Source: a virus. Taken from it: a stretch of 60,562 nucleotides of DNA. Below, piece after piece: positions 1 to 60,562 of this stretch. The notes below the pieces were generated by a model. That model searched no databases. It saw nothing but the letters and a program-made list of their open reading frames with translations, and was not told the origin of the DNA. The first letter of the stretch is position 1. Every line of letters starts with the position of its first letter. The stretch is taken from the IMG/VR virus record IMGVR_UViG_3300002052_000004, positions 1 to 60,562 of that record; one strand, written 5' to 3'. The position numbers were made by a program, and so were the translations under genes.

Positions 1-94
1 GCGGCTAAACTGGAGAGGAGTGTCGGAGCTGTTCCAGCGGAAGTTGCATCACAATTAGCTTTCTGGAAAACACAGAGAGATATTCATATGGGGT
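1..94. repeat. Terminal direct repeat, left copy
   Basis: These 94 bases are identical to 60469-60562. The repeat lies inside a coding frame that reads through the junction, so the sequence closes into a circle or has redundant ends. The short length would also fit an assembler overlap; raw reads would separate the two. Confidence 0.95.
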
Positions 95-195
95 ATATAA
101 AGAGAGATACTCCGACGATACAGCCAATGGCTGACCAACCTGAAACACTCGCGGAGCAATATGTAAGCGGAGACCTGGAAGGAGATTATTACTGA
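1..195 (+). CDS. Head-tail connector/adaptor-like protein, C-terminal part
   Basis: This is the 3' part of a gene that starts at ATG 60277 and crosses the terminal repeat; joined, it encodes 128 residues. The protein is mostly helical and ends in GDLEGDYY. The TGA at 193-195 overlaps the ATG of the next gene at 195. No family is certain from sequence alone. Its place between baseplate/head genes and an HK97-gp10-like gene, and its size, suit a small head-completion or connector protein. Confidence 0.6.
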   Translation, partial: AAKLERSVGAVPAEVASQLAFWKTQRDIHMGYIKRDTPTIQPMADQPETLAEQYVSGDLEGDYY

Positions 196-635
196 TGCCA
201 GCTGTTCCTAGGATTAGAATCAATGTGAGAGATGTCGTACATTATGTTGGTGTAGTCGAGCGCTACTGGGAGGGTCAGGAAATGGAGATAATGAATCACT
301 TGAAAGACGAGGGACTGATAATATTGCGAGAGGAAGTCCCAAAAAGGTCAGGTAAGCTCGCGGCATCATGCTGGTCAGAGATTTCAGGAAAGACTGTACA
401 CATCGGAACGGGTGAACCGTACGCTGATATAATTGACGGTTATGGACGGTCGCCACCTTCGGAGGGTAGATACGTACCAGCTCTAGGGAAAAGGTTGGTT
501 AAGGTGTCGAAAACTAACCCTCGTATAGGGATACATCCAGGAAGTAAGAAGACACCTTTCTCTGAGAGGACCAGTGAGAGAGTTTTCATGATTGCCGAAG
601 AGAGAATGGAAAACGCACTGAGGAATATGCCATGA
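195..635 (+). CDS. HK97 gp10-like tail/neck component
   Basis: This 146-residue protein has the layout of HK97-gp10-family tail-component proteins: an amphipathic N-terminal helix, a central RSGKLAAS segment, then a PYADIIDGYG motif followed by basic beta strands and a C-terminal helix. Family members act at the head-tail joint in siphoviruses. It overlaps the preceding connector gene by one base and the following gene by four, so it is translationally coupled. Family assignment is by motif and synteny. Confidence 0.65.
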   Translation: MPAVPRIRINVRDVVHYVGVVERYWEGQEMEIMNHLKDEGLIILREEVPKRSGKLAASCWSEISGKTVHIGTGEPYADIIDGYGRSPPSEGRYVPALGKRLVKVSKTNPRIGIHPGSKKTPFSERTSERVFMIAEERMENALRNMP

Positions 636-1048
636 GTGCACCTGAAGACTGGTGGGAGAGTGTATACGACCAGATTATTACACAGCTCATAGCGATGACT
701 GAGCTTGACAGCGAGTCAGTATTCTACGGAGAACGATTCACACCGGAGAAAACTCCAAGTGTATTCGTCGTGCCGACTGAAATTATCGGAGGGCCAGGAA
801 CTGTGCAGAAGGAAGATTATGATGCGAAATTCGATGTGGTTATCTTCGTGAACGACCCAAACACAAAGGATGGTATCATTGAGTCGCTTAAACTCGGAGT
901 GAAGATAAAGAATATGTTCATCGCGGATAGGACTCTAAACGGACTGTTAGAGAATTTGGACGCAACTGTACACAGACATTGGAGGGGAGTTGAAGGTTAC
1001 GAGGACCATTGGGTCCACGTAATACTGTCCTGCAGAAGCTGTATGTAG
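632..1048 (+). CDS. Tail completion/terminator-like protein
   Basis: This 138-residue alpha/beta protein begins with an amphipathic helix (DWWESVYDQIITQL) and has the length and position of phage tail-terminator or minor tail proteins, just before the tail tube gene. The start overlaps the previous stop (ATGA). There is no diagnostic motif, so the call is mainly by gene order. Confidence 0.5.
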   Translation: MSAPEDWWESVYDQIITQLIAMTELDSESVFYGERFTPEKTPSVFVVPTEIIGGPGTVQKEDYDAKFDVVIFVNDPNTKDGIIESLKLGVKIKNMFIADRTLNGLLENLDATVHRHWRGVEGYEDHWVHVILSCRSCM

Positions 1049-1066
1049 GAGGAATGCAAAACGAAA

Positions 1067-1252
1067 GTGAAATATATCGGTGCGTTTTCCCGTGGCCGCG
1101 ACCCCAGGATAGGCATAGTCGAGCACGGGAAAGTGTACGAAGTCAGTGAAGAGGTAGGGAAAGTTCTACTCTCTACCGGCCAGTATAAAGAAGTACGTGA
1201 AAAGATAGTAGAACCGAAAATAAAAACAAAGGAGGAAAAACCGATTGGCTAA
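1067..1252 (+). CDS. Small neck/tail-region protein, unknown
   Basis: This 61-residue protein starts at GTG 1067 behind an AGGAGGA ribosome site. It has a short beta-rich N-terminus (MKYIGAFSRGRDPRIG) and a Lys/Glu-rich tail. Small proteins of this kind are common just before the tail tube gene in siphophages. Its end overlaps the TTG start of the tail tube gene. Confidence 0.6.
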   Translation: MKYIGAFSRGRDPRIGIVEHGKVYEVSEEVGKVLLSTGQYKEVREKIVEPKIKTKEEKPIG

Positions 1253-2219
1253 ATGGTTAGGCATCGGCGAAGAGTCTGCATACATGACGAAAGGTACTGC
1301 AACTGTCTGGCTAGACTTCATTTCGGAGAGCGTCAGAGCAAGCAGAGAATTCATTGAGATACAGACGGTAAACGAACGGACACCGAGGTTTAGCATACCT
1401 GGACCGTTCAAAAGTGCTGGCGATATAGAGTGTCTAAGTAACACTGATGACCTTGGTTCGCTATTGGAGATGCTACTAGGTCCACCGGATACAGAAGGAA
1501 CTGCTCAGGGTACCACGGGTTATAAACACACGTGGAATACGATACCAAATGCTACATTGAAGTCGTATACCATGGAGATACAGAAAGAGATAACGACCTA
1601 TGAGAAGCTTCTATACGGAGCTGCGATAAAGTCATTGACTATCGATTGCCCCATTGCTGATAAAGTCGGTGTAACGGCATCGATATTAGCTGGTAAAGAT
1701 AAACTAGAAACCGCACAATCCCCAGGGACTGCAACTACACTTAAGCCACTAGTATACCATCAGAACGATGTGAGTCTCTTTGGTTCAGCTGCACCATGGG
1801 TTGAATCGATTAGCGTCACCATGGAGAATGGCTTCGACGAGGATGCATTCGTGCAAGGGGATTTGTTCCTACCGGAGCTGATACTCGGCCACTTCAAGGT
1901 AACTGGTACACTTGACCTAAGAGCTAAAGATTGGGATGCATATCAAAGATTCCTTGGAAGCGCATCTGCTGTGGAGCCATCTGCCGTAGTTGAAGAGTTT
2001 GAGATTCAGCTACAGATAGTTGGTGAAGAAGTCGACACAACGCCATACTATGCAACATTGGATATGAGAATGCCTAAGTGTCATTTCACAGAATTGGAGA
2101 TTCCAACAGAGCAGAGGAACAGACAGGTATACACTTTGCCGTTTGAGGCCTTATACGACGACAGTGAATCAACCGTACTGGATATAGAGCTGACGAATAA
2201 ACGGGCAACTACGATGTAG
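1245..2219 (+). CDS. Major tail tube protein
   Basis: This 324-residue, beta-rich, acidic protein polymerises into the tail tube. Features that fit tube proteins are the N-terminal GIGEESAYMTKGTATVWLDF segment, long stretches of alternating polar and hydrophobic residues, and its place directly before the chaperone pair and tape measure. Translation probably starts at TTG 1245, preceded by GGAGG. No sheath gene accompanies it, which points to a non-contractile tail. Confidence 0.8.
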   Translation: MAKWLGIGEESAYMTKGTATVWLDFISESVRASREFIEIQTVNERTPRFSIPGPFKSAGDIECLSNTDDLGSLLEMLLGPPDTEGTAQGTTGYKHTWNTIPNATLKSYTMEIQKEITTYEKLLYGAAIKSLTIDCPIADKVGVTASILAGKDKLETAQSPGTATTLKPLVYHQNDVSLFGSAAPWVESISVTMENGFDEDAFVQGDLFLPELILGHFKVTGTLDLRAKDWDAYQRFLGSASAVEPSAVVEEFEIQLQIVGEEVDTTPYYATLDMRMPKCHFTELEIPTEQRNRQVYTLPFEALYDDSESTVLDIELTNKRATTM

Positions 2220-2249
2220 TTGTGCTTGCAATATAAAGGAGGTGATATA

Positions 2250-2675
2250 TTGTCAGCAAAAGACTACAGGGCAAAGCGTCAATTGACTTTCAAAGTTCCG
2301 AGTGGTTTGGATTGGACGATACGAAAGATACCATTCCGAATCATGTGGAAGATGCTAGAGATACTGGGAATAGAAGTACCTGAAGGAATGACAGAAGAAG
2401 ACGCACGGGAGTATGTGAAAAAGGAACTGAAGGGTAAGAAAATTACACCGAAAGTTGTTGAAATCGTTAACTTAGTCGTTCCAGCGATATCATTGAAACC
2501 AAAAGTCGTAATAGGTGTGGCAACAGACGATGACGAACTTGGCATCGATGATATAGACATGGAAGACCTTATGGCGGTCTTTGGTAAAGGCATGGAGATT
2601 TCAGGTGCCACTGAGGATGCTGTAAAGGAACGTGAGTCCTTTCAGCCGGAGTCCCCTAGGAAAATTGGCGGGTAA
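2250..2675 (+). CDS. Tail assembly chaperone (gpG-like)
   Basis: This is a 141-residue protein starting at TTG 2250 behind a perfect GGAGGTGATATA site; an upstream TTG at 2220 has no such site. The acidic helical C-terminus and the position between tube and tape measure are those of gpG-type chaperones, which hold the tape measure soluble during tail assembly. The overlapping gene at 2632 in the +1 frame suggests a gpG/gpGT arrangement. Confidence 0.65.
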   Translation: MSAKDYRAKRQLTFKVPSGLDWTIRKIPFRIMWKMLEILGIEVPEGMTEEDAREYVKKELKGKKITPKVVEIVNLVVPAISLKPKVVIGVATDDDELGIDDIDMEDLMAVFGKGMEISGATEDAVKERESFQPESPRKIGG

Positions 2676-2871
2676 AGTTGCACAAGCGGTAAATAAAAGA
2701 CCTACTGATATGTTACCAGAAGACATAACAGGTACATCGGAATATGAGAAACTAATGCTTGATGCACGTATATTGCAAGAAGTGAGTGAAACGCCCCCTG
2801 ACTTTGGGCAGATGTCGACTCTCGATAAGATAAAGTGGAAGAGAAGAAATTGGCCTAAAAAGTATAGGTGA
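2632..2871 (+). CDS. Second tail chaperone segment (gpT-like)
   Basis: This 79-residue reading frame overlaps the end of the previous gene by 44 bases in the +1 frame. It could start on its own at GTG 2632 (AAAGGA four bases upstream) or be reached by frameshifting, as with the T extension of gpGT. Bulky basic residues near the C-terminus (KWKRRNWPKKYR) fit a tape-measure-binding role. The tape measure gene follows within five bases. Confidence 0.6.
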   Translation: MSPFSRSPLGKLAGKVAQAVNKRPTDMLPEDITGTSEYEKLMLDARILQEVSETPPDFGQMSTLDKIKWKRRNWPKKYR

Positions 2872-2875
2872 GAGT

Positions 2876-5077
2876 ATGTCAGTATCTGAGAAACGTATTA
2901 AGCTAGCTATCGCATGGATAGAGGAGCATCCAGAGACTCTTACGAGTGTTAAGGGAAAGATAGAGGAACTGGTTGTAGCCACTGACAAAGCGAAAGCTAT
3001 GATTCAGAAATACGTCCCCGAAGGAGCAAAACAGCAGAAGATACTAGCTGCTATAGACCAAGCAGCGATGAAACAAGGGGACAACATACTACGAAACGTA
3101 CTCGCCTATAAGTTGCTTACAAACGCACAGGAAGCTATGCGCCAAGCCTCAGAAAAGAACGCAAAGATGCTGGGAGAATGGGGGAGTAAGTTAGGACTTG
3201 CTGGGAGAAGAATAGGTTACTTCGGGAGAATGATGTTCTATAGCATTCGGAATATAATGCGACTTGGTACACAGTTCCTTCGAATGTTCATGGGATTGTT
3301 CAAGACAGCTGGAGATTTCGGTGCGGCGTTAGAGCAAGTGTCATTTGCAATGGCTCTTCTTGAAAGTCAAGGACTTGTAGCAGATGAAGCAATGACACTA
3401 TTCGGTGAAACTCAGGATATATTGATGGAAAAAGGACCGCAGATATGGGCGTTGTTTGAGGGATTTAAGGCTCTTTTCACATCACTCGCCGTCGTCATAG
3501 TGTCGGAACTTTTGCCTGAATTAACGGAACTTCTGAATACGTTAGCAGCACTTCTTAACAGAGAGGATGTAAGGCAATTAATACATGATATCATGGTAAC
3601 TGTGCTTGACCTAGCAGATGCATTTATAGAGGCAATACCTTCAATGTTACCGGTGATAAAAGGAATGCTTGACTTGGCTGTGGCAGCTAAGCCACTAATC
3701 GTTGCATTGTTGCCACTACTGCCTGTAATACTCGCTCTTTCGTTGGGTCTTTGGGCATTGGGTCCGATAATACAAGTGATTGGATTTATCATGCAAGTGG
3801 CAGGTTTCCTCACAGGTGGACTTGGAATAGCAATGACCACTTTATTACCAATAGTAGTAGCTCTTGCAGGTGCAGTCGCAGTCGGTGTAGGAGTCTTCTT
3901 ACTACTCAAAGATACACTTGGGACGACTAATGCTGCAATAGTTGCTATCGGAGCTGCAGTAGCCGCATTCATAACAATATTCTTCGGAGTGAAGGCACTG
4001 TTATTAAGTGTCGGAGCCGCTGGAGCAGCTGCTGCACCAGGAATTGTGGCCGCCGGAACAGCATTGGGTGCTGCAGGAGTTGCAGCAGCTCCAGCGATAC
4101 CGATTATACTTGCAATCGGAGCTGCTATAGCACTAGCTGGTGCAGGATTCCTTATGGCAGGAGCTGGGGTAATGCTTGCGGTTGACGCGGTGATTAGGTT
4201 GTTGGAAGCATTGCCTCAGCTTGTACCTATGGTACCTTACTTGTTTGCAATAGCTGCTGGATTGATGGCAATAGCTGTTGCAGGGATAGTATTGCTTCCC
4301 GCAGCACTTGGATTAGGAGCAGCTGCTGTTACACTTATGATATTCGCAGGTGCATTAGCAGTGGTTGCTGCACTTTCTGGGGCGATAGGAGTAGTAGCGA
4401 CCGGAATCTTACTCTTAGCTCAGAGCGTAGGCACACTCGTGAAGTCTATGGTAGGGATTATACCGCTAGTCGGACCGACACTTGCACTATCGACTGCGAT
4501 GTTTGCACTGGCAGCTGCCGGAGGAACTATGATGTTCGGAGCACTTGGAGTTACCGCAATGGCTGGTTCTCTCTTCGTACTTAGTGGAGGTATAGTTGCC
4601 CTAACCGGTGCAATCTGGGGATTGGTTGCAGCTGCGACAGCATTCGAAGCAGTTGGCGATACTGTAACAAGTATTGTCGGCGGAATTTCTGATGCAGTAG
4701 GTGGATTGGCTAATGCACTATTCGGACTCTGTTTCAGACATGCAACACCTATGGCAGAGAAGTTTGGGAAGAGTTTGGTAGCCGTACAGAGTGATATGAT
4801 AAATACAGAAAAAGGACTACGTGATATGAGAGACGAACTACTAGAACCATTCTCTTGGCAAGCGGTAGAAGTGGCAACTGGAGCGCCTGCGATAAGAGCG
4901 GCAGGTGAGAGAGTTGGAGAAGCTGAGCCGAAAGAGCAGCATATTACAATTGAGATGCCTGTCACTGTTGATTTGACTGGCGCTGTTATTTCGTCAGATA
5001 TGGATGTAGATGAAATAACAAATAAAGTAGGAGAGAAGTTAGGAGAAAAAGCAAGAGACTTGGTGACACTATTATGA
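2876..5077 (+). CDS. Tape measure protein
   Basis: This 733-residue protein has a charged helical N-terminus (residues 1-130), a very long Ala/Gly/Val/Leu-rich hydrophobic middle (about 240-610) with many transmembrane-like segments, and a polar C-terminus. This is the standard build of tail tape measure proteins, whose length sets tail length and which are ejected into the host envelope. At about 0.15 nm per residue the tail would be near 110 nm (inference). Chaperones lie directly upstream. Confidence 0.9.
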   Translation: MSVSEKRIKLAIAWIEEHPETLTSVKGKIEELVVATDKAKAMIQKYVPEGAKQQKILAAIDQAAMKQGDNILRNVLAYKLLTNAQEAMRQASEKNAKMLGEWGSKLGLAGRRIGYFGRMMFYSIRNIMRLGTQFLRMFMGLFKTAGDFGAALEQVSFAMALLESQGLVADEAMTLFGETQDILMEKGPQIWALFEGFKALFTSLAVVIVSELLPELTELLNTLAALLNREDVRQLIHDIMVTVLDLADAFIEAIPSMLPVIKGMLDLAVAAKPLIVALLPLLPVILALSLGLWALGPIIQVIGFIMQVAGFLTGGLGIAMTTLLPIVVALAGAVAVGVGVFLLLKDTLGTTNAAIVAIGAAVAAFITIFFGVKALLLSVGAAGAAAAPGIVAAGTALGAAGVAAAPAIPIILAIGAAIALAGAGFLMAGAGVMLAVDAVIRLLEALPQLVPMVPYLFAIAAGLMAIAVAGIVLLPAALGLGAAAVTLMIFAGALAVVAALSGAIGVVATGILLLAQSVGTLVKSMVGIIPLVGPTLALSTAMFALAAAGGTMMFGALGVTAMAGSLFVLSGGIVALTGAIWGLVAAATAFEAVGDTVTSIVGGISDAVGGLANALFGLCFRHATPMAEKFGKSLVAVQSDMINTEKGLRDMRDELLEPFSWQAVEVATGAPAIRAAGERVGEAEPKEQHITIEMPVTVDLTGAVISSDMDVDEITNKVGEKLGEKARDLVTLL

Positions 5078-5472
5078 CGTGGACAATTAAAAATATCGCA
5101 GAAACTGTGACGGTGGCGCTACCACAAGACCCCGAAGTGTATAAGGGGCAGTCTGCGAAGGTGTTGAAACAGCATCCAATGCAACAGCAGTATCCGTTTA
5201 TCTTTCCACATGGTGGAAAAGCTCGAATACTTAAATTGGAAGGTGCAGTACATGACAATACTAAGACTATTGCACAGATATATTCGGCATGGTTGAATCA
5301 GTTGGAGACATGGGCGGAGGATAAAGTGAGGATAAAGCTAACATGTGATAGCGGTAAAGGTCATACATCGGAAGAGATGTACTTGGCTAAATTTGACCAT
5401 GAGCCAAGGAAAGGATTCTTACATACTGTTTGGATAAAGATGGAACTTTGGAAGAAGGGGGCTGAGGATTGA
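5074..5472 (+). CDS. Distal tail protein-like
   Basis: This 132-residue beta-rich protein overlaps the tape measure stop by four bases and precedes the hub/fibre gene, the usual place of the distal tail (Dit) component. It contains repeated short strands and a KGHTSEEMYLAKFDHEPRKG segment. No decisive motif is seen; the call rests on order and size. Confidence 0.5.
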   Translation: MTWTIKNIAETVTVALPQDPEVYKGQSAKVLKQHPMQQQYPFIFPHGGKARILKLEGAVHDNTKTIAQIYSAWLNQLETWAEDKVRIKLTCDSGKGHTSEEMYLAKFDHEPRKGFLHTVWIKMELWKKGAED

Positions 5473-8400
5473 GCTACGAGTTACAATATGGTCCTTCATG
5501 GACTGCAGTTAAACCTGGCAGAGTTACGTATGGAGAGAGACAGAACAATCTACGTGCATGTGTTGCCACCGTGGCTAATACTTCTGCCAACAGGTCTGCT
5601 TTCACTCACAATACTGAGGTTAAAGTCTTTCTAAACGGTGACCAAATCTTATATGGACAAGTGAAGGCTCCGGTTGATGAGGGAGAGTTTCTTAAGGTAA
5701 AGATTGTTGATAGAGCAATTCAGCTTACAAGAGATGTATGGGAGAGGGACCAAGGACAGTCAGATAAGAAAGTAATTAAGTATACAACCTCTGCAGCAAG
5801 TACTATAGGTGGACATATACTATCAGGAACAGGATTCTCGCTTGGAGCTTGTCCAGGTACTACTGTGTCGATTAGATTTGAATATGTCACTAGGCTCCAA
5901 GCAATTGCTGCATTGGCAAAAGCACTTGGATTAGATTGGTGGGTCAATGACAATAAAATGGTATACATTGGAACTAACAATACAGCAAGAGGTACTATTG
6001 GAACATGTATGTGGGCAAAGAAGGAACCAGACGATGAGGCAAAGAGGGACCAGATATTTTTGAAGGGTGTAGATGACAATGGCACTGCCATTGAGGTGAC
6101 ATCTCCAGACCCGCCAACTGGTACTAATGCTGCTTACTTCACAGCTAGAAATCCTATGGATGCTACAACATTACAAATTGTAGCCGATGCTCTGTTAGCT
6201 GAGCTAAATCAGACTCAAAAGGTAGTAAAAGCGAATTATGCAGCTGCAGATGGTGTTGTTGGAACTAATGTTTTGCTGCGACCTGGTAACACCATGAATA
6301 TTAACTGGGGGACTGTTTCAGAGACTGCAATTGAAGTTATAGTAGTTGAGTTAAAGGATGAAAAGCTAACTGTTCATTGTGGAGTGTATAGGCCTGAAGT
6401 AGAAGAGTTGGAACGAGAACTTGGAGTTAAGATTGATATACAGGAAACAAGTTCTGTTGCTTGTTTTATGGATTGCCAGTTGCAGTGCCAGACATCTGAC
6501 CAAGTTTCTACACTAGCTGATGAGTTTGAAGGTACAGGAGTGTTATGGAACGAGATTAACGGTACCTGGGCTATAAGTGGTGGTTACTATAAACAAACGA
6601 ATACTGCATCTGCACACCATAAGAGTGTTTTGAAGTATTGTAAGTTTGCTGATGGTGAAGTGCAGGCAACATGTGTACCAAAGAATACATCAAAGGTATG
6701 TGGGGTGATAATGAGAAAGCAAGATGGTGCGGATACTTACTACTTTGCATGGCTAAACGTATCGACTGCTACAATAACACTATGGAAGATGATAGCTGGA
6801 ACACCTGCCATGATTACCAGTTATTCTGACGGGTCAATCTTATATGATACTGCTTATCGGGTAGCTATGCAGATACAAGGAGATGCTATTCGGGTATTTC
6901 TGAATGGGGAAAAGTTAATTGATACTACCGACGGTTCAATCACAGGAGCAGGGACTGCAGGATTAATCTCATATGCTGGGGAACACTGGTTTGAGAGATT
7001 CGCTTTCTATCCTGGTCAGTTTCCATCTGGTTGTACTGAGACTTGCCAAACGGAATGTCAATTGGGAGAACAGATATGTGCAAGTACTGGTAATTGCGAA
7101 TCTTCCTGTCAATCAACGCCATGTCAGTCACAAGATTGTGAAGCTGGTGGAATTTGTCAAAACGATTGTGAGGCCGGACATCGCTGCGAACTGACATGTG
7201 AATTTGCTTGCCAAGCAGGTTGTCAAATTTCAGAGGCATGTCAGTTAGCTTGTCAACCTGTGTGTCAGACAAGTTGCCAAGACTCTGGTACCTGCCAGGT
7301 GCAGTGTCAAGCAAGTGTACAGACTTGTGCACAGAGTGGACAATGTGAAAGTGCGTGTCAAGGTGCTTGTCAAGGTGTAGGTACATGTGAAGATGTATGT
7401 CAGACGGACAATCAAATGCATAGGATACTGACAGATTACAAAGCTGTATGGCATTGCAACGAAGAATCTGGTACTGATTTGTATGACTCTAGCAAGTATG
7501 GTAATCATGGCTCCGAGAATGGACCCACTACCATATATTCCGCTGGTAAGTTTGGTTACGGAAAGAAATACAATGGTTCGAGTAATTGGCACTCAATACC
7601 TCATTCTGCCAGCTTAAACATTACAGGCACAAAAATAACTATTATGGCATGGATAAAGACTGACGGTGGTGCTGGTAGCGGATACATAGTCTGCAAAAAC
7701 CTTGATGCTATCGGTAACATTCAGTATGCGTTGCTTTGGTACGCTACTGGTCCTGTGTTGAGGTTTTATGCCGATGGTGCACAACGCGGTAATGACTCTG
7801 GTACACTCTCAACAGGTATACTGTATCATGTTGCAGTAGTGTATAACGGTACTGATGTACGCTTTTATGTTAACGGTGAACTATCTGGTACACCTGGAGC
7901 GTGGACTTCTCCAATTACTAGTACAACTCATCCGTTGTGTATAGGTAGACGAAATGCAGGAACTTACTATGACGGAATGGTTGACGAAGTATGTATCCTA
8001 AAGGCAGCTTTGTCAGCAGCTGAGATAAAGGCTATATATAATGCTTCAGAACTACCTATCTTTGTTTGTGAGCAAGCTTGTGAAAGTACATGCCAAGGAA
8101 CAGAAGCCTGCGAAACAGGAGGCATTTGCCAAGATGCTTGTCAGCTTGGACACCGCTGTGAGTTGACTTGTGAAACAAATTGTCAAGTTGCGTGTCAAAT
8201 AGATTGTGAGACTACTTCTGCTTGTGAGACTAGTGGAGTTTGCCAAGGTATATGCGAGACTGGTCATCAGTGTGAGTTGACTTGTGAAACAGACTGTCAG
8301 GCAGGAACCCAAATTTGTGCAAGTTCAGGAGCTTGTGAAAGTTCATGCCAGAGTACACCTTGTCAAAGTCAAGATTGCGAAGCAGCTGGAGTATGCCAAG

Positions 8401-9098
8401 CAATATGTGAAGCAGGACATACCTGTGAAACAACTTGTCAAGATGAGTGTCAGGCATCATGTCAAAGTGCTTGTCAGGTATCGTGTCAAATTGCGTGCCA
8501 AGTATCGAACCAAATTTGTGCAAGTACTGGAAATTGTGAAAATGCGTGTCAGCAAACGTGCCAGCAAGCAAAGGCATGCGAGTCTGGTGGGGTATGCCAA
8601 GGCATCTGTGAAACTGGACATCTTTGTCAAGTTACTGCTCAGATATGTGATGGAACCCATTCCTGTCAAACCTCTGGACAAGTTGGTCACGAAGGTTACA
8701 CTGCAAAAAAGATTTCATGGACTAAAATACATGATACTGGAATGGGTTCAGAGCAGAAGGTTGAGGTTGGCTCATCATGGGACGTAATTCAGACTGCACT
8801 ATTTACTCCGGGTTCTGATGCACAAGCTTTAACTGGTGTTTTGGTAAGATGGGAAAGAGGTACAGTTGGTGGTGGATATGCAGAGGTTCAGTTTGCGTTA
8901 GTTGAAGGGGTGAATACTCGACATACTTGGTATGCGTATGTGAGTGGAGAACATCCAGATGGGCAGGTTTACATAATGTTACCCCTGCTATTCCCTGGTG
9001 GCACGTACCTTTATGTGAAAGGTCGAACAGCTTCAGGGTACGTGTATGTTAAGGCTGAAATAGAAGTATATCAGAGTCCTGAACATAAACATATTTAG
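5469..9098 (+). CDS. Tail hub/fibre with two cysteine-rich repeat blocks
   Basis: This is a 1209-residue protein starting at TTG 5469. Order: a beta-rich hub-like region (about 1-320), a short CFMDCQLQCQ link near 332, a LamG/ConA-like sandwich (about 340-515), Cys block A (about 521-647, 26 Cys), a second LamG-like domain (about 650-860, with a VDEVCILKAALSAAEI end typical of LamG modules), Cys block B (about 865-1070, 41 Cys), and a beta-rich C-terminal domain (about 1080-1209). In the Cys blocks almost every Cys is followed by Gln or Glu and spaced 4 or 6 residues from the next, with a recurring C-E-x-G-H-x-C-E-L-T-C unit. The protein probably forms the tail tip and receptor-binding fibre. 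A radical SAM enzyme is encoded two genes downstream and could modify it. Disulfide or metal binding are alternatives. Confidence 0.85.
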   Translation: MSYELQYGPSWTAVKPGRVTYGERQNNLRACVATVANTSANRSAFTHNTEVKVFLNGDQILYGQVKAPVDEGEFLKVKIVDRAIQLTRDVWERDQGQSDKKVIKYTTSAASTIGGHILSGTGFSLGACPGTTVSIRFEYVTRLQAIAALAKALGLDWWVNDNKMVYIGTNNTARGTIGTCMWAKKEPDDEAKRDQIFLKGVDDNGTAIEVTSPDPPTGTNAAYFTARNPMDATTLQIVADALLAELNQTQKVVKANYAAADGVVGTNVLLRPGNTMNINWGTVSETAIEVIVVELKDEKLTVHCGVYRPEVEELERELGVKIDIQETSSVACFMDCQLQCQTSDQVSTLADEFEGTGVLWNEINGTWAISGGYYKQTNTASAHHKSVLKYCKFADGEVQATCVPKNTSKVCGVIMRKQDGADTYYFAWLNVSTATITLWKMIAGTPAMITSYSDGSILYDTAYRVAMQIQGDAIRVFLNGEKLIDTTDGSITGAGTAGLISYAGEHWFERFAFYPGQFPSGCTETCQTECQLGEQICASTGNCESSCQSTPCQSQDCEAGGICQNDCEAGHRCELTCEFACQAGCQISEACQLACQPVCQTSCQDSGTCQVQCQASVQTCAQSGQCESACQGACQGVGTCEDVCQTDNQMHRILTDYKAVWHCNEESGTDLYDSSKYGNHGSENGPTTIYSAGKFGYGKKYNGSSNWHSIPHSASLNITGTKITIMAWIKTDGGAGSGYIVCKNLDAIGNIQYALLWYATGPVLRFYADGAQRGNDSGTLSTGILYHVAVVYNGTDVRFYVNGELSGTPGAWTSPITSTTHPLCIGRRNAGTYYDGMVDEVCILKAALSAAEIKAIYNASELPIFVCEQACESTCQGTEACETGGICQDACQLGHRCELTCETNCQVACQIDCETTSACETSGVCQGICETGHQCELTCETDCQAGTQICASSGACESSCQSTPCQSQDCEAAGVCQAICEAGHTCETTCQDECQASCQSACQVSCQIACQVSNQICASTGNCENACQQTCQQAKACESGGVCQGICETGHLCQVTAQICDGTHSCQTSGQVGHEGYTAKKISWTKIHDTGMGSEQKVEVGSSWDVIQTALFTPGSDAQALTGVLVRWERGTVGGGYAEVQFALVEGVNTRHTWYAYVSGEHPDGQVYIMLPLLFPGGTYLYVKGRTASGYVYVKAEIEVYQSPEHKHI

Positions 9099-9122
9099 GA
9101 TGAACAATAAGGAGGTAGAAAA

Positions 9123-9419
9123 ATGGAATTGTTGAACGAAACATTTGAAGTAGAGACAAAGAAAAGCAAAGAATACACATTTGTTGCACAGAAAGGTCTT
9201 TCGGGAATGGATGTGTACGCCAAAGTTAACCCAACAGAGACCCAACTTTCACCAAGTGGAGTATCCATTGAAGTGACAAAGAAAGGAAAGATAGTTCGCG
9301 AGATACAACTGAAAAATGTAGCATTTGCCATTGGCAATGCTGAAGGTACCTACAAAGTAATAATTAAGAACAAGAATCCACTGACGGTGACAGGAACTGT
9401 AAGAGTAGTGACTGTATAA
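9123..9419 (+). CDS. Small beta-sandwich tail-tip protein
   Basis: This 98-residue, Lys-rich, all-beta protein has no cysteine. It follows the hub/fibre gene with a GGAGG site and overlaps the radical SAM gene by one base (TAATG). Its predicted fold resembles a single Ig-like module. It may be a fibre accessory or a partner of the radical SAM enzyme; neither is shown by the sequence. Confidence 0.6.
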   Translation: MELLNETFEVETKKSKEYTFVAQKGLSGMDVYAKVNPTETQLSPSGVSIEVTKKGKIVREIQLKNVAFAIGNAEGTYKVIIKNKNPLTVTGTVRVVTV

Positions 9420-10543
9420 TGGTCTGGCAAAGTCTCTCGTTGCACACGTCAAAGCGGTGCAGCCTGAGATGCAAATACTGTTTTCTAGATAAGAACCCTG
9501 AGGATGCTGACTGGAGTACACTAAAGGCAACCCTCGATTGGTGGTTCAAAGTTACCGGACAGAAGACTCATGTACACATCTTTGGGACAGAACCATTGAT
9601 TCGGTATGACCTGCTTCAGAATGTGTTTGAGTATGCAGACTTGTTAGCAAAGAGAACTAAGAAAACATTGACTAAGGGTATTACTACGAATGGAGTAGGG
9701 ATGACTAGAAGTGTAGCTAATTGGTTGACTAAGAATAAGGTGTCTTGCTTGTGTAGTATTGATGGCATGAGAGAGCAGCACGACAAATACAGAGTGTTTC
9801 CAAGCGGGAAGGGTAGTTGGGGTATTGTAAGTTCAAACTTTCGACGCTGGGTAAGTATGAACCCAAATGCTGAAGCGGCCATGACTGTAACACCAGATAG
9901 CATCCCGAAGCTTGCAGAGAATGTTGATGCTATCTACAAGTTGGGATTCTGGGCAGTTGCACTAAATAAATGTGTTGATTCGGGACCAACGTACACCAGT
10001 GAGGATTTTAAGGCTTTATCTCTTGCTTTCCGAAGGGTTAATGACTTGATTATCAAGTATGCTAAGAAGAAGGTGAAGAAACACATTATGTTCATCTCTA
10101 ACATGACAATTAAAAGAGCTCAAGGACGAGCAGTGAAGAATATAATGACATCCTGTGGTGCGGCAAAAGGTTCACTTGCTGCAGACATTTATGGAAAGAT
10201 ATACATTTGCCATAGGGGAGTGTTCGATTACGGAACATTCGGGGTGGGCAATGTTTGGGATGGGTTGGATATGCAGAAGATTCAGGAGTGGCGAGCCAGA
10301 AGAAATAGTCATTGTCTGCACTGTAGAATGGTGGAATGTTCTCCATGCTATGTTATCAATTTTATTCGCAACGGAGATGTGATGAAGACTCCATGGGAAT
10401 CATGTGTTTATAACGAGCTAGTACATGAGGCAAGTTATGACTTAGACAGACAGCTTAAGAGAGAGGGTTTGTATAAATGGTATTGTGGTACTCCTCTGAA
10501 ACCTCATCCTGTAATTCAGGTGAGGCAGAGAAATAAACTATAA
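9419..10543 (+). CDS. Radical SAM/SPASM enzyme, putative peptide-modifying
   Basis: This 374-residue protein has CxxxCxxC at residues 14/18/21 (CSLRCKYC), the [4Fe-4S] site that cleaves S-adenosylmethionine. The C-terminal third has a SPASM-like set of cysteines: one near residue 245, one in KIYICHR, then C-x2-C-x4-C-x2-C near 299-310 (CLHCRMVECSPC). SPASM radical SAM enzymes oxidise or crosslink peptides, for example anaerobic sulfatase maturases and thioether-forming RiPP and QhpD enzymes. No formylglycine CxPxR target is evident. Its overlap with the tail-tip gene and closeness to the Cys-rich fibre suggest the fibre is its substrate (inference). Confidence 0.85.
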   Translation: MVWQSLSLHTSKRCSLRCKYCFLDKNPEDADWSTLKATLDWWFKVTGQKTHVHIFGTEPLIRYDLLQNVFEYADLLAKRTKKTLTKGITTNGVGMTRSVANWLTKNKVSCLCSIDGMREQHDKYRVFPSGKGSWGIVSSNFRRWVSMNPNAEAAMTVTPDSIPKLAENVDAIYKLGFWAVALNKCVDSGPTYTSEDFKALSLAFRRVNDLIIKYAKKKVKKHIMFISNMTIKRAQGRAVKNIMTSCGAAKGSLAADIYGKIYICHRGVFDYGTFGVGNVWDGLDMQKIQEWRARRNSHCLHCRMVECSPCYVINFIRNGDVMKTPWESCVYNELVHEASYDLDRQLKREGLYKWYCGTPLKPHPVIQVRQRNKL

Positions 10544-10555
10544 GGAGGGTGAGAA

Positions 10556-10879
10556 ATGGACATATATCTACTGATGCTGATAGCTGTATGTGCTGGAGCA
10601 GCCGGTCGAACACTCTACCACTATCTGTTCAAAGTGCTAGACAATCCAGGACTGGCCTTTGATAAGAAATACATAGTAACAATGCTTATAGCTGTTCTTA
10701 TGACCATCATGTCGTCACCATTGCTTCTATTGAATGTAACAATTCCTCAAGGGAGCGATGGTTATATTGCAATTGCTACATTCGCCATTGGATGGACTTC
10801 GAACGACGTATTGAATCCACCTGTGTCTTTGGCAGCCAATACAATTACGAAATTGAAGGAGCTCGTGAATAACAAATGA
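10556..10879 (+). CDS. Holin-like membrane protein
   Basis: This 107-residue protein has about three hydrophobic segments (near residues 4-20, 43-62 and 68-82) and a short charged tail. It has a GGAGGGTGAGAA ribosome site and overlaps the next gene by four bases. Size and topology suit a holin or other small membrane protein at the end of a tail operon; no lysin gene is recognisable nearby. Confidence 0.55.
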   Translation: MDIYLLMLIAVCAGAAGRTLYHYLFKVLDNPGLAFDKKYIVTMLIAVLMTIMSSPLLLLNVTIPQGSDGYIAIATFAIGWTSNDVLNPPVSLAANTITKLKELVNNK

Positions 10880-11334
10880 GTTCACTGACACCACAACAGA
10901 AGATTAACATATTAACCGTTGTGGTTATTGTACTCTTGATTGCTATGATAGGCTTCGCTTATGCTGCAGTTGTACAGACTTTGAGAATCCGGTCCGAAGG
11001 TGAGGTAAAGACCATTGGTGTCGAAGTGTATGCAGATGTTGGCTTGTTGATTCCAGTGAACAATATTAACTGGAGTGTCTTGGAACCTGGCGATGTTAGG
11101 AATTTAACAGTGTATGTAAAGAATGCTGGAAGTGCACCGTCTAATCTGTCTATGTGGACAGACGCTTGGAATCCACCTGTAGCTGAGACGTACATAGCAT
11201 TGACATGGGATTACGATGGAACAATACTAGAACCTGGACAAGTTATACCTGTGGTGCTTACTTTGACTGTCGATACAAATATTACTGGTGTTACCAAGTT
11301 CTCGTTTGACATATGGATATCAGCAGAAGGGTAA
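10876..11334 (+). CDS. Membrane-anchored beta-sandwich protein
   Basis: This 152-residue protein has an N-terminal signal-anchor helix (about residues 12-34), then an Ig/CARDB-like extracellular domain with LEPGDVRNLTVYVKNAGSAP and LEPGQVIPVVLTLTVD motifs like those of archaeal surface proteins. It probably faces the outside of the host membrane. A T-run at 11345-11352 just after the stop may end the late transcript. Confidence 0.65.
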   Translation: MSSLTPQQKINILTVVVIVLLIAMIGFAYAAVVQTLRIRSEGEVKTIGVEVYADVGLLIPVNNINWSVLEPGDVRNLTVYVKNAGSAPSNLSMWTDAWNPPVAETYIALTWDYDGTILEPGQVIPVVLTLTVDTNITGVTKFSFDIWISAEG

Positions 11335-11344
11335 CACAACCACC

Positions 11345-11352
11345 CATTTTTT
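11345..11352 (+). terminator. T-run terminator after late operon
   Basis: A stretch of T residues follows the stop of the membrane-anchored protein by ten bases. T-runs are the normal archaeal termination signal. A separate regulator gene with its own GGAGGTG site follows. Confidence 0.45.
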
Positions 11353-11385
11353 TAACTTAGTCGAAAGAAATAAGGAGGTGAAAAT

Positions 11386-11736
11386 ATGGAAGTTACATTG
11401 CCAGAATCTATTCTGAAGTCGACTGGTCTCATGAGTGAGCTCGTGGATTGGTTGAGTCAGAGAAAACGGCTGGAAATACTGTTGTTCCTGCACAGGCGTG
11501 GCACTGTTAAATGGTCAGATGCTCATAAGGCGATAAATGTAAATGACGGAACGTATCGAAGAGCTTGTCGAGAGTTAGAACGATTAGGCTTAGCCGTTAC
11601 TATACCAATCGACCCAGTAAAAAACAGGTGGAGGCTAACGGACTTCGGATGTCTAATAACTGATGTCCTGCATCGCGCGATACGTGATATAGATGTCCTA
11701 ATCAGGAGTGAGCACAACACCACAGGCAGAGAATGA
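11386..11736 (+). CDS. Winged-helix transcription regulator
   Basis: This 116-residue protein has an N-terminal helix and then an ArsR/MarR-like winged-helix region (about residues 22-90: SQRKRLEILLFLHRRG, NVNDGTYRRACRELERLG, RWRLTDFG). It has a GGAGGTGAAAAT site. It is the last plus-strand gene before the convergent early operon and may control late transcription. Confidence 0.75.
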   Translation: MEVTLPESILKSTGLMSELVDWLSQRKRLEILLFLHRRGTVKWSDAHKAINVNDGTYRRACRELERLGLAVTIPIDPVKNRWRLTDFGCLITDVLHRAIRDIDVLIRSEHNTTGRE

Positions 11737-11832
11737 TTAGCTGTCGGAAAGGCTAGGCAGAAAAGAGTGGAGAGATGCGCACACGGCTCTCATTTCTCCT
11801 CTCTCATTCACCTCTTTCTCCTAGACCCGAAA
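11737..11832. terminator. Convergent intergenic region
   Basis: Plus- and minus-strand operons meet here. Pyrimidine-rich runs and inverted repeats are present (GAGAG/CTCTC arms, and AGGCAGAA near 11754 with TTCTGCCT near 11841), which suits bidirectional termination. No gene is seen. Confidence 0.4.
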
Positions 11833-12210
11833 TCAGCTCCTTCTGCCTGCAACGGTGAATACCACTTTCCGTCCGTCCCTCTCTTTTTGTACATACCCCA
11901 TCAATAACAGTTGATTCAGATAACCAGACTCAACTGCTCGCCTTTTTTCAGTATTCTCTGCGATTTCTGATGCAGTGGCCCTACCTCCAAGTTTATTTAA
12001 AGTTACGAATGTTTGGAATAATTGCTTCGGTAAGGCTAAAACTTCCTTAAGTGACAATCCGAATGCTACTCTATCCACTGGAGCAATATTTTGTCGGATA
12101 GATTGCAATAGCCTGCACACGCTGTCATTGCCTTCCTCTGATTCAGCACGAAATCTTTTTATCTCCTCAGTTAATCGGTCAATTGCTTTTACCATACTTT
12201 TATAGCTCAC
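11833..12210 (-). CDS. Winged-helix regulator
   Basis: This 125-residue protein starts at GTG 12210 behind AGGAGGTGAAAGT. A charged N-terminal helix is followed by a winged helix (about residues 70-125) with LGGRATASEIAENTEKRRAVESG as the recognition region and a VFTVAG wing. It is the last gene of the minus-strand block. Confidence 0.7.
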   Translation of the reverse strand: MSYKSMVKAIDRLTEEIKRFRAESEEGNDSVCRLLQSIRQNIAPVDRVAFGLSLKEVLALPKQLFQTFVTLNKLGGRATASEIAENTEKRRAVESGYLNQLLLMGYVQKERDGRKVVFTVAGRRS

Positions 12211-12221
12211 ACTTTCACCTC

Positions 12222-12701
12222 CTAACTTTCACTGAGTCTTTTCACTCGTTCGATTTGTCTATCAAGCCAATTCGGTGCATCTACGTTCACACCGAGTTCC
12301 TTCAACTTTTCTAATGTCTCTACAATCTCCGTTGGTATCGGTGTCATGTTAAAATCGGCATCCTTTATCTGTCTGTTCAGTGTTCTCATGAGGAACGCAA
12401 CTTCGTTGGAACGTTTCACTTCCCCAACGATTTTCTTCTGTTGAACTATCCGTTGGTTAAAGTGCTCTAAACGCTCCTGCAAGGTTGTTTTCTCAGTGTC
12501 CACATCTTCTAACTGTCTAAGTACCTTCTGTCTTTCCGTGAGAAGTATCTCGAGTCTTATCTCCTCATCACTTACAGTTGGTGAGGACACGGCAGCTTTG
12601 AGAATCCTCTCACACACCTGACTCATATTTATGTTGAGTTCTTTGCAGCGCGCGACAAGGTCTTCATCTAAGTAGAGAGTTGTTGTCTTCTTCCTTCCCA
12701 A
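12222..12701 (-). CDS. Ribbon-helix-helix protein with coiled coil
   Basis: This 159-residue protein starts at TTG 12701. Residues 1-40 form an RHH DNA-binding motif of the antitoxin/CopG type (RKKTTTLYLDEDLVARCKEL, NMSQVCERIL). Residues 48-105 form a long coiled coil and the C-terminus is helical. It is probably a DNA-binding repressor; no toxin gene is adjacent. Confidence 0.75.
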   Translation of the reverse strand: MGRKKTTTLYLDEDLVARCKELNINMSQVCERILKAAVSSPTVSDEEIRLEILLTERQKVLRQLEDVDTEKTTLQERLEHFNQRIVQQKKIVGEVKRSNEVAFLMRTLNRQIKDADFNMTPIPTEIVETLEKLKELGVNVDAPNWLDRQIERVKRLSES

Positions 12702-12704
12702 ATG

Positions 12705-13253
12705 TCACACCTCCAATCCTTCCACAAATATCATTTCCTCGGGTAGCTGGTCGATTGAAAAAACTGACGTTTCTACCACTCTGAATTCGACCGGCTCAGA
12801 CCAAAGGAATTTTGGACTTCTGCGTAGTCGCTTATGAATTCGCTGGTACTTATCGTAACCAAAGCATTCACCCAGCAGAGGTCTAAAGTCTGTTAAGATG
12901 GGAAACATCTTACATCCATACGGGCGAGCGCCGTATATAGTGCAATGGTTCTTCCATTTCTCCGTGTTTAAGAGAAACGGACACTTATCACCTTTGTACA
13001 ACTTGTAAGTCTTCTCGCCAGCGTCCCCTAAGTACTTATTGATAAAAGAGGCCAAACCTTCGACGGAATCACTATAACCGAGATATTTGCTGACTCTCTT
13101 CAGGTCAAACGGACCCCATTGTGCACCAATCTTACAACACTTTCCACAACGTTGACACTCGAATGGTATGAATATATCTCCGTCGGTGAAATGCATTATA
13201 CATCCTAGGATTAAGCCTTTTTTCCTATAGTCCTTAGACGTCTGAAGTTCCAT
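12705..13253 (-). CDS. YkgJ-like CxxCxxCC cluster protein
   Basis: This 182-residue protein carries CQRCGKCC (about residues 35-42) and later single cysteines, including CPFL, CTIYGARPYGC and ECFGY. This is the pattern of the YkgJ/UPF0153 family of zinc- or iron-chelating proteins, whose function is unknown. A shorter relative is encoded at 50897-51214 in the late operon. Confidence 0.75.
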   Translation of the reverse strand: MELQTSKDYRKKGLILGCIMHFTDGDIFIPFECQRCGKCCKIGAQWGPFDLKRVSKYLGYSDSVEGLASFINKYLGDAGEKTYKLYKGDKCPFLLNTEKWKNHCTIYGARPYGCKMFPILTDFRPLLGECFGYDKYQRIHKRLRRSPKFLWSEPVEFRVVETSVFSIDQLPEEMIFVEGLEV

Positions 13254-13260
13254 TTACATT

Positions 13261-13416
13261 CTACCTCTTTATCCTCTTATCATCCCACTTCACAGGTCTC
13301 TCACTCTGGAAATCATCACAGAACTTATTCCAGAGATTTATGAGCCGTATATCCAAGTCATGGCAATACTTACTTCTGCCATCACACTTCTTCCCAGTGG
13401 TTGCACATATTCCCAT
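13261..13416 (-). CDS. Small Cys/His protein
   Basis: This 51-residue protein starts at ATG 13416, directly after the TAA of the preceding gene (TAAATG). Cys4, Cys11, Cys18 and His19 (GKKCDGRSKYCHDLD) form a likely metal site, followed by a basic tail. Function unknown. Confidence 0.6.
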   Translation of the reverse strand: MGICATTGKKCDGRSKYCHDLDIRLINLWNKFCDDFQSERPVKWDDKRIKR

Positions 13417-13590
13417 TTACTCACACTCCTCGCAGCGACTTCGCAGCACATTCGTCGGCAAAGCTGCACAAGCCTTCTTACTCGATTCTTCGCACCACTT
13501 ATCGTAGCAGTCCACACGCCATTCACAATTATGGACTTTCTCTGCAGGACATTTCATAAAGTAACCTAAACAAGGCGGTTTCTCACTCAT
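13417..13590 (-). CDS. Small Cys-rich protein
   Basis: This 57-residue protein starts at ATG 13590 behind GGAGGAGAAAAA. It has eight cysteines, ending CEECE, probably for zinc binding. It overlaps the helicase-like gene upstream by four bases, so it belongs to the same transcript. Function unknown. Confidence 0.65.
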   Translation of the reverse strand: MSEKPPCLGYFMKCPAEKVHNCEWRVDCYDKWCEESSKKACAALPTNVLRSRCEECE

Positions 13591-14753
13591 TTTTTCTCCT
13601 CCTTCTTTTTCTTTCCTCGTAGTTCTTCCGATAACACGAGCCCTCCGTCAGCAGTAGGTCTAAGTACCTTCATCCTCACAAGTTCGTCAATGAGCTGTTG
13701 CGATTGTTTCCAGTCCTTACCGAATGAGAGCAATTCATCCTTTAGTTCAAACCTACCCATATATCCTCCGTGCTCTCTCATAACGAGGAGTACTTCTGCA
13801 TACTCGCTCCCTCGACGGATAGTATCTCTATACCGTGCCTCTTCGAGAAGAAGTCTCTCAATAGTCGGGTCGACTGTAACATACAGCTCGTGGTCGAATC
13901 TGCCTCTCATAATTTGATATCCCATTATCTGATGGTCATAGAGTTGCTCTTCCCAGTGAGAGAACTTGTGGTCATCATATAACTTGTATACAGTCGAATC
14001 GAAGTCAACTTTTTCTATACCTTTAACCTTCTCCTTAAGTTGCTTTATCTCCAATCTAATTCTATCCGTCCGAACAGGGTTGAATCGCTTATTCTTCGCA
14101 GCTCTCCGTGCTAGCTTAATCTGCAGCAAGTCTTGTTTTGTCGGGATGAAATAGATGAAAAGAAATCTCCTCGCCATTCCGCGTCGTAAGTCAAATCTTG
14201 CAGGCTGCGTCCCCACCCATAATGTAAGAAACGTTTCGTAACCTATCGGACCAGCTGCAAGGTCTTTATAAACCCACCCGGAGTCAAGTGCACCGAGTAA
14301 TGCCGGGTCAAGTTGCTTACTGTGCTCCTGTTTCAACATCTCAGAGATTGCTGAGAACTCCTCTATTCCGATGATTGAAAAACCGTGGGTTCTACAAATG
14401 CCAGGCTTCTCTACAGTCTTCCCTCCATCGAATCTTGTCGTACCTACGAAGCCAGCTTCTGTCATCGCACCTTTCATCACACCTTCTATGCCCGAATCCT
14501 GTAGAAGTGCTTGCGTCCCTCGGAGATATTGCTCGAGCCAGAAAGTCTTCTCTCCACCTGGCGGAGCGATAAACATCACGTGATTACGTAAGTCAGGCGT
14601 ACGCCTACCGAGGAAATATATATGATTCTTCTTATTGTGCAGGTTAAGCAAGTGCGAACCGATGGAGCAATTGTAAAACGGCGGGAAGCGGTCAACATGA
14701 CAGCATCCAGCATCTTTGAGCTCTGCAAGTATCATCTCATATACATCTGTCAT
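13587..14753 (-). CDS. AAA+ ATPase, MCM-like replicative helicase candidate
   Basis: This is a 388-residue protein. The start at ATG 14753 is chosen for its GGAGAGG site. It has a Walker A-like HVMFIAPPGGEKT (near residue 60), a Walker B-like SIIGIEEFSAI (near 140), a TLWVGTQPARFD sensor region and a conserved Arg pair in RGMARRFLFI. The C-terminal ~80 residues form a winged helix, a layout shared with archaeal MCM helicases and related viral ATPases. It probably unwinds DNA at the viral fork. A helicase loader or terminase-like role is a weaker option. Confidence 0.65.
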   Translation of the reverse strand: MTDVYEMILAELKDAGCCHVDRFPPFYNCSIGSHLLNLHNKKNHIYFLGRRTPDLRNHVMFIAPPGGEKTFWLEQYLRGTQALLQDSGIEGVMKGAMTEAGFVGTTRFDGGKTVEKPGICRTHGFSIIGIEEFSAISEMLKQEHSKQLDPALLGALDSGWVYKDLAAGPIGYETFLTLWVGTQPARFDLRRGMARRFLFIYFIPTKQDLLQIKLARRAAKNKRFNPVRTDRIRLEIKQLKEKVKGIEKVDFDSTVYKLYDDHKFSHWEEQLYDHQIMGYQIMRGRFDHELYVTVDPTIERLLLEEARYRDTIRRGSEYAEVLLVMREHGGYMGRFELKDELLSFGKDWKQSQQLIDELVRMKVLRPTADGGLVLSEELRGKKKKEEKK

Positions 14754-14893
14754 ATTGGTACCTCTCCTTTCGGTAGTTGTAAACAAATCTCCCCGTTGAT
14801 TAATCTGATAACCGGATGTTTCCCGAGGGATAACAATCGCCAATAAGTGTCCATAAGAGAGAGCCAGTACTGTGGAATGATTAAAGTTGTCAT
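14750..14893 (-). CDS. Small coupled protein, unknown
   Basis: This 47-residue protein overlaps the stop of the ERCC4 gene (ATGA) at its start and the ATG of the AAA+ gene at its end. The tight coupling supports it as real. It is hydrophobic and Trp-containing with no known motif. Confidence 0.55.
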   Translation of the reverse strand: MTTLIIPQYWLSLMDTYWRLLSLGKHPVIRLINGEICLQLPKGEVPI

Positions 14894-15561
14894 ATGTTCG
14901 CTAGCCCCTTCATCTTCATGAATGTCTTCTCCCCGATACCTTCCATGACTAGGACTTGTGATGGATTATACTTTATCGCGTGCAGCACTCCAAACAGCCC
15001 GCCGAATTTCTTAACCAATCTTATCGCTAACTTAGGTGAGATATCCAGAGCTCTCGCCACAACAGCAACTGACCGAACTCGACTGTACTCTTTAAGTTTC
15101 TTCCTCTTTGGCATCAGCAATTTCCCCTCTTCGACCTTCTCCGCCACCTTTATAATTTCTTCGAGCCATTCTTCCGCAGGTTGCTCGGTCCAAATTAAAT
15201 TCATATCATACCTGACTACAGTCGCACCAATTGCGCCGTAAATCGAATTCCTATTGAGCGTCTGTTTGCGCTTAGCGAACTGCTCCTCCACGGTCACAAT
15301 CTTACCTGTGACCAAGAGGAATCCAATACGCTTATACGCAGAACACTGTGCATACATTCTGTTAAGTTGTTTGAATAACCTCGGAGTTTCTCCGCGTCTC
15401 GCGAATATAGAGTTAACCAAGTCGCCGACATCTTTTCTCTCAAAGACACACATCGGTGATGCAAAGTCTCCAACAGTCAGTGCCATCTGCTTAAATCCTC
15501 TCTTTATCGCAAGCTTCCGAATATCTAATGGCTCGCGTGAATCAACAAACATCTTCAGCAT
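14890..15561 (-). CDS. ERCC4/XPF-family nuclease with helix-hairpin-helix domain
   Basis: This is a 223-residue protein; ATG 15561 is preferred for its GGAGGTGGAAAT site. VDSRE near the N-terminus, GDF, and ERKDVGDL match the ERKx3D catalytic signature of XPF/Mus81/Hef nucleases. The C-terminal third has paired HhH motifs (SPKLAIRLVKKFGGLFGVL, VMEGIGEKTFMKM) that bind branched DNA. The enzyme probably cleaves flaps or forks during viral replication and recombination. It lacks the helicase domain of Hef. Confidence 0.85.
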   Translation of the reverse strand: MLKMFVDSREPLDIRKLAIKRGFKQMALTVGDFASPMCVFERKDVGDLVNSIFARRGETPRLFKQLNRMYAQCSAYKRIGFLLVTGKIVTVEEQFAKRKQTLNRNSIYGAIGATVVRYDMNLIWTEQPAEEWLEEIIKVAEKVEEGKLLMPKRKKLKEYSRVRSVAVVARALDISPKLAIRLVKKFGGLFGVLHAIKYNPSQVLVMEGIGEKTFMKMKGLANI

Positions 15562-15661
15562 ATTTCCACCTCCAGCTAATACTGTACCCACATCGACCAC
15601 AGTGAGCTCCTCCAGTTGTGCAGTATAGTTCTCGTGAACCACATCTGGGACAATATTCCAT
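15542..15661 (-). CDS. Zinc-ribbon mini-protein
   Basis: This 39-residue protein has a CPRCG knuckle near the N-terminus and CGRCGYS further on, a four-cysteine zinc ribbon. It starts within the stop of the HNH gene (TAATG) and overlaps the ERCC4 gene start by 20 bases. Confidence 0.65.
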   Translation of the reverse strand: MEYCPRCGSRELYCTTGGAHCGRCGYSISWRWKYAEDVC

Positions 15662-15924
15662 TATTCTTTCTTCCTCCTTCTTCTCCAACTATCCGTGTGA
15701 CTATGATGGTCTTCGCACCTTAACTCCTTCCCCTTCGGATTAAAGTACTCCTTACTATTCGGTCTACTTCTCTTCCCGTATGGGACTATGTGGTGGATTT
15801 GAATATTCGCCGTGCCACCACACACGACACATTTTCCGCCTAGTAAAAAAATGAGGCGATTACGCATCCGTCGATATCGTTGCTTGTCATACTCCCGTTT
15901 TCTCTGCTTGTCCTTGTACGGCAT
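15661..15924 (-). CDS. HNH endonuclease, small
   Basis: This 87-residue protein has CVVCGG, IQIHHIVPYG and RCEDHHS, the zinc-bound HNH core. It may be a free-standing homing nuclease or take part in packaging or host DNA cutting. It sits directly downstream of the preQ0 gene queC. Confidence 0.85.
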   Translation of the reverse strand: MPYKDKQRKREYDKQRYRRMRNRLIFLLGGKCVVCGGTANIQIHHIVPYGKRSRPNSKEYFNPKGKELRCEDHHSHTDSWRRRRKKE

Positions 15925-16078
15925 GGTTTAATGGCTTCCCACAGAACGGACAGATTGTAACACCACCGGCTGTTGCTGGTGATTTCACTAACCACGGTGG
16001 AACCGGTGAGTAACAATGTGGACATCTCACGTACTTCTTCGGAGCTTCACTTGACAGGGTCAACAACTCCTGCGGCAT
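15887..16078 (-). CDS. Zinc-ribbon protein
   Basis: This 63-residue protein has CPHC and CPFCGKPL knuckles about 24 residues apart. The start at ATG 16078 is inferred; an upstream in-frame ATG at 16141 would lengthen the overlap with queC. Function unknown. Confidence 0.6.
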   Translation of the reverse strand: MPQELLTLSSEAPKKYVRCPHCYSPVPPWLVKSPATAGGVTICPFCGKPLNHAVQGQAEKTGV

Positions 16079-16709
16079 CGAACCCTTTCTTTCTCTGTAC
16101 ACAGGCATTACACTTCCCACAGGGATGTTCTTTGCCTTCATAGCACGACCAAGTCTTCTCCCATGGAGTTCCCAGAGCTTCTCCTCGCAGGACTATCTCA
16201 CACTTCGTATCATCTATCAGTGGTACAACAACATGTGGTTTATCTCTTGAGCCGTATCGTAACATTACATTAATTGCATTAACATACGTAGGTCTTGTAT
16301 CTGGGTATCCTCCACTGTCAATCCAATTGAAGCCTGTGTAGATTTCCTTTGCTCCAACGACTTCCGCTACTGCCGCGCATAGTGCGAGGAAGATTGTATT
16401 CCTCATCGGTACGTATGTAAGTGCGCTGCCAGTCTTCTCCCAGACATCTTCATCCTCCTCATGTTCAGGCACATCAATGGTCTCGTTCGTTAACGCGGAA
16501 CCACCAATTTGTCTAAGGTCAATCTTTATCACCTTATACAGTACATTATAGTGCTTTGCGAGTTTCGCTGCCGCATTCATCTCTTTCTCGTGTCTCTGTC
16601 CGTAGTCAAAGGTTACTGCGAGAACATTCACTGCGTCGTGATGTCTCACTGCTAATCCAAGTGCGACTGCACTGTCCATTCCACCACTAAGCATTACTAT
16701 TGCTTTCAA
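16047..16709 (-). CDS. queC: 7-cyano-7-deazaguanine (preQ0) synthase
   Basis: This 220-residue enzyme converts 7-carboxy-7-deazaguanine to preQ0 with ATP and ammonia. It has the PP-loop SGGMDS at residues 8-13, a TYVPMRN segment, and the C-terminal zinc site SCYEGKEHPCGKCNAC (about 187-203). Length is normal for QueC. The TTG start at 16709 follows an AGGTG site and overlaps the previous gene by four bases. With folE, queE and queD nearby the virus has the whole GTP-to-preQ0 route. Confidence 0.95.
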   Translation of the reverse strand: MKAIVMLSGGMDSAVALGLAVRHHDAVNVLAVTFDYGQRHEKEMNAAAKLAKHYNVLYKVIKIDLRQIGGSALTNETIDVPEHEEDEDVWEKTGSALTYVPMRNTIFLALCAAVAEVVGAKEIYTGFNWIDSGGYPDTRPTYVNAINVMLRYGSRDKPHVVVPLIDDTKCEIVLRGEALGTPWEKTWSCYEGKEHPCGKCNACVQRKKGFDAAGVVDPVK

Positions 16710-16987
16710 GACTTTTCACCTCCCTTTACGCTTTTCTTTTCTGTTTCCTTCGTTTCCTCGGTTTTCGGAGGCTCTACAACTTTAGGTACCGGTGTAGGTT
16801 TAAGGAATGCTAGTAGCTCCTCCGAAAGTTCCTTCTCCAGTTTCTTCACTGTCGCAGTTATCTTCCTTTCCTTTGCTTTCCCGTCAAGTCCAGTCGTGTT
16901 TACGGATTCGAACTTCTCTGCTGGAAGACTAACTGTCACTCGTGTTGTATTTGCCGCCGTAATTACTTTCTTTACTTCATATTGCAT
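16706..16987 (-). CDS. Unknown protein between folE and queC
   Basis: This 93-residue protein starts at ATG 16987 with an AAGGAGGTGAGAAT site. The N-terminal half is beta-rich (YEVKKVITAANTTRVTVSLP) and the C-terminus is Pro/Glu/Lys-rich and likely disordered. It lies inside the preQ0 cassette, but no role can be read from the sequence. Confidence 0.65.
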   Translation of the reverse strand: MQYEVKKVITAANTTRVTVSLPAEKFESVNTTGLDGKAKERKITATVKKLEKELSEELLAFLKPTPVPKVVEPPKTEETKETEKKSVKGGEKS

Positions 16988-16991
16988 ATTC

Positions 16992-17576
16992 TCACCTCCT
17001 TGTTCCATATATCAACTTTAGTGCCTCGTTTCTCGGTGGTTCAAAGTTGAGAAAGACCCCCCGTACTGCGTTTGTCACGGTGTACGCATTCGTATGTGCT
17101 GGCATACCGTAATCAAACTTTCCTCCGACTAACATGCAGGTATGCGTCCCTTCGATAACTACCATGCATCCAAGTGGTTCGAGACATTCATCGATTACAT
17201 CTGCCAACTCCGTATTCATTCCCTCCTGTATCTGTGGTCGCTTAGATATCGCTCGAACAGCACTAACGAACTTTGAAAGTCCGACAATCTTCTTGTGCGG
17301 AATGTACGCGATGTGTACTTTACCAAAGAACGGCCAGAGATGATGACAACACATAGAGACGAACTCTATATCCTTCACGATTACCATCTCACCGTGTTCG
17401 ACAGACAATGGTCGCTCAAAGAACTTCCTAATATCGATGCCAACTCCTGCTGTCATGTCCTTATACAGGTCAACAATCCTCCTCGGTGTCTCCTCCAACT
17501 CGTCAGTGAGCTCTATGCCACAACATAGCAGTAGGTCTCTCGCTTTACGTTCCTTTTCTTTCTGTGTATGCTCCAA
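16992..17576 (-). CDS. folE: GTP cyclohydrolase I
   Basis: This 194-residue enzyme makes dihydroneopterin triphosphate from GTP, the first step to preQ0. The CCHHLWPFFGKVHIAYIP motif (Cys76/77, His78/79) and a later Cys147 in THTCM supply the zinc ligands. PLGCMVVIEGTH matches the family core. TTG start with a TTGGAGGTGAAATAG site. Most archaea use an unrelated type IB enzyme for this step, so a type IA FolE in an archaeal virus suggests transfer from bacteria or phages. Confidence 0.93.
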   Translation of the reverse strand: MEHTQKEKERKARDLLLCCGIELTDELEETPRRIVDLYKDMTAGVGIDIRKFFERPLSVEHGEMVIVKDIEFVSMCCHHLWPFFGKVHIAYIPHKKIVGLSKFVSAVRAISKRPQIQEGMNTELADVIDECLEPLGCMVVIEGTHTCMLVGGKFDYGMPAHTNAYTVTNAVRGVFLNFEPPRNEALKLIYGTRR

Positions 17577-17594
17577 CTATTTCACCTCCAATAA

Positions 17595-17765
17595 CTACCC
17601 TCGTAATGGTATTTGTGTACGGTTGCAAGACCATACAGAATCGAACTCCACTTTGCAATCGTTACATTTAGCCTCGACAACTAGTTCACCCATCTCTATG
17701 TCAAATCTCACTTCATGCAAATGCAGTTCAACATCTTCGGACCTGCATCTGGGACAAATAACCAT
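17595..17765 (-). CDS. Zinc-ribbon mini-protein
   Basis: This 56-residue protein has CPRC (Cys4/Cys7) and CNDC about 27 residues later. It begins directly after queE and lies just before folE in the same transcript. Confidence 0.65.
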   Translation of the reverse strand: MVICPRCRSEDVELHLHEVRFDIEMGELVVEAKCNDCKVEFDSVWSCNRTQIPLRG

Positions 17766-17769
17766 TTAA

Positions 17770-18399
17770 TCACCTCCCTCTCGCTCCGTGCCATAATAGC
17801 TTGTGTAACTGAGGAAGTATGCGAATATTCCGTCCGTTCTCCTGCACCCAGCTGATAATCTTCTTCATCAGTTCGAGGTCATTATCGACAGGCTGAATAC
17901 ATACCTGTTCGAAGTTATACTTATAATCAAGTCGTTTCACTACTGTAAAGTCTGTTTCGTTAGCTACGACGAACTTAAACTCTGCGATACCTGTAGCTCT
18001 GAATTCCTTTATTATAGCAGTGCTGAACGTTTCGCCGGATGAGGGTAACTTCGGGGAAACTACCCAGTGAGTCGGCGACCATTCCTTCGATGGACTCTTC
18101 GTACAGTTCGTCTCAATATGTACTTTCATGTAGAAGAGCCGCTCCATTAATTCAGTTAAATTTTGAACAAGTGGCTCTCCGCCTGTAATGACCACCATCG
18201 GTTGCTCTAGTCTCAACACCTCTCTCGCGATGAACTCCTCAGATAGTTCTAAATGGTCACCTCTATATGCATACTTCGTGTCACACCATTTGCAACGCAA
18301 ATTACATCCATAGAGTCTTATAAACGTACACGGTGTACCTATGTAGAACCCTTCACCCTGTATAGACTTGAATATCCCACCTCTCACGATTTTAAGCAA
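17770..18399 (-). CDS. queE: 7-carboxy-7-deazaguanine synthase, radical SAM
   Basis: This 209-residue enzyme converts 6-carboxytetrahydropterin to 7-carboxy-7-deazaguanine. It has QGEG (14-17), CNLRCKWC (32/36/39) for the [4Fe-4S] cluster, and the TGGEPL motif. The TTG at 18399 is preferred because it lies six bases after AGGAGGT; an ATG at 18405 touches the ribosome site directly. It overlaps a 70-residue gene upstream. It is the second enzyme class of the preQ0 cassette and the second radical SAM enzyme in this genome. Confidence 0.93.
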   Translation of the reverse strand: MLKIVRGGIFKSIQGEGFYIGTPCTFIRLYGCNLRCKWCDTKYAYRGDHLELSEEFIAREVLRLEQPMVVITGGEPLVQNLTELMERLFYMKVHIETNCTKSPSKEWSPTHWVVSPKLPSSGETFSTAIIKEFRATGIAEFKFVVANETDFTVVKRLDYKYNFEQVCIQPVDNDLELMKKIISWVQENGRNIRILPQLHKLLWHGARGR

Positions 18400-18596
18400 T
18401 CCCATACCTCCTCGAATAATAACCTGAGTACCTTCCACCAAGACGGCGTACGAAATGTCCAAGAAAGTGTCACAGGCTTGTCAACGAAGTCCAACTTAAT
18501 TCGAACATTCTCTGGGGTTAACACTATATGGTCAGGTAATGGCATTCTACTTAGCTGTCGCTTTAACGCCCAATAGAACACCCTATCCTTTATCAT
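18384..18596 (-). CDS. Unknown basic protein upstream of queE
   Basis: This 70-residue protein is rich in Arg, Trp and Leu and has a GGAGAGAAAGAAG ribosome site. It overlaps the queE start. No recognised motif. Confidence 0.6.
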   Translation of the reverse strand: MIKDRVFYWALKRQLSRMPLPDHIVLTPENVRIKLDFVDKPVTLSWTFRTPSWWKVLRLLFEEVWDCLKS

Positions 18597-18611
18597 CTTC
18601 TTTCTCTCCTG

Positions 18612-18761
18612 TTAACCTGCCTTAATCAAGAATAGCAACACGCATATCGTTGCAATAACAGTACACAAGATATAAAGAACCCCATAATCTCCACAGTCGG
18701 ATATCTCTATAAGAGCGTCTAAATCAGGTTTGTGTTTGTCGTTTTCTTTTTGTTTCTTCAT
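18612..18761 (-). CDS. Single-pass membrane mini-protein
   Basis: This 49-residue protein has a charged N-terminus (KKQKENDKHK) and one transmembrane helix at about residues 28-47. It overlaps the previous small gene in another frame. Function unknown. Confidence 0.5.
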   Translation of the reverse strand: MKKQKENDKHKPDLDALIEISDCGDYGVLYILCTVIATICVLLFLIKAG

Positions 18762-18882
18762 CTTTATTTCGTCCTTCCGTATTTCGCTCTAACTTTTCAA
18801 TCACCCAGTCGGTACTATCCACGATGAACTTCACGAATCTCCGTACGGCCCATTTGAGCACCTTCCGGATGAGTTTCCACAT
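18724..18882 (-). CDS. Small basic helical protein
   Basis: This 52-residue protein starts at ATG 18882 within the queD stop (TGATG). It is an amphipathic basic helix with a Lys/Arg-rich tail. Function unknown. Confidence 0.5.
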   Translation of the reverse strand: MWKLIRKVLKWAVRRFVKFIVDSTDWVIEKLERNTEGRNKDEETKRKRQTQT

Positions 18883-19286
18883 CAGACCACTGCTCCTTGA
18901 TTCGGTCCCTCACAAAGCATGAAGCCCACATTTTTAATTCCATGAACCATCAACAGTCTTTTCTGAATCTCTTTCGAAATGTCTTCTACTGTTGGAATGC
19001 CGTCAACTGTAACGATGTTTAAATGTACACCGAGCCCTTTGTCTACAATTACTGTGTTTACCTCCTGCCAATATAATTCATCTCTCTTCGATATAATCAA
19101 CGCATGGTCGAATTCTTTAATTATTGTCTTAATAATTCCGAAGTCAACGAACTCTCCTTCTTCACATTCTATAACCATATCTCTCACGAAATACGTGTGA
19201 CCATGTAATGCTCCACACTTCGGGTGCTCCGGTATATAATGTGCGGAGTTAAACGTCAACTCTTTTATATACAATGTATTGAGCAA
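18882..19286 (-). CDS. queD: 6-carboxy-5,6,7,8-tetrahydropterin synthase
   Basis: This 134-residue enzyme converts dihydroneopterin triphosphate to 6-carboxytetrahydropterin. His16, His28 and His30 bind zinc (NSAHYIPEHPKCGALHGHTY), Cys24 is the catalytic cysteine, and CEGPNQG is the conserved C-terminal loop. TTG start behind GGAGGTGAGAGA. Confidence 0.93.
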   Translation of the reverse strand: MLNTLYIKELTFNSAHYIPEHPKCGALHGHTYFVRDMVIECEEGEFVDFGIIKTIIKEFDHALIISKRDELYWQEVNTVIVDKGLGVHLNIVTVDGIPTVEDISKEIQKRLLMVHGIKNVGFMLCEGPNQGAVV

Positions 19287-19417
19287 TCTCTCACCTCCAT
19301 TCTTTTCTGTAGTTTCATCGTCCGATATTTCTTCTTCCGACGAGACTTATCCATATCCATTCGGTCAAATCGCGCTTCTGTTCGGTAGGTTAACTCTCGC
19401 CGTTTAGTTTTTCCCAT
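19265..19417 (-). CDS. Small highly basic protein
   Basis: This 50-residue protein is rich in Lys and Arg (DKSRRKKKYRTMKLQKRM) and starts three bases after the stop of an extremely acidic peptide gene. It runs over the queD start, so the frame is supported mainly by coupling. It may bind nucleic acid. Confidence 0.45.
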   Translation of the reverse strand: MGKTKRRELTYRTEARFDRMDMDKSRRKKKYRTMKLQKRMEVRDCSIHCI

Positions 19418-19419
19418 TT

Positions 19420-19503
19420 CTACCACTCTTCGTCTTCTTCATCTTCCCATTCTTCTTCTTCCTCTGTCACAGTTGATTCATCCTCTTCTTCTTCCTCTGT
19501 CAT
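19420..19503 (-). CDS. Extremely acidic 27-residue peptide
   Basis: This peptide starts at ATG 19503, overlapping the Cas4-like nuclease stop (ATGA). About two thirds of residues are Glu or Asp, in two EEEEE runs. It is coupled to a basic gene immediately downstream. A DNA-mimic or charge-partner role is possible but unproven. Confidence 0.5.
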   Translation of the reverse strand: MTEEEEEDESTVTEEEEEWEDEEDEEW

Positions 19504-20261
19504 GCGGCTATCACCTCCCTGTGGTTCTGCCAGCATGGGCAGTCTAAGATATACGAACAATACCGACAGAAACGTGACGCTCGGCAAGGGAAATAATTAT
19601 CCTCATGGGCTTGACGAAAATCTCCCACCCACTTCCTTACCCGTCTAACCGTGGAGTATTTCACTTCCTCGCTCCACGACTTATTCAACTGCGGATTATA
19701 GTAACCGATGTAATTGCACGGCCAGTCAAACTTCCCTGACCGGTTTATTCCCATGTTATAGAAAGTCAACTCATCGCGCATCTTACTCTCCATGAACCAC
19801 TTGCCCGTTTTGTACTCTATATTCATAAGAGCCTTACACACTGGCAACCGGTCAATCCTATCAATCGTATAAGTCGAATCACCGAGGTCTAACTCTAACT
19901 CCGTTGCAATAGGTTTCCAGTAGATTATCGCAGCATCTGGTCCGACCATAAAAGCTAATCTTACCCATTCTCCTGCCTCCCATTGAAGGAAGTTCCACAT
20001 CCATTCACGGAGTATGGCATTCTTCTCGGGCAAAAATCCTCGAAGGATTGTAAATACACTTTCCTTTGTTCCACATCCCATAAGTCTCTCAACATCCACT
20101 TCGTCGAAGAAATTCTTCGCGAGCTTATGAAATGCTCTGCCGAATTGCATCTCCACTCCATTAATCAACGGTCGGTTCAAGAGCCATCTCTGTTCATAAA
20201 ACCTCGGACAGATTGCCCACATCATGAGCTTGCTCTTACGAACCACAACCATGTTGAGCAT
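19500..20261 (-). CDS. Cas4-like PD-(D/E)XK nuclease
   Basis: This 253-residue protein has an N-terminal Cys (AICPRFYEQRW), His in QFGRAFHK, the nuclease core DRIDRL and IEYKTGK, a downstream ELTFYNMG helix, and a C-terminal C-x6-C-x2-C-x5-C cluster (CRASRFCRYCSYILDCPC). This is the Cas4/AddB-type arrangement with an iron-sulfur cluster. It probably resects DNA ends in recombination-dependent replication; no CRISPR genes are nearby. A TATA box at about 20288-20300 gives a transcript start only a few bases before the ATG, so translation may be leaderless. Confidence 0.85.
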   Translation of the reverse strand: MLNMVVVRKSKLMMWAICPRFYEQRWLLNRPLINGVEMQFGRAFHKLAKNFFDEVDVERLMGCGTKESVFTILRGFLPEKNAILREWMWNFLQWEAGEWVRLAFMVGPDAAIIYWKPIATELELDLGDSTYTIDRIDRLPVCKALMNIEYKTGKWFMESKMRDELTFYNMGINRSGKFDWPCNYIGYYNPQLNKSWSEEVKYSTVRRVRKWVGDFRQAHEDNYFPCRASRFCRYCSYILDCPCWQNHREVIAA

Positions 20262-20287
20262 CTCGCAGTTACATATTCCCTGAACCT

Positions 20288-20300
20288 CTATTTAACTTTT
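20288..20300 (-). promoter_or_regulatory. TATA box for Cas4-like gene
   Basis: Read on the minus strand, an A-rich BRE-like run is followed by GTTAAATAG. It lies about 26-30 bases before the predicted transcript start near the gene's ATG at 20261. Confidence 0.45.
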
Positions 20301-20313
20301 TGGGTGCAAATGT

Positions 20314-20571
20314 TCATTCAGCATACTCCACAGGCCCTAACGCCTGTAAACCTCTATTCGTACCTGTTAGCTTCAATATTCGTGACCGTGGAAAGTATAT
20401 CGGATGTGAGTTATCGAACTCCTCAGGAGGTAATATCTTCATATCCCAGATGTATGCAAACGGGCAGATGTGTGAAAGTCTGTCTGAGAATACGGTGTCT
20501 ACCGCCTCAATCGGACATCTGTCGCAGAAGAAGAAATCTATTGCTTTGTGTATCGCTCTACCTAGGTCCAT
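20314..20571 (-). CDS. Unknown protein downstream of PolB
   Basis: This 85-residue protein overlaps the PolB stop by ten bases. It contains FFFCDRCPIEAV and a beta-rich C-terminus. No family recognised. Confidence 0.6.
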   Translation of the reverse strand: MDLGRAIHKAIDFFFCDRCPIEAVDTVFSDRLSHICPFAYIWDMKILPPEEFDNSHPIYFPRSRILKLTGTNRGLQALGPVEYAE

Positions 20572-23300
20572 TTTGACAACTTCAACTCCTTTGTTTCCTT
20601 CATTTCAAGAGGCCTTGACTTCACTTCGTGATGTAGGACAACCTTCCCTTTGAACTTCTTTGTCTTCTTCCCTTCGGTAACCTCCTCCCAATCTACACCG
20701 ATAGCGTTGAAGAGGGGTTTGAAATGGTTCGTCAATACCAATCCTCTCATCTTCTCCCAGTCTACGAACGGGTAGAGTTCATCTGGCATCCTCTCATCGG
20801 TCTCGGTCAAGCAAATAACATCTGTATCACAACCTCGCTCGGTTTCTGCCAAAGCGTTAGTCTTAAATTTCCTTCCCTCTGCGTACTTCCTCTTACGTTC
20901 CTCTCTCATAAGGTCTTTAGTTTTCGCTCCCTTAATCTTCTTCTTCGTCGCAGTCGTCCTCCGACCGAGCATCCAGAAGAGTAACGGCTTCTTATCCTCG
21001 CGGAAAACCTTCCCGAAACGCTCCGTCATGTAATCGCAGCCATCCTTCCAAGGGTTACGTGCTATATACTTCTCCTCATGCAATCCCCTCGGTAGACCGA
21101 TAGTATTCATCAGCTGTTCAGGTAATGTCATCCATGCATGTTTAATGAGTGCCTTTGCTCCTTCCACTTGTTTCTTCACTAGGACTAACTCCAACCATCG
21201 TAACATCAATCTTCTCGTATATGATGGCGTACTACTTCTCCTCGGTGCAAGTCCGACAACGTAAAGATTATTATTCTTATCCGTATATGCATACCTTTTC
21301 TTCGCCGCTGTAATCCTTCCTCTCTTCTTCTCAATCTTCGGAACGAATATAATCCGTCTACAGTATTGCTCATACTTCGCCTCGATGTTGAATGTCGCTC
21401 CTGCCCTCCACGCAATCCTCTTAAGTGTCTTATTAACTATTGTTTCAATCACCCGGCCTTCTTCTGGCATATCTGTGCGAAGTTGTGTGAAGAGTGAATC
21501 CGTATCACCGTATCTTACTTTATATCCTCCTTTCTCACAATCTATCTTACACTCGAGTAACGCTTTCCTACCGAGGAATGTTATTGCCCTCCTCACAGCA
21601 TCACTGTACAATCGGAAGTTCTCATAGCCGGTAACTCCGTAGTAACTGCACGCGAGAAACTTGTGAAGCGTCTCCAACATCTTATTCATTTCATAGTTAG
21701 GATGTGTTGGAGACATCGTTCGCAGTATTGCCCTATACTTCTCCCTCTCCTCCATGTCGTATCGTACTGCTTTCGGCAAGATTCCTTCTGGTTTCCGACG
21801 AAAGTGCATTACCGTACCATCTTCCATCGGACCGACAATAATGTCATCCCACCGCCAATCCTTCGAGTCGGCAACAAATGTCTCAGGCGAGAGGTTATAC
21901 ACCCGAATCAACATGGGGTACAGGGCTTTCTCGTCTATTATTACAATGTGTTCATGAATCCCTATGTCAGGGAGGAGTACTATCGCTCCTTTCACTCTAT
22001 GCTTCTTTCCGTACTCTCTCGTCGGTAATGGCGCATCTCCACGAAGTCTAAGTAATCGCGTATCTATCAACCGCGAGTTATGTATAGCAAACTCGAGAGG
22101 AAGACCGACTATCCTTCGGAGCCTGTCGAAGTACGCAACAAGTTGTTTCTCCTTATCGAGAATATACAGTGCGTACGCATCCCCCGCACAATACTCCGCC
22201 CATTTAAGAGGGTGCTTCGAACGACTCTCTCTTACCTTATCGCCAAGGTCAACATAATAAAACCCGCACTCTTTCTCCATAACCAAGTGGAAGTCGAATG
22301 TGCTTGTAAAATCCTTCCCTGGTATGACTCTCTTTGCACCTTGCCTCCCTCCGGCCCACTTCCTATACATCTTGTAGAAGTCAATCATCGAGATACCTTT
22401 CACTCGCGATACAAGCCGCCATTTCTTTACCTGAGGTGTTCCTACCTTCCTAGCAATATCCTTTCGCACACCTCTCTGGGGTTTGAACTTACTCTCCGTG
22501 AGTCCGAACGGCGAGAGACGTTTCAAAACACTATGTAACTGCAACTTCTCTCCGCGTCTAATCCAGTACGGCCAATCAAACCCATCGGAGTAGTAACCCC
22601 CTGCTGCATCGAAGTCTTGCCAAACCGACCATAGTGTAGCGTCATGAATCATCGGTCTCTCTTCGTCATATAAGTAAATCGTCGGTTTGACTTTCACATC
22701 CCACTCTCTGCCACCGAGCTTTCTATGAAACGTAATCGGTAGTGTTATGGCATTCTTACAGCCAATGAATCCTTTAGGAATCGGTAGCTCCTCTGTGATG
22801 GGTAAATCCGTTTTAAGCATAAAAAGCGTGAGGTCTTTCGTGTAGTTATTACTGAACTGAAAACTCACAATCGGCCAGATAGGGTCCCTTGGTTTCGCCA
22901 TAATCTCAGGCGGTGTCTCCACTTCGATGTCGAAATAACCTTTCTTCGGCGGGATATCTAAACTCGGTGCAGCGAAAATCTCTCCATTCTCTAAGCCGTA
23001 ACCGCACTTTACCCCTTTGTCGAGCAAGTACCGCCACTCGAAAAGTATGTCTGCCTCGCAGTGATACTTAAACTTATCTCGGAGTCTCCTGACCTCACTC
23101 GGCATTACTGTATCTACCCGTTGAATCGAGTCTCCGAAGAGATTCTTTCCCGCTCCTGTTCCATTCGCCCAGAAGTGAGGAACCTTTCCGTCGATTCGAT
23201 GTGACTGCCTCACTCTATTCTTATCCCTACTACGGAGAAATATTACGGGCTTGCCACCTATCGGATGATAGCCCTGATTCATAAGGTCGAATCTATTCAT
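20562..23300 (-). CDS. polB: Family B DNA polymerase with 3'-5' exonuclease
   Basis: This 912-residue replicative polymerase has Exo I FDIEV (Asp124, Glu126), Exo II SDGFDWPYW (Asp242) and Exo III YCAGD (Tyr370, Asp374). Polymerase motif A is DEKALYPML (Asp456), motif B is KFLACSYYG (from Lys547), and motif C is YGDTDS (597-602). All catalytic acids are present, so both activities should work. It lacks the TPR insertions of protein-primed enzymes, so it probably extends RNA or DNA primers; no primase is recognised in the window. The start overlaps the previous stop (ATGA). Confidence 0.95.
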   Translation of the reverse strand: MNRFDLMNQGYHPIGGKPVIFLRSRDKNRVRQSHRIDGKVPHFWANGTGAGKNLFGDSIQRVDTVMPSEVRRLRDKFKYHCEADILFEWRYLLDKGVKCGYGLENGEIFAAPSLDIPPKKGYFDIEVETPPEIMAKPRDPIWPIVSFQFSNNYTKDLTLFMLKTDLPITEELPIPKGFIGCKNAITLPITFHRKLGGREWDVKVKPTIYLYDEERPMIHDATLWSVWQDFDAAGGYYSDGFDWPYWIRRGEKLQLHSVLKRLSPFGLTESKFKPQRGVRKDIARKVGTPQVKKWRLVSRVKGISMIDFYKMYRKWAGGRQGAKRVIPGKDFTSTFDFHLVMEKECGFYYVDLGDKVRESRSKHPLKWAEYCAGDAYALYILDKEKQLVAYFDRLRRIVGLPLEFAIHNSRLIDTRLLRLRGDAPLPTREYGKKHRVKGAIVLLPDIGIHEHIVIIDEKALYPMLIRVYNLSPETFVADSKDWRWDDIIVGPMEDGTVMHFRRKPEGILPKAVRYDMEEREKYRAILRTMSPTHPNYEMNKMLETLHKFLACSYYGVTGYENFRLYSDAVRRAITFLGRKALLECKIDCEKGGYKVRYGDTDSLFTQLRTDMPEEGRVIETIVNKTLKRIAWRAGATFNIEAKYEQYCRRIIFVPKIEKKRGRITAAKKRYAYTDKNNNLYVVGLAPRRSSTPSYTRRLMLRWLELVLVKKQVEGAKALIKHAWMTLPEQLMNTIGLPRGLHEEKYIARNPWKDGCDYMTERFGKVFREDKKPLLFWMLGRRTTATKKKIKGAKTKDLMREERKRKYAEGRKFKTNALAETERGCDTDVICLTETDERMPDELYPFVDWEKMRGLVLTNHFKPLFNAIGVDWEEVTEGKKTKKFKGKVVLHHEVKSRPLEMKETKELKLSKWT

Positions 23301-23659
23301 GCGTTTTTCCTCGCCTCCTGTTCTTTCTTCTCCTTCGCGAGCTCTGCATAATACTCTCCTATAGTTAAATGACTATACGCGGGCATCGTATAATCATCCA
23401 ATGGAGTTACGAAGTCAAAGAATATCATCGGGTCACTTAAGATAATGTCTATACGCCCTTTCTCGTTTATCCATGTCTCAAGATAAGTTGCGAAGCTATC
23501 TTGGTCTTCATCATCCCAAAAGAACCAACCATGTACGATGCTTATCCATTTAAGGTTGTCAGTTCCTCCACTATTATAATCAACCTGTGGATAGCCGTAA
23601 TCCTCTAACCCTATGTTGGAGCCTGTAGTCACTGTAAGAGCTATCTTATCTTCTTTCAT
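23297..23659 (-). CDS. Unknown acidic protein upstream of PolB
   Basis: This 120-residue acidic protein is rich in aromatic residues and Asp (WFFWDDEDQDSF), with a Lys/Glu-rich C-terminal helix. Its ribosome site is AGGAGGAAGA. Coupling to polB suggests a replication accessory role (inference). Confidence 0.65.
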   Translation of the reverse strand: MKEDKIALTVTTGSNIGLEDYGYPQVDYNSGGTDNLKWISIVHGWFFWDDEDQDSFATYLETWINEKGRIDIILSDPMIFFDFVTPLDDYTMPAYSHLTIGEYYAELAKEKKEQEARKNA

Positions 23660-23747
23660 TCTTCTTCCTCCTATGAGCGCCCCAATATGTTCGACATCTT
23701 ATCAGACACATATCACAATTCGTCCCTGCACACATCTCAACCATCAC
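23646..23747 (-). CDS. Cys-rich mini-protein
   Basis: This 33-residue protein starts at GTG 23747 (or ATG 23744) behind AAAGGAGGTAGTAAA. Four cysteines in CAGTNCDMCLIRC suggest a metal site. Confidence 0.5.
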   Translation of the reverse strand: MMVEMCAGTNCDMCLIRCRTYWGAHRRKKNERR

Positions 23748-23780
23748 TTTACTACCTCCTTTGTCCGTTTGGTCTATGTT

Positions 23781-23804
23781 GTCGTAGTAGTCGTAGTAGT
23801 CGTA
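23781..23804. repeat. Short tandem repeat, 9-bp unit
   Basis: Two full copies and a partial copy of GTCGTAGTA lie in the gap between the transglycosylase gene and the Cys-rich mini-gene. No function is evident. Confidence 0.6.
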
Positions 23805-23806
23805 AA

Positions 23807-24514
23807 TTAAACACTATGTGCAACCTCCAAGAGCTTGTTGATGTTCCAGCGCAGAACATCAAGATACGGTGCAGTTAACTTAGTGTACTCAAAATTACAC
23901 CTCTTCCCTTCGTGCTGTCTGAACACATCGATATACTTCCCAGCGAGTGCTGCGGAGAACGGCATCGATGTATCAACGGAACGAATGAGTCCCTTCGGGT
24001 AGCAGAGGAGCTCGGCGAGTAAATCGCAACCGATAAGATGGTGCTCCTTATTTTTCGCGAGCCATCCTTTGCTGTGTAAGTAGTTGACCACCTGTGGTCT
24101 TAAGTGAAGTTGCTTCTCTAACCATATCGGAAAACACAGTACATCGAGCTCCGGAATCTTTGCGAACTCTAGATAACACGCAATAAAGCTCTCAGCATTG
24201 AACCCTTGTGGAACCGCTGCGAACTTCAAACCATACTTCGGGTGTTTCGCATACTTCCCAACGAACTCCATAGTTGAGCTGATATCATTAATCACATCAG
24301 GTAGGACTATCTCATTCGCTCCCATCTGTTGTGCAAGTCCAACAAGTTCATCCATATCCAGTGGTGTACCTGTCTCGTACGTGCCGTTATCTACCATCTT
24401 ATACTTGTTCTCATTAACAAAGAACTCTGTCGCGTTCTGCGGTAGGATGAAATGTATATCACCGAACCTTGTGTACTCCAAAAGATTCTTCGGTGCGATT
24501 AATCCGACTTTCAC
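23807..24514 (-). CDS. dpdA: DpdA-like DNA 7-deazaguanine transglycosylase
   Basis: This 235-residue TIM-barrel protein resembles tRNA-guanine transglycosylases in their viral DpdA form. It has FILPQNATEFF near the N-terminus, an acidic EIVLPDVIND strand end, FAAVPQGFNAESF in place of the TGT VQGG loop, and HHLIGCD followed by IRSVDTSMPF, a segment shared with phage DpdA proteins. The CxCxxC zinc site of tRNA enzymes is absent. It would exchange guanine in DNA for preQ0 made by FolE-QueD-QueE-QueC. GTG start with AAAGGAGGTTAAAGT. A tRNA substrate cannot be excluded from sequence. Confidence 0.8.
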   Translation of the reverse strand: MKVGLIAPKNLLEYTRFGDIHFILPQNATEFFVNENKYKMVDNGTYETGTPLDMDELVGLAQQMGANEIVLPDVINDISSTMEFVGKYAKHPKYGLKFAAVPQGFNAESFIACYLEFAKIPELDVLCFPIWLEKQLHLRPQVVNYLHSKGWLAKNKEHHLIGCDLLAELLCYPKGLIRSVDTSMPFSAALAGKYIDVFRQHEGKRCNFEYTKLTAPYLDVLRWNINKLLEVAHSV

Positions 24515-24517
24515 ACT

Positions 24518-24781
24518 TTAACCTCCTTTACAACTAGTTCTCGGTAGATTTATCTTCTTCGTAAGACGTTCGTGTACCTTTTCTGCGTAATTAGCTAAGT
24601 CCATCATTTCTTCAGCAAGGACTTTGACAGTAGACTCATTGATTGGTATGTTGGCTGCTCGCGCTGCTTTGAATCGTATCTGTTGCAGAATCATATCTAA
24701 CGGGCAGGTGTCATAGAACTTTTTGTACGTTTGATTTCGTCCTTTAGTAATCCGTTCGCGTTCATCGTTAAATGTGTTCAT
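24518..24781 (-). CDS. Small helical protein next to dpdA
   Basis: This 87-residue helical protein has LDMILQQIRFKAARAANI and EEMMDLANYAEKV. The MDLANYA stretch recalls small nucleotide-modification-associated (Nmad1/DUF1599-like) proteins found in phages with hypermodified DNA; this likeness is from memory and tentative. It lies immediately upstream of dpdA. Confidence 0.55.
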   Translation of the reverse strand: MNTFNDERERITKGRNQTYKKFYDTCPLDMILQQIRFKAARAANIPINESTVKVLAEEMMDLANYAEKVHERLTKKINLPRTSCKGG

Positions 24782-24793
24782 TTCACTCCCTCC

Positions 24794-25030
24794 TCATAAC
24801 ATTTCATTCCAAATAGCTTCAATCTCGGTTTGGTTTTCAACCTTTACTATTTTCCTACAGCGTATTGCCCAAACGAACGGTTTGTCTCCACACGGTTGAT
24901 ATAGTGAAAGTATCTCCCACCCGTGGTCTCTTAATATCTTTAGAATTCTATCCACAGGACCCTGCTGCAAGTCTACTTCAACATGGCGGATGTCTTCTTT
25001 CTGTAGGAACCGGACGGTATATTGTATCAT
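24794..25030 (-). CDS. Unknown small alpha/beta protein
   Basis: This 78-residue protein has a beta-alpha-beta pattern (FLQKEDIRHVEVDLQQG, ILKILRDHGWEILSL). GGAGGTGAGAAT-type ribosome site. No known family. Confidence 0.6.
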   Translation of the reverse strand: MIQYTVRFLQKEDIRHVEVDLQQGPVDRILKILRDHGWEILSLYQPCGDKPFVWAIRCRKIVKVENQTEIEAIWNEML

Positions 25031-25039
25031 ATTCTCACC

Positions 25040-25312
25040 TCACTTTAACCTCTCGTAACTGCTAAACTCCTCGAACTTCTCTACATCGATTATCGGAACG
25101 TACCCGTGCTTCTGTTCATCCGAAGTCTTAATAGTCAAGTTCTCCATACCGATGAACTTTCCGAGTCGCTCCTTGTAGCGCACTACCCAAACTACTGTTA
25201 CGTCTACAGCAATCTGCCCGATGTAATAGAGGTCTTTAAACCTGTAAATCCTGTTTGCTCCGAATAGCATAAGGTCTTGTAGTGTAGACAACCAAACTGC
25301 AACAACTTTCAC
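25040..25312 (-). CDS. Unknown small beta-rich protein
   Basis: This 90-residue protein starts at GTG 25312. An aromatic core (YYIGQIAVDVTVVWVVRYK) is followed by a charged C-terminus. No recognised motif. An ~120-base structured leader lies upstream. Confidence 0.6.
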   Translation of the reverse strand: MKVVAVWLSTLQDLMLFGANRIYRFKDLYYIGQIAVDVTVVWVVRYKERLGKFIGMENLTIKTSDEQKHGYVPIIDVEKFEEFSSYERLK

Positions 25313-25436
25313 TGTGACTCCTCCATAAGTATGTGGGGATGTCCTCTCAGGGACTTACGTACCTCTTTACCTATCAGGGTGCTTCTACTCTGCCCTTGTT
25401 GAGAACATCCCCTGCATGGCATGCAACATGATAAGT
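25313..25436 (-). other. Structured leader with long-range stem
   Basis: GGGGATGT at 25334-25341 pairs with ACATCCCC at 25405-25412, and flanking bases add further pairs. No convincing reading frame is present. It may be a leader or an RNA processing element before the gene at 25040. Confidence 0.4.
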
Positions 25437-25640
25437 TCATAAACTCACCAACACCTTATGAGTGTTTAGAAACTCGTTTGGAAAAAGTTCTCTAGCATAG
25501 AGTAGTGCAATTCTTGCCTTTTCCTTCCATTTGGAACCTCTACGCTCAATCCAGTATTGTCTAAGACCCATTTTCGCGTCGTCTTTAAGGTCGTAGATTG
25601 ATGTTATAAGTTCAACTTCCACAGCTTTCTCTCGACTCAT
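25437..25640 (-). CDS. Unknown small helical protein
   Basis: This 67-residue protein has a helical core (RQYWIERRGSKWKEKARIAL). Its start overlaps the stop of the zinc-ribbon gene upstream. No family recognised. Confidence 0.55.
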   Translation of the reverse strand: MSREKAVEVELITSIYDLKDDAKMGLRQYWIERRGSKWKEKARIALLYARELFPNEFLNTHKVLVSL

Positions 25641-25924
25641 TTACACACCTGCCAGTTGCTCCCAGGCGAGCATTCTTTGCATTGAGCTATATGCGTACTG
25701 CTGTAAACCTTCTTGTTAAAGTAGTCATCCTTCAGAACCCAGATGAATACCTCTCTTCCACACTTCTTGCACTTGTTCAACACTCGCTCGCAGACATCCT
25801 GATTGATAATCTCCTCTAGTGCCTTCGTGAGAGGTTTCCCATACTTCTTCTTAATCTCCTCAGCGATGTCTCTCCGTATCCAAACGCTCTCTATCACCCA
25901 CTCGCTCACGTCTTTTGTGCTCAT
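25637..25924 (-). CDS. Zinc-binding protein with RHH-like N-terminus
   Basis: In this 95-residue protein, residues 10-45 resemble a short DNA-binding helix pair (VWIRRDIAEEIKKKYGKP LTKALEEI). Residues 52-90 hold CKKCG and CKEC knuckles plus a final Cys, a probable zinc ribbon. Confidence 0.6.
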   Translation of the reverse strand: MSTKDVSEWVIESVWIRRDIAEEIKKKYGKPLTKALEEIINQDVCERVLNKCKKCGREVFIWVLKDDYFNKKVYSSTHIAQCKECSPGSNWQVCK

Positions 25925-26160
25925 CTTGTCGGCTCCCCTAAGTATCCGCCTTTTGTAGAATCGCTATTGAATCTTGCTCCCTCTGGCGTAGCATATATAG
26001 CATCTCCCAGTCGGCGAACAAAGAAATGATGTCCATCAGCTGTCTTCACCCAGAAGCAACCAGCATGGCGTATGGGCAATCTCTTCCCTTTGTCAGAAGT
26101 GACTTTCGTTTGCAATATGTTCTCAAGAACCATCTTCTCTCTCTCGCTAAGTCTTACCAT
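25921..26160 (-). CDS. Unknown small protein
   Basis: This 79-residue protein has an N-terminal helix (SEREKMVLENILQTK), a beta-rich middle (CFWVKTADGHHFFVRRLGD) and a Gly-rich tail. Coupled to both neighbours by overlaps. Confidence 0.6.
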   Translation of the reverse strand: MVRLSEREKMVLENILQTKVTSDKGKRLPIRHAGCFWVKTADGHHFFVRRLGDAIYATPEGARFNSDSTKGGYLGEPTR

Positions 26161-26960
26161 ACTTTCACCCCCAAGTCCTCTTCTAACTTATCAAGAACCG
26201 CTTTAAACGTAATATCCGTAAACACTGGTCGCCATCCTTTCTTGAATCTACACTTCGTCACGAACGCCTTGTACTCTACTGGTTTCCCAGGTGGCTCGAA
26301 CCTCTTAGCATGGATAACCAAATCGAACCTATGTGGAAGTGCTCTCTCTACTCTCGGTCTGAACGTCCCTGTCGAATCCCCACTAACATAAACATCCTGT
26401 GGATGTGCGGTGCAAATCAGATGGACTGGTTTTGCTAGCAACCGGAAGATTATCGTCTTAATCCTGTGTCTCGCTTTCGGCCAGTTGAAACGCAAAAGTT
26501 GTCCAGTGGATTTTGCTTTCACGCCAACTCCCTCCAGCCATTCCTGTATCCAGTCCCAAATGTCTGTCAATGAGTCAATCACTACTACTCCTGCGATAGG
26601 ATTCTCTGGTGTAACTTTGTCTGTAAACTCCTTAATCGCTGTGAGCTGTCGCTCCAAGTTCGTTAACGCTACAAACGGGTCGGGCATATCACTATTCGGG
26701 TCAAGGTACGTTGCATCACTCCAGTGTATCTGTTTGAGCTCTTCCTCTGAGAAATGCTGGAACAACGGTGGTGCTCCTAGCTCCGTATCCCAGTAGAACA
26801 CAGGTGGACATACTTTCACTGCACTGAGACAAAATCCTGACTTCATCGTATCCGTATCACCGAAGATAAGTACTTTCAATCCAGTCTTGTGTGTCGCAAC
26901 GACATCAGCTTTCTGGAACACCTTATCTACCGTTTCGGCTGGTCCTGCTCCCCATCCCAT
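26154..26960 (-). CDS. RecA/Sak4-like recombination ATPase
   Basis: This 268-residue protein has a Walker A-like GDTDTMKS (34-41) and Walker B VVVIDS (Asp129), followed by a switch-like HLICTAHPQ segment. Length and motifs fit the phage Sak4/RadA-core group of single-strand annealing or strand-exchange ATPases. ATG 26960 is preferred, seven bases after GGAGGT; an in-frame GTG lies three codons upstream. It probably works with the OB-fold protein encoded upstream. Confidence 0.8.
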   Translation of the reverse strand: MGWGAGPAETVDKVFQKADVVATHKTGLKVLIFGDTDTMKSGFCLSAVKVCPPVFYWDTELGAPPLFQHFSEEELKQIHWSDATYLDPNSDMPDPFVALTNLERQLTAIKEFTDKVTPENPIAGVVVIDSLTDIWDWIQEWLEGVGVKAKSTGQLLRFNWPKARHRIKTIIFRLLAKPVHLICTAHPQDVYVSGDSTGTFRPRVERALPHRFDLVIHAKRFEPPGKPVEYKAFVTKCRFKKGWRPVFTDITFKAVLDKLEEDLGVKVW

Positions 26961-26973
26961 ACATCTCACCTCC

Positions 26974-27168
26974 TCACTCTATATTAATTTCCGTTACCAA
27001 GTCGAAATCAATCTTCCAGTGCTTACCAACCACTTTTGGTATCGCGTCTCCCATTGTGCAAACTGTATCTGAACCTATTTGAATATAGATGTTATCCACG
27101 CTAAATCCTAGCTCTATAGCTTTTTCACGTAACTTCTTAAGTTTTTCGCGCATAGTTGCTTCGTTCAC
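26974..27168 (-). CDS. Unknown small protein
   Basis: This 64-residue protein has a basic helix (MREKLKKLREKAIELG) and a beta-rich C-terminus. It is encoded between the HNH and RecA-like genes with no known motif. Confidence 0.6.
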   Translation of the reverse strand: MNEATMREKLKKLREKAIELGFSVDNIYIQIGSDTVCTMGDAIPKVVGKHWKIDFDLVTEINIE

Positions 27169-27179
27169 ATTTATCCCTC

Positions 27180-27692
27180 CTAACCCTCATGTTGACAGAT
27201 GTGTGCTGTCACACTACTCACACCTGCTTTATATCCTTCCAAGTATGCTTCTGAAACAATTGCGTTCTTCGCTAACTGTCGGAGGAGTGCAAACTCCGCG
27301 GACGGATATTCAACTTGCGCGTGGAGACCTTTCTGTTTCCAGCTATCCTTCTTCTGGTCATTTATTCCAGAGAGAACTCTCTCAAGCGTACTACCAGACA
27401 AAGTTCCATTTATCGCTTTCTCAATAGCGCTTTGCCTATTCTTCATCAAAGTTCGTAGGAACTTCTTGTGCTCCTCATATGGGTTTTCTGAGAACGTCTT
27501 GTAGTGACACTCGAGACACAACAACCGGCAATTTTCCATCTTAATGTTCGAATTATCTCCATCAGCATGATGTCTATGGAAGCCTTGAACCAATGGATTG
27601 AAGCACGTGCTGTTTGCACACACTCCATCTTGTTTCTTAAATACTTCATCAACTATCCACTGTGGAAAGTTCTTTCTTGTCTTCTCGCTCAT
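27180..27692 (-). CDS. HNH endonuclease
   Basis: This 170-residue protein; ATG 27692 is chosen for its GGAGGTGAAATGT site. CANSTC, FHRHHADGDNSN, ENCRLLCLECHY form the His-Asn-His core with zinc knuckles. The C-terminal half is helical and may bind a specific DNA or RNA site. It lies directly downstream of a large structured non-coding region, so it may be a mobile nuclease linked to that element. Confidence 0.85.
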   Translation of the reverse strand: MSEKTRKNFPQWIVDEVFKKQDGVCANSTCFNPLVQGFHRHHADGDNSNIKMENCRLLCLECHYKTFSENPYEEHKKFLRTLMKNRQSAIEKAINGTLSGSTLERVLSGINDQKKDSWKQKGLHAQVEYPSAEFALLRQLAKNAIVSEAYLEGYKAGVSSVTAHICQHEG

Positions 27693-27743
27693 ACATTTCA
27701 CCTCCAGCTCTCGAGTGGTCATACGTTGGCAGGTCGGTAACAT

Positions 27744-28560
27744 GGTCTCTGCGGAGACCGCTCATGCTGAGTTTTCACAAGACCACATCCTGAGGGTCAC
27801 TCAGGCAAGTCATGTCTCTGGGGCTATGCGTTGGGTGCCAGAGCTCTCAGCATAGGAGTTTCTTTCACCTCCCTCGTAGAGCGCATCACTCTACTAGTTA
27901 CCCCGCTGTGCGGCCACTTATACCCCGTTCGTTACCTTATGAGGGATTATCCCACATTGGTATGCCTACCTGTGCAGTCTAAAGGACCTTCTTGATTCGG
28001 AGTCTTCCAGGTGTGTTACCTAGTCAACCCATGCCTTCAAGAAGGGGGTGTTTCCTTCATACTTTTGCAGTGGGCCTTTGTTGGGCAGCTTCTCGGTGCT
28101 GCGACCTCCCTAATACAACCCTCTCCGAGCCGGTCCGGAATCAAACCCGAACCAGAGGGTTGCCTCGCTTGCCGCACGGATTCCCGAGCTGCCTCTCAAC
28201 GAGGGCATATGGGAAGCACGGTACTCGAGGTCGTGCTTTCAGCCATGTACTAAGTAACTGCGTCCTGCATGAGGTGGCGTCTTACGACGTAGGCCTCTCG
28301 ACAGCTACGCAATTACTCAGCCCTTTCTCCTCACCAGGTGGGGCTTCCAACGACCTTTCACGGATGATGCACAGCGTACCGACCTGACCTCACGCGCGCA
28401 TACGTGTGTAGTTCATCCAGGTTTTCAAGGCCAGGAATCTACCTTTTTCACAGCGACTTTGGTTCGGTCGTGCATTATGGACATGCTCTTTAATCGGATT
28501 ATTTAGCTGCACATCGACCTATCTCGGCTGGGGTGAGCCAAACCGAGTTTAGTTTAAATA
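27744..28560 (-). ncRNA. Large structured RNA candidate (~820 nt)
   Basis: No gene is seen from 27693 to 28690. The region is richer in G+C than its flanks and full of complementary arms. Examples: GGTCTC/GAGACC (27744-27759), CCTGAG/CTCAGG (27789-27805), a 9-bp helix 28116-28124/28154-28162 stacked on a 7-bp helix 28132-28138/28147-28153, GAAGCACG/CGTGCTTT (28213-28239), nested stems 28271-28297, and CTCGG/CCGAG (28523-28547). On the minus strand the 28282-28285 loop reads GTAA, a GNRA tetraloop, which favours minus-strand transcription. Size and viral setting recall ornate large RNAs such as GOLLD or ROOL, but no match to them was established. Confidence 0.6.
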
Positions 28561-28690
28561 ATGGGAAGGTTAATGGTGTCCTGGTTAGCGAGGCTAAATG
28601 CCAAAGTGACTCCCTCAAACTTACAACTCTAAGGCTGAGATGGTCACTGGAGTAGCTTTCTCGACCAGAACATCCATTTCATCTCTGTAC

Positions 28691-29905
28691 TTACTGTACT
28701 GGTGTCGCTTCTGGCATTACGACAGTCTGCTCCTCTGGCGCAGTTCTGAATATCGGTATAGCCCATATGGCTACGGCATTCAAGTTGACTCTCTGTACGT
28801 CTGGTAGCACCTCTCTCTTCTCCCGATCATACCCTGGTCCAATGTTCGTTCGGCCAACTACATAGACTCTCGAATCTGGTCCGAAGGTATCTATGACATG
28901 CTTCAACTCCGTTGGTACCCAGCAAGGTGTTCCCTCTGCTCCAAGGTCTTCTTTGCTTACATCCTCCAATACCATCATGTAACTCCCGTAATCCGTTGGT
29001 GTCCTGTTTATCCAAGTCACGTCAGCTTCGACGATGACTAGCCGTCTCTTGTCGTTCTTGTTTGCATTATGCCAGGCCATCAGTTCGTCTAACGAGCTTT
29101 TCAATGCTTCCGGCGCTGTTTGGAATATCTTGATTATCCTCTCCGTGGTTATTGGTTCATACTCCGGAAGCACTATCGGCTCAAACCGTGCCTGTGTTGA
29201 CCAGTTCATATGATATATATTCGGCGTATCACTCGACAAGTTCAACCTCGTTCGGAATCCCTTTCCGAGTGGCGGCATTGGTAACTCATTCGGGTCTCCT
29301 GCATTGCACATCGTTGCGAGGAGTTTGAAATTCCCTCCCCCCGCTGGTCTACCGAAGCTTAAGAGAGTTCGAATATACCTCGGAAGTAACGGCTTTCCAT
29401 AACTCGGGCTCTTTCTTCCTTTGACATTCTTCTCCGGGTCAGGTTTAACCATCCATTGTCTAGTATCTAACGGTGTCCCTGCTGGATAAACTTTGTCGCC
29501 GAACTGTGTATCCTCTCCGAGGACTTTCTTCTCAGCAACTGCTTGTGCTCTTGTCTCTTCGTTTGCATATAAATCCGCTTTCTCTTCCCTCTCTGAACGT
29601 GTTACGTCAATCGCTCCTGAGAGGCCCAGAGTGATGTAGTCGTAAGGTTTTGCTGGTGAACGCAGTGACGATTTAATCTTAAGGTAAACTCTGTGCCTTG
29701 CGGTACTGTCATACCACTCGGCAGTTTTCCCTGCAACGCCTTGTTTGAATATCGCTAGTTGCTCCTCGTACATCTTAGTTAGCTCAGCAAATGGTTTCCC
29801 TAGGGCTTGTGACCACGCTGTTAACTTCGCCAAAGTCTCCGCTGGCACAGCTGGTGCGGTTGGTGCAACTGGTACTGCTGCCGTTTTTTCTTCTTCTACA
29901 CTCAT
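28691..29905 (-). CDS. OB-fold single-stranded DNA-binding protein candidate
   Basis: This is a 404-residue protein. ATG 29905 is preferred with GGAGGTG nine bases upstream; an ATG at 29932 overlaps the previous stop. An Ala/Pro-rich N-terminus is followed by a mixed domain. Residues about 290-370 resemble an OB fold of the RPA type (RRLVIVEADVTWINRT, YGSYMMVLEDVSKED, SRVYVVGRTNI). The C-terminus is acidic and Pro-rich, as in many SSBs. Placement between replication genes supports a role coating single strands. No other SSB is recognised. Confidence 0.55.
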   Translation of the reverse strand: MSVEEEKTAAVPVAPTAPAVPAETLAKLTAWSQALGKPFAELTKMYEEQLAIFKQGVAGKTAEWYDSTARHRVYLKIKSSLRSPAKPYDYITLGLSGAIDVTRSEREEKADLYANEETRAQAVAEKKVLGEDTQFGDKVYPAGTPLDTRQWMVKPDPEKNVKGRKSPSYGKPLLPRYIRTLLSFGRPAGGGNFKLLATMCNAGDPNELPMPPLGKGFRTRLNLSSDTPNIYHMNWSTQARFEPIVLPEYEPITTERIIKIFQTAPEALKSSLDELMAWHNANKNDKRRLVIVEADVTWINRTPTDYGSYMMVLEDVSKEDLGAEGTPCWVPTELKHVIDTFGPDSRVYVVGRTNIGPGYDREKREVLPDVQRVNLNAVAIWAIPIFRTAPEEQTVVMPEATPVQ

Positions 29906-29931
29906 GGCGTTTTTCACCTCCTGTCCTGCCA

Positions 29932-30276
29932 TTATGTGACTATGATATGTGTCCTGCAGTACTCAAAAATACTATGCTCATCTACTGCAGTGCACATTTT
30001 GAAAATGCACCCACATTTACATTCGTATACTTCCATTTGCGCGGAACATGTCGGGCATACAATAACACTATTCGGTGGGTGTAGAAATCTTGCTACGACA
30101 AAATAAAAGTACCGCCCATCCCTCGTGCGGTCGAGTCTCCGACCTTCATAAGCCCTTTGTACAAGTCTCCTCGTCGCACGATAACTTAATCCTAACTTCG
30201 GCGTGAGTTCCTCTATCTTCCACGCTGTGCGGAACATTAACCGCTCCCATTCTACTCTCCGCTTTTCTCTCGCCAA
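29932..30276 (-). CDS. HTH plus zinc-ribbon DNA-binding protein
   Basis: This 114-residue protein starts at TTG 30276. Residues 15-50 form a helix-turn-helix (ELTPKLGLSYRATRRLVQRA). Residues 73-110 carry CPTC and CKCGC plus further Cys/His, a zinc ribbon. Likely a transcription regulator of the downstream OB-fold gene. Confidence 0.6.
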   Translation of the reverse strand: MAREKRRVEWERLMFRTAWKIEELTPKLGLSYRATRRLVQRAYEGRRLDRTRDGRYFYFVVARFLHPPNSVIVCPTCSAQMEVYECKCGCIFKMCTAVDEHSIFEYCRTHIIVT

Positions 30277-30519
30277 AACCTATCCACCCCGCCAATAGGT
30301 GTTATCATATAATTAGGAAGAAGCTCCGAAGAGCTTCCTACAACCTCGTTCGTTTGACAATTAGTTCCTTTGTCATCTGAGCTCAACTCATCACCCGACC
30401 AGAAAAAACATTTGGTTTCTGGTTTCGCCAGAATCTCACTGGCTCGTCAGGGGCGTTTCGCCGACCGATGTTTGTACATCGTTAGTGGAATATTCCACCA
30501 CTGTACTCTCACTGGACCC
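30277..30519 (-). ncRNA. Structured intergenic RNA, possible switch
   Basis: The region has no gene. AAGCTC/GAGCTT (30321-30336) closes on a loop that reads TTCG on the minus strand, a C(UUCG)G tetraloop, supporting minus-strand RNA. TTTCTGG (30416-30422) can pair either with CCAGAAA (30399-30405) or with CCAGAA (30428-30433), two exclusive hairpins. CGATGT/ACATCG (30466-30481) and the palindrome 30485-30498 follow. It could be a leader, riboswitch or small RNA. Confidence 0.5.
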
Positions 30520-30771
30520 CTATGTTCCTACTGGTAGTTTCTCACTATACACATGGAAGTATCGCCAAATGATTTCGGCCAACATGACTATCAAAGGTAT
30601 GACAATGACAAATATCACCCAAGCATAGAGTAGTTCAGCGACTTGTTCTGTTAAGACAAAGGACGGTTCGAACACTGTTCGAAGCGTGTAAATGACGGCT
30701 AAGACCAAACCGATGACTAAGCTGAGAAACTTCGTTCCCATGTGATTAGATTTTGCCTTACTTTCAGACAC
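30520..30771 (-). CDS. Two-helix membrane protein
   Basis: This 83-residue protein starts at GTG 30771 (GGAGGT ten bases upstream). Two transmembrane helices lie at about residues 13-33 and 46-70. Function unknown; it could be an early membrane factor. Confidence 0.65.
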   Translation of the reverse strand: MSESKAKSNHMGTKFLSLVIGLVLAVIYTLRTVFEPSFVLTEQVAELLYAWVIFVIVIPLIVMLAEIIWRYFHVYSEKLPVGT

Positions 30772-30856
30772 CGAAGAGTCCACCTCCTACCACGGGTGCG
30801 TGTACCTCGTGATTGTTACAAAAAGGGGTAGTGAGAGGAGTGGTGAGTCTGCTCAA

Positions 30857-31204
30857 CTACAACCCCTCAGTTTCCTCGGTTTCTTCACCCTCTTCAGTTT
30901 CTTCAGCCTCTACAGCCTCTTCCACTTTCTCTTCCTCCACAGGCGCGAGAACTGGAAGTCCGACTGCGGTCCTAGCTACCCACCAAGAGCGGTTGCCTTC
31001 CCATCCTCTGGTGGCAACGCCGTTTTTCTCCATTCTCTTCAGACGAGAGAAGGCAGTGCCATTCTCAACGCCTAGAAAGGCGGCAACCTCTTTGGTCGTG
31101 TGCATCTCTTTGCTAAGGTATTCGAGCAATTTCTCGTTGCTCACCTTGCTTATCTGAGGCTTGGACTCCTGAAGATTCTTGAAGTCCCCTAGAGCTTTTG
31201 GCAT
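30857..31204 (-). CDS. Winged-helix protein with MPKAL N-terminal motif and acidic tail
   Basis: This is a 115-residue protein. ATG 31204 is chosen for its GGAGGTGAAAC site and because MPKALGDFKNLQE matches the N-termini encoded at 37213, 44950 and 42706. Residues 22-72 form a winged helix (TTKEVAAFLGVENGTAFSRL). The last 30 residues are almost all Glu, Thr and Val. A TATA box lies at 31271-31280. An in-frame TTG at 31330 could give a longer form from a second promoter at 31392. Confidence 0.75.
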   Translation of the reverse strand: MPKALGDFKNLQESKPQISKVSNEKLLEYLSKEMHTTKEVAAFLGVENGTAFSRLKRMEKNGVATRGWEGNRSWWVARTAVGLPVLAPVEEEKVEEAVEAEETEEGEETEETEGL

Positions 31205-31270
31205 AGATGTTTCACCTCCTTGTGACCATGCAGAGTCTATGCGACTCGCATTAAGTCTTACCCTGACCAG

Positions 31271-31290
31271 ATTTATAAATCTTTCTGTTC
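31271..31290 (-). promoter_or_regulatory. BRE/TATA promoter
   Basis: On the minus strand GAACAGAAAG precedes ATTTATAAAT. It is correctly placed, about 70 bases ahead of the ATG at 31204. It shares the AGAAAG/GGAAAG plus ATTTAWAA pattern with 31392 and 37668. Confidence 0.7.
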
Positions 31291-31375
31291 GGGGTAAGAG
31301 TGCAATGTGTGAACCATCAAACGTTTCCAACAGCTACCCAATCCTCCACGTCGTCTTTTGTAGCAAGTGATGTGA

Positions 31376-31750
31376 CTAATCTTTACCTGAACTTTTATTT
31401 AAATCTTTCCGTTCAATGTTGGGGTTCCACAAATTGAGGAACTTTTCCGAAAGCATATATCGGAGAGGCCCTGATTTATTTCTTCTTATCCACGTCAGGA
31501 CGCCTTTATCTCCAAGCAAATGAAGCACAGTCAATATATTCGACCGAGACTTTCCGTATACGGCGTAGAATACATTCGTGGTCACGATATTCAACCCCAT
31601 CTCACGCAACGCCAAGAATATCTTTACCGAGCGTACTTGGGCGGATGATATCCTACTAAGTTTCATCTTCTTCAGCGTGAAATGTATCTTCACATCGTCG
31701 ATTTTACGCATCTCCGCCTTTATCTCTCCAACTATCTCTTCGTCTTTCAC
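31376..31750 (-). CDS. Winged-helix regulator
   Basis: This 124-residue protein starts at GTG 31750 with GGAAGGAGGGAGCGAA. Residues 35-100 form a winged helix (SSAQVRSVKIFLALREMG, YGKSRSNILTVLHLLGDKGVL). Its last codons contain the promoter for the next gene. Confidence 0.65.
   Translation of the reverse strand: MKDEEIVGEIKAEMRKIDDVKIHFTLKKMKLSRISSAQVRSVKIFLALREMGLNIVTTNVFYAVYGKSRSNILTVLHLLGDKGVLTWIRRNKSGPLRYMLSEKFLNLWNPNIERKDLNKSSGKD
31392..31413 (-). promoter_or_regulatory. BRE/TATA promoter
   Basis: On the minus strand GAACGGAAAG precedes ATTTAAATAA, inside the end of the gene at 31376. The transcript would start near 31367. Confidence 0.7.
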
Positions 31751-31923
31751 TTCGCTCCCTCCTTCCTGTAACTAAATATCGGAACTGGTAGGATTATGAA
31801 AGGTGCTCCTTTCATCTTTTCATCTACAAACTTCTTTGCATCACCTTCTTCGGTCATGCAAATAGCAGTAGTACCGTCTATTACTATTTGATAGATGAAT
31901 CCTTCGTGTTTAGGTTCTGGCAA
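31747..31923 (-). CDS. Unknown 58-residue protein
   Basis: It starts at TTG 31923 behind GGAGGTGGATAAGT and overlaps the next start. A beta-beta-alpha-beta pattern (GFIYQIVIDGTTAICMTEEG, FIILPVPIF) is visible. No family recognised. Confidence 0.6.
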   Translation of the reverse strand: MPEPKHEGFIYQIVIDGTTAICMTEEGDAKKFVDEKMKGAPFIILPVPIFSYRKEGAK

Positions 31924-31936
31924 ACTTATCCACCTC

Positions 31937-32122
31937 CTATGGTTTTGTCCGTACTTCGACTGTTAGAGTTCCTGTACAGTTCTTGCGAACTCTAACATAG
32001 ATTGCAAAAGGTAACCTGTTCCAAACATGGCAACCTTGTAATGACATCGGTCCACCATTGTCATGATGTGTCATCACTATCTCTTGCTTTCCTCTATTAA
32101 CAAGTGTAGATTTTTCTCCCAC
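31937..32122 (-). CDS. Unknown 61-residue protein
   Basis: GTG 32122 follows GGAGGTGGTTAGC. It is a beta-rich small protein with MTHHDNGGP and VRVRKNCTGTLTVEVR. Function unknown. Confidence 0.55.
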   Translation of the reverse strand: MGEKSTLVNRGKQEIVMTHHDNGGPMSLQGCHVWNRLPFAIYVRVRKNCTGTLTVEVRTKP

Positions 32123-32123
32123 G

Positions 32124-32294
32124 CTAACCACCTCCGAGGTTTATAATCTGGTATCTCTGCCGTACACGGAACTTACACTTCTCGCACATATAATCCTCCC
32201 AGTATACGTGCACTCTCTTCCAGCCCTCTCCCATGATTTCCGTGCCTTGGTTAACTCTAACCATATCCCTATTGCACTTGAAACAATACGGCAT
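32124..32294 (-). CDS. Zinc-ribbon mini-protein
   Basis: This 56-residue protein has CFKC (Cys4/Cys7) and CEKC (Cys37/Cys40), a full four-cysteine ribbon with a basic loop between. Coupled to the next gene. Confidence 0.65.
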   Translation of the reverse strand: MPYCFKCNRDMVRVNQGTEIMGEGWKRVHVYWEDYMCEKCKFRVRQRYQIINLGGG

Positions 32295-32296
32295 AT

Positions 32297-32638
32297 TCAC
32301 TCCTCAGGTTTGAAATCACTACAAGTCTTACGTACCGTCTTGCACTCAGTGCATTTAGTATTATCACAATGTTCATCCCAGTACTCACAATACGACTTCT
32401 CATCAACATTTGCACATTTCAGGCACAAGCAATCTGGTACACCAGTTGGAGTATCTTCTGAAACTTTTTTCCAGTCTACTGGAGGCAACGGTCCGAGTGT
32501 CGCTCCAATGAGCCTCTTTGCTATCTCAATATTCTTCTCATGTTGTTCCTCTTTCGTCTTTCTTTCCCGCTCAATAGCTGCTGCTATTCTCTCTTCCCGA
32601 GTCATTCCCGTTGCCTTTCTCATTCCTCTTTTTCCCAT
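32297..32638 (-). CDS. Basic helix plus Cys-rich protein
   Basis: In this 113-residue protein the N-terminal half is a charged helix and the C-terminal 45 residues hold seven cysteines (CLCLKC, YCEYW, HCDNTKCTEC, TCSDF). ATG 32638 is preferred over 32644 for spacing from GGAGGA. Probably binds zinc. Confidence 0.6.
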   Translation of the reverse strand: MGKRGMRKATGMTREERIAAAIERERKTKEEQHEKNIEIAKRLIGATLGPLPPVDWKKVSEDTPTGVPDCLCLKCANVDEKSYCEYWDEHCDNTKCTECKTVRKTCSDFKPEE

Positions 32639-32640
32639 AT

Positions 32641-32976
32641 TCATTCCTCCTTTCGAAGCTTATAACCTATCGCCCAGATGATGAATCCTCCCTTGACACG
32701 AGAGATAACTACTATATTGTCAGTCATTCTCAACCCTTGTTTGATGCATTCATCTTCAATCTTTTCAATAGCCATACGTATCTTCATCTTCCGAAAGTCT
32801 CTGCGAGAGATGCCTCTTACATGTACTGGCATCATTACCTCGCACTCTAATGTCTGAAGATTCCTCTCACGAATGTTCTTAAGATGTTCGTGCAGTTCAT
32901 GTCTGTCAGTCAACGGTAGACTACATATACCTCTGGGTATCGGAGGCCACTCCTTCCTCATAGTCTTAGTTCTCAT
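32641..32976 (-). CDS. Unknown 111-residue protein
   Basis: It is a basic alpha/beta protein with a VMMPVHVRGISRRDFRKMKI helix and a final FIIWAIGYKL strand. AGGAGGTGAATAC ribosome site. No known family. Confidence 0.6.
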   Translation of the reverse strand: MRTKTMRKEWPPIPRGICSLPLTDRHELHEHLKNIRERNLQTLECEVMMPVHVRGISRRDFRKMKIRMAIEKIEDECIKQGLRMTDNIVVISRVKGGFIIWAIGYKLRKEE

Positions 32977-32980
32977 GTAT

Positions 32981-33277
32981 TCACCTCCTCGTTACATGTT
33001 GTTTTATGCTATCAGCTACAACTGACACAATGTCGCTAATGACATTGTCTACATCACTCTCTTCTATGTAGTACTCATCCATATCCCAATACTCTGGTAG
33101 ATTAAAGTACCAATCCGCTTGGTAGATAATTTCAAGTATCTTCTCCTTGAGCGTCAACGGACGAGAGTATCCACATTGAGGGCATAGATACTTCTCTGGA
33201 ATACCTTGGTCATCATTAACTATGTGCAGATATTGCTTTGCAGAGTAGGAACCTACACATCCTGTTGGACAATCCAA
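32981..33277 (-). CDS. Zinc-knuckle protein with acidic C-terminus
   Basis: This 98-residue protein starts at TTG 33277 behind GGAGGTGAGATGA. CPTGC near the start and CPQCG near residue 33 form a probable zinc site. The acidic C-terminus is rich in Asp, Glu and Tyr. Confidence 0.6.
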   Translation of the reverse strand: MDCPTGCVGSYSAKQYLHIVNDDQGIPEKYLCPQCGYSRPLTLKEKILEIIYQADWYFNLPEYWDMDEYYIEESDVDNVISDIVSVVADSIKQHVTRR

Positions 33278-33289
33278 TCATCTCACCTC

Positions 33290-33430
33290 CTATTGCTCCT
33301 GCATGCATTTCAAACACAAGTCATCATCCTCGTCGTAACAATCTGAACAAACATCGTTGCCACACCTATCACATGTATGAGGATCTTTGGTTAGCTTCCC
33401 ACATATCATGCACCAATAATCTCCTGCCAC
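33290..33430 (-). CDS. RING/ZZ-like zinc mini-protein
   Basis: This 46-residue protein starts at GTG 33430 with GGAGGTGACAGT. Eight cysteines form four CxxC pairs at residues 7/10, 20/23, 28/31 and 39/42, the spacing of a two-zinc cross-brace or treble-clef pair. It is not of known function and may mediate protein contacts. Confidence 0.65.
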   Translation of the reverse strand: MAGDYWCMICGKLTKDPHTCDRCGNDVCSDCYDEDDDLCLKCMQEQ

Positions 33431-33441
33431 ACTGTCACCTC

Positions 33442-33597
33442 CTACCTTATTTTAGCCTTAGGCTCGAACTTTGTAATCTCGCAAGAGGCGCAGGGCTCCT
33501 TCTTGAAATCCTTATCCTCATGTTTGCAACTACCACATAACGTGATAGTGCAATCCGGTACTACTCCGTACCAATTTCGTATCTCACTAACCTTCAT
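33442..33597 (-). CDS. Cys-rich mini-protein
   Basis: This 51-residue protein has Cys16, then CGSC and CASC knuckles, a likely zinc site. It overlaps the upstream gene's stop. Confidence 0.6.
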   Translation of the reverse strand: MKVSEIRNWYGVVPDCTITLCGSCKHEDKDFKKEPCASCEITKFEPKAKIR

Positions 33598-33935
33598 GCT
33601 TCCACCTCCGTTACTTTTCCAGCTTTCTCAAAGTCGTGTAACCACTCAAGTACTCGTAACGCTATCTCAAGACAAGCATCGAAATCACCTTTGCGATTCG
33701 CATCACAAAAGTCATGCCAGTAACCAGGGTCTATATCGCAAGGACTAAATGCTGGGCAAGGGTTACATAATGCTTCTTCAGCTTCCGGTGTTGCTTCTCT
33801 AACATACTGACAGAACCCACATTCATGTGTCATGATGCTCACATACTTTTTCTTCTCTATAGTGAGCACATGCTTTATCCATTGATGTACAGTGGATTCA
33901 TAGTACGGTCTCGGAACAGTTTCTAATTTCTCCAT
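33594..33935 (-). CDS. Cys-containing helical protein
   Basis: This 113-residue protein contains CGFCQY, CNPC and SPCDI in its middle, flanked by helices. A zinc- or cluster-binding fold is possible. Function unknown. Confidence 0.6.
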   Translation of the reverse strand: MEKLETVPRPYYESTVHQWIKHVLTIEKKKYVSIMTHECGFCQYVREATPEAEEALCNPCPAFSPCDIDPGYWHDFCDANRKGDFDACLEIALRVLEWLHDFEKAGKVTEVEA

Positions 33936-33954
33936 TCATTCCACCTCCATAACT

Positions 33955-34176
33955 TTACTCTGGTCCATACGGGCATGCATACATTACCTTAATCCCTCCA
34001 CGAATCATGCGCAATAAGTTTGAATTCTTTGCCGTGAACTCCGCCCACACTTCTCCACCCTCGAGTTTCCTTTGCTCGAGCAACTTCGTAACATTCCGCC
34101 TAAACAATCCCTTCTGTTCGGGAACTTTAACCACTCCGATTGCTATGGAGTTACCATTCGGCCAGTCAGCTAACAC
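33955..34176 (-). CDS. Unknown 73-residue protein
   Basis: GTG start overlapping the previous stop. A basic amphipathic helix (RRNVTKLLEQRKLEGG) lies between two beta segments. No family recognised. Confidence 0.55.
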   Translation of the reverse strand: MLADWPNGNSIAIGVVKVPEQKGLFRRNVTKLLEQRKLEGGEVWAEFTAKNSNLLRMIRGGIKVMYACPYGPE

Positions 34177-34403
34177 TGCGATGTCTCTCCCTCTTCAACA
34201 AACCACTTAACAAGAAACTCCATTAACTGACCAGCAAGAGGGTTTACCCGCTTTAAATATGCAATATCTCTATTTGGGCAGATAATGTCTAATTCTTTCA
34301 CCGCGTCAGCAATAATCACCTTTATTCCGCTATGAAGAGTATCGAACCTATTATTAGGTACGTGTAGAAGGAATTCATCTATTCTTCTTCCTAGTTGTCC
34401 CAT
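34170..34403 (-). CDS. Unknown 77-residue helical protein
   Basis: It is helical throughout, with LGRRIDEFLLHVPNNRFDTL and a C-terminal amphipathic helix. No motif recognised. Confidence 0.55.
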   Translation of the reverse strand: MGQLGRRIDEFLLHVPNNRFDTLHSGIKVIIADAVKELDIICPNRDIAYLKRVNPLAGQLMEFLVKWFVEEGETSQC

Positions 34404-34424
34404 CTTTTACACACCTAGTTCCTT

Positions 34425-34778
34425 TTATTGAGCCTCCCATGGAAATACTATCCACTTAACGGTCTTCTCGTACATCCACGCTGTCGGGATAACTTTACTC
34501 CTCTTATGATAGTACAGAGTGGCAGTCATGTTACTTCGAAAGGGCTCGAGCGTTCCTCCAGAATCAGCTATATCATCCACAATAAGTGTACCGCGCGTTA
34601 TCTCCGTCCTATCCACTATAAGTGGTATGTCCATTAAGTGTGATAATCGTACAGCTACGACCAACCCACCTCTCGGTATACCGAAGACATCAAGAAACTT
34701 TGTCCCTCGAAATAAACGCTTTATCATTTGGCAAGCAGTATCGAACTGCTCCCATGTCATGAACTCTAAGTCTGTCAT
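34425..34778 (-). CDS. Phosphoribosyltransferase-like protein
   Basis: This 117-residue protein has the PRTase hood loop GIPRGGLVVAVRLSHLM and the PRPP-binding motif TLIVDDIADSGGTL. It is shorter than cellular enzymes. It may salvage a purine or pyrimidine base; its presence beside a virus-encoded deazaguanine pathway is suggestive but the substrate is unknown. Confidence 0.8.
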   Translation of the reverse strand: MTDLEFMTWEQFDTACQMIKRLFRGTKFLDVFGIPRGGLVVAVRLSHLMDIPLIVDRTEITRGTLIVDDIADSGGTLEPFRSNMTATLYYHKRSKVIPTAWMYEKTVKWIVFPWEAQ

Positions 34779-34825
34779 CTTCTTCTCCTCAAGCTATTCC
34801 TAGCAACAATAGCATAAACGCCAAC

Positions 34826-34912
34826 CTATATCGTCTCGTATGCATGGATAATATGAACGCTGTCGCGAGTGGCATCGTACAAAAGTATGCCATCCAATTC
34901 ATTAATCCTCAT
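34826..34912 (-). CDS. Possible 28-residue peptide
   Basis: It starts at ATG 34912 within the end of the next gene, after GGTGGAGG. The frame is short and the evidence is only the ribosome site and coupling. Confidence 0.3.
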   Translation of the reverse strand: MRINELDGILLYDATRDSVHIIHAYETI

Positions 34913-35249
34913 CCTCCACCTTTTTCTTCGCCAATACACTCTTTCGATACTCCTTTGATTGCTTACCGTGCTTCTTCATATGCCTACCGATACCACCGAC
35001 TTTACTGCCCGGTTGCGGTACGCGAATTGTACATCGTCCAGGGTATCCGTGAACAACTCTATGCTCTTGCTCAGTATACTCAGTCAATACCTTCTCTCTT
35101 TCTCCTTCTATGTGATGCCCTAATCTTTTCTTCCAGAGCTCCGTAAAGTGGTCTTCTGACTTAGCTGGCGTTGATACAACTATAGCCTTCGGTAAGTCCT
35201 TCCCGCGTAACTGTCGCCACCAACGTTTAAGCGTTTCTTTAATTGTCAT
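34902..35249 (-). CDS. Unknown basic protein
   Basis: This 115-residue, strongly basic protein has KSEDHFTELWKKRLGHH and PQPGSKVGGIGRHMKKHGK. It may bind nucleic acid. Overlaps both neighbours by a few bases. Confidence 0.55.
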   Translation of the reverse strand: MTIKETLKRWWRQLRGKDLPKAIVVSTPAKSEDHFTELWKKRLGHHIEGEREKVLTEYTEQEHRVVHGYPGRCTIRVPQPGSKVGGIGRHMKKHGKQSKEYRKSVLAKKKVEDED

Positions 35250-35578
35250 GCTCTATACCCCAAGTTCTTTCCACGTAGCTTCTCGAAGAACTCTTGCATC
35301 TTTTGCCGTCGTTCCTCTGCTTTCTTCGCCATTATCTTGTAATACTCTGGCTCATATTTCTTGAACCACTGGTCAATCTTTACTATAGACCAGTAATCCA
35401 TAGTCAGTACATCCGCTAATGCCATAGCTACATTAAATGGCATTTCCACTCTCTGAATCACCGACAATATCATGTTGAGCAATGCTTGTCTATGTGCATT
35501 GAGGCACTCAAGGCAAGTGAGTGCATCTGCTTTCGGCGCACTACAATCTGCGTGTTCTTCGAATTGACAATTCTTCAT
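35246..35578 (-). CDS. Helical protein with N-terminal Cys cluster
   Basis: This 110-residue protein has four Cys near the N-terminus (CQFEEHADC, CLEC), then helices ending in a basic amphipathic stretch. Function unknown. Confidence 0.55.
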   Translation of the reverse strand: MKNCQFEEHADCSAPKADALTCLECLNAHRQALLNMILSVIQRVEMPFNVAMALADVLTMDYWSIVKIDQWFKKYEPEYYKIMAKKAEERRQKMQEFFEKLRGKNLGYRA

Positions 35579-35955
35579 TCTATCACCTCTAGTACCTTTA
35601 TACTTCCGAACGATATATTCTTCTCGAGGAACTCTTTGAGTCCTGCTGTCATCCGCTTATACTTAAACACCGGCGGAGCTTTCCCATTCCGTGTTGTGTC
35701 AAGTACCATATGGTACAAGTCAGCTATCTCAAGCGTTGGATGCCGCGGTAACATTTCACCTTGCCGACAAGCCGCGCAACCAAAGAGCACTAACTTATTC
35801 TGGAACTTTCTACTCCCTTCGTATCTAGCGGTCAGTGATAAGTTGTGACACCACGGGCAAGTCCACGGTCCTGTTTTCATAATCCTTCTATAACGAGCTT
35901 GTCGCGCAAGAATTATCCTTCGTCTAAGGTCAGGTACTTTACTCTTCTTACCCAC
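35575..35955 (-). CDS. Elf1-like transcription elongation factor
   Basis: This 126-residue protein starts at GTG 35955. It has a basic Arg/Lys-rich N-terminal tail, a zinc ribbon CPWC (Cys33/36) and CAAC (Cys60/63) with about 23 residues between, followed by an acidic LEIADLYHMVLD helix. This order matches archaeal and eukaryotic Elf1, which binds the RNA polymerase clamp during elongation. A C-terminal extension of about 35 residues is extra. Other zinc ribbons remain possible. Confidence 0.55.
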   Translation of the reverse strand: MGKKSKVPDLRRRIILARQARYRRIMKTGPWTCPWCHNLSLTARYEGSRKFQNKLVLFGCAACRQGEMLPRHPTLEIADLYHMVLDTTRNGKAPPVFKYKRMTAGLKEFLEKNISFGSIKVLEVIE

Positions 35956-36199
35956 CGTACTTCACCCTCGTGCCTTTAACACTCACTCCTGTAATCAGTT
36001 TGAGATACCCTCGGAGAGAGACTGTCACGCTGGCAATCTGCTCATCCGAGAGTATCGCTGGAGGGTTGAATGTCGTAACCACATTTATCTGGTAGAGCAC
36101 GTGCATCTTCGTGCCGCAAATCGGGCAGAGCCACTCTACTGTCTCACTGGGGACGTTATCCGCATGGAGACATTTTGAGCATCTAATCGTGAACGGCAT
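35948..36199 (-). CDS. Zinc-ribbon protein
   Basis: This 83-residue protein has CSKC and CPICG knuckles about 18 residues apart, then a beta-rich C-terminus (GVSVKGTRVKYGG). ATG 36199 follows AAGGAGAAATTG. Confidence 0.6.
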   Translation of the reverse strand: MPFTIRCSKCLHADNVPSETVEWLCPICGTKMHVLYQINVVTTFNPPAILSDEQIASVTVSLRGYLKLITGVSVKGTRVKYGG

Positions 36200-36354
36200 T
36201 CTTTCAATTTCTCCTTTAGTGCTTCCTTCGTTGGTGCTTGAATAACAAAGCCACAGAGACAAATGTAGACAACATGTGTTCGGTGTCTCTTTACCTTACC
36301 GTCTCTTCCACACTTCGGACACTTCTTTCTCCTCGAGTGCCTTAATCTCTTCAT
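36136..36354 (-). CDS. Zinc-ribbon protein
   Basis: This 72-residue basic protein has CPKCGRDG and a CLCGF knuckle, then a Lys/Glu-rich helix. It overlaps the next gene's start by about 60 bases. Confidence 0.6.
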   Translation of the reverse strand: MKRLRHSRRKKCPKCGRDGKVKRHRTHVVYICLCGFVIQAPTKEALKEKLKECRSRLDAQNVSMRITSPVRQ

Positions 36355-36558
36355 TTAAACATTCTCCCTCGCCGGACATCCTGGTTTCTTGAACATATCA
36401 CACAACAGTTTCCGACAGTTTCCCTCTTTGTTAGTCGACCAGTTCGGGAAGTGTGGACACTTAGTTGACAAATCCAATATCGAACGCTGTTGTTTCTTCT
36501 TCACCCCTTTCTGTGGCTTATCCGTGAGATAGAAAAAGAAATCAACATCTTTCGGCAT
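36355..36558 (-). CDS. Cys-containing small protein
   Basis: In this 67-residue protein, ATG 36558 follows GGAGGAGAACAA. CPHFPNW, NCRKLLC and GCPA supply four cysteines near the C-terminus, with the Trp/Pro context of iron-sulfur or zinc modules. Confidence 0.6.
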   Translation of the reverse strand: MPKDVDFFFYLTDKPQKGVKKKQQRSILDLSTKCPHFPNWSTNKEGNCRKLLCDMFKKPGCPARENV

Positions 36559-36712
36559 TTGTTCTCCTCCAGTTGCTTTTCGAGTCGCATGTTTTACATA
36601 CAGCGTTCGTTGCAGCTTCCAGTAGAGCCTTCGTGCCTCTAATCCTAACAGTAGAGTATATTCCTGCGCCACATTCACTGCACACATTGTACGCTCTTGG
36701 CAGTTTCCCCAT
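36542..36712 (-). CDS. Zinc-ribbon mini-protein
   Basis: This 56-residue protein has CSECG and CKTC knuckles about 28 residues apart. It overlaps the next gene. Confidence 0.6.
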   Translation of the reverse strand: MGKLPRAYNVCSECGAGIYSTVRIRGTKALLEAATNAVCKTCDSKSNWRRTNAERC

Positions 36713-36921
36713 TACTCTTCTCTCTCCGTCCAAGCAATGTGTATCACGAACAACTCTGCACCTTCATATCTCGTCTGTACATATCCCTGACGTTCCAGGT
36801 TTCTGATGGCTGATGCAAGTATATGATACTTGAGATGCAACACATGTGCGAGCTTCTCTACAGAGAATTCCTTGTTCCTGTCGGCTAAGTACGACTCTAT
36901 CCGTCGGCTAGTTGGGTCCAC
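36712..36921 (-). CDS. Winged-helix protein
   Basis: In this 69-residue protein, GTG 36921 is preferred with GGAGGGAAACTCC. A compact winged helix is visible (KLAHVLHLKYHILASAIRNL, YVQTRYEGAELFVI). Confidence 0.6.
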   Translation of the reverse strand: MDPTSRRIESYLADRNKEFSVEKLAHVLHLKYHILASAIRNLERQGYVQTRYEGAELFVIHIAWTEREE

Positions 36922-37213
36922 GGAGTTTCCCTCCCTTTTCCTTCGGACCGTACCAGTATCTTTTCCCATCGTACTTCCTATCAATCACACCGTCATCGAA
37001 AAGTTTGTTCAATGCATTCATCGTTCGAAACTGTGTGACCCTCTTATTCACGAAGTCCTTTCCTTCCCAGATTTCCTTGACTGACAGTGAGTTACTCGTC
37101 CTCTTGCCGTACTCAATGACCTTCCGTGCTATCTCATTCCATTCAACCTTCTTTCCGCCTTGTTTCGCTTCAGTTTCCTGAAGCTTCCGAAAGTCTTCTA
37201 AACTTTTTGGCAT
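36908..37213 (-). CDS. Winged-helix protein with MPKSL N-terminal motif
   Basis: This 101-residue protein begins MPKSLEDFRKLQE, the motif shared with three other small genes here. A winged helix follows at about residues 25-90 (NKRVTQFRTMNALNKLFDDG, RKYDGKRYWYG). It has a GGAGGTGG site and a structured leader upstream at 37214-37398. Confidence 0.75.
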   Translation of the reverse strand: MPKSLEDFRKLQETEAKQGGKKVEWNEIARKVIEYGKRTSNSLSVKEIWEGKDFVNKRVTQFRTMNALNKLFDDGVIDRKYDGKRYWYGPKEKGGKLRGPN

Positions 37214-37398
37214 GTCTCTTTACCACCTCCGATACTATATGCTTGGCGGTCATGCCGCACCAAGCTTCATAAGTACGGAAAGTTGAAGCTAGCAACCATT
37301 TCTAGGAGTGAAGAGGGCTCTTATGCGGTTAGCCCTCACGGGGGTATTTGTTTTACCAGTGCATGGACACACCGCCGCAATCCCGCTCTGTCTAGTGA
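37214..37398 (-). ncRNA. Structured leader RNA of MPKSL gene
   Basis: Three successive stems are visible: GCTTGG/CCAAGC with inner GCGG/CCGC (37241-37265), GCTTCA/TGAAGC (37264-37289) and GAGGGCT/AGCCCTC (37313-37337). They lie directly before the ribosome site of the gene at 37213. It could control translation or be a separate RNA. Confidence 0.45.
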
Positions 37399-37599
37399 TT
37401 AACTAGCTCTCGCGATTCTCTTCATCTCCTCTTTGCGTACAACACCTAGCTTCTCCGTGTCTAAGAGCTTGCCTTTACCATCTGAGGTTAACTTCATAAC
37501 TTCATACTCTGTCTTCATACCATTGTCGTGGTCATCAAAGACTAAATGAAAAACCTTAGAGACATCGTCGGGATTGTACACACGAACCATCATTCTCAT
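37399..37599 (-). CDS. Unknown 66-residue protein
   Basis: It is a beta-rich small protein (VYNPDDVSKVFHLVFDDHDN) with a basic tail. GGAGGTGAGAGGTAG site. The promoter at 37668 drives it. Confidence 0.6.
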   Translation of the reverse strand: MRMMVRVYNPDDVSKVFHLVFDDHDNGMKTEYEVMKLTSDGKGKLLDTEKLGVVRKEEMKRIARAS

Positions 37600-37667
37600 C
37601 TACCTCTCACCTCCTTCACTCGCTCACTCGTGAAACAAATCTCTCTGATAGTATTTCCCGCCCCACC

Positions 37668-37687
37668 TTTATAAATCTTTCCGTCCA
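37668..37687 (-). promoter_or_regulatory. BRE/TATA promoter
   Basis: On the minus strand GGACGGAAAG precedes ATTTATAAAG. Transcription would begin about 25 bases downstream, ahead of the gene at 37599. Confidence 0.7.
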
Positions 37688-38121
37688 CGTTCAAGCCTCG
37701 TACACACGAACTTATATGCTCGTTTCGCTCGAGGAGTAAATCTCTTAATGTACTCCTTTATACGTTCCAACTCCCGTGTTGTATACTGCCGTTCAGCATT
37801 ACTTAAATGTTTCGATATTACTTTCAGGCGTGAATCGATATATGGTAATATAAACATCACAGCTTCACGTTTTATGACGAGATATGGTAAGAGTGTTTCG
37901 AGGAAATGTTTACATACTGGCAACTGGTAAACATAGAAGATGAATCCAGTATTTGCTTTTGTTATAAGACCTCTTGGAAATCGTTGTTTTATCAACTCTA
38001 ACACTAGTCGGTGCTGATTGCTGATTGAAATCTGTACTCGCAGGTACTCGCAATGTGGACTTGCAACGTGAATAGACCCTTCTCCATCGAATATTCCAGC
38101 GATGTATTCTACCGATAACAT
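37669..38121 (-). CDS. LAGLIDADG endonuclease-like protein
   Basis: This 150-residue protein has one clear LAGLIDADG helix, YIAGIFDGEGSIHV, near the N-terminus and a second alpha/beta half. One motif suggests it acts as a dimer. It is free-standing, not in an intron or intein. ATG 38121 lies only about 10-15 bases from the predicted transcript start, with no clear ribosome site. Confidence 0.85.
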   Translation of the reverse strand: MLSVEYIAGIFDGEGSIHVASPHCEYLRVQISISNQHRLVLELIKQRFPRGLITKANTGFIFYVYQLPVCKHFLETLLPYLVIKREAVMFILPYIDSRLKVISKHLSNAERQYTTRELERIKEYIKRFTPRAKRAYKFVCTRLERGRKDL

Positions 38122-38154
38122 ATTTGTTCCACATTTAATCCTTGGATGGAACAA

Positions 38155-38175
38155 ATATTTAAACGTTTCGGTTCA
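38155..38175 (-). promoter_or_regulatory. BRE/TATA promoter for LAGLIDADG gene
   Basis: On the minus strand GAACCGAAAC precedes GTTTAAATAT. It is similar in layout to the three GGAAAG promoters but divergent in the BRE. Confidence 0.6.
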
Positions 38176-38194
38176 TTAGTCAAATCTTTTGGTT

Positions 38195-38539
38195 CTATCC
38201 CCACGTTACAGTTCTTTTAACCAAGAACGGACGGAAATGCTTCAGGATAACGCTTAACTCTTCACGCGTTGGTTTATCTTCCCATTCGTGCCAATTGATA
38301 ACGTCCTCTATTCTATCCAGGTCATGGTCATCACTCTCGTCGGTAGTGACAATGTAGTCACCTTCACAACACTCTCCGGCAAGTACCGTCAACACGCTCA
38401 CTATCGTATCAGCTGGTACCTCATCCAGCTGGCATTCTATAAGCGCATCGAGGAACTTTGTATTCTCATCTGGTAGCACTAGTACGATAGACTTCTCGCC
38501 ATTCTTATTGATGTTCGCGATACTCTCTTCGAGTTTCAT
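38195..38539 (-). CDS. Unknown acidic protein
   Basis: This 114-residue acidic alpha/beta protein has CCEGDYIVTTDESDDHDLDR. AGGAGGTGAGTAA site. No family recognised. Confidence 0.6.
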   Translation of the reverse strand: MKLEESIANINKNGEKSIVLVLPDENTKFLDALIECQLDEVPADTIVSVLTVLAGECCEGDYIVTTDESDDHDLDRIEDVINWHEWEDKPTREELSVILKHFRPFLVKRTVTWG

Positions 38540-38722
38540 TTACTCACCTCCTTCAACAGTAATAAACAATCCATTTGGATATCGCTTAACTCCTGTAGCC
38601 ATTGCAATAATCGCCATATCATTAGCCCTAAATCGTTTACACTCCCAGCTCTCTAACAACTCGACGTCAAGTTGAGTTTCTGGAATCAGCTGCACTCCAT
38701 TCTTGTGCAATACAAATTTCAC
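38540..38722 (-). CDS. Unknown 60-residue protein
   Basis: It starts at GTG 38722 behind GGAGGTGACGAT. A small alpha/beta fold is likely. No motif. Confidence 0.55.
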   Translation of the reverse strand: MKFVLHKNGVQLIPETQLDVELLESWECKRFRANDMAIIAMATGVKRYPNGLFITVEGGE

Positions 38723-38726
38723 ATCG

Positions 38727-38870
38727 TCACCTCCCTGTTACGCTCTCAACTAAGCCGTGCTTCATGAGGTAGTGACTTACTTGCGGATGGTCTGCCAGTG
38801 CGATGATTAGTTTCTCAAGAAGCATCCTATCTGTCATGTGCTTTACCGTTGGACACAGTTTTACTTCCAC
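38727..38870 (-). CDS. Unknown 47-residue protein
   Basis: It starts at GTG 38870 with GGAGGTGATAGAG. It is mainly one amphipathic helix (MTDRMLLEKLIIALADHP). Function unknown. Confidence 0.5.
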   Translation of the reverse strand: MEVKLCPTVKHMTDRMLLEKLIIALADHPQVSHYLMKHGLVESVTGR

Positions 38871-38875
38871 CTCTA

Positions 38876-39139
38876 TCACCTCCACCAATTGAATATCTTT
38901 CTCCAACCGCGCTTCTTCTCGATGTATTCTTCCAGTGCGGAGATGAAGTAGTAGAAATTCTTCCCGTGCTTCTCAGAGAATCGTGCTCCAATTACTCCCT
39001 TCTTCACTGCTCTCTCTAACAAGGACCTCGCGGTGTTCACGTGTATCTCGAAATGTTGAGCTACGTCAGCTGCCGATGGACATTTATCCTCGTAGGACAT
39101 CTCCTGCACGAACCTTATTACATCTTCAACTTCTGTCAT
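38876..39139 (-). CDS. Winged-helix/HTH protein
   Basis: In this 87-residue protein, ATG 39139 follows GGAGGTGATAGA. A helix-turn-helix (CPSAADVAQHFEIHVNTARSLL) and a YYFI wing are present. Confidence 0.7.
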   Translation of the reverse strand: MTEVEDVIRFVQEMSYEDKCPSAADVAQHFEIHVNTARSLLERAVKKGVIGARFSEKHGKNFYYFISALEEYIEKKRGWRKIFNWWR

Positions 39140-39143
39140 TCTA

Positions 39144-39344
39144 TCACCTCCACCACATGAAACGTTTATGTTTATGTTCTCGGAGCGCGTAGTGCTTCCT
39201 AACCTCATCTGACCAACCTACACCAAGTTTAGCCATTAGCTCAGCAGCTCTTTGCTGGGTCTCCACTCCACAGCAATTCCGAACTCGCATAAGGAAAGTC
39301 GTCAGTTCTCTGACCAACTCTCCACTGATTATATACTCAGTCAT
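39144..39344 (-). CDS. Unknown 66-residue helical protein
   Basis: It is helical with VRNCCGVETQQRAAELMAKLG and a basic His-rich C-terminus. GGAGGTGAGCAT site. Confidence 0.6.
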   Translation of the reverse strand: MTEYIISGELVRELTTFLMRVRNCCGVETQQRAAELMAKLGVGWSDEVRKHYALREHKHKRFMWWR

Positions 39345-39396
39345 ATGCTCACCTCCATACTATATCGGTGAGACCCCAAAAGGAGGGAAAAACCGA

Positions 39397-39498
39397 CTAC
39401 CTCTTGATGACTGCATATGCCAGCCCTGCCACTAATAGGAAGAGCAGACTGATAGTCACCATTAGGTCACCTGTCGTCATATACACAGTGATGTCCAA
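39397..39498 (-). CDS. Single-pass membrane mini-protein
   Basis: This 33-residue protein starts at TTG 39498 (GGAGGTGAGTCCCCAA). A transmembrane helix fills residues 12-30 and ends in IKR. Function unknown. Confidence 0.5.
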   Translation of the reverse strand: MDITVYMTTGDLMVTISLLFLLVAGLAYAVIKR

Positions 39499-39535
39499 TT
39501 GGGGACTCACCTCCTGGTACTGATGTACCTGTGAC

Positions 39536-39655
39536 TTATGGTTTTCCCCTTTTGTTGGGGTACAACCTTTTCCAGTGATTTGCCTGTTTGTGGTCGTTCA
39601 GTTCCCTTTCTGTGGGATACGACCGTGGGCAGAATTCACATGGGAACTTATTCAC
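39536..39655 (-). CDS. C2H2 zinc-finger mini-protein
   Basis: This 39-residue protein starts at GTG 39655 behind GGAGGTGAGATA. Cys6-x2-Cys9-x12-His22-x4-His27 is a classical C2H2 finger, with Tyr and Leu at expected core places, then a basic tail. Likely binds DNA or RNA. Confidence 0.7.
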   Translation of the reverse strand: MNKFPCEFCPRSYPTERELNDHKQANHWKRLYPNKRGKP

Positions 39656-39667
39656 TATCTCACCTCC

Positions 39668-39898
39668 TTATGGATTGAATCCGCAAGTCATACAGTAACC
39701 GGACCGTGATACGTTACTTTCACTGACATTCTTGCTGTAAGGTTGTCCGCAACACATACATGTTCCGTTCTCGATGTTCAGATTCTCGGATTCCCAAGCC
39801 ATACGCTGGTCTTCGTTCTCCCTTTCCCAATCAAAGTCCTCTTCTGCTTGCCTAGCCGGTTTCTCAAACTTCTCTCTACCATGTGGACATAGGCCCAA
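39668..39898 (-). CDS. Zinc-ribbon protein
   Basis: This 76-residue protein starts at TTG 39898 (AGGAGGTGATAA). CMCCG and CMTCG knuckles lie in the last 25 residues and Cys/His near the start. The middle is charged and helical. Confidence 0.6.
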   Translation of the reverse strand: MGLCPHGREKFEKPARQAEEDFDWERENEDQRMAWESENLNIENGTCMCCGQPYSKNVSESNVSRSGYCMTCGFNP

Positions 39899-39942
39899 AT
39901 TATCACCTCCTATAGTCTGATTCACAGGGCCAGTTTTCCGAT

Positions 39943-40335
39943 TTACTTACACACTAACTTGTAAGTAACCTCGGTGTGCGTGACTTCTTTCTCTTCCCTC
40001 ACTATTCGGCACCTTGGTATTGTCTCCGGACCGTAGACATTCACGCGGACATTGTCTACCTTACCTCGGTAGTTCACTCCGTCTGATTCTGCACCTTTGT
40101 TGAGTCGTACGTGTAACGCCTTTGCAACATCATGCGCGTGCTCAAAGTGCGCGGTCTCCAAGTATATCTGCTCATCTCCAAAGAGATTCATCGGTTCACT
40201 TCGCAGTTGTTCGGCCAACTTTATCTTCATCTGCTTCACTTTCAAGAGTCTGTCCCGTCTTCTTCCCATCCTCTCCAATTCGTTTCCGTAGTCACGCTCT
40301 ATCTTCGCCAGCAATTTCACCTTCCATTCTTCCAT
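39943..40335 (-). CDS. Unknown coiled-coil protein
   Basis: In this 130-residue protein, residues 1-50 form a basic coiled coil and the C-terminal half is beta-rich. No known family. Confidence 0.6.
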   Translation of the reverse strand: MEEWKVKLLAKIERDYGNELERMGRRRDRLLKVKQMKIKLAEQLRSEPMNLFGDEQIYLETAHFEHAHDVAKALHVRLNKGAESDGVNYRGKVDNVRVNVYGPETIPRCRIVREEKEVTHTEVTYKLVCK

Positions 40336-40659
40336 TTATATCTTCACCTCCTTTGGCATGAGTAACTCCTTATGCTCATACATCCTCTCCAACTCCTCCT
40401 TCGTTCGAAGCACACCAGATTTACTGTGCCTCTCGAACTGATTGAAGGGATTGTACGCATAATGCTCACATGGTTCAAGGAAGTCCACTCTCTTATTACA
40501 CCGACTGGACTTCTTGTTCTTACAGTAGTGCTTCGGCAAAGTACTGCCATTCCTCTTCATCTCCGCTGAAATGTACACTCCCGCCAACCTTGGCGTGACT
40601 TTCAGTACATACCAACAGAGCTGGCATATATGGTCAATCCCTGTCTTCGTCGGTTCCAC
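40336..40659 (-). CDS. Cys/His-rich protein
   Basis: This 107-residue protein starts at GTG 40659. Cys residues in ICQLCW, HYCKN, RCNK and PCEHYAYNPFNQFERH suggest a metal-bound fold. Function unknown. Confidence 0.6.
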   Translation of the reverse strand: MEPTKTGIDHICQLCWYVLKVTPRLAGVYISAEMKRNGSTLPKHYCKNKKSSRCNKRVDFLEPCEHYAYNPFNQFERHSKSGVLRTKEELERMYEHKELLMPKEVKI

Positions 40660-40899
40660 TTACATCACCTCTGTAAGTATAACTGGATTAGCCTCTGGGT
40701 ACTTTTCCCTTGCTTTCTTCTTTGCCAAATCAAAAGGCGTGTAACCTTTGATACTCCGATGCTCTCGCATTGCTTTCTGAACGTCGGCCCCTTTAACAAA
40801 GACCTTCCCTACTTTGATGAACTTGTTATCCTTTATCGTCTCAACTCGCCACGTCGAATCAGGAATAGGCTTTGTTCCCTTACGGTATCTGCTCTCCAC
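40660..40899 (-). CDS. Unknown basic protein
   Basis: This 79-residue basic protein has a small beta sheet and a helix (PFDLAKKKAREKYPEAN). GTG start overlapping the gene upstream by 20 bases. Confidence 0.55.
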   Translation of the reverse strand: MESRYRKGTKPIPDSTWRVETIKDNKFIKVGKVFVKGADVQKAMREHRSIKGYTPFDLAKKKAREKYPEANPVILTEVM

Positions 40900-41107
40900 T
40901 TTTCTTCCCCTCCTTAATATGGGCGTAAACTACTCCTCTCTGTACACGAATCCGTATGACTCTCTCATCGTCAAGTTGACTCACTGCCTTCTGAATGAGC
41001 CATCGCTCTTCGTTGAACTGCTCCGCTAACTCATCCATAGTGTATGCCAACTCTGGCTCCGTTTCGAGAAACTCCTTAATCCTCTCCTTCAGCTCAATAA
41101 GTTCCAT
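40880..41107 (-). CDS. Winged-helix protein
   Basis: This 75-residue protein has a compact winged helix: YTMDELAEQFNEERWLIQKAV then IRIRVQRGVVYAHI. It overlaps the zinc-ribbon gene upstream. Confidence 0.65.
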   Translation of the reverse strand: MELIELKERIKEFLETEPELAYTMDELAEQFNEERWLIQKAVSQLDDERVIRIRVQRGVVYAHIKEGKKSGEQIP

Positions 41108-41246
41108 ACTTCTTCCAACTCCTGTGAACTTTCACGAACTTTCCTCCACACTTTTTGCATGCCCAACCGAGTGGGTGTCGTTTATTCCTCTCAACCGGGT
41201 CGGGAACTAAACGTCCTCCACAGTCAGGACATCTTCGAGCTGTCAA
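41094..41246 (-). CDS. Zinc-ribbon mini-protein
   Basis: This 50-residue protein starts at TTG 41246 (GGAAGGTAAAAAGG). CPDCGGRL and CKKCGGKF knuckles form a standard zinc ribbon in a basic context. Confidence 0.65.
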   Translation of the reverse strand: MTARRCPDCGGRLVPDPVERNKRHPLGWACKKCGGKFVKVHRSWKKYGTY

Positions 41247-41251
41247 CCTTT

Positions 41252-41467
41252 TTACCTTCCGAAGTTTGTCTTAGCAATCGCTTCAATTGCCGCCTCTATA
41301 TCCTTAATTTCCACTTTGAACGGACCGTACTCTCCTTTGTGTGTCTTCGGCGGTTTAATCACTAACCACCCTTTGTCCAATGATGGCTGCAATGTCACAT
41401 CATAGTCACAGTTGTCGGTCTCGTTCATACGAGCCATTCTCGCGAGGATTACTACATCATGTACCAC
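41252..41467 (-). CDS. Unknown 71-residue protein
   Basis: GTG start with GGAGGTGATATGA. It is a small alpha/beta protein ending in a helix. No motif. Confidence 0.55.
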   Translation of the reverse strand: MVHDVVILARMARMNETDNCDYDVTLQPSLDKGWLVIKPPKTHKGEYGPFKVEIKDIEAAIEAIAKTNFGR

Positions 41468-41480
41468 TCATATCACCTCC

Positions 41481-41873
41481 TTATGGGTCTCGATATACCT
41501 TCCTCTCAAACCGATTCTGTGCGATGCAAGCTCCCTCTTCAAGTATTGCCTCCTCGAGGCTCACAGGGTCTATGTAACCTATCTCTGCTAGTTCTTGAAG
41601 TGCTTCTAACTCCTCTAACCCTTGCCTCTCCGTAATCTCTCTCCTCTCAGACGGGTCGAGGAAATCCATGAATGGGTCGTAGTCACCGACACAGAATGCC
41701 GCGTACTGTTGTGCGGCATCATCATCGTTCCCTCGCGCTCTTGCTTCATCGTAAGCTTTACTCCACTCCATGTCCTTTACTTTCCTCTTCCCCCATTCTC
41801 GCAGTTCCATGAACTCGTTCACACTCATCGGTTGCCACTTCGGTAAGTTTGGCATTAATCCATTAAAACTCAC
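41481..41873 (-). CDS. Unknown acidic helical protein
   Basis: This 130-residue protein starts at GTG 41873 (GGAGGTGAGCAT). It is acidic with long helices. MSVNEFMELREWGKRK faintly recalls the MPKS N-terminal motif of other genes but is internal. Function unknown. Confidence 0.6.
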   Translation of the reverse strand: MSFNGLMPNLPKWQPMSVNEFMELREWGKRKVKDMEWSKAYDEARARGNDDDAAQQYAAFCVGDYDPFMDFLDPSERREITERQGLEELEALQELAEIGYIDPVSLEEAILEEGACIAQNRFERKVYRDP

Positions 41874-41884
41874 ATGCTCACCTC

Positions 41885-42292
41885 CTACCATGTTACGTGT
41901 TTGAAATGTTCCTCCCAGAACTCATTTATCTTTACCTCAACTTCGACCCATTTGAATCCTCGCTTTGCGATAAATGGATATCCGGCTGAAAAGGCCTCTT
42001 TCCTCCCATTTGGTCCAGTGAAGTATACAGCAGCCATTTCAGCGGTTATCTCCTCGAACGATTGTTCCATATCAAGTTTCTTCAGTGCCTTTTGCCCAAG
42101 CTCTGTGATAACATACTTCGCTGGTTTCATAACATTCAAGTGTGTGCGTTTCACTAGTCCACGAATTAACAGTGTTTCAAGGAATTTTGAACTCCAAGCA
42201 GTTACCGGCCGAAATATCTCATGATTGTGCTCTTTACCATCAGCGAGTTTCCGCAATGCCCAATGATGCCTTCCAAGTGTTCTCATTTTCAT
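41885..42292 (-). CDS. Winged-helix protein with C-terminal domain
   Basis: In this 135-residue protein, residues 1-70 form a winged helix (LGRHHWALRKLADG, AWSSKFLETLLIRGLV, YVITELGQKALKKL) followed by a basic alpha/beta C-terminal part. ATG 42292 follows GAGGTGAGTAGT. Confidence 0.65.
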   Translation of the reverse strand: MKMRTLGRHHWALRKLADGKEHNHEIFRPVTAWSSKFLETLLIRGLVKRTHLNVMKPAKYVITELGQKALKKLDMEQSFEEITAEMAAVYFTGPNGRKEAFSAGYPFIAKRGFKWVEVEVKINEFWEEHFKHVTW

Positions 42293-42293
42293 A

Positions 42294-42527
42294 CTACTCA
42301 CCTCGCATCTGGCAAGCTATCATCCTTTCAGGTGTGTATTCTTCACAGCACCAACATCTACCACAATCATGTACGTGTTTACAGAACCAAATGAGGAAAT
42401 CCTCATGCGTCTCAAACATACTCTGACAGCTTTCACACACACCACTCCAATGTGCTGTGAAGAACAGTCCACAACACTTACAGCGATAGTAGTGAACTTC
42501 TAGAACTTCTAATCTAATCGGACTCAT
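42294..42527 (-). CDS. Cys-rich zinc protein
   Basis: This 77-residue protein has about ten cysteines (CKCCG, CESC, CKHVHDCGRCWCCEE) and several His. Two zinc sites are likely. ATG 42527 follows GGAGATAAACCC. Confidence 0.65.
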   Translation of the reverse strand: MSPIRLEVLEVHYYRCKCCGLFFTAHWSGVCESCQSMFETHEDFLIWFCKHVHDCGRCWCCEEYTPERMIACQMRGE

Positions 42528-42706
42528 GTTGGGTTTATCTCCTGCGCAATGTACTGGTCGTTGTTGAACGACCTCTTCTCGTCCCTCTTCTTCTGCCACT
42601 CATTTTTCCTTCTCCGTGCATCCCTCACTCTCTCATACACACTCCTAGGTGTTTGCTGTCCTCTGTGTGAAGGTAGGCCTCGGAGTTCATCCATACTCTT
42701 CGGCAC
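42524..42706 (-). CDS. Small basic protein with MPKSM N-terminal motif
   Basis: This 60-residue protein starts at GTG 42706 behind GGAGGGATAAGT. It begins MPKSMDELRGLPS, like the winged-helix genes at 31204, 37213 and 44950, but the remainder is a basic helix rather than a winged helix. Confidence 0.6.
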   Translation of the reverse strand: MPKSMDELRGLPSHRGQQTPRSVYERVRDARRRKNEWQKKRDEKRSFNNDQYIAQEINPT

Positions 42707-42708
42707 AC

Positions 42709-43104
42709 TTATCCCTCCACCACTGTGACTTTTCGTTGGAGCTTCATACAATATACGGTCACAGTGTCTCCGTGTTCTTCAATTTCATCCTGGTTTGCAT
42801 ACGAACACCAATACTCTCTTCCGCCTTTGTAGTTCACCACACATCCATCCTCTACTCCACACTCCGTCCATTCATCAGGGACGATGCCATGTATTGGTTT
42901 TCCTTTGCCATTGAGACTTACACAGACAAGTAGTGGTTTCCTTTCAAGAGGAGCTATCTCCCCTTTCGCTATCTTCAACTCACATCTGTTACAAGGGTTC
43001 TCATATCCATGAACGCACTTCTCTGTGCACACTTTGTCACACACTGTGCAGACACATTGTTTACACTGTTCCGAATCGTATAACGCTAACTTCGAAGTGT
43101 TCAT
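42709..43104 (-). CDS. Cys-rich metal-binding protein
   Basis: This 131-residue protein has nine cysteines in the N-terminal third (CKQCVCTVCDKVCTEKC, CNRC) and more later. The spacing could hold two or three zinc ions or an iron-sulfur cluster. The start is uncertain between ATG 43104 and GTG 43116. Confidence 0.6.
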   Translation of the reverse strand: MNTSKLALYDSEQCKQCVCTVCDKVCTEKCVHGYENPCNRCELKIAKGEIAPLERKPLLVCVSLNGKGKPIHGIVPDEWTECGVEDGCVVNYKGGREYWCSYANQDEIEEHGDTVTVYCMKLQRKVTVVEG

Positions 43105-43370
43105 TTCGCTAACCACTCCTTTACTACAACGAGTGCGTCGAGGAAACCACTGAAACTAACAAAGTCATCTCTGCTCCATTTCTCTAGAGTTGCATTGAGA
43201 CGTGTTCGCAAACTTTCTGGTAATTCAGCGTACGTTTTCATAACCATCCTCATCTCACAACGGGCCTCTTCTTGGTCATATCCGTTTTGCTGCAGGAATG
43301 ATATGTACGTCTTCACCCATTCCAATTTCCACACCTCGTAGCATCTTGCCAGCATCCATACATCACTCAT
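43101..43370 (-). CDS. Unknown 89-residue helical protein
   Basis: It is helical and Trp-rich, with no motif recognised. Good GGAGGTGAATGAACA site. Confidence 0.55.
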   Translation of the reverse strand: MSDVWMLARCYEVWKLEWVKTYISFLQQNGYDQEEARCEMRMVMKTYAELPESLRTRLNATLEKWSRDDFVSFSGFLDALVVVKEWLAK

Positions 43371-43384
43371 TGTTCATTCACCTC

Positions 43385-43588
43385 CTATATCTCCTGTTCA
43401 TGGACAACTATTTCGAAATCGTAGAGCCATCCACCAAGTCCTGTTTCTTTCTTCATACTAACGATATCTTTGAACTGTCGCCTGCTGATGGTTATCAGCA
43501 TCACTTCCAAAGTACCGTCTTCCTTTTCATAGACCTCACCGAATACTCCACCATCGGCTCTCCGAACATATCCGACTAACTTGTTCAT
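43385..43588 (-). CDS. Unknown 67-residue protein
   Basis: ATG 43588 is preferred: it has GAGGTGAAC upstream and the TATA at 43640 would fall inside a longer frame starting at 43660. A beta-rich fold is likely. Confidence 0.6.
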   Translation of the reverse strand: MNKLVGYVRRADGGVFGEVYEKEDGTLEVMLITISRRQFKDIVSMKKETGLGGWLYDFEIVVHEQEI

Positions 43589-43639
43589 GGTTTTGTTCAC
43601 CTCTTTCAATTTTTCATCGAAAATACTATCCCTCTCCAC

Positions 43640-43649
43640 CTTTATAAAA
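43640..43649 (-). promoter_or_regulatory. TATA box
   Basis: On the minus strand TTTTATAAAG lies about 50 bases before ATG 43588. It lacks the GGAAAG BRE of the other early promoters. Confidence 0.55.
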
Positions 43650-43667
43650 CTTGCGGACATAGTTCAA

Positions 43668-44036
43668 TCAGGTAGTTATTGTGGGTGCTCTAGCTTTCTG
43701 AAGTAATTCCTGATAGTCGAGTTGAGTGTATGTATCCAGTAAGGCTATCATACATTCCAGACAATAAGTCTTCCCAAGAAATTCGAACATGGCTAACTTC
43801 TCTCCAGTCGTACTGGCATCCCGATGATTTACACACCATACGATACTCTTCATAGGGTCTTGTTCAATTATGCGAATTCCTACGACCTGCCTATTCTTTG
43901 CCGAGCTAAACGCTTCTGTCGGTCGTTTACATCTCGGGCATGCTTTCGGGTTCTCAACTCTCGGTACCCACTTATAATGACAGTGTTTACATTCCACCTG
44001 TTGTACTTCGATTACTTGCTCCTCTTCATCGCTCAA
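43668..44036 (-). CDS. Zinc-ribbon protein
   Basis: This 122-residue protein starts at TTG 44036. CKHCHYKW and CPRCKRP form a rubredoxin-like ribbon; CVNH and CLEC form a second knuckle pair. It is among the first genes of the early block, with a TATA at 44075. Confidence 0.65.
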   Translation of the reverse strand: MSDEEEQVIEVQQVECKHCHYKWVPRVENPKACPRCKRPTEAFSSAKNRQVVGIRIIEQDPMKSIVWCVNHRDASTTGEKLAMFEFLGKTYCLECMIALLDTYTQLDYQELLQKARAPTITT

Positions 44037-44071
44037 ACCTATCACCTCATGTGATAAGTCTATGTGTGAAC

Positions 44072-44084
44072 CTATATATAAATT
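44072..44084 (-). promoter_or_regulatory. TATA box for zinc-ribbon gene
   Basis: On the minus strand TTTATATATAGG lies about 40 bases before TTG 44036, giving a very short leader. Confidence 0.55.
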
Positions 44085-44152
44085 TTTTGATGATGATTAC
44101 TGATGATGATGATGATTGTCGTAAATAGTGAGATATGATGTAGTCATCATAT
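44085..44152. repeat. GAT-rich repeat and inverted repeat
   Basis: Repeated GAT triplets (44089-44117) are followed by ATATGATG (44133-44140) and CATCATAT (44145-44152), an 8-bp inverted repeat with a 4-base loop. It lies just upstream of an early promoter and may be an operator. Confidence 0.5.
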
Positions 44153-44209
44153 GTCGTCATCATCAACTAAGGAAAAAATATGACGACTATGATTTACTCC
44201 CACGTTCAG

Positions 44210-44505
44210 TAGTCTATGTGAAATAGAAATCCACGTGGTTCCGCTGCTTATATGGGCAAGAACAGGCTCCAGATGGTGGATTAGGGTTCGGTAAGACTCA
44301 AGACATGTATCTTAAGAGATGCGAAACTGTCGCTCCGGTTCCGGTCGCTCCCGTAAAAGCCTTTGTGTATGTGCCGCGCCGCTCCTACATGTGCCAGGTT
44401 CCGGCGGCAAGTGGGTTTGACGAACCCCCAACTCCCCGCGCAGCCACCGCTGCAAGGCTAGGCTGCACTTCGGCATTGTGCGAGGGTGAGGCTTGCTCAA
44501 CCCTC
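44210..44505 (-). ncRNA. GC-rich structured element
   Basis: Most of 44046-44496 is non-coding. Stems include GGGTT/AACCC (44413-44427), GCAGCC/GGCTGC (44440-44466), GCAC/GTGC (44465-44481) and GAGGGTGAG pairing to CTC-ACCCTC (44482-44505). G+C is clearly above the flanks. It sits downstream of the 37-residue gene and upstream of an early promoter; strand is assumed from context. Confidence 0.45.
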
Positions 44506-44610
44506 TGCACGCTTCGTAACTTTTCCGTTAACTACATCGTACTCCAGCTCTACGATGAGGTCGTGCAAATCATCGTAGAGCGCTTGCAGGTACTTTTGTA
44601 TTGGTTCCAA
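44497..44610 (-). CDS. Small helical protein
   Basis: This 37-residue protein starts at TTG 44610 with AAGGAGGTGAATCA. It is an acidic amphipathic helix (YLQALYDDLHDLIVELEYD) with a basic tail. Its stop lies in the structured element. Confidence 0.5.
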   Translation of the reverse strand: MEPIQKYLQALYDDLHDLIVELEYDVVNGKVTKRAEG

Positions 44611-44683
44611 TGATTCACCTCCTTATATGTTTATTGTTGTACAAAAAAGGGGGAATTGGTCGTTGTCATCAACAGTTGAAGTG

Positions 44684-44950
44684 TTACTTCAACTGAGCGT
44701 CACCATAGTAGTAGGTGCCTTTCAAGTCACGGCATTGTAATCTTCGTCCAGTCACTGCGCGCTGTAACAGTTTCATTGTCCTGAAGCGTGATACTTTCTT
44801 TTGTACCATCTTCGTGTGAACTTCGGATACACTCCAGAACTTGCCACTTTCAATGATACTTTTGACTATGGGCGCAAAGTCAATTTTCTTTCCACCCTTT
44901 CGTTTCGGATTGATAGTGCAGTTTTGTAGTTCGGTTAGAGACTTTGGCAT
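44684..44950 (-). CDS. Winged-helix protein with MPKSL N-terminal motif
   Basis: This 88-residue protein begins MPKSLTELQN and continues RKGGKKIDFAPIVKSII, very like the gene at 37213 (QGGKKVEWNEIARKVI). The winged helix is at residues 20-85. It is the first gene of the minus-strand block and a good candidate early regulator. GGAGGTGAATCATTAAA site. Confidence 0.75.
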   Translation of the reverse strand: MPKSLTELQNCTINPKRKGGKKIDFAPIVKSIIESGKFWSVSEVHTKMVQKKVSRFRTMKLLQRAVTGRRLQCRDLKGTYYYGDAQLK

Positions 44951-45269
44951 TTTAATGATTCACCTCCTTCACATCTGTATTGAACAAAAAATGAGGGGTT
45001 ATTAGTTGGTTGTAGAAAGTTAATTCGTATATTTGTTTGTTAGTGTATATTAATAGTGTTATTGTAAAGTGGTCATTGTAAATGTTAAGAAAGAATTGAT
45101 TTTGTAGTGTTGTTATTGTATGTGGTTGAGTTTTTTGTTGTTGTTTCATTTTTGTTCAAGAGATTATAATACCGTATTACAATATAAAGTTTGTTACTAT
45201 GATTGAAATATGATACAACTATGATATATTACACAATATTATGCGGTTTAAGTCGACAGATTGTCGGTC

Positions 45270-45486
45270 AAAGAACTCTTAAGTCTTAAGTCTTGTATCG
45301 TAAGATTTGCTAGACGACTTTGCCATTTTTTTTAAGCCTCTCGCCTCTCCTGAGACACACGACTTGAGTCGTACGACTTGCGATACGTGAGCTAAAAAGT
45401 ATAGGAGCTATGTCTTATGTCTTATGTCAGGTCGAACATGACATATGTCACATGTCAGGACACTCATGACTCATATCGTAAGATTT
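45270..45486. repeat. Short direct repeats and palindromes
   Basis: Seven-base repeats are seen: CTTAAGT copies around 45278-45293, and TCTTATG copies around 45411-45427. TATCGTAAGATTT occurs at about 45297 and again at about 45475. ACGACTTG occurs twice near 45360-45382. TGACATATGTCA (45439-45450) is a perfect 12-bp palindrome. These could be binding sites for an initiator or repressor. Confidence 0.55.
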
Positions 45487-45675
45487 AAGATAAGGGTGGT
45501 TGGAGAATGGAAGTGGTAGTGGATAGTAGTTTGGTTGTTTAGGTTTGTGGAGTGGTAATGGAAAGTGGAGTGGAGTTGGAGAATGGTGTAGTAGAATTGG
45601 ATGTGGAAGTGGATTAGTAATGTGTGGGATAGTGGGTATGGAGAGGATGGATATGGAGTGGTAATTAGTAGTGGT
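45478..45675 (+). other. 198-base tract without cytosine
   Basis: From 45478 to 45675 the plus strand contains only A, G and T, with many TGGAGTGG- and GGAAGTGG-like clusters. The minus strand is therefore free of G. Frames through it are low-complexity and not gene-like. Confidence 0.9.
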
Positions 45676-45889
45676 CATCGTACGTCTTATGACTTGTGTA
45701 ATGAGTCTTATATCTTACTTAACAAAAAACATGTCGCAAGATATGAGATACGAGACCGAGGCAGCTTTTCCCCTACTGGTTTCTCATAAAAAGTCATCCG
45801 AACCCTATCTTGCACTTGGTTTCCCTGAAGTTATCCCATCAGAACACACCATTCACTGTCTACACTCCTCACACTGTACTCTCCCTCCA

Positions 45890-45905
45890 CGTAACATTTA
45901 AATAT
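45890..45905 (+). promoter_or_regulatory. Late promoter before terminase
   Basis: GTAACATTTAAATATA provides a TATA box about 55 bases before the ATG at 45955. It resembles the promoter at 53825 (ACAACCTTTAAATAC) and lacks the GGAAAG element of early promoters. Confidence 0.6.
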
Positions 45906-45954
45906 ATGCTCACCTAAAATATACTCGACAGAACTCTCTAACCGAGGTGGGAAC

Positions 45955-46476
45955 ATGGGAGATTGTAAAGTCTGCAACCATCCGAGAGCTACAGAGATAA
46001 TGCAGAAAGTCTTCGCCGGCGAAATGAATTACACTGATGCAGCGAAGGAATTCAACATACCCGTACCGACAGTGTGGAACTGTTTCAAAGAACACTGGCA
46101 ACAGGAAATCACGGACAAAGGAGTAGCATTAACGCTTAAAGACGTAAAGAATCCAGATGACTTTGTTACCGTACTGAAGGGATTCATTGCTAAGCTTATC
46201 AAGCAAGTAGATGATGCGATGGGTCAACCAGCAAATACATATAATGCCACTGCTGTGACGAAGCTTTCGAAAGAACTTCGAGAGATGATGAGAGACATTC
46301 TTGAGTTCGAGGGAAAGCTCAAAACAGGACCACTTGTGCAACTTAACGTTCTGCAAACACAATTCACGAAGCTCACATCTGTAATCTTCTCTGAAATGTG
46401 TTCCGAATGTCAAGCAAAACTTCTCAAAGTTCTACCAGAACTTACAGAAACTCAGCCTCCGACAATTACTGCATAG
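45955..46476 (+). CDS. Terminase small subunit candidate
   Basis: In this 173-residue protein, residues 1-55 hold CKVCNHP and a helix-turn-helix (NYTDAAKEFNIPVPTVWNCF) resembling small-terminase DNA-binding domains. The remainder is helical, suited to oligomerisation. It precedes the large terminase by one gene. GAGGTGGGAAC site. Confidence 0.7.
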   Translation: MGDCKVCNHPRATEIMQKVFAGEMNYTDAAKEFNIPVPTVWNCFKEHWQQEITDKGVALTLKDVKNPDDFVTVLKGFIAKLIKQVDDAMGQPANTYNATAVTKLSKELREMMRDILEFEGKLKTGPLVQLNVLQTQFTKLTSVIFSEMCSECQAKLLKVLPELTETQPPTITA

Positions 46477-46487
46477 GAGTTAATCAA

Positions 46488-46913
46488 ATGGAACGTCCAC
46501 ATCTGTGTCCAGACGAAACATGCAACCCTCTGTATTGTAATTATGATAGAAGGAATTTTGACAAAGGATACTCATACTTCTGTTGGGGTAAGATAAAGAA
46601 AGAGCATGTTTTCGTTGCAGGTGAAGTAGAACATAAGAATCAATTCCATCAGTGTATCTACACGCCTCTCAAAGGTCACATAGTATTCTTCATAACCACA
46701 GATGACGCATGGACAGATTTTCTCGGTTCTTGTACAGTTATGGATTTCGAGGAAGAGCTTGTCTGTGATGAATGTGGACCGATTAGTAGAGCGAGCAGCA
46801 ATTTGCATGCCTTTCCTAAGGAGGGCACTAAACTTTGCTCGAAATGTGCAGTACGGTTAGGAAAACTTACGTGGCATCCTGAGAAAAAGAGGTATTGGTA
46901 TGAATCAACTTAA
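46488..46913 (+). CDS. Cys-rich protein between terminase genes
   Basis: In this 141-residue protein, ATG 46488 follows TAGGAGTTAATCAA. CPDETCNPLYC near the start and CDEC, CSKC further on suggest two zinc sites. Function unknown; it overlaps the large terminase start. Confidence 0.65.
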   Translation: MERPHLCPDETCNPLYCNYDRRNFDKGYSYFCWGKIKKEHVFVAGEVEHKNQFHQCIYTPLKGHIVFFITTDDAWTDFLGSCTVMDFEEELVCDECGPISRASSNLHAFPKEGTKLCSKCAVRLGKLTWHPEKKRYWYEST

Positions 46914-48360
46914 AAGACTGCAACTTATTCTCAAAGCGAAGCAGGACCCTAATTTTTTCCTCTCGGAACCGTACTTTATCGGAGATTTCGACCCTTACCC
47001 TGTCCAGAGAGAAGTTTTTTGTGACTTTTACAACGGAAAGTTTAAAGAACTTGACATGGTAGCTGGAATGGGCGGAGGAAAGTCTGCACTTGGCTCATTT
47101 TTCATCGCATACGATGCAATGGACATACTTGTTCGCCAAGACCCTGCGAAGGACTATGGTTTATCCTCACACTCACTCATCACGCAATTTGCAATTGCAA
47201 GAAGTCAAGACCAAGCAGCTGATACGGTATTCGCGGAAGTACAGGAAAGGATGCGTGCACCGTTCTTTATGGAATATCGTCCGAAGATAAAAGAATACAG
47301 CGTAACCTTTCGGAAGCATCGTGATTTAGAGATACACGCAGGAGGAGCTGTTTCTGCTGGTTCACTCATGGGCCGGAACTTGAAAACAGTAGTGTTCGAC
47401 GAAATTACCTCGTACGATGAGACAAAATCCCAAAGAGGTGCTTGGCAGGTATACACGCGCTTACGGAAGTCAACGAATCGATTTGGCTTTGACGGACATG
47501 TACTTGCAATAAGTATGTGTTGGCACGATAATGACATCATCATGACTCTTGTAAGACGGAACGCAAATGACCCTCATACGCTCACACGCAGCTACACAAC
47601 ATGGGAGATGAATCCGAATAAACCGTTTAATTCTCCGGAGATGCAGGCTGAGTTGAAGCAAGACCCAGCGACATTCTGGAGAGATTATGGTATCAAGCCC
47701 CATATGGCTCTTGAAACATACTACCCAGACCTTACTGTGATAAACTTCGGTGGAAGAGAAAATGTATTCGCAAACCTTCAAGTGAATTTTGAGAACATAG
47801 AAGTTCTTGACAGGAAAGAAATTGGAGTCATTCCGGTTGAATCCGGGCATACATACATTCTTTCCGCTGACCCGAGCGTAAACAACTGCCGATTTGGTCT
47901 CGCGTTACTACACGTAGAGGGAAAGAAAGTCATCATAGATGGTCTGTTTCGACTCGTACCTAAGGAGAAAGGTAAAGAACTCAACCCGTACAAAGTTCGA
48001 AAACTGCTCGTTGCCATCTGTAAGACCTTCCCGGTGGTGTATTTCATCACTGACCAATGGGCATATAATGAGGCAATCGCTGATATAAAGAACCTTGGGG
48101 TTAGAGTTCTGTTCAAACCGTTGCGCAAAGAAGAGCACGATGAGGTTAAGAGTGCTTTCTTTGACAAAACCTTAGAATTATGCGAGTACGAACCAATATT
48201 AGAGGAGTTCAAACAGATGCTGGTGCTAGATAGTAAACGCATAGGTATGATTCGCGGCGGGTACATCGACACCGTTGATGCCCTTACCCGCGGATACTGG
48301 GCGATAAAGGAACACATGATGAATCGTCCATATCTACCAATTGCCGTGGAGGTGATATAA
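46900..48360 (+). CDS. terL: Terminase large subunit
   Basis: This 486-residue packaging motor and nuclease has Walker A AGMGGGKS (55-62), Walker B TVVFDE (Asp167-Glu168), and RNase H-like nuclease residues at LSADPS (Asp324), FITDQ and IDTVDAL. It cuts concatemers and pumps DNA into the prohead through the portal encoded next. Confidence 0.95.
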   Translation: MNQLKRLQLILKAKQDPNFFLSEPYFIGDFDPYPVQREVFCDFYNGKFKELDMVAGMGGGKSALGSFFIAYDAMDILVRQDPAKDYGLSSHSLITQFAIARSQDQAADTVFAEVQERMRAPFFMEYRPKIKEYSVTFRKHRDLEIHAGGAVSAGSLMGRNLKTVVFDEITSYDETKSQRGAWQVYTRLRKSTNRFGFDGHVLAISMCWHDNDIIMTLVRRNANDPHTLTRSYTTWEMNPNKPFNSPEMQAELKQDPATFWRDYGIKPHMALETYYPDLTVINFGGRENVFANLQVNFENIEVLDRKEIGVIPVESGHTYILSADPSVNNCRFGLALLHVEGKKVIIDGLFRLVPKEKGKELNPYKVRKLLVAICKTFPVVYFITDQWAYNEAIADIKNLGVRVLFKPLRKEEHDEVKSAFFDKTLELCEYEPILEEFKQMLVLDSKRIGMIRGGYIDTVDALTRGYWAIKEHMMNRPYLPIAVEVI

Positions 48361-49821
48361 TTGCCAGTAACGAGAAAATTCCTGTCAAGTCTCCCTCCAA
48401 GGAAGGTGCAATTACAAGATACAATCAGTGGTCCGCCGATAATTCAAGCTCTAGAGTCCGCACTTCAACCAATGCAAGGGACTAGGAATCGTTATAAGAC
48501 TTACCAGAGTTTTCTTCGAATGGACCCAGAGATAAATAACGCCGTGACGAGACTTTCTCTACTTGTACAGTTCGCGTACAAAGGTGTAGTCATTCGTGCA
48601 GGGAAAGAACTCACTACAGACGAAGAGACATTGCTGAAAAATGCAAAGGACTTTGCAAAAACCATGGACTTCCGTGGAAGATTCTTCTACATTGCGAAAC
48701 ACCTTCTCCGTGATGGTGATGAAGTTTTCGTTACACACACGGATAATGCTGCAGCAGCCAACCTTGGTGTGCAACAAATTCAACCGTTGCCGATTACGAA
48801 GTTAACAGGAGTGACCGATGAGGGTCAGATAGGTAAAACAGATACAAATATCGTCGGTCCTGCAATGATTTACGTAGTGAATGAGAGCGACGAGTCAAAG
48901 CGACAAAAGTTCCCACAGAATGATAAGCAGAAAGTATATCATGTCGCATTGGATAATCATGCTGAGGAAATATATGACAACATGGGAAGATACACTTTCG
49001 GTGTTTGGTCAGAAAGTCCCTTAGAAGCTCTTCGTACGAGGGTTCTCTGGAAACAAGCGATACTTATCGCAGACATTCTCTGGCGATATAGAAATGTGCC
49101 GAGAGAGGTGCATGAACTTGACGTGTCGATGTTTAAACCAGAGGATTTCACAGGAGAAACCCCTGCTGCACGATTGTCAAACTACCAGACAGCTATACGA
49201 GCCTACCTTAGAGCGTACGCGGATGAGATTAAGAAGAAGAAAGTTGACCAAGGGTATGTTATCCCATCAGGTACGAAGATTTACTACACTGAACCGAAAC
49301 GCGTTGCGTACACTTCACCGAATGAAGTTATTGACCAGATTAATGAGAGTATTATCAAAGGGTTGTCTGCATATGACGTTGAAGCGGGAACATATGCGAC
49401 GGCACTTGTTGTGAGTTCATATGTCGTACTTCTGCCAGACTTGATAGCTGTGAAGATTAAGGACATCCTTCTAGAGGTTCTTAAAATGCATTTACGCAAG
49501 AAACACAATACGACAGATGAAAATCTCGAGAAGGTTGATATTAGGATTTCACTGGTACTTGACATCTTCAGAGGAGAACTAATTCGTCAAATGGCATTGC
49601 TCGCTGCAACAGGAACGCAAACAATCGATGAGTTGCGTGATTATATCGGACAAGACCCGATAACTGATAAGCAAGCTGAGCGGCTCATAGAAATTGTCGG
49701 TAAAGGTCGCAGTGGGCAATATGTGCAAACTCTTCTTGACTTACTCCGTGATTCTGAACGGAGAACAGAACCTCGGGAAACTACTCCTGAGTCGAAGAGA
49801 GAAATACAGGAAACCACTTAA
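48361..49821 (+). CDS. Portal protein
   Basis: This 486-residue protein starts at TTG 48361 with GGAGGTGATATAA, directly after terL. Features of siphovirus portals are an N-terminal MDPEINNAVTRLS region, a mixed stem/clip region with WKQAILIADILWRYR, and a Glu/Arg-rich C-terminus. It forms the dodecameric DNA gate at one capsid vertex. Confidence 0.88.
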   Translation: MPVTRKFLSSLPPRKVQLQDTISGPPIIQALESALQPMQGTRNRYKTYQSFLRMDPEINNAVTRLSLLVQFAYKGVVIRAGKELTTDEETLLKNAKDFAKTMDFRGRFFYIAKHLLRDGDEVFVTHTDNAAAANLGVQQIQPLPITKLTGVTDEGQIGKTDTNIVGPAMIYVVNESDESKRQKFPQNDKQKVYHVALDNHAEEIYDNMGRYTFGVWSESPLEALRTRVLWKQAILIADILWRYRNVPREVHELDVSMFKPEDFTGETPAARLSNYQTAIRAYLRAYADEIKKKKVDQGYVIPSGTKIYYTEPKRVAYTSPNEVIDQINESIIKGLSAYDVEAGTYATALVVSSYVVLLPDLIAVKIKDILLEVLKMHLRKKHNTTDENLEKVDIRISLVLDIFRGELIRQMALLAATGTQTIDELRDYIGQDPITDKQAERLIEIVGKGRSGQYVQTLLDLLRDSERRTEPRETTPESKREIQETT

Positions 49822-49835
49822 ATGGGGGTGAAAAT

Positions 49836-50429
49836 ATGGTAGCTACGGTAAGTATTTATTTCGATACTGGTGGTTCAGATGCTGCACCGGCAACTGAAAC
49901 AGATGTTGACGTTCTCGGTCCTCCGAATCTTCGGTTTAAGTTAGCTGACAACCCAACGATAGATACTAATGATAAGCTTGTCATTCCAGCTTCCGGTGAT
50001 TACTACAGTATGTGGAAACAAATCTATCTGTATTGCGATAACCCTGATGGTAACTCAATTGATAACTTGAGGCTCTACTCTGATGGTACTAATAACTTTG
50101 GTACTGGCGTTGACCTAGAGGTGGGTACAACTTCTCCATTCCCTGAGAAAACGAATACTTCCGATGCAGGGTATGAGGTTGCAACGAAAACAGGCGATAG
50201 CGGAGATGAAATGACTGCAAATCACGCTGGTGTATCTGCAAAGGCAAGCATATTCACATACTCTGAAGGTTCGCCGCTGTCTCTGACAATTAGTGAGTCA
50301 GGCGGTGTGATTGATGCTGCAGGTGAAACAAGCGACTACTTTGTTCTACAGATGAAAATCTCTGATACCGCAGGTCCAGGTGAACTACCGGTTGATGAAC
50401 AGTTGACAATAAAGTACGATGAATCCTGA
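49836..50429 (+). CDS. Beta-rich virion protein
   Basis: This 197-residue, Asp/Thr/Gly-rich, all-beta protein is like capsid decoration or fibre modules. It starts with GGGGGTGAAAAT. Probably exposed on the virion. Confidence 0.6.
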   Translation: MVATVSIYFDTGGSDAAPATETDVDVLGPPNLRFKLADNPTIDTNDKLVIPASGDYYSMWKQIYLYCDNPDGNSIDNLRLYSDGTNNFGTGVDLEVGTTSPFPEKTNTSDAGYEVATKTGDSGDEMTANHAGVSAKASIFTYSEGSPLSLTISESGGVIDAAGETSDYFVLQMKISDTAGPGELPVDEQLTIKYDES

Positions 50430-50451
50430 GCTAACCATCAGGAGGTGTAAT

Positions 50452-50904
50452 ATGGTGCAAAATGTAGAACACTTCGTAGAAGTTACGCCTCCTCTCACCT
50501 GGAGAGCGACCTATAATGATGGCACGGTACTGAGCCAATACAACCCTGATGGGTCGAAGAACAGTTACAACAATCTCGATAGGGAGGGTCTTACAGCATT
50601 TGAATTGCTGAACAAAGCAACAGGGCAGACCATCATTGTTATTCATCTTGACAAAGGTAAGAAACTCATCTGGAGAATGCGTGTTGCTCTTAGACTGGGA
50701 TATATGACAAAGCAACGCGTGCATCTTATTGGTTGGCAGGAGAACAAAATTCTCTTCCGTATTCGAAATTTCGCGATATGCCGAAAGGTTGAAACTATCT
50801 GTGCGATATTCGGTGATGGGCATATTGAGGTCACGGGTGGTTTCAAGAAAAAACATCCGTGGCTCTATCCAGTAATCTTGAGAGAGGCTGAGAAGCTTGA
50901 GTAA
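50452..50904 (+). CDS. Phage-type protein of unknown role
   Basis: In this 150-residue protein, ATG 50452 follows AGGAGGTGTAAT. The WRATYNDGTVLSQYNPDGS stretch followed by LDREGLTAFELLN is a pattern seen in many phage proteins of unknown function that sit near structural genes. Confidence 0.65.
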   Translation: MVQNVEHFVEVTPPLTWRATYNDGTVLSQYNPDGSKNSYNNLDREGLTAFELLNKATGQTIIVIHLDKGKKLIWRMRVALRLGYMTKQRVHLIGWQENKILFRIRNFAICRKVETICAIFGDGHIEVTGGFKKKHPWLYPVILREAEKLE

Positions 50905-51214
50905 GTACATCCGTCACGGGCAATGTAATCGTTGCGGTGAATGCTGTAAACAAGTAGGTGCCCGTATTATGGTTTCGAAAGACACAGGACTCTGTAGATT
51001 TCTCATTGAGAAACCTAAGGGAGTCTTCTCTTGTCGGATTACGATGGATATCTTCCGTAAAAGAGTGAAAAAACCAGGGAGCGTAACGGAGAAGCAATAT
51101 CAATACTGGCTGAATGAGTGTCAACCGTTTCCTAATCCAGATGACCCAGCACATTGTCCGCCAAGGTATGTACTTCCCAAGAAGTGTGGGTATCAGATGA
51201 TTGAGGTGAAATAG
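50897..51214 (+). CDS. YkgJ-like CxxCxxCC cluster protein
   Basis: This 105-residue protein starts at TTG 50897. CNRCGECC at residues 10-17, then CRFL, SCRITMD, ECQPFPNPDDPAHCPP and KKCGYQ give the YkgJ pattern. It is the second such protein in this genome but lies in the late operon, so a virion or maturation role is possible. Confidence 0.75.
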   Translation: MSKYIRHGQCNRCGECCKQVGARIMVSKDTGLCRFLIEKPKGVFSCRITMDIFRKRVKKPGSVTEKQYQYWLNECQPFPNPDDPAHCPPRYVLPKKCGYQMIEVK

Positions 51215-52399
51215 TTGGTTACAGAGGAAAGAAATGCAACGACTTTACAAGCTGCCGGACAGTGGGCGAATGAATCCAACTTTACTGGAGCACATAGTGG
51301 CAGCTGTATGAATGAAGATACTGATGGTCACGTTTCTGGAGAGTTCAGTTTCAACTTCTCAGTCATTCCAGATGGCGCGACAATTGATGGTATCGAAGTT
51401 TTACTGCACTGTATTGCAGGGGACGGAGATGATGATTTAACAGTTGAGCTCTACGATTCAGTAAGCACATGGAGATTGAAAGACGTAGTTGACCCCGGTA
51501 GTGGTGCAGCATGTGGTGATTGTGTCGATAAGACAGTAGGGGGCGCAACTGACACCTGGGGAGGTACATGGACAGGTGCACATATCAAATCTTCAAGCTT
51601 CCGAATCCGAGTCACAGCAGTAAAAGCGGCTAAGGCAGGTGGATACTGGGCGTGTGATTACTGTCTCGTCACGGTTCATTATACTGCAGTAACATCAAAT
51701 ACGAAGGACTTTACAGCTGACGCGATTTTAAAAGCAATTGGAACGAAAAACTTCTCGATGGATGCGATGTTAAAGTTCGTTCAAACAAAGGTTTTCAACA
51801 CTGACGCATTGTTAAAACACGTACAGACGAAAGCATTTGATGTTGACGCATTGCTAAAAGCTGTGCCTACAAAGACTTTTGATGTAGATGCGATACTTCT
51901 AAAGGCACAGACAATAGATTTTACCGTTGATGCGCTTTTAACTGTACCGCAAACGATAGATTTCACAACGGACGCAGTACTTAAGCTTTCACCGAAGAAA
52001 ACCTTCGATGTAGACGCGATTTTGACGCAAGCTCTGACGAAAACCTTCACGGTAGACGCGATTTTAGCATTTGTACAGACGAAAACATTTACGGCAGATG
52101 CAATATTGTTCTTGAAACCAACGAAAAGTTTCACTGTGGACGCACTATTAAAGGCAATTCAAGCAAAAACCTTCACGGTGGATGCATTACTCCTGCAATC
52201 TGTGGAGAAAACATTCGTTGTGGACGCAATTCTTACGAAGTCTTTCACAAAGACGTTTGAAGTTGATGCACTTCTTACGAAAACTCTAACGAAAAGTTTC
52301 ACATGTGACGCAATTCTCGAAGGTGGAGTACCGCCAGAACCTGTAGTTGACCGTGTACCTTCACCCAGTCCGTCAGTATCTGTGAGCGTGAGTATATGA
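51215..52399 (+). CDS. Fibre-like protein with 15 tandem 14-residue repeats
   Basis: This 394-residue protein starts at TTG 51215. Residues 1-160 form a beta-sandwich lectin-like domain. Residues 163-372 are 15 copies of a 14-residue unit with consensus T-K-[TS]-F-[TD]-V-D-A-[IL]-L-x4. The C-terminus is Pro/Ser/Val-rich. The repeats probably build a stalk or beta-solenoid on the capsid. Overlaps the next gene by four bases. Confidence 0.75.
   Translation: MVTEERNATTLQAAGQWANESNFTGAHSGSCMNEDTDGHVSGEFSFNFSVIPDGATIDGIEVLLHCIAGDGDDDLTVELYDSVSTWRLKDVVDPGSGAACGDCVDKTVGGATDTWGGTWTGAHIKSSSFRIRVTAVKAAKAGGYWACDYCLVTVHYTAVTSNTKDFTADAILKAIGTKNFSMDAMLKFVQTKVFNTDALLKHVQTKAFDVDALLKAVPTKTFDVDAILLKAQTIDFTVDALLTVPQTIDFTTDAVLKLSPKKTFDVDAILTQALTKTFTVDAILAFVQTKTFTADAILFLKPTKSFTVDALLKAIQAKTFTVDALLLQSVEKTFVVDAILTKSFTKTFEVDALLTKTLTKSFTCDAILEGGVPPEPVVDRVPSPSPSVSVSVSI
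51701..52330 (+). repeat. 42-bp coding tandem repeat, 15 copies
   Basis: This DNA encodes the 14-residue units of the fibre-like protein. Nucleotide sequence differs between copies more than the protein does, so the repeat has been kept by selection on the protein. Confidence 0.85.
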
Positions 52400-53775
52400 A
52401 AATCGTGAGACCTGATAAAGAATTTACCTTAACCGCGACAGTAAAGGATGAAAGGGGAAGACTTACTGACCCTGAGACACAAGAAATTACGATAAAAGAC
52501 CCTTGGAAAGACCCGATAATAACCTTAACTACGCCAGAAAGAGTCGATAAAGGACTTTACCGTGCTGTGTTTAAGCTACCAAAAGACGTGGAGGAAGGCA
52601 CTTGGATAATTGAATGGCTCATTACTGTTCATAGAAGAGCGGCTGTACAGAAGACAGAGATACAAGTTTCAAGGAAGGTTATCGGAAAGAGAGAGCTGCA
52701 GATGGAAGTTAGACTGAAAGATTACTTCATAAACTTCATAGGAGAAAGGGAAGTTTCATCAATTATGCTCAAAAGTTTGTCGAAAAAAGTGCTCGTAGAC
52801 TGTGGAGAAGGCAAAAGTATTCCAGAAGGAGTGACGGAAATCATCGTAACTCATGCACATCCAGAGAATGCATTCGGATTGAAAAGCAAAAAACTTAGTT
52901 ACCCTGTATATGTGAACAAATTTACAAACCCCATCCTGGTGAAGAAGAACTTCCCGTTCCGGCGGAAAATCTTCTGGAAGAAAGCATTTCAAATCGGTGA
53001 GATGAACATCACTCCTGTGCCTGTTTTACATTCGGTGAACGCACCAATGACAGGACTAATAATCGAACTCGGTGGGTATAAAGTTGGTTACTTTCCGGAG
53101 GTACTTGGCATACACGATAAGTCTGTGCTGAATCAACTTAACCTATACATCGGTGACGGGAAGTCCCTCGATGAGGATATTGTCAGCCAGAGGGAGAAGA
53201 AGAAATTCGGTCACGCATCTATTCGTACACAACTTGCTTGGTTACAGAAAGCAGGTGTTAAACGTGCCCTCTTCGTAAACCTCGGAAAATGGGCGAGAGA
53301 CTCTTCAATTGTGCGAGAGGTATTTAAAGCTCTCGGAGTTGAGTTTGATATGAAAGTTGTTGCTGTTAACAGTGACTACCGTATACATATCTCGGACAAG
53401 TTAGCCCTTCAGAAACGTCTTCCGAGGGTAACCACTCTGGAAGATTTATTGAGTCATTGCAGAGCACCAATTGCTCTCGAAAAGGGTAGCACCGTTATCA
53501 TCAGTGGAACGGTGAAGCCAGGAGAAATGGAAGGCAGCGTTGAACTTCAACAAATGCAGGGCGATGAGACATTAATCCTCCTGAATGTTAGTGACATTCT
53601 CCCACCGGACATCGCAGAGCGTCTTCTGCAGAAATATTCCGATAAGTACAGTGAAGAAGCCGCGGACTCTGTGCGTAATCTCGCTTTATCCTCCGGTCGT
53701 AGATTAGCGACAATTGTTGACATGAATTCTGCACGAGAGAAAGAAGAAAATCCAAAGGAGAGTAATGAACAGTGA
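52396..53775 (+). CDS. Ig-like plus metallo-beta-lactamase-fold protein
   Basis: In this 459-residue protein, residues 1-95 form an Ig-like sandwich. Residues 110-340 follow the MBL fold: VLVDCGEGKS, then IIVTHAHPENAFG where HxHxDH is expected, PVLHS (His212), LYIGDGKS and FGHASI. Asp and His of the second metal site are replaced by Glu157 and Asn158, so catalysis may be altered or lost. The C-terminus (350-459) is a separate beta-rich then helical part. The role in the head operon is unknown. Confidence 0.7.
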   Translation: MKIVRPDKEFTLTATVKDERGRLTDPETQEITIKDPWKDPIITLTTPERVDKGLYRAVFKLPKDVEEGTWIIEWLITVHRRAAVQKTEIQVSRKVIGKRELQMEVRLKDYFINFIGEREVSSIMLKSLSKKVLVDCGEGKSIPEGVTEIIVTHAHPENAFGLKSKKLSYPVYVNKFTNPILVKKNFPFRRKIFWKKAFQIGEMNITPVPVLHSVNAPMTGLIIELGGYKVGYFPEVLGIHDKSVLNQLNLYIGDGKSLDEDIVSQREKKKFGHASIRTQLAWLQKAGVKRALFVNLGKWARDSSIVREVFKALGVEFDMKVVAVNSDYRIHISDKLALQKRLPRVTTLEDLLSHCRAPIALEKGSTVIISGTVKPGEMEGSVELQQMQGDETLILLNVSDILPPDIAERLLQKYSDKYSEEAADSVRNLALSSGRRLATIVDMNSAREKEENPKESNEQ

Positions 53776-53824
53776 ACTTTCCATCTCCATCTCCTCATCG
53801 AACATTCGAACGAACATCTCCACA

Positions 53825-53836
53825 ACCTTTAAATAC
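53825..53836 (+). promoter_or_regulatory. Late promoter before protease/capsid genes
   Basis: ACCTTTAAATAC is a good TATA box, with transcription expected near 53858. It could express a structured RNA, the protease-capsid operon, or both. Confidence 0.6.
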
Positions 53837-53857
53837 TTGCTCGGGAATATTACATAT

Positions 53858-54030
53858 GAACCTCTCGCTAATGCTGGTGAAAGGCAGTCCGCGCAGGAGA
53901 AGTGTACAAATGTTAGGCTCTTATTGCAGTTCCCTCCGTGCTGTAACAAGGAGCTCTGAAATACTACTCGATTGGTCCCATCGAGCGGTGCTTCAACGAA
54001 ACTTTGTGCACTTCTCCGGTAGGATAATGA
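53858..54030 (+). ncRNA. Structured RNA or leader in head operon
   Basis: GGAGAAGTGTACAAA (53896-53910) pairs over 15 bp, one of them G-U, with TTTGTGCACTTCTCC (54003-54017). Inside are TTGCAG/CTGTAA, GCTC/GAGC and CTCGAT/ATCGAG stems, giving a branched fold. Frames through 53776-54044 have poor composition. The element may be a small RNA related in setting to packaging RNAs, or a leader for the protease gene. Confidence 0.5.
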
Positions 54031-54044
54031 GGTGAGAAGAAAAA

Positions 54045-55472
54045 ATGCCATTACCAAGTCCGAATAAAGATGAAACACGAGACGCTTACGTTAATCGCTG
54101 TGTTTCATTTGTGCATAGCGAAAGCAAGGAAAAAGTCGCGAATGCGCAAGCTGTAGCGATGTGCATAAACAACTTCAACAGGAAACATAAAAACCTTGAA
54201 CGAAAGGTATTCCTCCATGTACATCCTACGTATAAAGCGCTTGGAAACGCTCTGGTCGTAACAGGAGAACTCCTCAAACCTGGCATATTCATTGGTCTTG
54301 ACGGTGTTCCGACTAGATATACTGAAGAATTTATCAATCGGGTGAAGAACTCAATCGTTGGGAAACCAATTCGTTTCGCACACAAAATCTCCCCTAGTCC
54401 AGTTCTTCCAGAGATAGAGCAGGGAGAGACAGTTGGATTCTGGACAGGTGTGAAACGCGGTAAAACATTAGGTGTCAAAGGATATGTTTTTAACCCCATT
54501 GCGATAGAGTACTTAAACACCCATCCAAACATCGGTCTTTCTGCGGAAGCCGATGTTGTCACATCAATCAAACCGGGCGTTGGTATAGAAAACGCCGAAA
54601 CTGGAATGCTTACGGGCGGAGTCATGATAGAAGACCCTGCTTGTCCGACGTGCAGAGTCACGTCCACCCGTGAGGTAAACCTCCAAAGCGAGGAAAAGGT
54701 GAGTGACGCGTTGAGCGCAACTACGGATACGACAGGAGATAGCAAACCATTCATAGAGTTAGTCGAGGAAGAGGGATTGAAACTCCCAACACGAGCTGAG
54801 TTCCTGGATAATATGGTGCAGCAACTAACTAAGGCGGGTATCAAAGAAGAGACGATTGGCAAGATTCGAACGTACTTGGAGAAAGGAATTAACTCCCCTA
54901 TCAAAGTGCCAAAACCATCGACGCAAGAAGCTGAGCTTCTTAGCGCACTAACGGTAGAACTTGCAGGGGATAAACAAGAGGATTTCAAGAAATTCATGGA
55001 AGGCTGTGTACCGAAGGACGGTATACAGAAGTGCGTACTACAGTGGAAAGAGAAGAACCAGGCAGCGAAACCTCCAGAAGTACCTCCACCTCCGAGAACA
55101 GCAGAGACCCCCACGGAGAAGGAGAAGGAGCTGGAGGATAAACTGACGCAAACTAAAACGGAACTTGAAGGTCTGAAGAAGGTTGTCGGCCTTCAGGAAA
55201 AGGAGAAGTTCGAGGCATTGACAGAAGACATTAAATCGTACGACAAAGACTTCAAGGCTGAAAGATTCCTTGAAGGTGTGACTTGTCCGGTGACGAAGAA
55301 CAAGATGTTACAGGGATATCTGTCCGTTCTGAAGAAACATGTGAAACCAATCAACCTACAGATCGGGGAGGAAAAGGCTCGTACGCAAGTCAAGAGCTTA
55401 ACAGATGAGATGTTCGGACCGAACGCAACCTTTGAGTCAATCTTTGGTATTAAAGACGAAAAAGGTGAATAG
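54045..55472 (+). CDS. Prohead maturation protease/scaffold fusion
   Basis: In this 475-residue protein, residues 1-45 match the N-terminal module common in phage maturation proteases (MPLPSPNKDETRDAYVNRC, AQAVAMCINNF). Residues 50-220 form an XkdF-like or related protease domain. Residues 240-475 are helical with a coiled coil (about 355-400), typical of scaffold. It lies just before decoration and capsid genes. Catalytic residues cannot be assigned with confidence. Confidence 0.7.
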   Translation: MPLPSPNKDETRDAYVNRCVSFVHSESKEKVANAQAVAMCINNFNRKHKNLERKVFLHVHPTYKALGNALVVTGELLKPGIFIGLDGVPTRYTEEFINRVKNSIVGKPIRFAHKISPSPVLPEIEQGETVGFWTGVKRGKTLGVKGYVFNPIAIEYLNTHPNIGLSAEADVVTSIKPGVGIENAETGMLTGGVMIEDPACPTCRVTSTREVNLQSEEKVSDALSATTDTTGDSKPFIELVEEEGLKLPTRAEFLDNMVQQLTKAGIKEETIGKIRTYLEKGINSPIKVPKPSTQEAELLSALTVELAGDKQEDFKKFMEGCVPKDGIQKCVLQWKEKNQAAKPPEVPPPPRTAETPTEKEKELEDKLTQTKTELEGLKKVVGLQEKEKFEALTEDIKSYDKDFKAERFLEGVTCPVTKNKMLQGYLSVLKKHVKPINLQIGEEKARTQVKSLTDEMFGPNATFESIFGIKDEKGE

Positions 55473-55474
55473 AC

Positions 55475-55930
55475 ATGTCTGAAGTTAGAGGAGCAGATTC
55501 AAACGAGTCGCGAGAATGCTCAGATGCTTTAGATGCTGAGGGATACGTCCTCGGTATGCCAGATGCAAACGGTATTGTGGCGAAATGTGCAGCTGATGCA
55601 CAGGTCTATGGTGTCGCACAGAAGTCAACGAAACATCCTATAACGGGAACTGCGGAAGCAGACAAAGAAGTCGGTGTACTCCGTGCACCAAAGTTTGCAA
55701 TGGTACAGTACAACAACGGTGTTGGTGAGACGATTTCCGTTGGAAGTCTTCTCTCAATGAAAGGAGCGAACGCCGCAGGATGTTGCAGAGAACACTCTTG
55801 GACGACATGGGCCGCCGGAACAGGAACTGAGCGAAAGACACTTGTTGGGATAGCTCTTGAAGCAAAAGCACAATCAACCTCCGGATTAGTCAAGTGTATT
55901 CTACTTTGCCCATCGTTCCCGATGCAATAG
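55475..55930 (+). CDS. Capsid decoration-like protein
   Basis: This 151-residue, beta-rich, Ala/Gly-rich protein with YGVAQKSTKHPITGTA and ETISVGSLLSMKG resembles DUF2190-type decoration proteins, encoded between protease and capsid genes. Confidence 0.6.
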   Translation: MSEVRGADSNESRECSDALDAEGYVLGMPDANGIVAKCAADAQVYGVAQKSTKHPITGTAEADKEVGVLRAPKFAMVQYNNGVGETISVGSLLSMKGANAAGCCREHSWTTWAAGTGTERKTLVGIALEAKAQSTSGLVKCILLCPSFPMQ

Positions 55931-55942
55931 TGGTGAATAACG

Positions 55943-56878
55943 TTGCCAGAAACATTAGGTGCAGTATTAGAAGACGTGGTTCGGCAAGTTGCCCTGCAGT
56001 TGACCACATCTGATCAAGTACTAAGACGCGACGTTATCAGGAACTTCATCTACAGAGGTGCAGGCGTCCTAACTGACGCTACTATGATTTTCCCCGAGAA
56101 GTTCTACAACGGACTGGATATACAGACGGAATTCAACAGTAACCTTGATGTCGACTACCCTGTAGCTGAAGGTGCTGAGGGAGAAGAGGGACGAATCGAG
56201 TGGACTAAGTTCTACATGATTCTGGAGAAAGCGGAAGGAAGCTTCAAAATTACGGATGAAGCTAAAATCCGTGGATACCAGAACAAACAGTGGACGACAG
56301 GTGTCCGCTCGCTTGCTAGAGCCTACGCGAAGAAAAAGAACTATGACATCCTCAGCAAGATGGTTGCAGGATTCACATTATCTAATGCCACAGGTGGCGC
56401 TTGGGATACTAGTACGGATTATGTCGTTAGCGACATAGGTGCTGGTATAAATGCAATTCTCGAAGATGAAACAGCAGACATTGCATTGAGAGACATTCGG
56501 AACATGGTTGTTGCCCTACCAATAAAGGCGTTTAATATCGCCGCACAACTTACGACAATCGCCAATTTAAAAATGAGCTTTGCTGACTATATCAGAGGAC
56601 AATTCCCTGGCCTGAAGATTGTCCCGTTCAAAGAGATATCCAAGTCTACTGGGCTTGGAGGCGGAGACGACGGATACGTTGTCGTTACAGGCGAAGAGAC
56701 AGGTGAACATGGTGTATACCGTGCGGGGTTAGTTCCACTAGTGGAGCAGAAACGTAAAGGCGCATCTACGAAATACACAGTCCGACAATTCTTCGCAAGC
56801 AAGGTAGTTCCTGACTCAGATGCTGTCGCTACTTCCAGTCGTATCTATCAGATGACAGGCATCTTAGGTACGCCGTAG
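55943..56878 (+). CDS. Major capsid protein, HK97-fold type
   Basis: This 311-residue protein starts at TTG 55943. A helical N-terminal arm, a beta-rich E-loop-like segment (residues 45-85), a long spine helix region around 100-135, and a C-terminal VEQKRKGASTKYTVRQFFASKVVPDSD strand pair fit HK97-fold capsid proteins. Position after protease and decoration genes agrees. Confidence 0.8.
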   Translation: MPETLGAVLEDVVRQVALQLTTSDQVLRRDVIRNFIYRGAGVLTDATMIFPEKFYNGLDIQTEFNSNLDVDYPVAEGAEGEEGRIEWTKFYMILEKAEGSFKITDEAKIRGYQNKQWTTGVRSLARAYAKKKNYDILSKMVAGFTLSNATGGAWDTSTDYVVSDIGAGINAILEDETADIALRDIRNMVVALPIKAFNIAAQLTTIANLKMSFADYIRGQFPGLKIVPFKEISKSTGLGGGDDGYVVVTGEETGEHGVYRAGLVPLVEQKRKGASTKYTVRQFFASKVVPDSDAVATSSRIYQMTGILGTP

Positions 56879-56995
56879 CACTTCGGTGCGTAGCGGTGAC
56901 AGTGTAACAAACTTTCCGTCTTGGCCCGGAGGGGCAGACGTTAAACAAACCGTGGGAGGGACGAAACCTCCAAATATCTCTAATGAAGTGGTGTT
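56876..56995 (+). terminator. Hairpin-rich intergenic region after capsid gene
   Basis: GCAC-TTCG-GTGC at 56878-56889 makes a C(UUCG)G tetraloop hairpin at the capsid stop codon. A stem with CGTCT/AGACG and GCCC/GGGC follows, then GGAGG/CCTCC. These may end or stabilise the capsid mRNA. Confidence 0.5.
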
Positions 56996-57334
56996 ATGAG
57001 CAAAGAGGAGAAACATAATCCCGGTCTTTTCGTTACACATGCGGAGTGCGCAAAAAATATGCGAACCTTGCGGAATGAGATTCGTCGCGCTAGAAGAGAG
57101 TTAACAAAAGAACTCAATGGTACAAGCATGGATGTGAAAAAAATAAAGAATGCGCTAATCGGAGAGGATTTAAAAGGCGGAGGAATAGTAGGAAAGATAA
57201 ATGCTATTGAGGATAAGCTAAAGAAGAAGTGGGGACCGAAGGAGTATGCTACAGTCATAACAGCAATCATCGTAGGATTCGGCGGTATTGCGGCCGCAGC
57301 AGTAGGAGTCTTACCGCACCTATTGGGAGGTTAA
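56996..57334 (+). CDS. Coiled-coil protein with C-terminal membrane helix
   Basis: This 112-residue protein has a charged coiled coil in residues 18-80 and a hydrophobic helix in residues 84-108. It may be a holin-like or virion membrane-contact protein. The start overlaps no gene. Confidence 0.6.
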   Translation: MSKEEKHNPGLFVTHAECAKNMRTLRNEIRRARRELTKELNGTSMDVKKIKNALIGEDLKGGGIVGKINAIEDKLKKKWGPKEYATVITAIIVGFGGIAAAAVGVLPHLLGG

Positions 57335-57357
57335 TATACGGGAGGTGTACATAAGAC

Positions 57358-58572
57358 ATGTCAAAACCTGAGTTAAGTGGAATTCCACCAATTTGGACCA
57401 GAGAGGATGTGGAAGCACTTAGAGACCATGCTCTCGAAGGAATTGGTAGCTTCATGATACGTAAGGACGGTAGTAACTTTGAAGCAATCTATAATAGTGG
57501 ACCAAATCTAGCCGGTACACTTCTTGCTGCGGCAACATCAACTGATGCATTGGCTACTTTTCAAGCAGTTGAGTCTGTTGCGTTGGTTAACCAAACCATC
57601 CACATAAAGCATGCTGATTATAACTTCTCTGCAAAGTGGGAACCCGCAAAGAAGTTGAGATTAATAGGAGAAGGATTGGGAACGAGATTACTACCAGATG
57701 GTGCATTTGATGCAATCGATACAACCAACCTATCGTTACTCAATCTGGTGTGGAGAGATGCAGACTCAGTAGACCATGATGCATGTCTTGACCCAAGCTA
57801 TTTTGAACCAGTATATAAGAGTGGTAGTTATGGTCGGAAGACTACATTTGAGGATACTTATATGTACGAACAACCGAATCCGTACAATGTGGTGGGTACT
57901 ACACAAAAGATTTGGTCAAGAATCTGGTATTGGCCTAGGGTGACAGACCTCGATATTCTAAACTTAGCTTTTGGAGCAAGCTTTGACATCAATAGTATAA
58001 CCGGGACGTTGCTGGTTTCGGAAAGACTGACAGACCTCACATCTATGAATAATACTGAACTGCAACAAAGCTATACATCAATAGGGACAGGGTTAATAGC
58101 TGCTGATGCTACTCAAACTATTGACCATCCTACTGGTGGTTTATTTGACCCTTACACAATTGATAATCTAAAGGTTGAGTTAATATTCCGAATGCAAAGT
58201 GGAGGACAGTCTGCACAAATAGCTAATGTTGATTTGTTTCTAGGTTGCGGAGAGATGTTTGTTGGAAACCAACTTCTCATGAAACTCCACGGTAAAGGAT
58301 TTGTTCTTCCATCATTTGTCTTTGCGACACTTGGAGCTGCACCTGCAAATGAAACGCACCTAAAACTTGATACTGGTGACGGTATTATAGGGGCATGGGC
58401 AGAAAAGGTGTTTGATAGTGAAACAGCAGGGCTCTTTCAAGCTGCAGACCCAGTAGACAGAAAGGTCCCACTCCTTATTACTTCAGATGGTCTAATTGTT
58501 ACGGGTGGGGTGACGACCTCACAACACCAAGTTGTTTTTGTTGAGGGAATGTCTGGGGTGTTTACAAGATGA
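57358..58572 (+). CDS. Tail fibre/spike-like protein
   Basis: This 404-residue protein has an N-terminal segment resembling fibre attachment regions, then NQTIHIKHADYNFSAKW and LRLIGEGLGTRLL, as at the start of beta-helix spikes. The rest is a jelly-roll-like beta domain. Probably a receptor-binding or decoration fibre. Confidence 0.6.
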   Translation: MSKPELSGIPPIWTREDVEALRDHALEGIGSFMIRKDGSNFEAIYNSGPNLAGTLLAAATSTDALATFQAVESVALVNQTIHIKHADYNFSAKWEPAKKLRLIGEGLGTRLLPDGAFDAIDTTNLSLLNLVWRDADSVDHDACLDPSYFEPVYKSGSYGRKTTFEDTYMYEQPNPYNVVGTTQKIWSRIWYWPRVTDLDILNLAFGASFDINSITGTLLVSERLTDLTSMNNTELQQSYTSIGTGLIAADATQTIDHPTGGLFDPYTIDNLKVELIFRMQSGGQSAQIANVDLFLGCGEMFVGNQLLMKLHGKGFVLPSFVFATLGAAPANETHLKLDTGDGIIGAWAEKVFDSETAGLFQAADPVDRKVPLLITSDGLIVTGGVTTSQHQVVFVEGMSGVFTR

Positions 58573-59936
58573 GTTGGAAAGGTACACTTCGCGAAATGTC
58601 GGAACCTCATGATTTCGACCCTAATGACTTCCAGGCAGGGGCATTTGCTGTTGGTGCGCAATATTTGGGTGTGCTCACCGAGAAGGGCGGTTGGAAAGGC
58701 AACATGAATTCACTTTCGCGTATGGCTGAAGCTTATTCCTGGTCTTTACTTGATGAGCCATGGGACTCACAAGGTACCTGGATAAAGGTGGGAGATGGTA
58801 TTGTTTGGATTACAGATGGATACCTCCTTTTGTGGAGCCAACCAGGACCCGTTGCACTCTATAAAGTATTGGATGGTGGATTACCAACTCAGTACACAAT
58901 TGAGGTCCAACGACTACTGACTGATGATGTCTGGTCTGATTTGAATGTTGATGACGGTGAACATTTCGTAGCGATTAGGCTAGATAGAGAGAATTATAGA
59001 TTTGGAGTAATGAACAACGCTGGTTCATACGTATGGATTACTGCCCCAGAATACATAGAGGAAACTTTTACCTATACATGGCGATTTGTGGTTGATAGTG
59101 AGGGACACAGTATAAAGGCTTACTGGTCTTGGCTTGGATTACCCTTCACTTACATTGGAGAATGGACTGACATAAGACATACCCAAGAGTCGGATGGATT
59201 TGTTTGGGTCGGCGTTGCTAACACTGCTCAAACTACACAAGAGTACGACTTAAAGATTGCTCCTGGTCTTCATCCTCCACCCGACATCTCACCAGAGTTA
59301 GTAAAGTTAAATTCTGTACTTACTGAGAAGGGTGTTTGGAAAGGTACATTAGAAAGTATAAGTACAGAAATGATACTGTGGGACATAATGTCTGAAGAGT
59401 GGAGTTCACTAGGTACTTGGGGAGTCTCAGAAAACATAACTTCCATAATTAGTCCGCCTGGGCAACTATATCAAGCACCTGGTGCTGCGTATGGTGGCTT
59501 TCGTTATAAGACTCTTGGTGGTGGTTTGCCATCAAAATACACAGTAGAGTTCCGGGTGAAGGTAGATGATTGGGACGACGACGGGACTCAATTCCGCAGT
59601 ATGGCCGATGGTGAACATCTGGTTAAGTTTCAGATGTGGCCAGGTATGATAGGTGTTATGAACAGCAGCGGAAGTTACAACACCATAAACCTTGCAACAG
59701 GAGGATGGCACATATGGCACCTGCTTGTTGACTCCGCCAACGAGAATGTGAAGGTTTATAGAGATTTTGAGTATATTGGCGAATTTACCAGCCTGAAGGA
59801 TGATGTCACTAGTGACGGTTATGTTTCTACAGGATTTGCTACTGGTGCCAAATATCACGAGGATTATTGGAGAATCCATACTGGGTTACAAGTACCCTTT
59901 CGAGGGAAACTAAGAGGAGTGTTGAGTGAAAAATGA
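58569..59936 (+). CDS. Fibre with two lectin-like repeats
   Basis: In this 455-residue protein, two ~200-residue LamG/ConA-like domains (about 35-235 and 240-440) each begin with VLTEKGxWKG and contain LGGGLPxxYT, DGEH and GVMNxxGSY motifs. A third start (GVLSEK) ends the protein. It probably binds host surface glycans. Confidence 0.7.
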   Translation: MSWKGTLREMSEPHDFDPNDFQAGAFAVGAQYLGVLTEKGGWKGNMNSLSRMAEAYSWSLLDEPWDSQGTWIKVGDGIVWITDGYLLLWSQPGPVALYKVLDGGLPTQYTIEVQRLLTDDVWSDLNVDDGEHFVAIRLDRENYRFGVMNNAGSYVWITAPEYIEETFTYTWRFVVDSEGHSIKAYWSWLGLPFTYIGEWTDIRHTQESDGFVWVGVANTAQTTQEYDLKIAPGLHPPPDISPELVKLNSVLTEKGVWKGTLESISTEMILWDIMSEEWSSLGTWGVSENITSIISPPGQLYQAPGAAYGGFRYKTLGGGLPSKYTVEFRVKVDDWDDDGTQFRSMADGEHLVKFQMWPGMIGVMNSSGSYNTINLATGGWHIWHLLVDSANENVKVYRDFEYIGEFTSLKDDVTSDGYVSTGFATGAKYHEDYWRIHTGLQVPFRGKLRGVLSEK

Positions 59937-60277
59937 TAGTATTCGATATGCATCGTGGGGACGATAAACTCTACGAACTTATCGTAACAGATAAGAATAC
60001 GGGTAACGCTGTTGACATCACTGGATGTATGCTAACGATGACTTGGAAGGAGAATAAAAAGGACAGTGGTTATTACCTCCAGAAGACCAATGGCAGTGGG
60101 ATAACTTTAACTGACCCGACAAATGGTAAGGCTGAGATAGCAATTGACAAGACTGATACGTCAGGGTTGGATAAGTATAAAGAATACTTCTTTGATGTGT
60201 ACATACTGAAAACTACTGGTAAAGGAGAAACCTTACTCGAAGGGAAGTTTAAAGTTCATGAGGATGTGACAACATAA
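59933..60277 (+). CDS. Baseplate BppU N-terminal-like protein
   Basis: This 114-residue single Ig-like domain has DKNTGNAVDITGCMLTMTWKE and NGKAEIAID, resembling the N-terminal domain of phage baseplate upper proteins. It overlaps both neighbours. Confidence 0.6.
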   Translation: MIVFDMHRGDDKLYELIVTDKNTGNAVDITGCMLTMTWKENKKDSGYYLQKTNGSGITLTDPTNGKAEIAIDKTDTSGLDKYKEYFFDVYILKTTGKGETLLEGKFKVHEDVTT

Positions 60278-60562
60278 TGGTAGATGCACAAGACGTGAGA
60301 GACGTACTTGCAAAGCTTTCGACTTTACGGGTACACGATGATACGATAAATAAACAAATAGGGCTTGCGAATACCATTGTGGAGAATGAAAGTGCCGATG
60401 GTATACTGGAGGCAACACTGGAGAGTGCAAGGTTAGTTATCGCTACTCATCTGACTCTTGCGGCGTATGCGGCTAAACTGGAGAGGAGTGTCGGAGCTGT
60501 TCCAGCGGAAGTTGCATCACAATTAGCTTTCTGGAAAACACAGAGAGATATTCATATGGGGT
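60277..60562 (+). CDS. Head-tail connector/adaptor-like protein, N-terminal part
   Basis: This is the 5' part of the 128-residue gene that continues at position 95 after the terminal repeat. ATG 60277 overlaps the previous TAA. It is helical with an LEATLESARLVIATHLTLA stretch. See the entry at 1-195. Confidence 0.6.
   Translation, partial: MVDAQDVRDVLAKLSTLRVHDDTINKQIGLANTIVENESADGILEATLESARLVIATHLTLAAYAAKLERSVGAVPAEVASQLAFWKTQRDIHMG
60469..60562. repeat. Terminal direct repeat, right copy
   Basis: Identical to 1-94. Merging the copies gives a closed unit of 60,468 bp and an uninterrupted gene across the join. Confidence 0.95.

Follow-up and report, generated by a model that had tools for sequence, protein, structure and literature searches.

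Organization of the tail module

Why should a tailed virus encode, two genes downstream of a tail protein packed with cysteines, a radical SAM enzyme of a kind that links cysteines to nearby residues? The question is raised by a 60,562-nucleotide stretch of DNA (hereafter, the window), which comprises positions 1 to 60,562 of the IMG/VR virus record IMGVR_UViG_3300002052_000004. A sequence-only reading of the window had proposed that the enzyme matures or stiffens the tail fibre by thioether cross-links. Our analysis leads us to think that the window enzyme probably does cross-link the Cys blocks of the fibre by non-alpha thioethers, rigidifying a part of the tail. The relevant features are as follows.

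1245..2219, + strand: tail tube/minor tail protein (phrog_290, tail; 2.4e-28)
2220-2675: tail assembly chaperone (phrog_4336; 7.6e-5)
2876..5077, + strand: probable tape measure protein, 733 aa, hydrophobic (position and composition; weak match to the homologue in G011, 1.3e-5)
5074..5472, + strand: 132-aa tail protein, encoded between the tape measure and hub genes (similarly placed homologue in the relative G070, 2.7e-8)
5469..9098, + strand: tail hub/fibre of 1209 aa that bears the Cys blocks and is the presumed substrate
5535..6305, + strand: hub region, residues 23-279, common to viruses without Cys blocks (blastp)
6462..6491, + strand: Cys mini-block C332/C336/C340 (CFMDCQLQCQ)
7032..7403, + strand: Cys block 1, residues 522-645, 26 Cys
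7575..8030, + strand: concanavalin-like lectin domain (Laminin_G_3) between the two main Cys blocks (PF13385, 8.1e-27)
8067..8669, + strand: Cys block 2, residues 867-1067, 41 Cys
9123..9419, + strand: 98-aa protein between fibre and enzyme (family searches gave no match)
9419..10543, + strand: radical SAM/SPASM enzyme, 374 aa, presumed fibre-modifying cross-linker (PF04055, NF047865, AF2 fold)
9458..9481, + strand: CxxxCxxC for the SAM-cleaving [4Fe-4S] cluster, C14/C18/C21, invariant in 46 phage enzymes
10154..10405, + strand: C246-C329, the SPASM cysteines of the auxiliary clusters, conserved with few or no exceptions in 46 enzymes

The genes for the tail tube/minor tail protein and the tail assembly chaperone identify the locus as a tail module. 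As the sequence-only reading had it, the SPASM enzyme is encoded two genes after the fibre, with its CxxxCxxC at 14/18/21, and its gene overlaps the intervening 98-aa gene by 1 nt (TAATG). Among the loci fetched, a homologue of the 98-aa protein was found only in the same virus. The fibre, the 98-aa gene and the enzyme all recur at 100% identity in a second metagenome contig (L003, IMGVR 3300001752_000064), so their arrangement is not an assembly accident. The window also encodes QueE, a radical SAM protein of the metabolic type.

The fibre carries regularly spaced Cys blocks

The 1209-aa fibre contains 81 Cys in total. The two blocks of 26 and 41 Cys described earlier were recovered exactly, together with the mini-block of three that had been overlooked. 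Their cysteines were said to be nearly all followed by Gln or Glu, and this holds for 63 of the 70 Cys in the three blocks together; in the two main blocks, C[EQ] was observed 61 times, as compared with a mean of 20.6 and a maximum of 32 in 2000 shuffles. The reported spacings of 4 and 6 residues predominate (37 and 21 times, respectively), those of 7 (5 times) and 5 (4 times) being rarer. The recurrent C-E-x-G-H-x-C-E-L-T-C unit was likewise found, as CExxGxCQxxCExGHxCExT, at five places (residues 557, 881, 919, 970 and 1037). Between the two copies of a 52-residue super-repeat, at 535 and 948, there are 22 synonymous and 12 non-synonymous codon differences, yet 11 of 11 Cys and 10 of 11 post-Cys residues are retained: the Cys pattern is maintained at the protein level.

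The hub part of the protein is homologous to the hubs of related viruses (G066, 2e-13; G070, 4e-10). Family searches gave the hub no name, tblastn with the fibre returned matches to the lectin domain only, and a single-sequence AlphaFold prediction of the hub had a pLDDT of 35. Domain matches and gene order indicate that this and the other repeat proteins discussed below are putative virion (tail) parts.

The enzyme resembles ranthipeptide-forming SPASM enzymes

The window enzyme scored 33.8 bits against the Pfam Radical_SAM model PF04055, above the cut-off of 29.5. In a seven-sequence alignment, the SPASM positions C246, G259, C264, C299, C302, C307, C310 and C329 were invariant. The enzyme has the arrangement that marks SPASM domains with two auxiliary clusters (CX9-15GX4C ... 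CX2CX5CX3C ... C), although its third group reads CX2CX4CX2C, a spacing slightly below the canonical one. Its AF2 model (pLDDT 90.3) matched best the fold of CteB (TM 0.81), which was also the best solved homologue by profile (1.5e-91). Among named families, PapB (NF047865) scored highest, at 183.6 bits, under the curated cut-off of 340, followed by the SCIFF maturases (TIGR03974; 131.1 bits, cut-off 425), QhpD (TIGR03906; 121.6 bits, cut-off 453) and the CXXX-repeat maturases (TIGR04115; 110.8 bits, cut-off 350). All 22 phage enzymes scanned matched the models of these same four groups. An N-terminal RRE domain is absent from the window enzyme, whose first cluster Cys comes after just 13 residues; the related A3 enzymes have about 80 additional N-terminal residues. 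A direct sequence search in IMG/VR with the window enzyme returned the same virus only, and alignment A2 offered no stretch conserved enough for a search. Judged by its sequence, the enzyme is nearest to the ranthipeptide-forming SPASM enzymes PapB, SCIFF maturase and QhpD.

The enzyme might nevertheless modify the Cys blocks by other chemistry, namely by alpha-carbon (sactionine) bonds, by Cys oxidation as in anaerobic sulfatase maturation, by epimerisation or by C-C bonds. SPASM enzymes are known for all these reactions, anSME structures were the second fold match, and the window enzyme lies below the cut-off of every family. Moreover, other phage enzymes adjoin repeats in which Cys is followed by N, T, D or Y, or repeats nearly free of Cys. 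We consider such chemistry unlikely, though worth keeping in mind, because the three best models all represent formers of non-alpha thioethers, whereas the anSME model gave 58.7 bits, far under the PapB score, and because the carboxylate and amide side chains that regularly follow Cys suit the known non-alpha acceptors (Asp, Glu, Asn, Thr). A non-alpha thioether is the likely product of cross-linking on these sequence grounds.

Enzyme and Cys repeats co-occur in other phages

The sequence-only reading had made its proposal depend on whether such enzymes and repeats occur together in other viruses, and they do, in surveys run in both directions. The forward survey started from C[EQ]xx repeats in IMG/VR and then looked for the enzyme. 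Among the matches listed, the enzyme was present, mostly adjacent, in 20 of the 23 virus records with genuine repeats; the three records lacking it are fragments of 7.9-17 kb that end within the repeat gene. In matched controls from the same scan, again among the matches listed, PF04055 was found in 3/41 and a profile match in 1/41 (Fisher, 1.3e-10). Many of the DNA pattern matches were shadow frames of other repeats; these were recognised by reading the ORFs, excluded from the repeat records and made to serve as controls. The reverse survey started from the enzyme, with no Cys criterion in the choice of loci, and sought a CxxxC-repeat gene within 7 kb. Such a gene lay on the same strand at 40 of 68 phage enzyme loci and on the opposite strand at 5 (both among the matches listed), as compared with 0 of 44 control loci of phage QueE (Fisher, 4.5e-12). 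A comparable arrangement is seen in a cultured phage, Erwinia phage Asesino (L011), whose CXXX proteins gp184 and gp185 are encoded close to the radical SAM proteins gp180 and gp181. Most matches labelled as phage from human faeces (MT83xxxx) came with ordinary SCIFF peptides, on bacterial-looking contigs, and were left out of the counts. A pattern scan of genome contigs gave mostly shadow-frame matches, and also prophage-like tail proteins (L159, L168, L186).

The controls bear on whether the radical SAM gene is instead an auxiliary metabolic gene that serves the host and stands beside the fibre by chance. Phages do carry metabolic radical SAM genes, as QueE in the window illustrates, and a host-serving auxiliary role has been proposed for a radical SAM gene of the Campylobacter phages CP220/CPt10 (PMC2853527). 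The absence of repeat neighbours from the QueE loci, together with the overlap of the enzyme gene with a fibre-adjacent gene inside the tail module, makes this explanation hardly credible here.

The pairing also crosses protein families. The repeats are found in tail proteins of hub-like, gpI-like and J-like type, and a single enzyme family, whose members are 36-50% identical to the first one, accompanies them on both hub-like and gpI-like proteins. The identity of the post-Cys residue (Glx or not) changed 4 times on the enzyme tree, as compared with 8.3 times in shuffles, none of 500 being as low. Of the kin compared, G011 has both the repeats and the enzyme, and G070, whose capsid, portal, terminase and hub are related, lacks both. 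These data speak to a second possibility, that the Cys blocks bind metal or Fe-S clusters or form disulfide-linked rods, the enzyme having another target or role and being a neighbour for some other reason. Dense Cys repeats are capable of metal binding and of disulfides. The pairing across unrelated tail proteins, in both survey directions and with controls near zero, and the post-Cys residue that tracks the enzyme tree argue against it, and disulfides are not expected to form in the reducing cytoplasm during assembly; we regard it as very improbable.

Thus, the pairing of the enzyme with a Cys-repeat tail protein in dozens of unrelated tailed phages is close to shown, and from its recurrence, these phages probably weld tail parts together. 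The enzyme class is not tied to Cys alone, since a CxxxC-repeat gene is missing at 28 of the 68 loci among the matches listed (15 under looser criteria), and in G066 the repeats next to SPASM-like enzymes are rich in Asp/Tyr/His instead of being Cys repeats.

Proposed cross-linking of the tail

The fibre encoded at 5469-9098 is very likely the substrate of the window enzyme. We propose that, in the reducing host cytoplasm, the enzyme would bind the tail protein when freshly synthesised or during assembly. Proceeding cluster by cluster, it would join the Cys sulfurs to non-alpha carbons in the side chains of nearby residues, at a mass cost of 2.016 Da per link. The candidate acceptor is the Glu or Gln after each Cys, whether the one directly following the linked Cys or its counterpart in the next unit (i+5) or the previous unit (i-3). 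The sequence-only reading had cited Asp/Glu acceptors, but about half of the candidate acceptors in the fibre are Gln, for which a precedent was sought and none found in this analysis. The flexible linkers around the lectin domain would become rigid rods, protease- and reductant-proof; a plausible purpose is stiffening and stability without disulfides.

Pairing and enzyme class thus favour the cross-linking proposed earlier, but the setting is wider than the single tail fibre then envisaged. We lean, with somewhat less assurance than for the window itself, towards a general strategy of virion maturation, in which many tailed-virus lineages would furnish tail proteins, hub and fibre among them, with Cys repeats that a dedicated SPASM enzyme would convert into rigid thioether rods. 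Enzyme clades would be matched to repeat grammars (C[EQ]xx, C[ST]xx, CTCNCNY, CxxC and perhaps the nearly Cys-free Asp/Tyr/His repeats). If so, radical-enzyme cross-linking of the virus particle would be apparently common in tailed phages and would explain SPASM enzymes so far annotated in many phages as hypothetical or as host metabolism. It would also provide a large natural repertoire of enzymes for welding long repeat proteins, of use for stiff polypeptides free of disulfides. We found no report of radical SAM virion maturation in the open-access literature, in accord with the earlier surmise that the system was undescribed.

Comparison with known systems

HK97-type capsids are cross-linked by isopeptide bonds in the head. 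Like this and other covalent virion maturation, the proposed reaction would strengthen the virus particle covalently, but it would use a separate radical enzyme and act on the tail. PapB with PapA/freyrasin shares the radical SAM and SPASM domains with the window enzyme, but PapB has an RRE and acts on a small CX3D peptide, whereas the presumed substrate in the window is a tail protein of 1209 aa containing C[QE] units. The links formed by PapB run from Cys to Asp/Glu, with 0-6 residues tolerated between the partners (PMC9413430). QhpD also links Cys to Asp/Glu, its target being a protein subunit and not a small peptide (PMC8172795). The substrate QhpC, the gamma subunit of quinohemoprotein amine dehydrogenase, is a structural protein chain, as is proposed for the window, but it is part of an enzyme rather than of a virion and receives three thioethers, as compared with the up to ~60 possible in the fibre. 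In RiPP systems, a modified core is cut from the leader of a small precursor. The Cys blocks considered here are internal to the fibre and flank its lectin domain.

The SCIFF maturases CteB/Tte1186 are the best solved relatives of the window enzyme by both profile and fold, although their genome context differs from that of the window. The SCIFF peptide core CQTSCQSACKTSC...NQxC resembles fibre block 2 (ECQASCQSACQVSC...NQIC), but this likeness was reached by 5 of 300 Cys-preserving shuffles, and by 15 of 300 when the post-Cys residue was kept. The notion that the Cys blocks are polymerised SCIFF cores is, on this comparison, only suggestive.

The maturases TIGR04115/TIGR04119 belong to systems that share with the fibre the logic of a Cys at every fourth residue. 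No paper using the phrase 'CXXX-repeat' was found in the open-access literature, and these NCBI families would gain a phage setting if our proposal is true. One phage enzyme (L261) is a true member of TIGR04115 (484 bits, cut-off 350), and its gene adjoins that of a CxxxC-repeat protein.

Cysteine blocks and radical SAM enzyme of the tail module

The terminase, major head, tail tube and tail assembly chaperone genes are all present in the 60.6-kb window, and they identify the virus as a tailed one. The genes considered here are as follows.

1245-9098, tail module, in the order tail tube, chaperone, probable tape measure, 132-aa protein, 1209-aa protein
5469-9098 (plus), 1209-aa protein with the Cys blocks
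9123-9419, 98-aa protein
9419-10543 (plus), 374-aa radical SAM/SPASM enzyme

Judged from this gene order, the 1209-aa protein occupies the tail hub position; homologues of its residues 23-279 occur in the related viruses G066 (2e-13) and G070 (4e-10). The sequence-only reading had described two blocks of 26 and 41 Cys residues in this protein, nearly all written C-Q or C-E. We confirmed both counts. The two blocks flank a lectin-like domain, and an extra block of three Cys lies near residue 336; across all three blocks, Glu or Gln is the next residue for 63 of the 70 Cys. A super-repeat of 52 residues is found more than once with its Cys spacing unchanged despite many synonymous changes; thus, the Cys pattern is selected at the protein level. 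The enzyme gene, two genes past the fibre, is indeed coupled by an overlap, sharing one base with the 98-aa gene. This anatomy is established for the window, and a second metagenome contig has the same fibre/98-aa/enzyme arrangement at 100% identity.

The enzyme has the CxxxCxxC motif and the full set of SPASM cysteines, as expected of the SPASM-type radical SAM class to which it had been assigned. Its curated-family scores, all of them under the family cut-offs, were highest for PapB (183.6 bits), followed by SCIFF (131), the nif11-like peptide maturase (125) and QhpD (122). The products of PapB, SCIFF and QhpD enzymes are sulfur-to-non-alpha-carbon links. An AlphaFold2 model based on 46 phage homologues had a pLDDT of 90, and its top solved match was the SCIFF maturase CteB (TM 0.81/0.72, E 2.6e-24), which also matched the enzyme by profile (E 1.5e-91). 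These results establish the class and the predicted fold. The N-terminal RRE of CteB is absent from the window enzyme.

Recurrent pairing of the enzyme with Cys repeats

If the enzyme acts on the fibre, as the sequence-only reading proposed, the two should co-occur in other viruses. We scanned IMG/VR with a DNA pattern of five successive C[EQ]xx units and sorted the matches listed, by eye from their ORFs, into 23 virus records with a genuine repeat (near-copies among them being G012 and G018) and 41 controls, in which the pattern was the shadow frame of some other repeat. Among these matches, PF04055 radical SAM genes were found in 18/23 genuine-repeat records versus 3/41 controls (Fisher 9e-9). 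When the phage SPASM profile was added, the enzyme was found in 20/23; the profile alone detected 1/41 controls, and 20/23 against the larger control count of 3/41 gives a Fisher value of 1.3e-10. The three records without the enzyme are 7.9-17 kb fragments whose ends cut the repeat gene short. In most genuine-repeat records the enzyme adjoins the repeat gene or sits within ~3 kb of it.

The survey of IMG/VR from the enzyme side used A3, an alignment of six such enzymes, with no Cys criterion, and gave 68 non-redundant loci among the matches listed. Among these, 40/68 loci had a same-strand CxxxC-repeat ORF no more than 7 kb away, again bearing out co-occurrence, and 5/68 had one on the opposite strand; a looser rule found a dense-Cys ORF at 53/68. 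In the same scan, control loci of QueE, a different radical SAM enzyme of phages, had a CxxxC-repeat ORF at 0/44 (Fisher 4.5e-12) and a same-strand ORF by the looser rule at 2/44. The pairing is thus recurrent and strong against controls. Loci failing the CxxxC rule often adjoin other Cys grammars, such as the CxxC arrays in L305 and L344, and CTCNCNY arrays were found in large phages.

Several of these loci have features of their own. In large phages (L335, L342, L345, L349-L353), CTCNCNY-repeat proteins lie 0.7-2 kb from a SPASM radical SAM gene, and some of these phages have several in tandem. Erwinia phage Asesino, a cultured phage and hence a practical model, encodes two CxxxC-repeat proteins with ~20 Cys each (L011:3097-3896), 1-3 kb before a radical SAM gene pair. 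In G001, a single C-Q repeat protein (L012:10054-10680) is surrounded by four different, consecutive radical SAM genes (L253, L269, L273, L275). The SPASM gene of a 172-kb phage (L258/L299, G006) seems to hold two intein-like insertions, each starting at a SPASM cysteine. A further SPASM enzyme (L440:8317-10959, G085) is fused to a C-terminal glycosyltransferase-looking domain, and no Cys-repeat neighbour was seen in the 20 kb read.

One enzyme family, whose members are 36-50% identical to the first of them, accompanies repeats on differently built proteins: hub-like carriers of ~1000 aa (L098, L285) and carriers of 300-500 aa resembling gpI by eye (L057, L127, L083). Cys-rich stretches are also present in L293, a J/Phage-tail_3 protein, and in L070, which is YqbQ-like. 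The residue after the Cys (Glu/Gln or other) matches the enzyme clade, with 4 changes on the enzyme tree versus 8.3 in shuffles (0/500), as would be expected if the enzyme depends on its identity.

Some viruses are related to the window through their terminase, portal, capsid and tube. Of these, G011 carries the enzyme as well as Cys repeats. G070 and G066 have homologous hubs without Cys repeats; the enzyme profile match in G070 is weak and QueE-like, and the SPASM-like enzymes of G066 adjoin short Asp/Tyr/His-rich repeat proteins. At L434:9191-12909 of G066, a pair of SPASM-like radical SAM genes adjoins two small, Cys-poor proteins with Asp/Tyr/His/Ser-rich short repeats; this may be an almost Cys-free variant of the enzyme-repeat idea.

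Proposed crosslinks and their novelty

PapB joins Cys to an Asp or Glu across a gap of 0-6 residues (PMC9413430), the bond made by SCIFF enzymes runs from Cys32 to Thr37 or Thr34 (PMC8172795, PMC8326336), and QhpD acts on a protein subunit, connecting Cys to Asp/Glu and stabilising the subunit (PMC8172795). By analogy, the window enzyme would most likely join the Cys sulfur of its putative substrate, the 1209-aa protein, to the regularly placed Glu/Gln, most likely forming chains of small rings on either side of the lectin domain. Since Glx stands regularly at +1 of the block Cys, but at +5 and -3 solely when successive Cys are 4 apart, the sequence does not fix the acceptor position; a precedent for Gln as acceptor was not found. 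The likely benefit would be a rigid, protease-resistant spacer made in the cytoplasm, a reducing compartment in which no disulfides are formed. Substrate, bond type, acceptor and function are all inferred.

The idea of an enzyme paired with a Cys repeat is known in silico, because NCBI provides CXXX-repeat maturase models, of which the phage enzyme L261 is a true member. As far as can be told, it is not known as a virion system: a search of open-access full texts turned up no description of virions matured by radical SAM enzymes, and radical SAM genes of Campylobacter phages were interpreted as metabolic (PMC2853527). Ranthipeptide-type SPASM maturation is a known class of chemistry; its proposed use here in maturing a tail looks new.

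Other genes of the window

12705-13253 (minus) and 50897-51214 (plus), a pair of small YkgJ-like proteins, each having a CxxCxxCC cysteine cluster
16047-19286 (minus), QueC-, FolE-, QueE- and QueD-like genes, a preQ0/7-deazaguanine set that probably serves modified viral DNA
51215-52399, 394-aa protein with ~12 tandem units of the form KTFTVDALLK

Follow-up and report, generated by a model that had tools for sequence, protein, structure and literature searches.

A predicted 7-deazaguanine DNA modification cassette with a diverged DpdA-like transglycosylase in a probably archaeal tailed virus

We analyzed a tailed-virus genome of 60.5 kb (IMG/VR record IMGVR_UViG_3300002052_000004; the window is the whole record of 60,562 nucleotides). 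The genome is complete and circularly assembled, with a 94-bp repeat at its ends, and these ends are bridged by two other IMG/VR contigs at 99.99-100% identity. In the 15661-24781 interval, the genes for QueC, FolE, QueE, and QueD and for a transglycosylase-like protein of 235 amino acids all lie on the minus strand, and several small genes are interspersed among them (Table 1). The transglycosylase gene is separated from the que genes by the genes for a family-B DNA polymerase and a PD-(D/E)XK nuclease; the polymerase belongs to a replication module, which also includes the nuclease, and is not a modification enzyme. The phage matches of the polymerase with the best coverage are haloarchaeal tailed viruses. 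A PD-(D/E)XK nuclease gene also adjoins the genes for a DUF6610 protein and a family-B polymerase in Halorubrum virus Serpecor1.

Table 1. Genes of the cassette region, with coordinates in the window and the supporting family matches
Feature	Position	Strand	Support and remarks
HNH endonuclease	15661..15924	-	phrog_4234 1.2e-10; first gene of the interval
QueC, 7-cyano-7-deazaguanine synthase	16047..16709	-	PF06508 6.7e-66; TIGR00364; TTG start
100-aa gene, FolE/QueC gap	16706..17008	-	without family match
FolE, GTP cyclohydrolase I	16992..17576	-	PF01227 1.3e-49; TTG start
56-aa zinc-ribbon-like gene, QueE/FolE gap	17595..17765	-	weak zinc-ribbon matches only
QueE	ORF 17770-18462; likely 17770..18399	-	phrog_2076 2.1e-43; several QueE NCBIfam models, to 7.7e-34
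QueD, 6-carboxytetrahydropterin synthase	18882..19286	-	PTPS PF01242 1.5e-12; phrog_2389 (QueD-like) 3e-13
PD-(D/E)XK nuclease	19500..20261	-	PF12705 4.7e-8
Family-B DNA polymerase	20562..23300	-	PF00136 3.3e-25
120-aa gene, transglycosylase/polymerase gap	23297..23659	-	without family match
DpdA-like DNA guanine transglycosylase (predicted), 235 aa	23807..24514	-	tblastn, profile match, motifs; GTG start
87-aa gene, immediately upstream of the transglycosylase gene	24518..24781	-	without family match

In tblastn searches, the 235-aa protein matched Campylobacter phage IBB_35 (2e-5) and a Flavobacterium phage 'DpdA' (4e-5), and its sequence alone matched the phage family phrog_19058 at 3.4e-4. 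This family takes in the Campylobacter phages CP220 and CPt10, as well as the Flavobacterium phage protein annotated as DpdA, which is encoded within a queD-queE-folE-queF cassette. Comparison of the 235-aa protein by hhalign with a profile of the phage family built without it gave a match at 98.7% (E 4.4e-16), as against at most 0.5% for decoy profiles in the same comparisons. The sequence alone had no significant match to the DpdA1, TGT, or DUF6610 profiles, and its kinship to these groups runs through phrog_19058; identity to any relative is ~24% at most. No Pfam family was matched by the protein, and PF01702 gave no match at E 0.1; a weak match to OB_YrrC was judged to be due to chance. 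Searches of the PDB by sequence and by profile returned nothing relevant.

In the alignment, the five TGT active-site motifs of the viral protein are in register with those of DpdA1, DUF6610, and TGT proteins. The predicted catalytic residues are D42, D73, Q103-G104, H159, G162 (HxxG159-162), and D181, the last being the equivalent of the nucleophile. The viral protein has five scattered cysteines and no CxCxxC, whereas the CxCxxC...H zinc site is present in all 10 TGTs fetched. The original prediction of a transglycosylase-like protein lacking the tRNA-type zinc site is upheld. These common active-site motifs also tie two unannotated families, phrog_19058 of PHROG and DUF6610 of Pfam, to the transglycosylase superfamily. 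Judged by these similarities, the viral protein appears to be a very diverged DpdA-type enzyme and is expected to swap preQ0 into viral DNA.

Family matches and residue alignments with phage homologues confirmed that FolE, QueD, QueE, and QueC are all present with intact catalytic motifs, as had been proposed. FolE keeps the catalytic residues C76/H78/H79/H145/C147, among them the zinc ligands C76/H79/C147. QueD, which starts at a TTG preceded by GGAGGTGA, matched TIGR03367 at 8e-14, under the cut-off of that model, and has C24xxxH28GH and D60-H61 intact. The C32xxxC36xxC39 motif of QueE is intact as well, and the probable start codon of this gene is the TTG at 18399, which is preceded by GAGGAGGT. 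QueC scored 193 bits against the TIGR00364 equivalog, above the cut-off of 150, and contains SGGMDS, YGQRHEKE, VPMRN, and the SCY...CxxCxxC zinc site. Relative to the canonical QueC signature (SGGxDS, YxQxHxxE, VPxRN, YPDC, and the zinc cysteines; PMC13329287), the viral enzyme is complete except for a change of YPDC to YPDT. The spacing of its zinc motif is the same as in cyanobacterial QueC.

Altered guanine in viral DNA is a known kind of protection from host DNA-cutting enzymes. We consider it likely, with a probability of about 0.85, that the genes of this cassette produce a 7-deazaguanine base and have it inserted into the DNA of the virus; from sequence, we infer the reaction on DNA, the final base, how much of the guanine is replaced, and the role in protection. 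FolE would convert GTP to dihydroneopterin triphosphate, from which QueD would form 6-carboxytetrahydropterin, QueE 7-carboxy-7-deazaguanine, and QueC preQ0. The DpdA-type enzyme would then act after replication, excising guanine from DNA via the nucleophile D181 and putting preQ0 in its place, and the modified viral DNA would withstand host restriction enzymes.

The gene neighborhoods of the transglycosylase family are consistent with this prediction. Of 32 viral loci with complete 9-kb flanks, 28 have queD, queE, and folE in the vicinity of a phrog_19058-type gene. Phages of this family, which we take to be the 'DpdA3' of the 2023 literature (CP220/CPt10/IBB_35 and Flavobacterium immuto), share with the present virus the motifs LDN(S/G), PD, QG, HLxG, and (S/T)xDTS, the lack of a zinc domain, and the same cassette partners. 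They differ in the length of the transglycosylase (about 258-268 aa versus 235 aa, at ~24% identity) and in placing it beside a family-A rather than a family-B polymerase. The order queC, transglycosylase, DNA polymerase, comparable to that in the present virus, was found in Bacillus BSP7, Weizmannia Youna2, and Campylobacter CC_R7. BSP7 and Youna2 also carry queC, queD, queE, folE, transglycosylase, and DNA polymerase genes in one block, but they have bacterial hosts, a DNA polymerase A, and a different gene order, whereas in the present virus the polymerase and nuclease genes separate the transglycosylase gene from the que genes. Cassettes of this kind are known, and what is new is the present virus as an added member.

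The final base was assessed from the gene content and from the QueC sequence. The original prediction had noted no QueF or amidotransferase gene, and this absence was borne out: a genome-wide search for QueF returned only FolE itself, under the cut-off, and no amidotransferase or ArcS was found among the Pfam-scanned ORFs (for 22 plus-strand ORFs, most of them structural, the scan used PHROGs only). In contrast, queF is carried by 64 of 80 loci of the transglycosylase relatives. Genomes with neither QueF nor an amidotransferase are predicted to carry preQ0 or ADG in a published grouping (PMC6884629), and the present virus has the gene set of preQ0-type phage group 2 of that grouping, namely DpdA, FolE, QueD, QueE, and QueC, with no QueF, ArcS, or Gat among the ORFs scanned. 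It does not match the QueF-dependent preQ1 group (HVTV-1, Dp-1), as no QueF or QueF-like gene was found. Halovirus HVTV-1 and other Druskaviridae are likewise tailed and encode FolE, QueD, QueE, and QueC, but HVTV-1 has a QueF-like gene and contains mainly dPreQ1 (PMC6884629), and the candidate for its inserting enzyme, a DUF6610 protein, belongs to another subfamily than the transglycosylase of the present virus. Escherichia phage CAjan, placed in the same predicted group as the present virus, combines DpdA with the full preQ0 pathway and no amidotransferase, and its dPreQ0 was seen only with dpdA present (PMC6884629); however, its enzyme is a DpdA1 of 306 aa, rather than a 235-aa protein of the phrog_19058 type.

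ADG (7-amido-7-deazaguanine) would instead be the final base if the virus resembled CP220 and CPt10, in which dG is reported to be 100% replaced by dADG (PMC8306585). The transglycosylase family common to these phages and the present virus, the status of ADG as an intermediate of QueC, and the YPDT in place of YPDC in the viral QueC all point in this direction. However, QueC of the present virus and of CAjan have YGQRH and YPD in common, whereas QueC of Firehammervirus, the genus of dADG phages, has YGSNH and FPD. The viral enzyme thereby retains two residues missing from Firehammervirus QueC, the YxQxHxxE glutamine and the YPDx tyrosine, and E. coli QueC needs Y131 to form preQ0 (PMC13329287). 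Because QueF and amidotransferase genes were not found and QueC is like that of preQ0-making rather than ADG-making phages, preQ0 is the best prediction and the somewhat probable final base in the viral DNA; ADG is a minor possibility, and a further-modified or other base is equally so.

Alternatively, the pathway could supply preQ0 to host tRNA (archaeosine, position 15) instead of viral DNA, the 235-aa protein being a reduced tRNA transglycosylase or inactive. An archaeal host, if the virus has one, would use preQ0 in tRNA. In the tree, however, the viral protein was placed with the phage DNA-type (DpdA) enzymes, in agreement with the profiles, and the TGTs formed their own clade (support 99/98). 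Clustering with the tRNA enzymes, the outcome named beforehand as contradicting a DNA-modifying role, was thus not seen, although the branch leading to the viral protein is long (2.05 changes per column) and a tree forced to group this protein with TGT was only nearly rejected (p-AU 0.0585). Despite sharing the five active-site motifs with TGT (PF01702), the viral protein lacks both the zinc site and the C-terminal region; it stops ~54 residues past D181, too early to accommodate an additional tRNA-binding domain. Members of its family are also found in phages with modified DNA (PMC8306585), and we regard a role in host tRNA as very unlikely. It is extremely improbable that QueC and the transglycosylase modify a protein, as Cap9/Cap10 of type IV CBASS attach deazaguanine to protein: such repurposing of QueC-fold and TGT-fold enzymes is on record (PMC13329287, PMC11996544), but here the small-molecule pathway is complete, QueC exceeds the canonical equivalog cut-off, and comparison with the defence library gave no match for the transglycosylase, whose relatives adjoin DNA polymerases in phages.

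The virus is probably an archaeal tailed virus. IMG/VR searches for direct relatives of the transglycosylase, polymerase, and terminase yielded two fragments, both from this very virus, and nothing else, and a search of viral contigs with the BSP7/Youna2 pair gave no match. When genome contigs were scanned with QueC, most of the matches were cyanobacterial chromosomes; two Thermoplasmata and one Phycisphaerae were also matched, with no obvious related provirus, and the terminase was not found in 145 Thermoplasmatota genomes. A phrog_19058 match in the host-assignment search proved to be one long TGT-like protein and not a viral homologue. The 7-deazaguanine DNA modification predicted here would extend to an orphan lineage, probably archaeal, outside the haloarchaeal viruses of the phage collection.

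The tetranucleotide GATC occurs 4 times in the genome versus about 211 expected, a ~50-fold depletion, and is absent from the cassette. Such a depletion would not be required if the modification were fully protective, and it counts against the proposed protection. Given this near-total avoidance alongside the cassette, base replacement may not shield every site; the virus may use base replacement and site avoidance together. In an extended scenario, which we consider unlikely, a deeply diverged DpdA3-type enzyme in this tailed virus of an uncultured archaeon would swap all or nearly all guanines for preQ0, and GATC would have been purged against a nuclease that still cuts the modified DNA; if true, this would be the first complete preQ0 replacement of guanine outside bacterial phages. 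CAjan, in contrast to the present virus, does not avoid GATC (99 seen, 98 expected), whereas the 16-kb stretch of HVTV-1 that was read resembles the present virus in that GATC is absent from it.

A predicted modification system of a known kind, a DpdA enzyme with the full preQ0 pathway, is encoded in the 15661-24781 interval of the window; what is new is how deeply the enzyme branches, which virus lineage carries it and that it occurs alongside an almost complete loss of GATC. The original prediction of four preQ0 genes with intact catalytic motifs was borne out by the profile matches (see table), with all zinc, iron-sulfur cluster and substrate-binding residues of QueC, FolE, QueE and QueD intact. 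As read from the sequence, all four appear to use TTG starts behind a strong GGAGG-type ribosome site. QueC matches the experimentally refined canonical signature (PMC13329287) with one exception, YPDT in place of the expected YPDC. A phosphoribosyltransferase encoded elsewhere in the window, with a counterpart in the Flavobacterium phage cassette, could recycle guanine freed by the transglycosylase.

Features of the window (positions, strand and supporting evidence)
Feature	Position	Strand	Evidence
1209-aa virion-type protein	5469-9098	+	Dozens of cysteines in CQxxCQ/CExxCQ repeats
Radical SAM/SPASM protein	9419-10543	+	NCBIfam, both below cut-off: PapB ranthipeptide 5.4e-54; CXXX-repeat target family 9.5e-32
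CxxCG-type cysteine-cluster protein	12705-13253	-	PF03692 (CxxCxxCC) 3.2e-10
XPF/Hef-type ERCC4 nuclease with HhH region	14890-15642	-	Archaeal Hef model 7e-17; archaeal Xpf model 3.6e-13; no match in the phage collection
QueC	16047-16709	-	Pfam, PHROGs, NCBIfam concordant
FolE	16992-17576	-	Pfam, PHROGs, NCBIfam concordant
QueE	17770-about 18399	-	Pfam, PHROGs, NCBIfam concordant
QueD	18882-19286	-	Pfam, PHROGs, NCBIfam concordant
Transglycosylase, 235 aa	23807-24514	-	
Phosphoribosyltransferase	34425-34778	-	PF00156 2.7e-7
Probable LAGLIDADG endonuclease, gene assigned by eye	37669-38154	-	Profile match among small minus-strand genes, 2.8e-5
CxxCG-type cysteine-cluster protein	50897-51214	+	Resembles the 12705-13253 protein by eye only
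Metallo-beta-lactamase-fold protein, MG2-like N-terminus	52396-53775	+	Within structural module

The 235-aa transglycosylase matched no family in Pfam or NCBIfam scans. Using tblastn, we detected relatives in Campylobacter phage IBB_35 (2e-5), in Flavobacterium phages (4e-5; labelled there as a DNA guanine transglycosylase, DpdA) and in Bacillus and Weizmannia phages. The IBB_35 relative is 97-98% identical to proteins of phages CP220 and CPt10, in which 7-amido-7-deazaguanine (ADG) reportedly takes the place of 100% of the guanine (PMC8306585). Scanning with the pair from Flavobacterium and Campylobacter phages recovered 80 viral loci, and all 27 alignment members, window included, matched phage family phrog_19058. 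Against a family profile from which it had been left out, the window sequence alone scored 98.7% (E 4.4e-16). When it was combined with the diverged phage members, the resulting profile scored 99.9% against the family core, 95.3% against DUF6610 (E 2.2e-8), 67% against TGT (PF01702; 5.2e-5) and 26% against DpdA1, with reversed and unrelated decoys at ≤0.5%.

The roles of TGT active-site residues are well established. In a single alignment of all groups, window D42, D73, Q103-G104 and H159xxG correspond to the aspartates of TGT DSGGF and MAFDEC, to VQGG and to (Y/H)LMG, respectively, and D181 to the nucleophile in FDCVxP. The CxCxxC..H that follows the nucleophile in TGTs is absent from the window protein, confirming the lack of a tRNA-type zinc site. 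In the tree, TGTs and DpdA1 formed separate starred clades (99/98 and 97/93), and the window protein joined phrog_19058 rather than the tRNA enzymes, although with indecisive support (80/89); forcing it with TGT cost 10.9 log units (p-AU 0.0585), so that this placement is nearly but not formally rejected.

Full 9-kb flanks were present at 32 viral loci, and in 28 of these queD, queE and folE lay near the phrog_19058-family gene. BSP7 and Youna2 show the order queC-queD-queE-folE-transglycosylase-DNA polymerase with small genes interspersed, and CC_R7 shows queC-transglycosylase-thymidylate kinase-polymerase. Halorubrum virus Serpecor1 has a similar block of PD-(D/E)XK nuclease, DUF6610 protein and PolB. 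In HVTV-1, whose inserting enzyme was not found previously (PMC6884629), DUF6610 protein gp69 (3804-4964 of stretch L148) adjoins FolE and has the transglycosylase motifs, making it a candidate base-inserting enzyme of haloarchaeal viruses.

No QueF is encoded in the window, and no amidotransferase or ArcS was detected in Pfam scans of its ORFs, the remaining plus-strand, mostly structural ORFs being scanned with PHROGs only. A published rule (PMC6884629) therefore predicts preQ0 or ADG. The window QueC keeps both YGQRH and YPD of CAjan, a phage with preQ0 nucleoside (dPreQ0) in its DNA. In contrast, QueC of F379 has YGSNH and FPD; its Campylobacter phage genus, Firehammervirus, presumably includes phages with the ADG nucleoside. 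These few sequences favor preQ0, in line with the 7-deazaguanine, probably preQ0, originally proposed.

GATC occurs four times in the window (28825, 33382, 55361 and 56012) against 211 expected from trinucleotides (277 ± 16 from shuffles), an approximately 50-fold depletion; the tetramer ranking second in avoidance still reaches 0.64 of its expected count. The cassette contains none (about 29-32 expected) and, being purged like the remaining genome, is not a recent arrival. GATC is likewise missing from the HVTV-1 (0/67) and Serpecor1 (0/59) stretches and partially avoided in Youna2 (6/38), whereas CAjan, BSP7, HHTV-1, phiCh1 and psiM2 show no avoidance; HF1-group haloviruses have been described as avoiding GATC (PMC7230728). 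That GATC loss and the cassette occur together suggests that GATC is left uncovered or unprotected by the modification, that its avoidance is a response to a nuclease which the modification does not stop, or that avoidance predates the modification.

The host is probably an archaeon. The nearest PolB proteins by coverage belong to haloarchaeal tailed viruses (about 21% identity), the ERCC4 nuclease adjoining the cassette matches archaeal Hef and Xpf models (see table), and sigma-70 promoter matches in the window were not above chance. Since 94 bp are repeated at both ends and two IMG/VR contigs (IMGVR_UViG_3300001752_000064 and IMGVR_UViG_2740891978_000006; 99.99-100% identical) span them, the window represents a whole genome with a circular or permuted unit of 60,468 bp, and its terminase, portal and tail proteins identify a tailed virus. 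Besides these two same-virus fragments, a search for close relatives found none. The radical SAM/SPASM protein, whose top NCBIfam matches are peptide maturases, is encoded two genes after the 1209-aa cysteine-repeat protein, possibly a tail protein that it cross-links.
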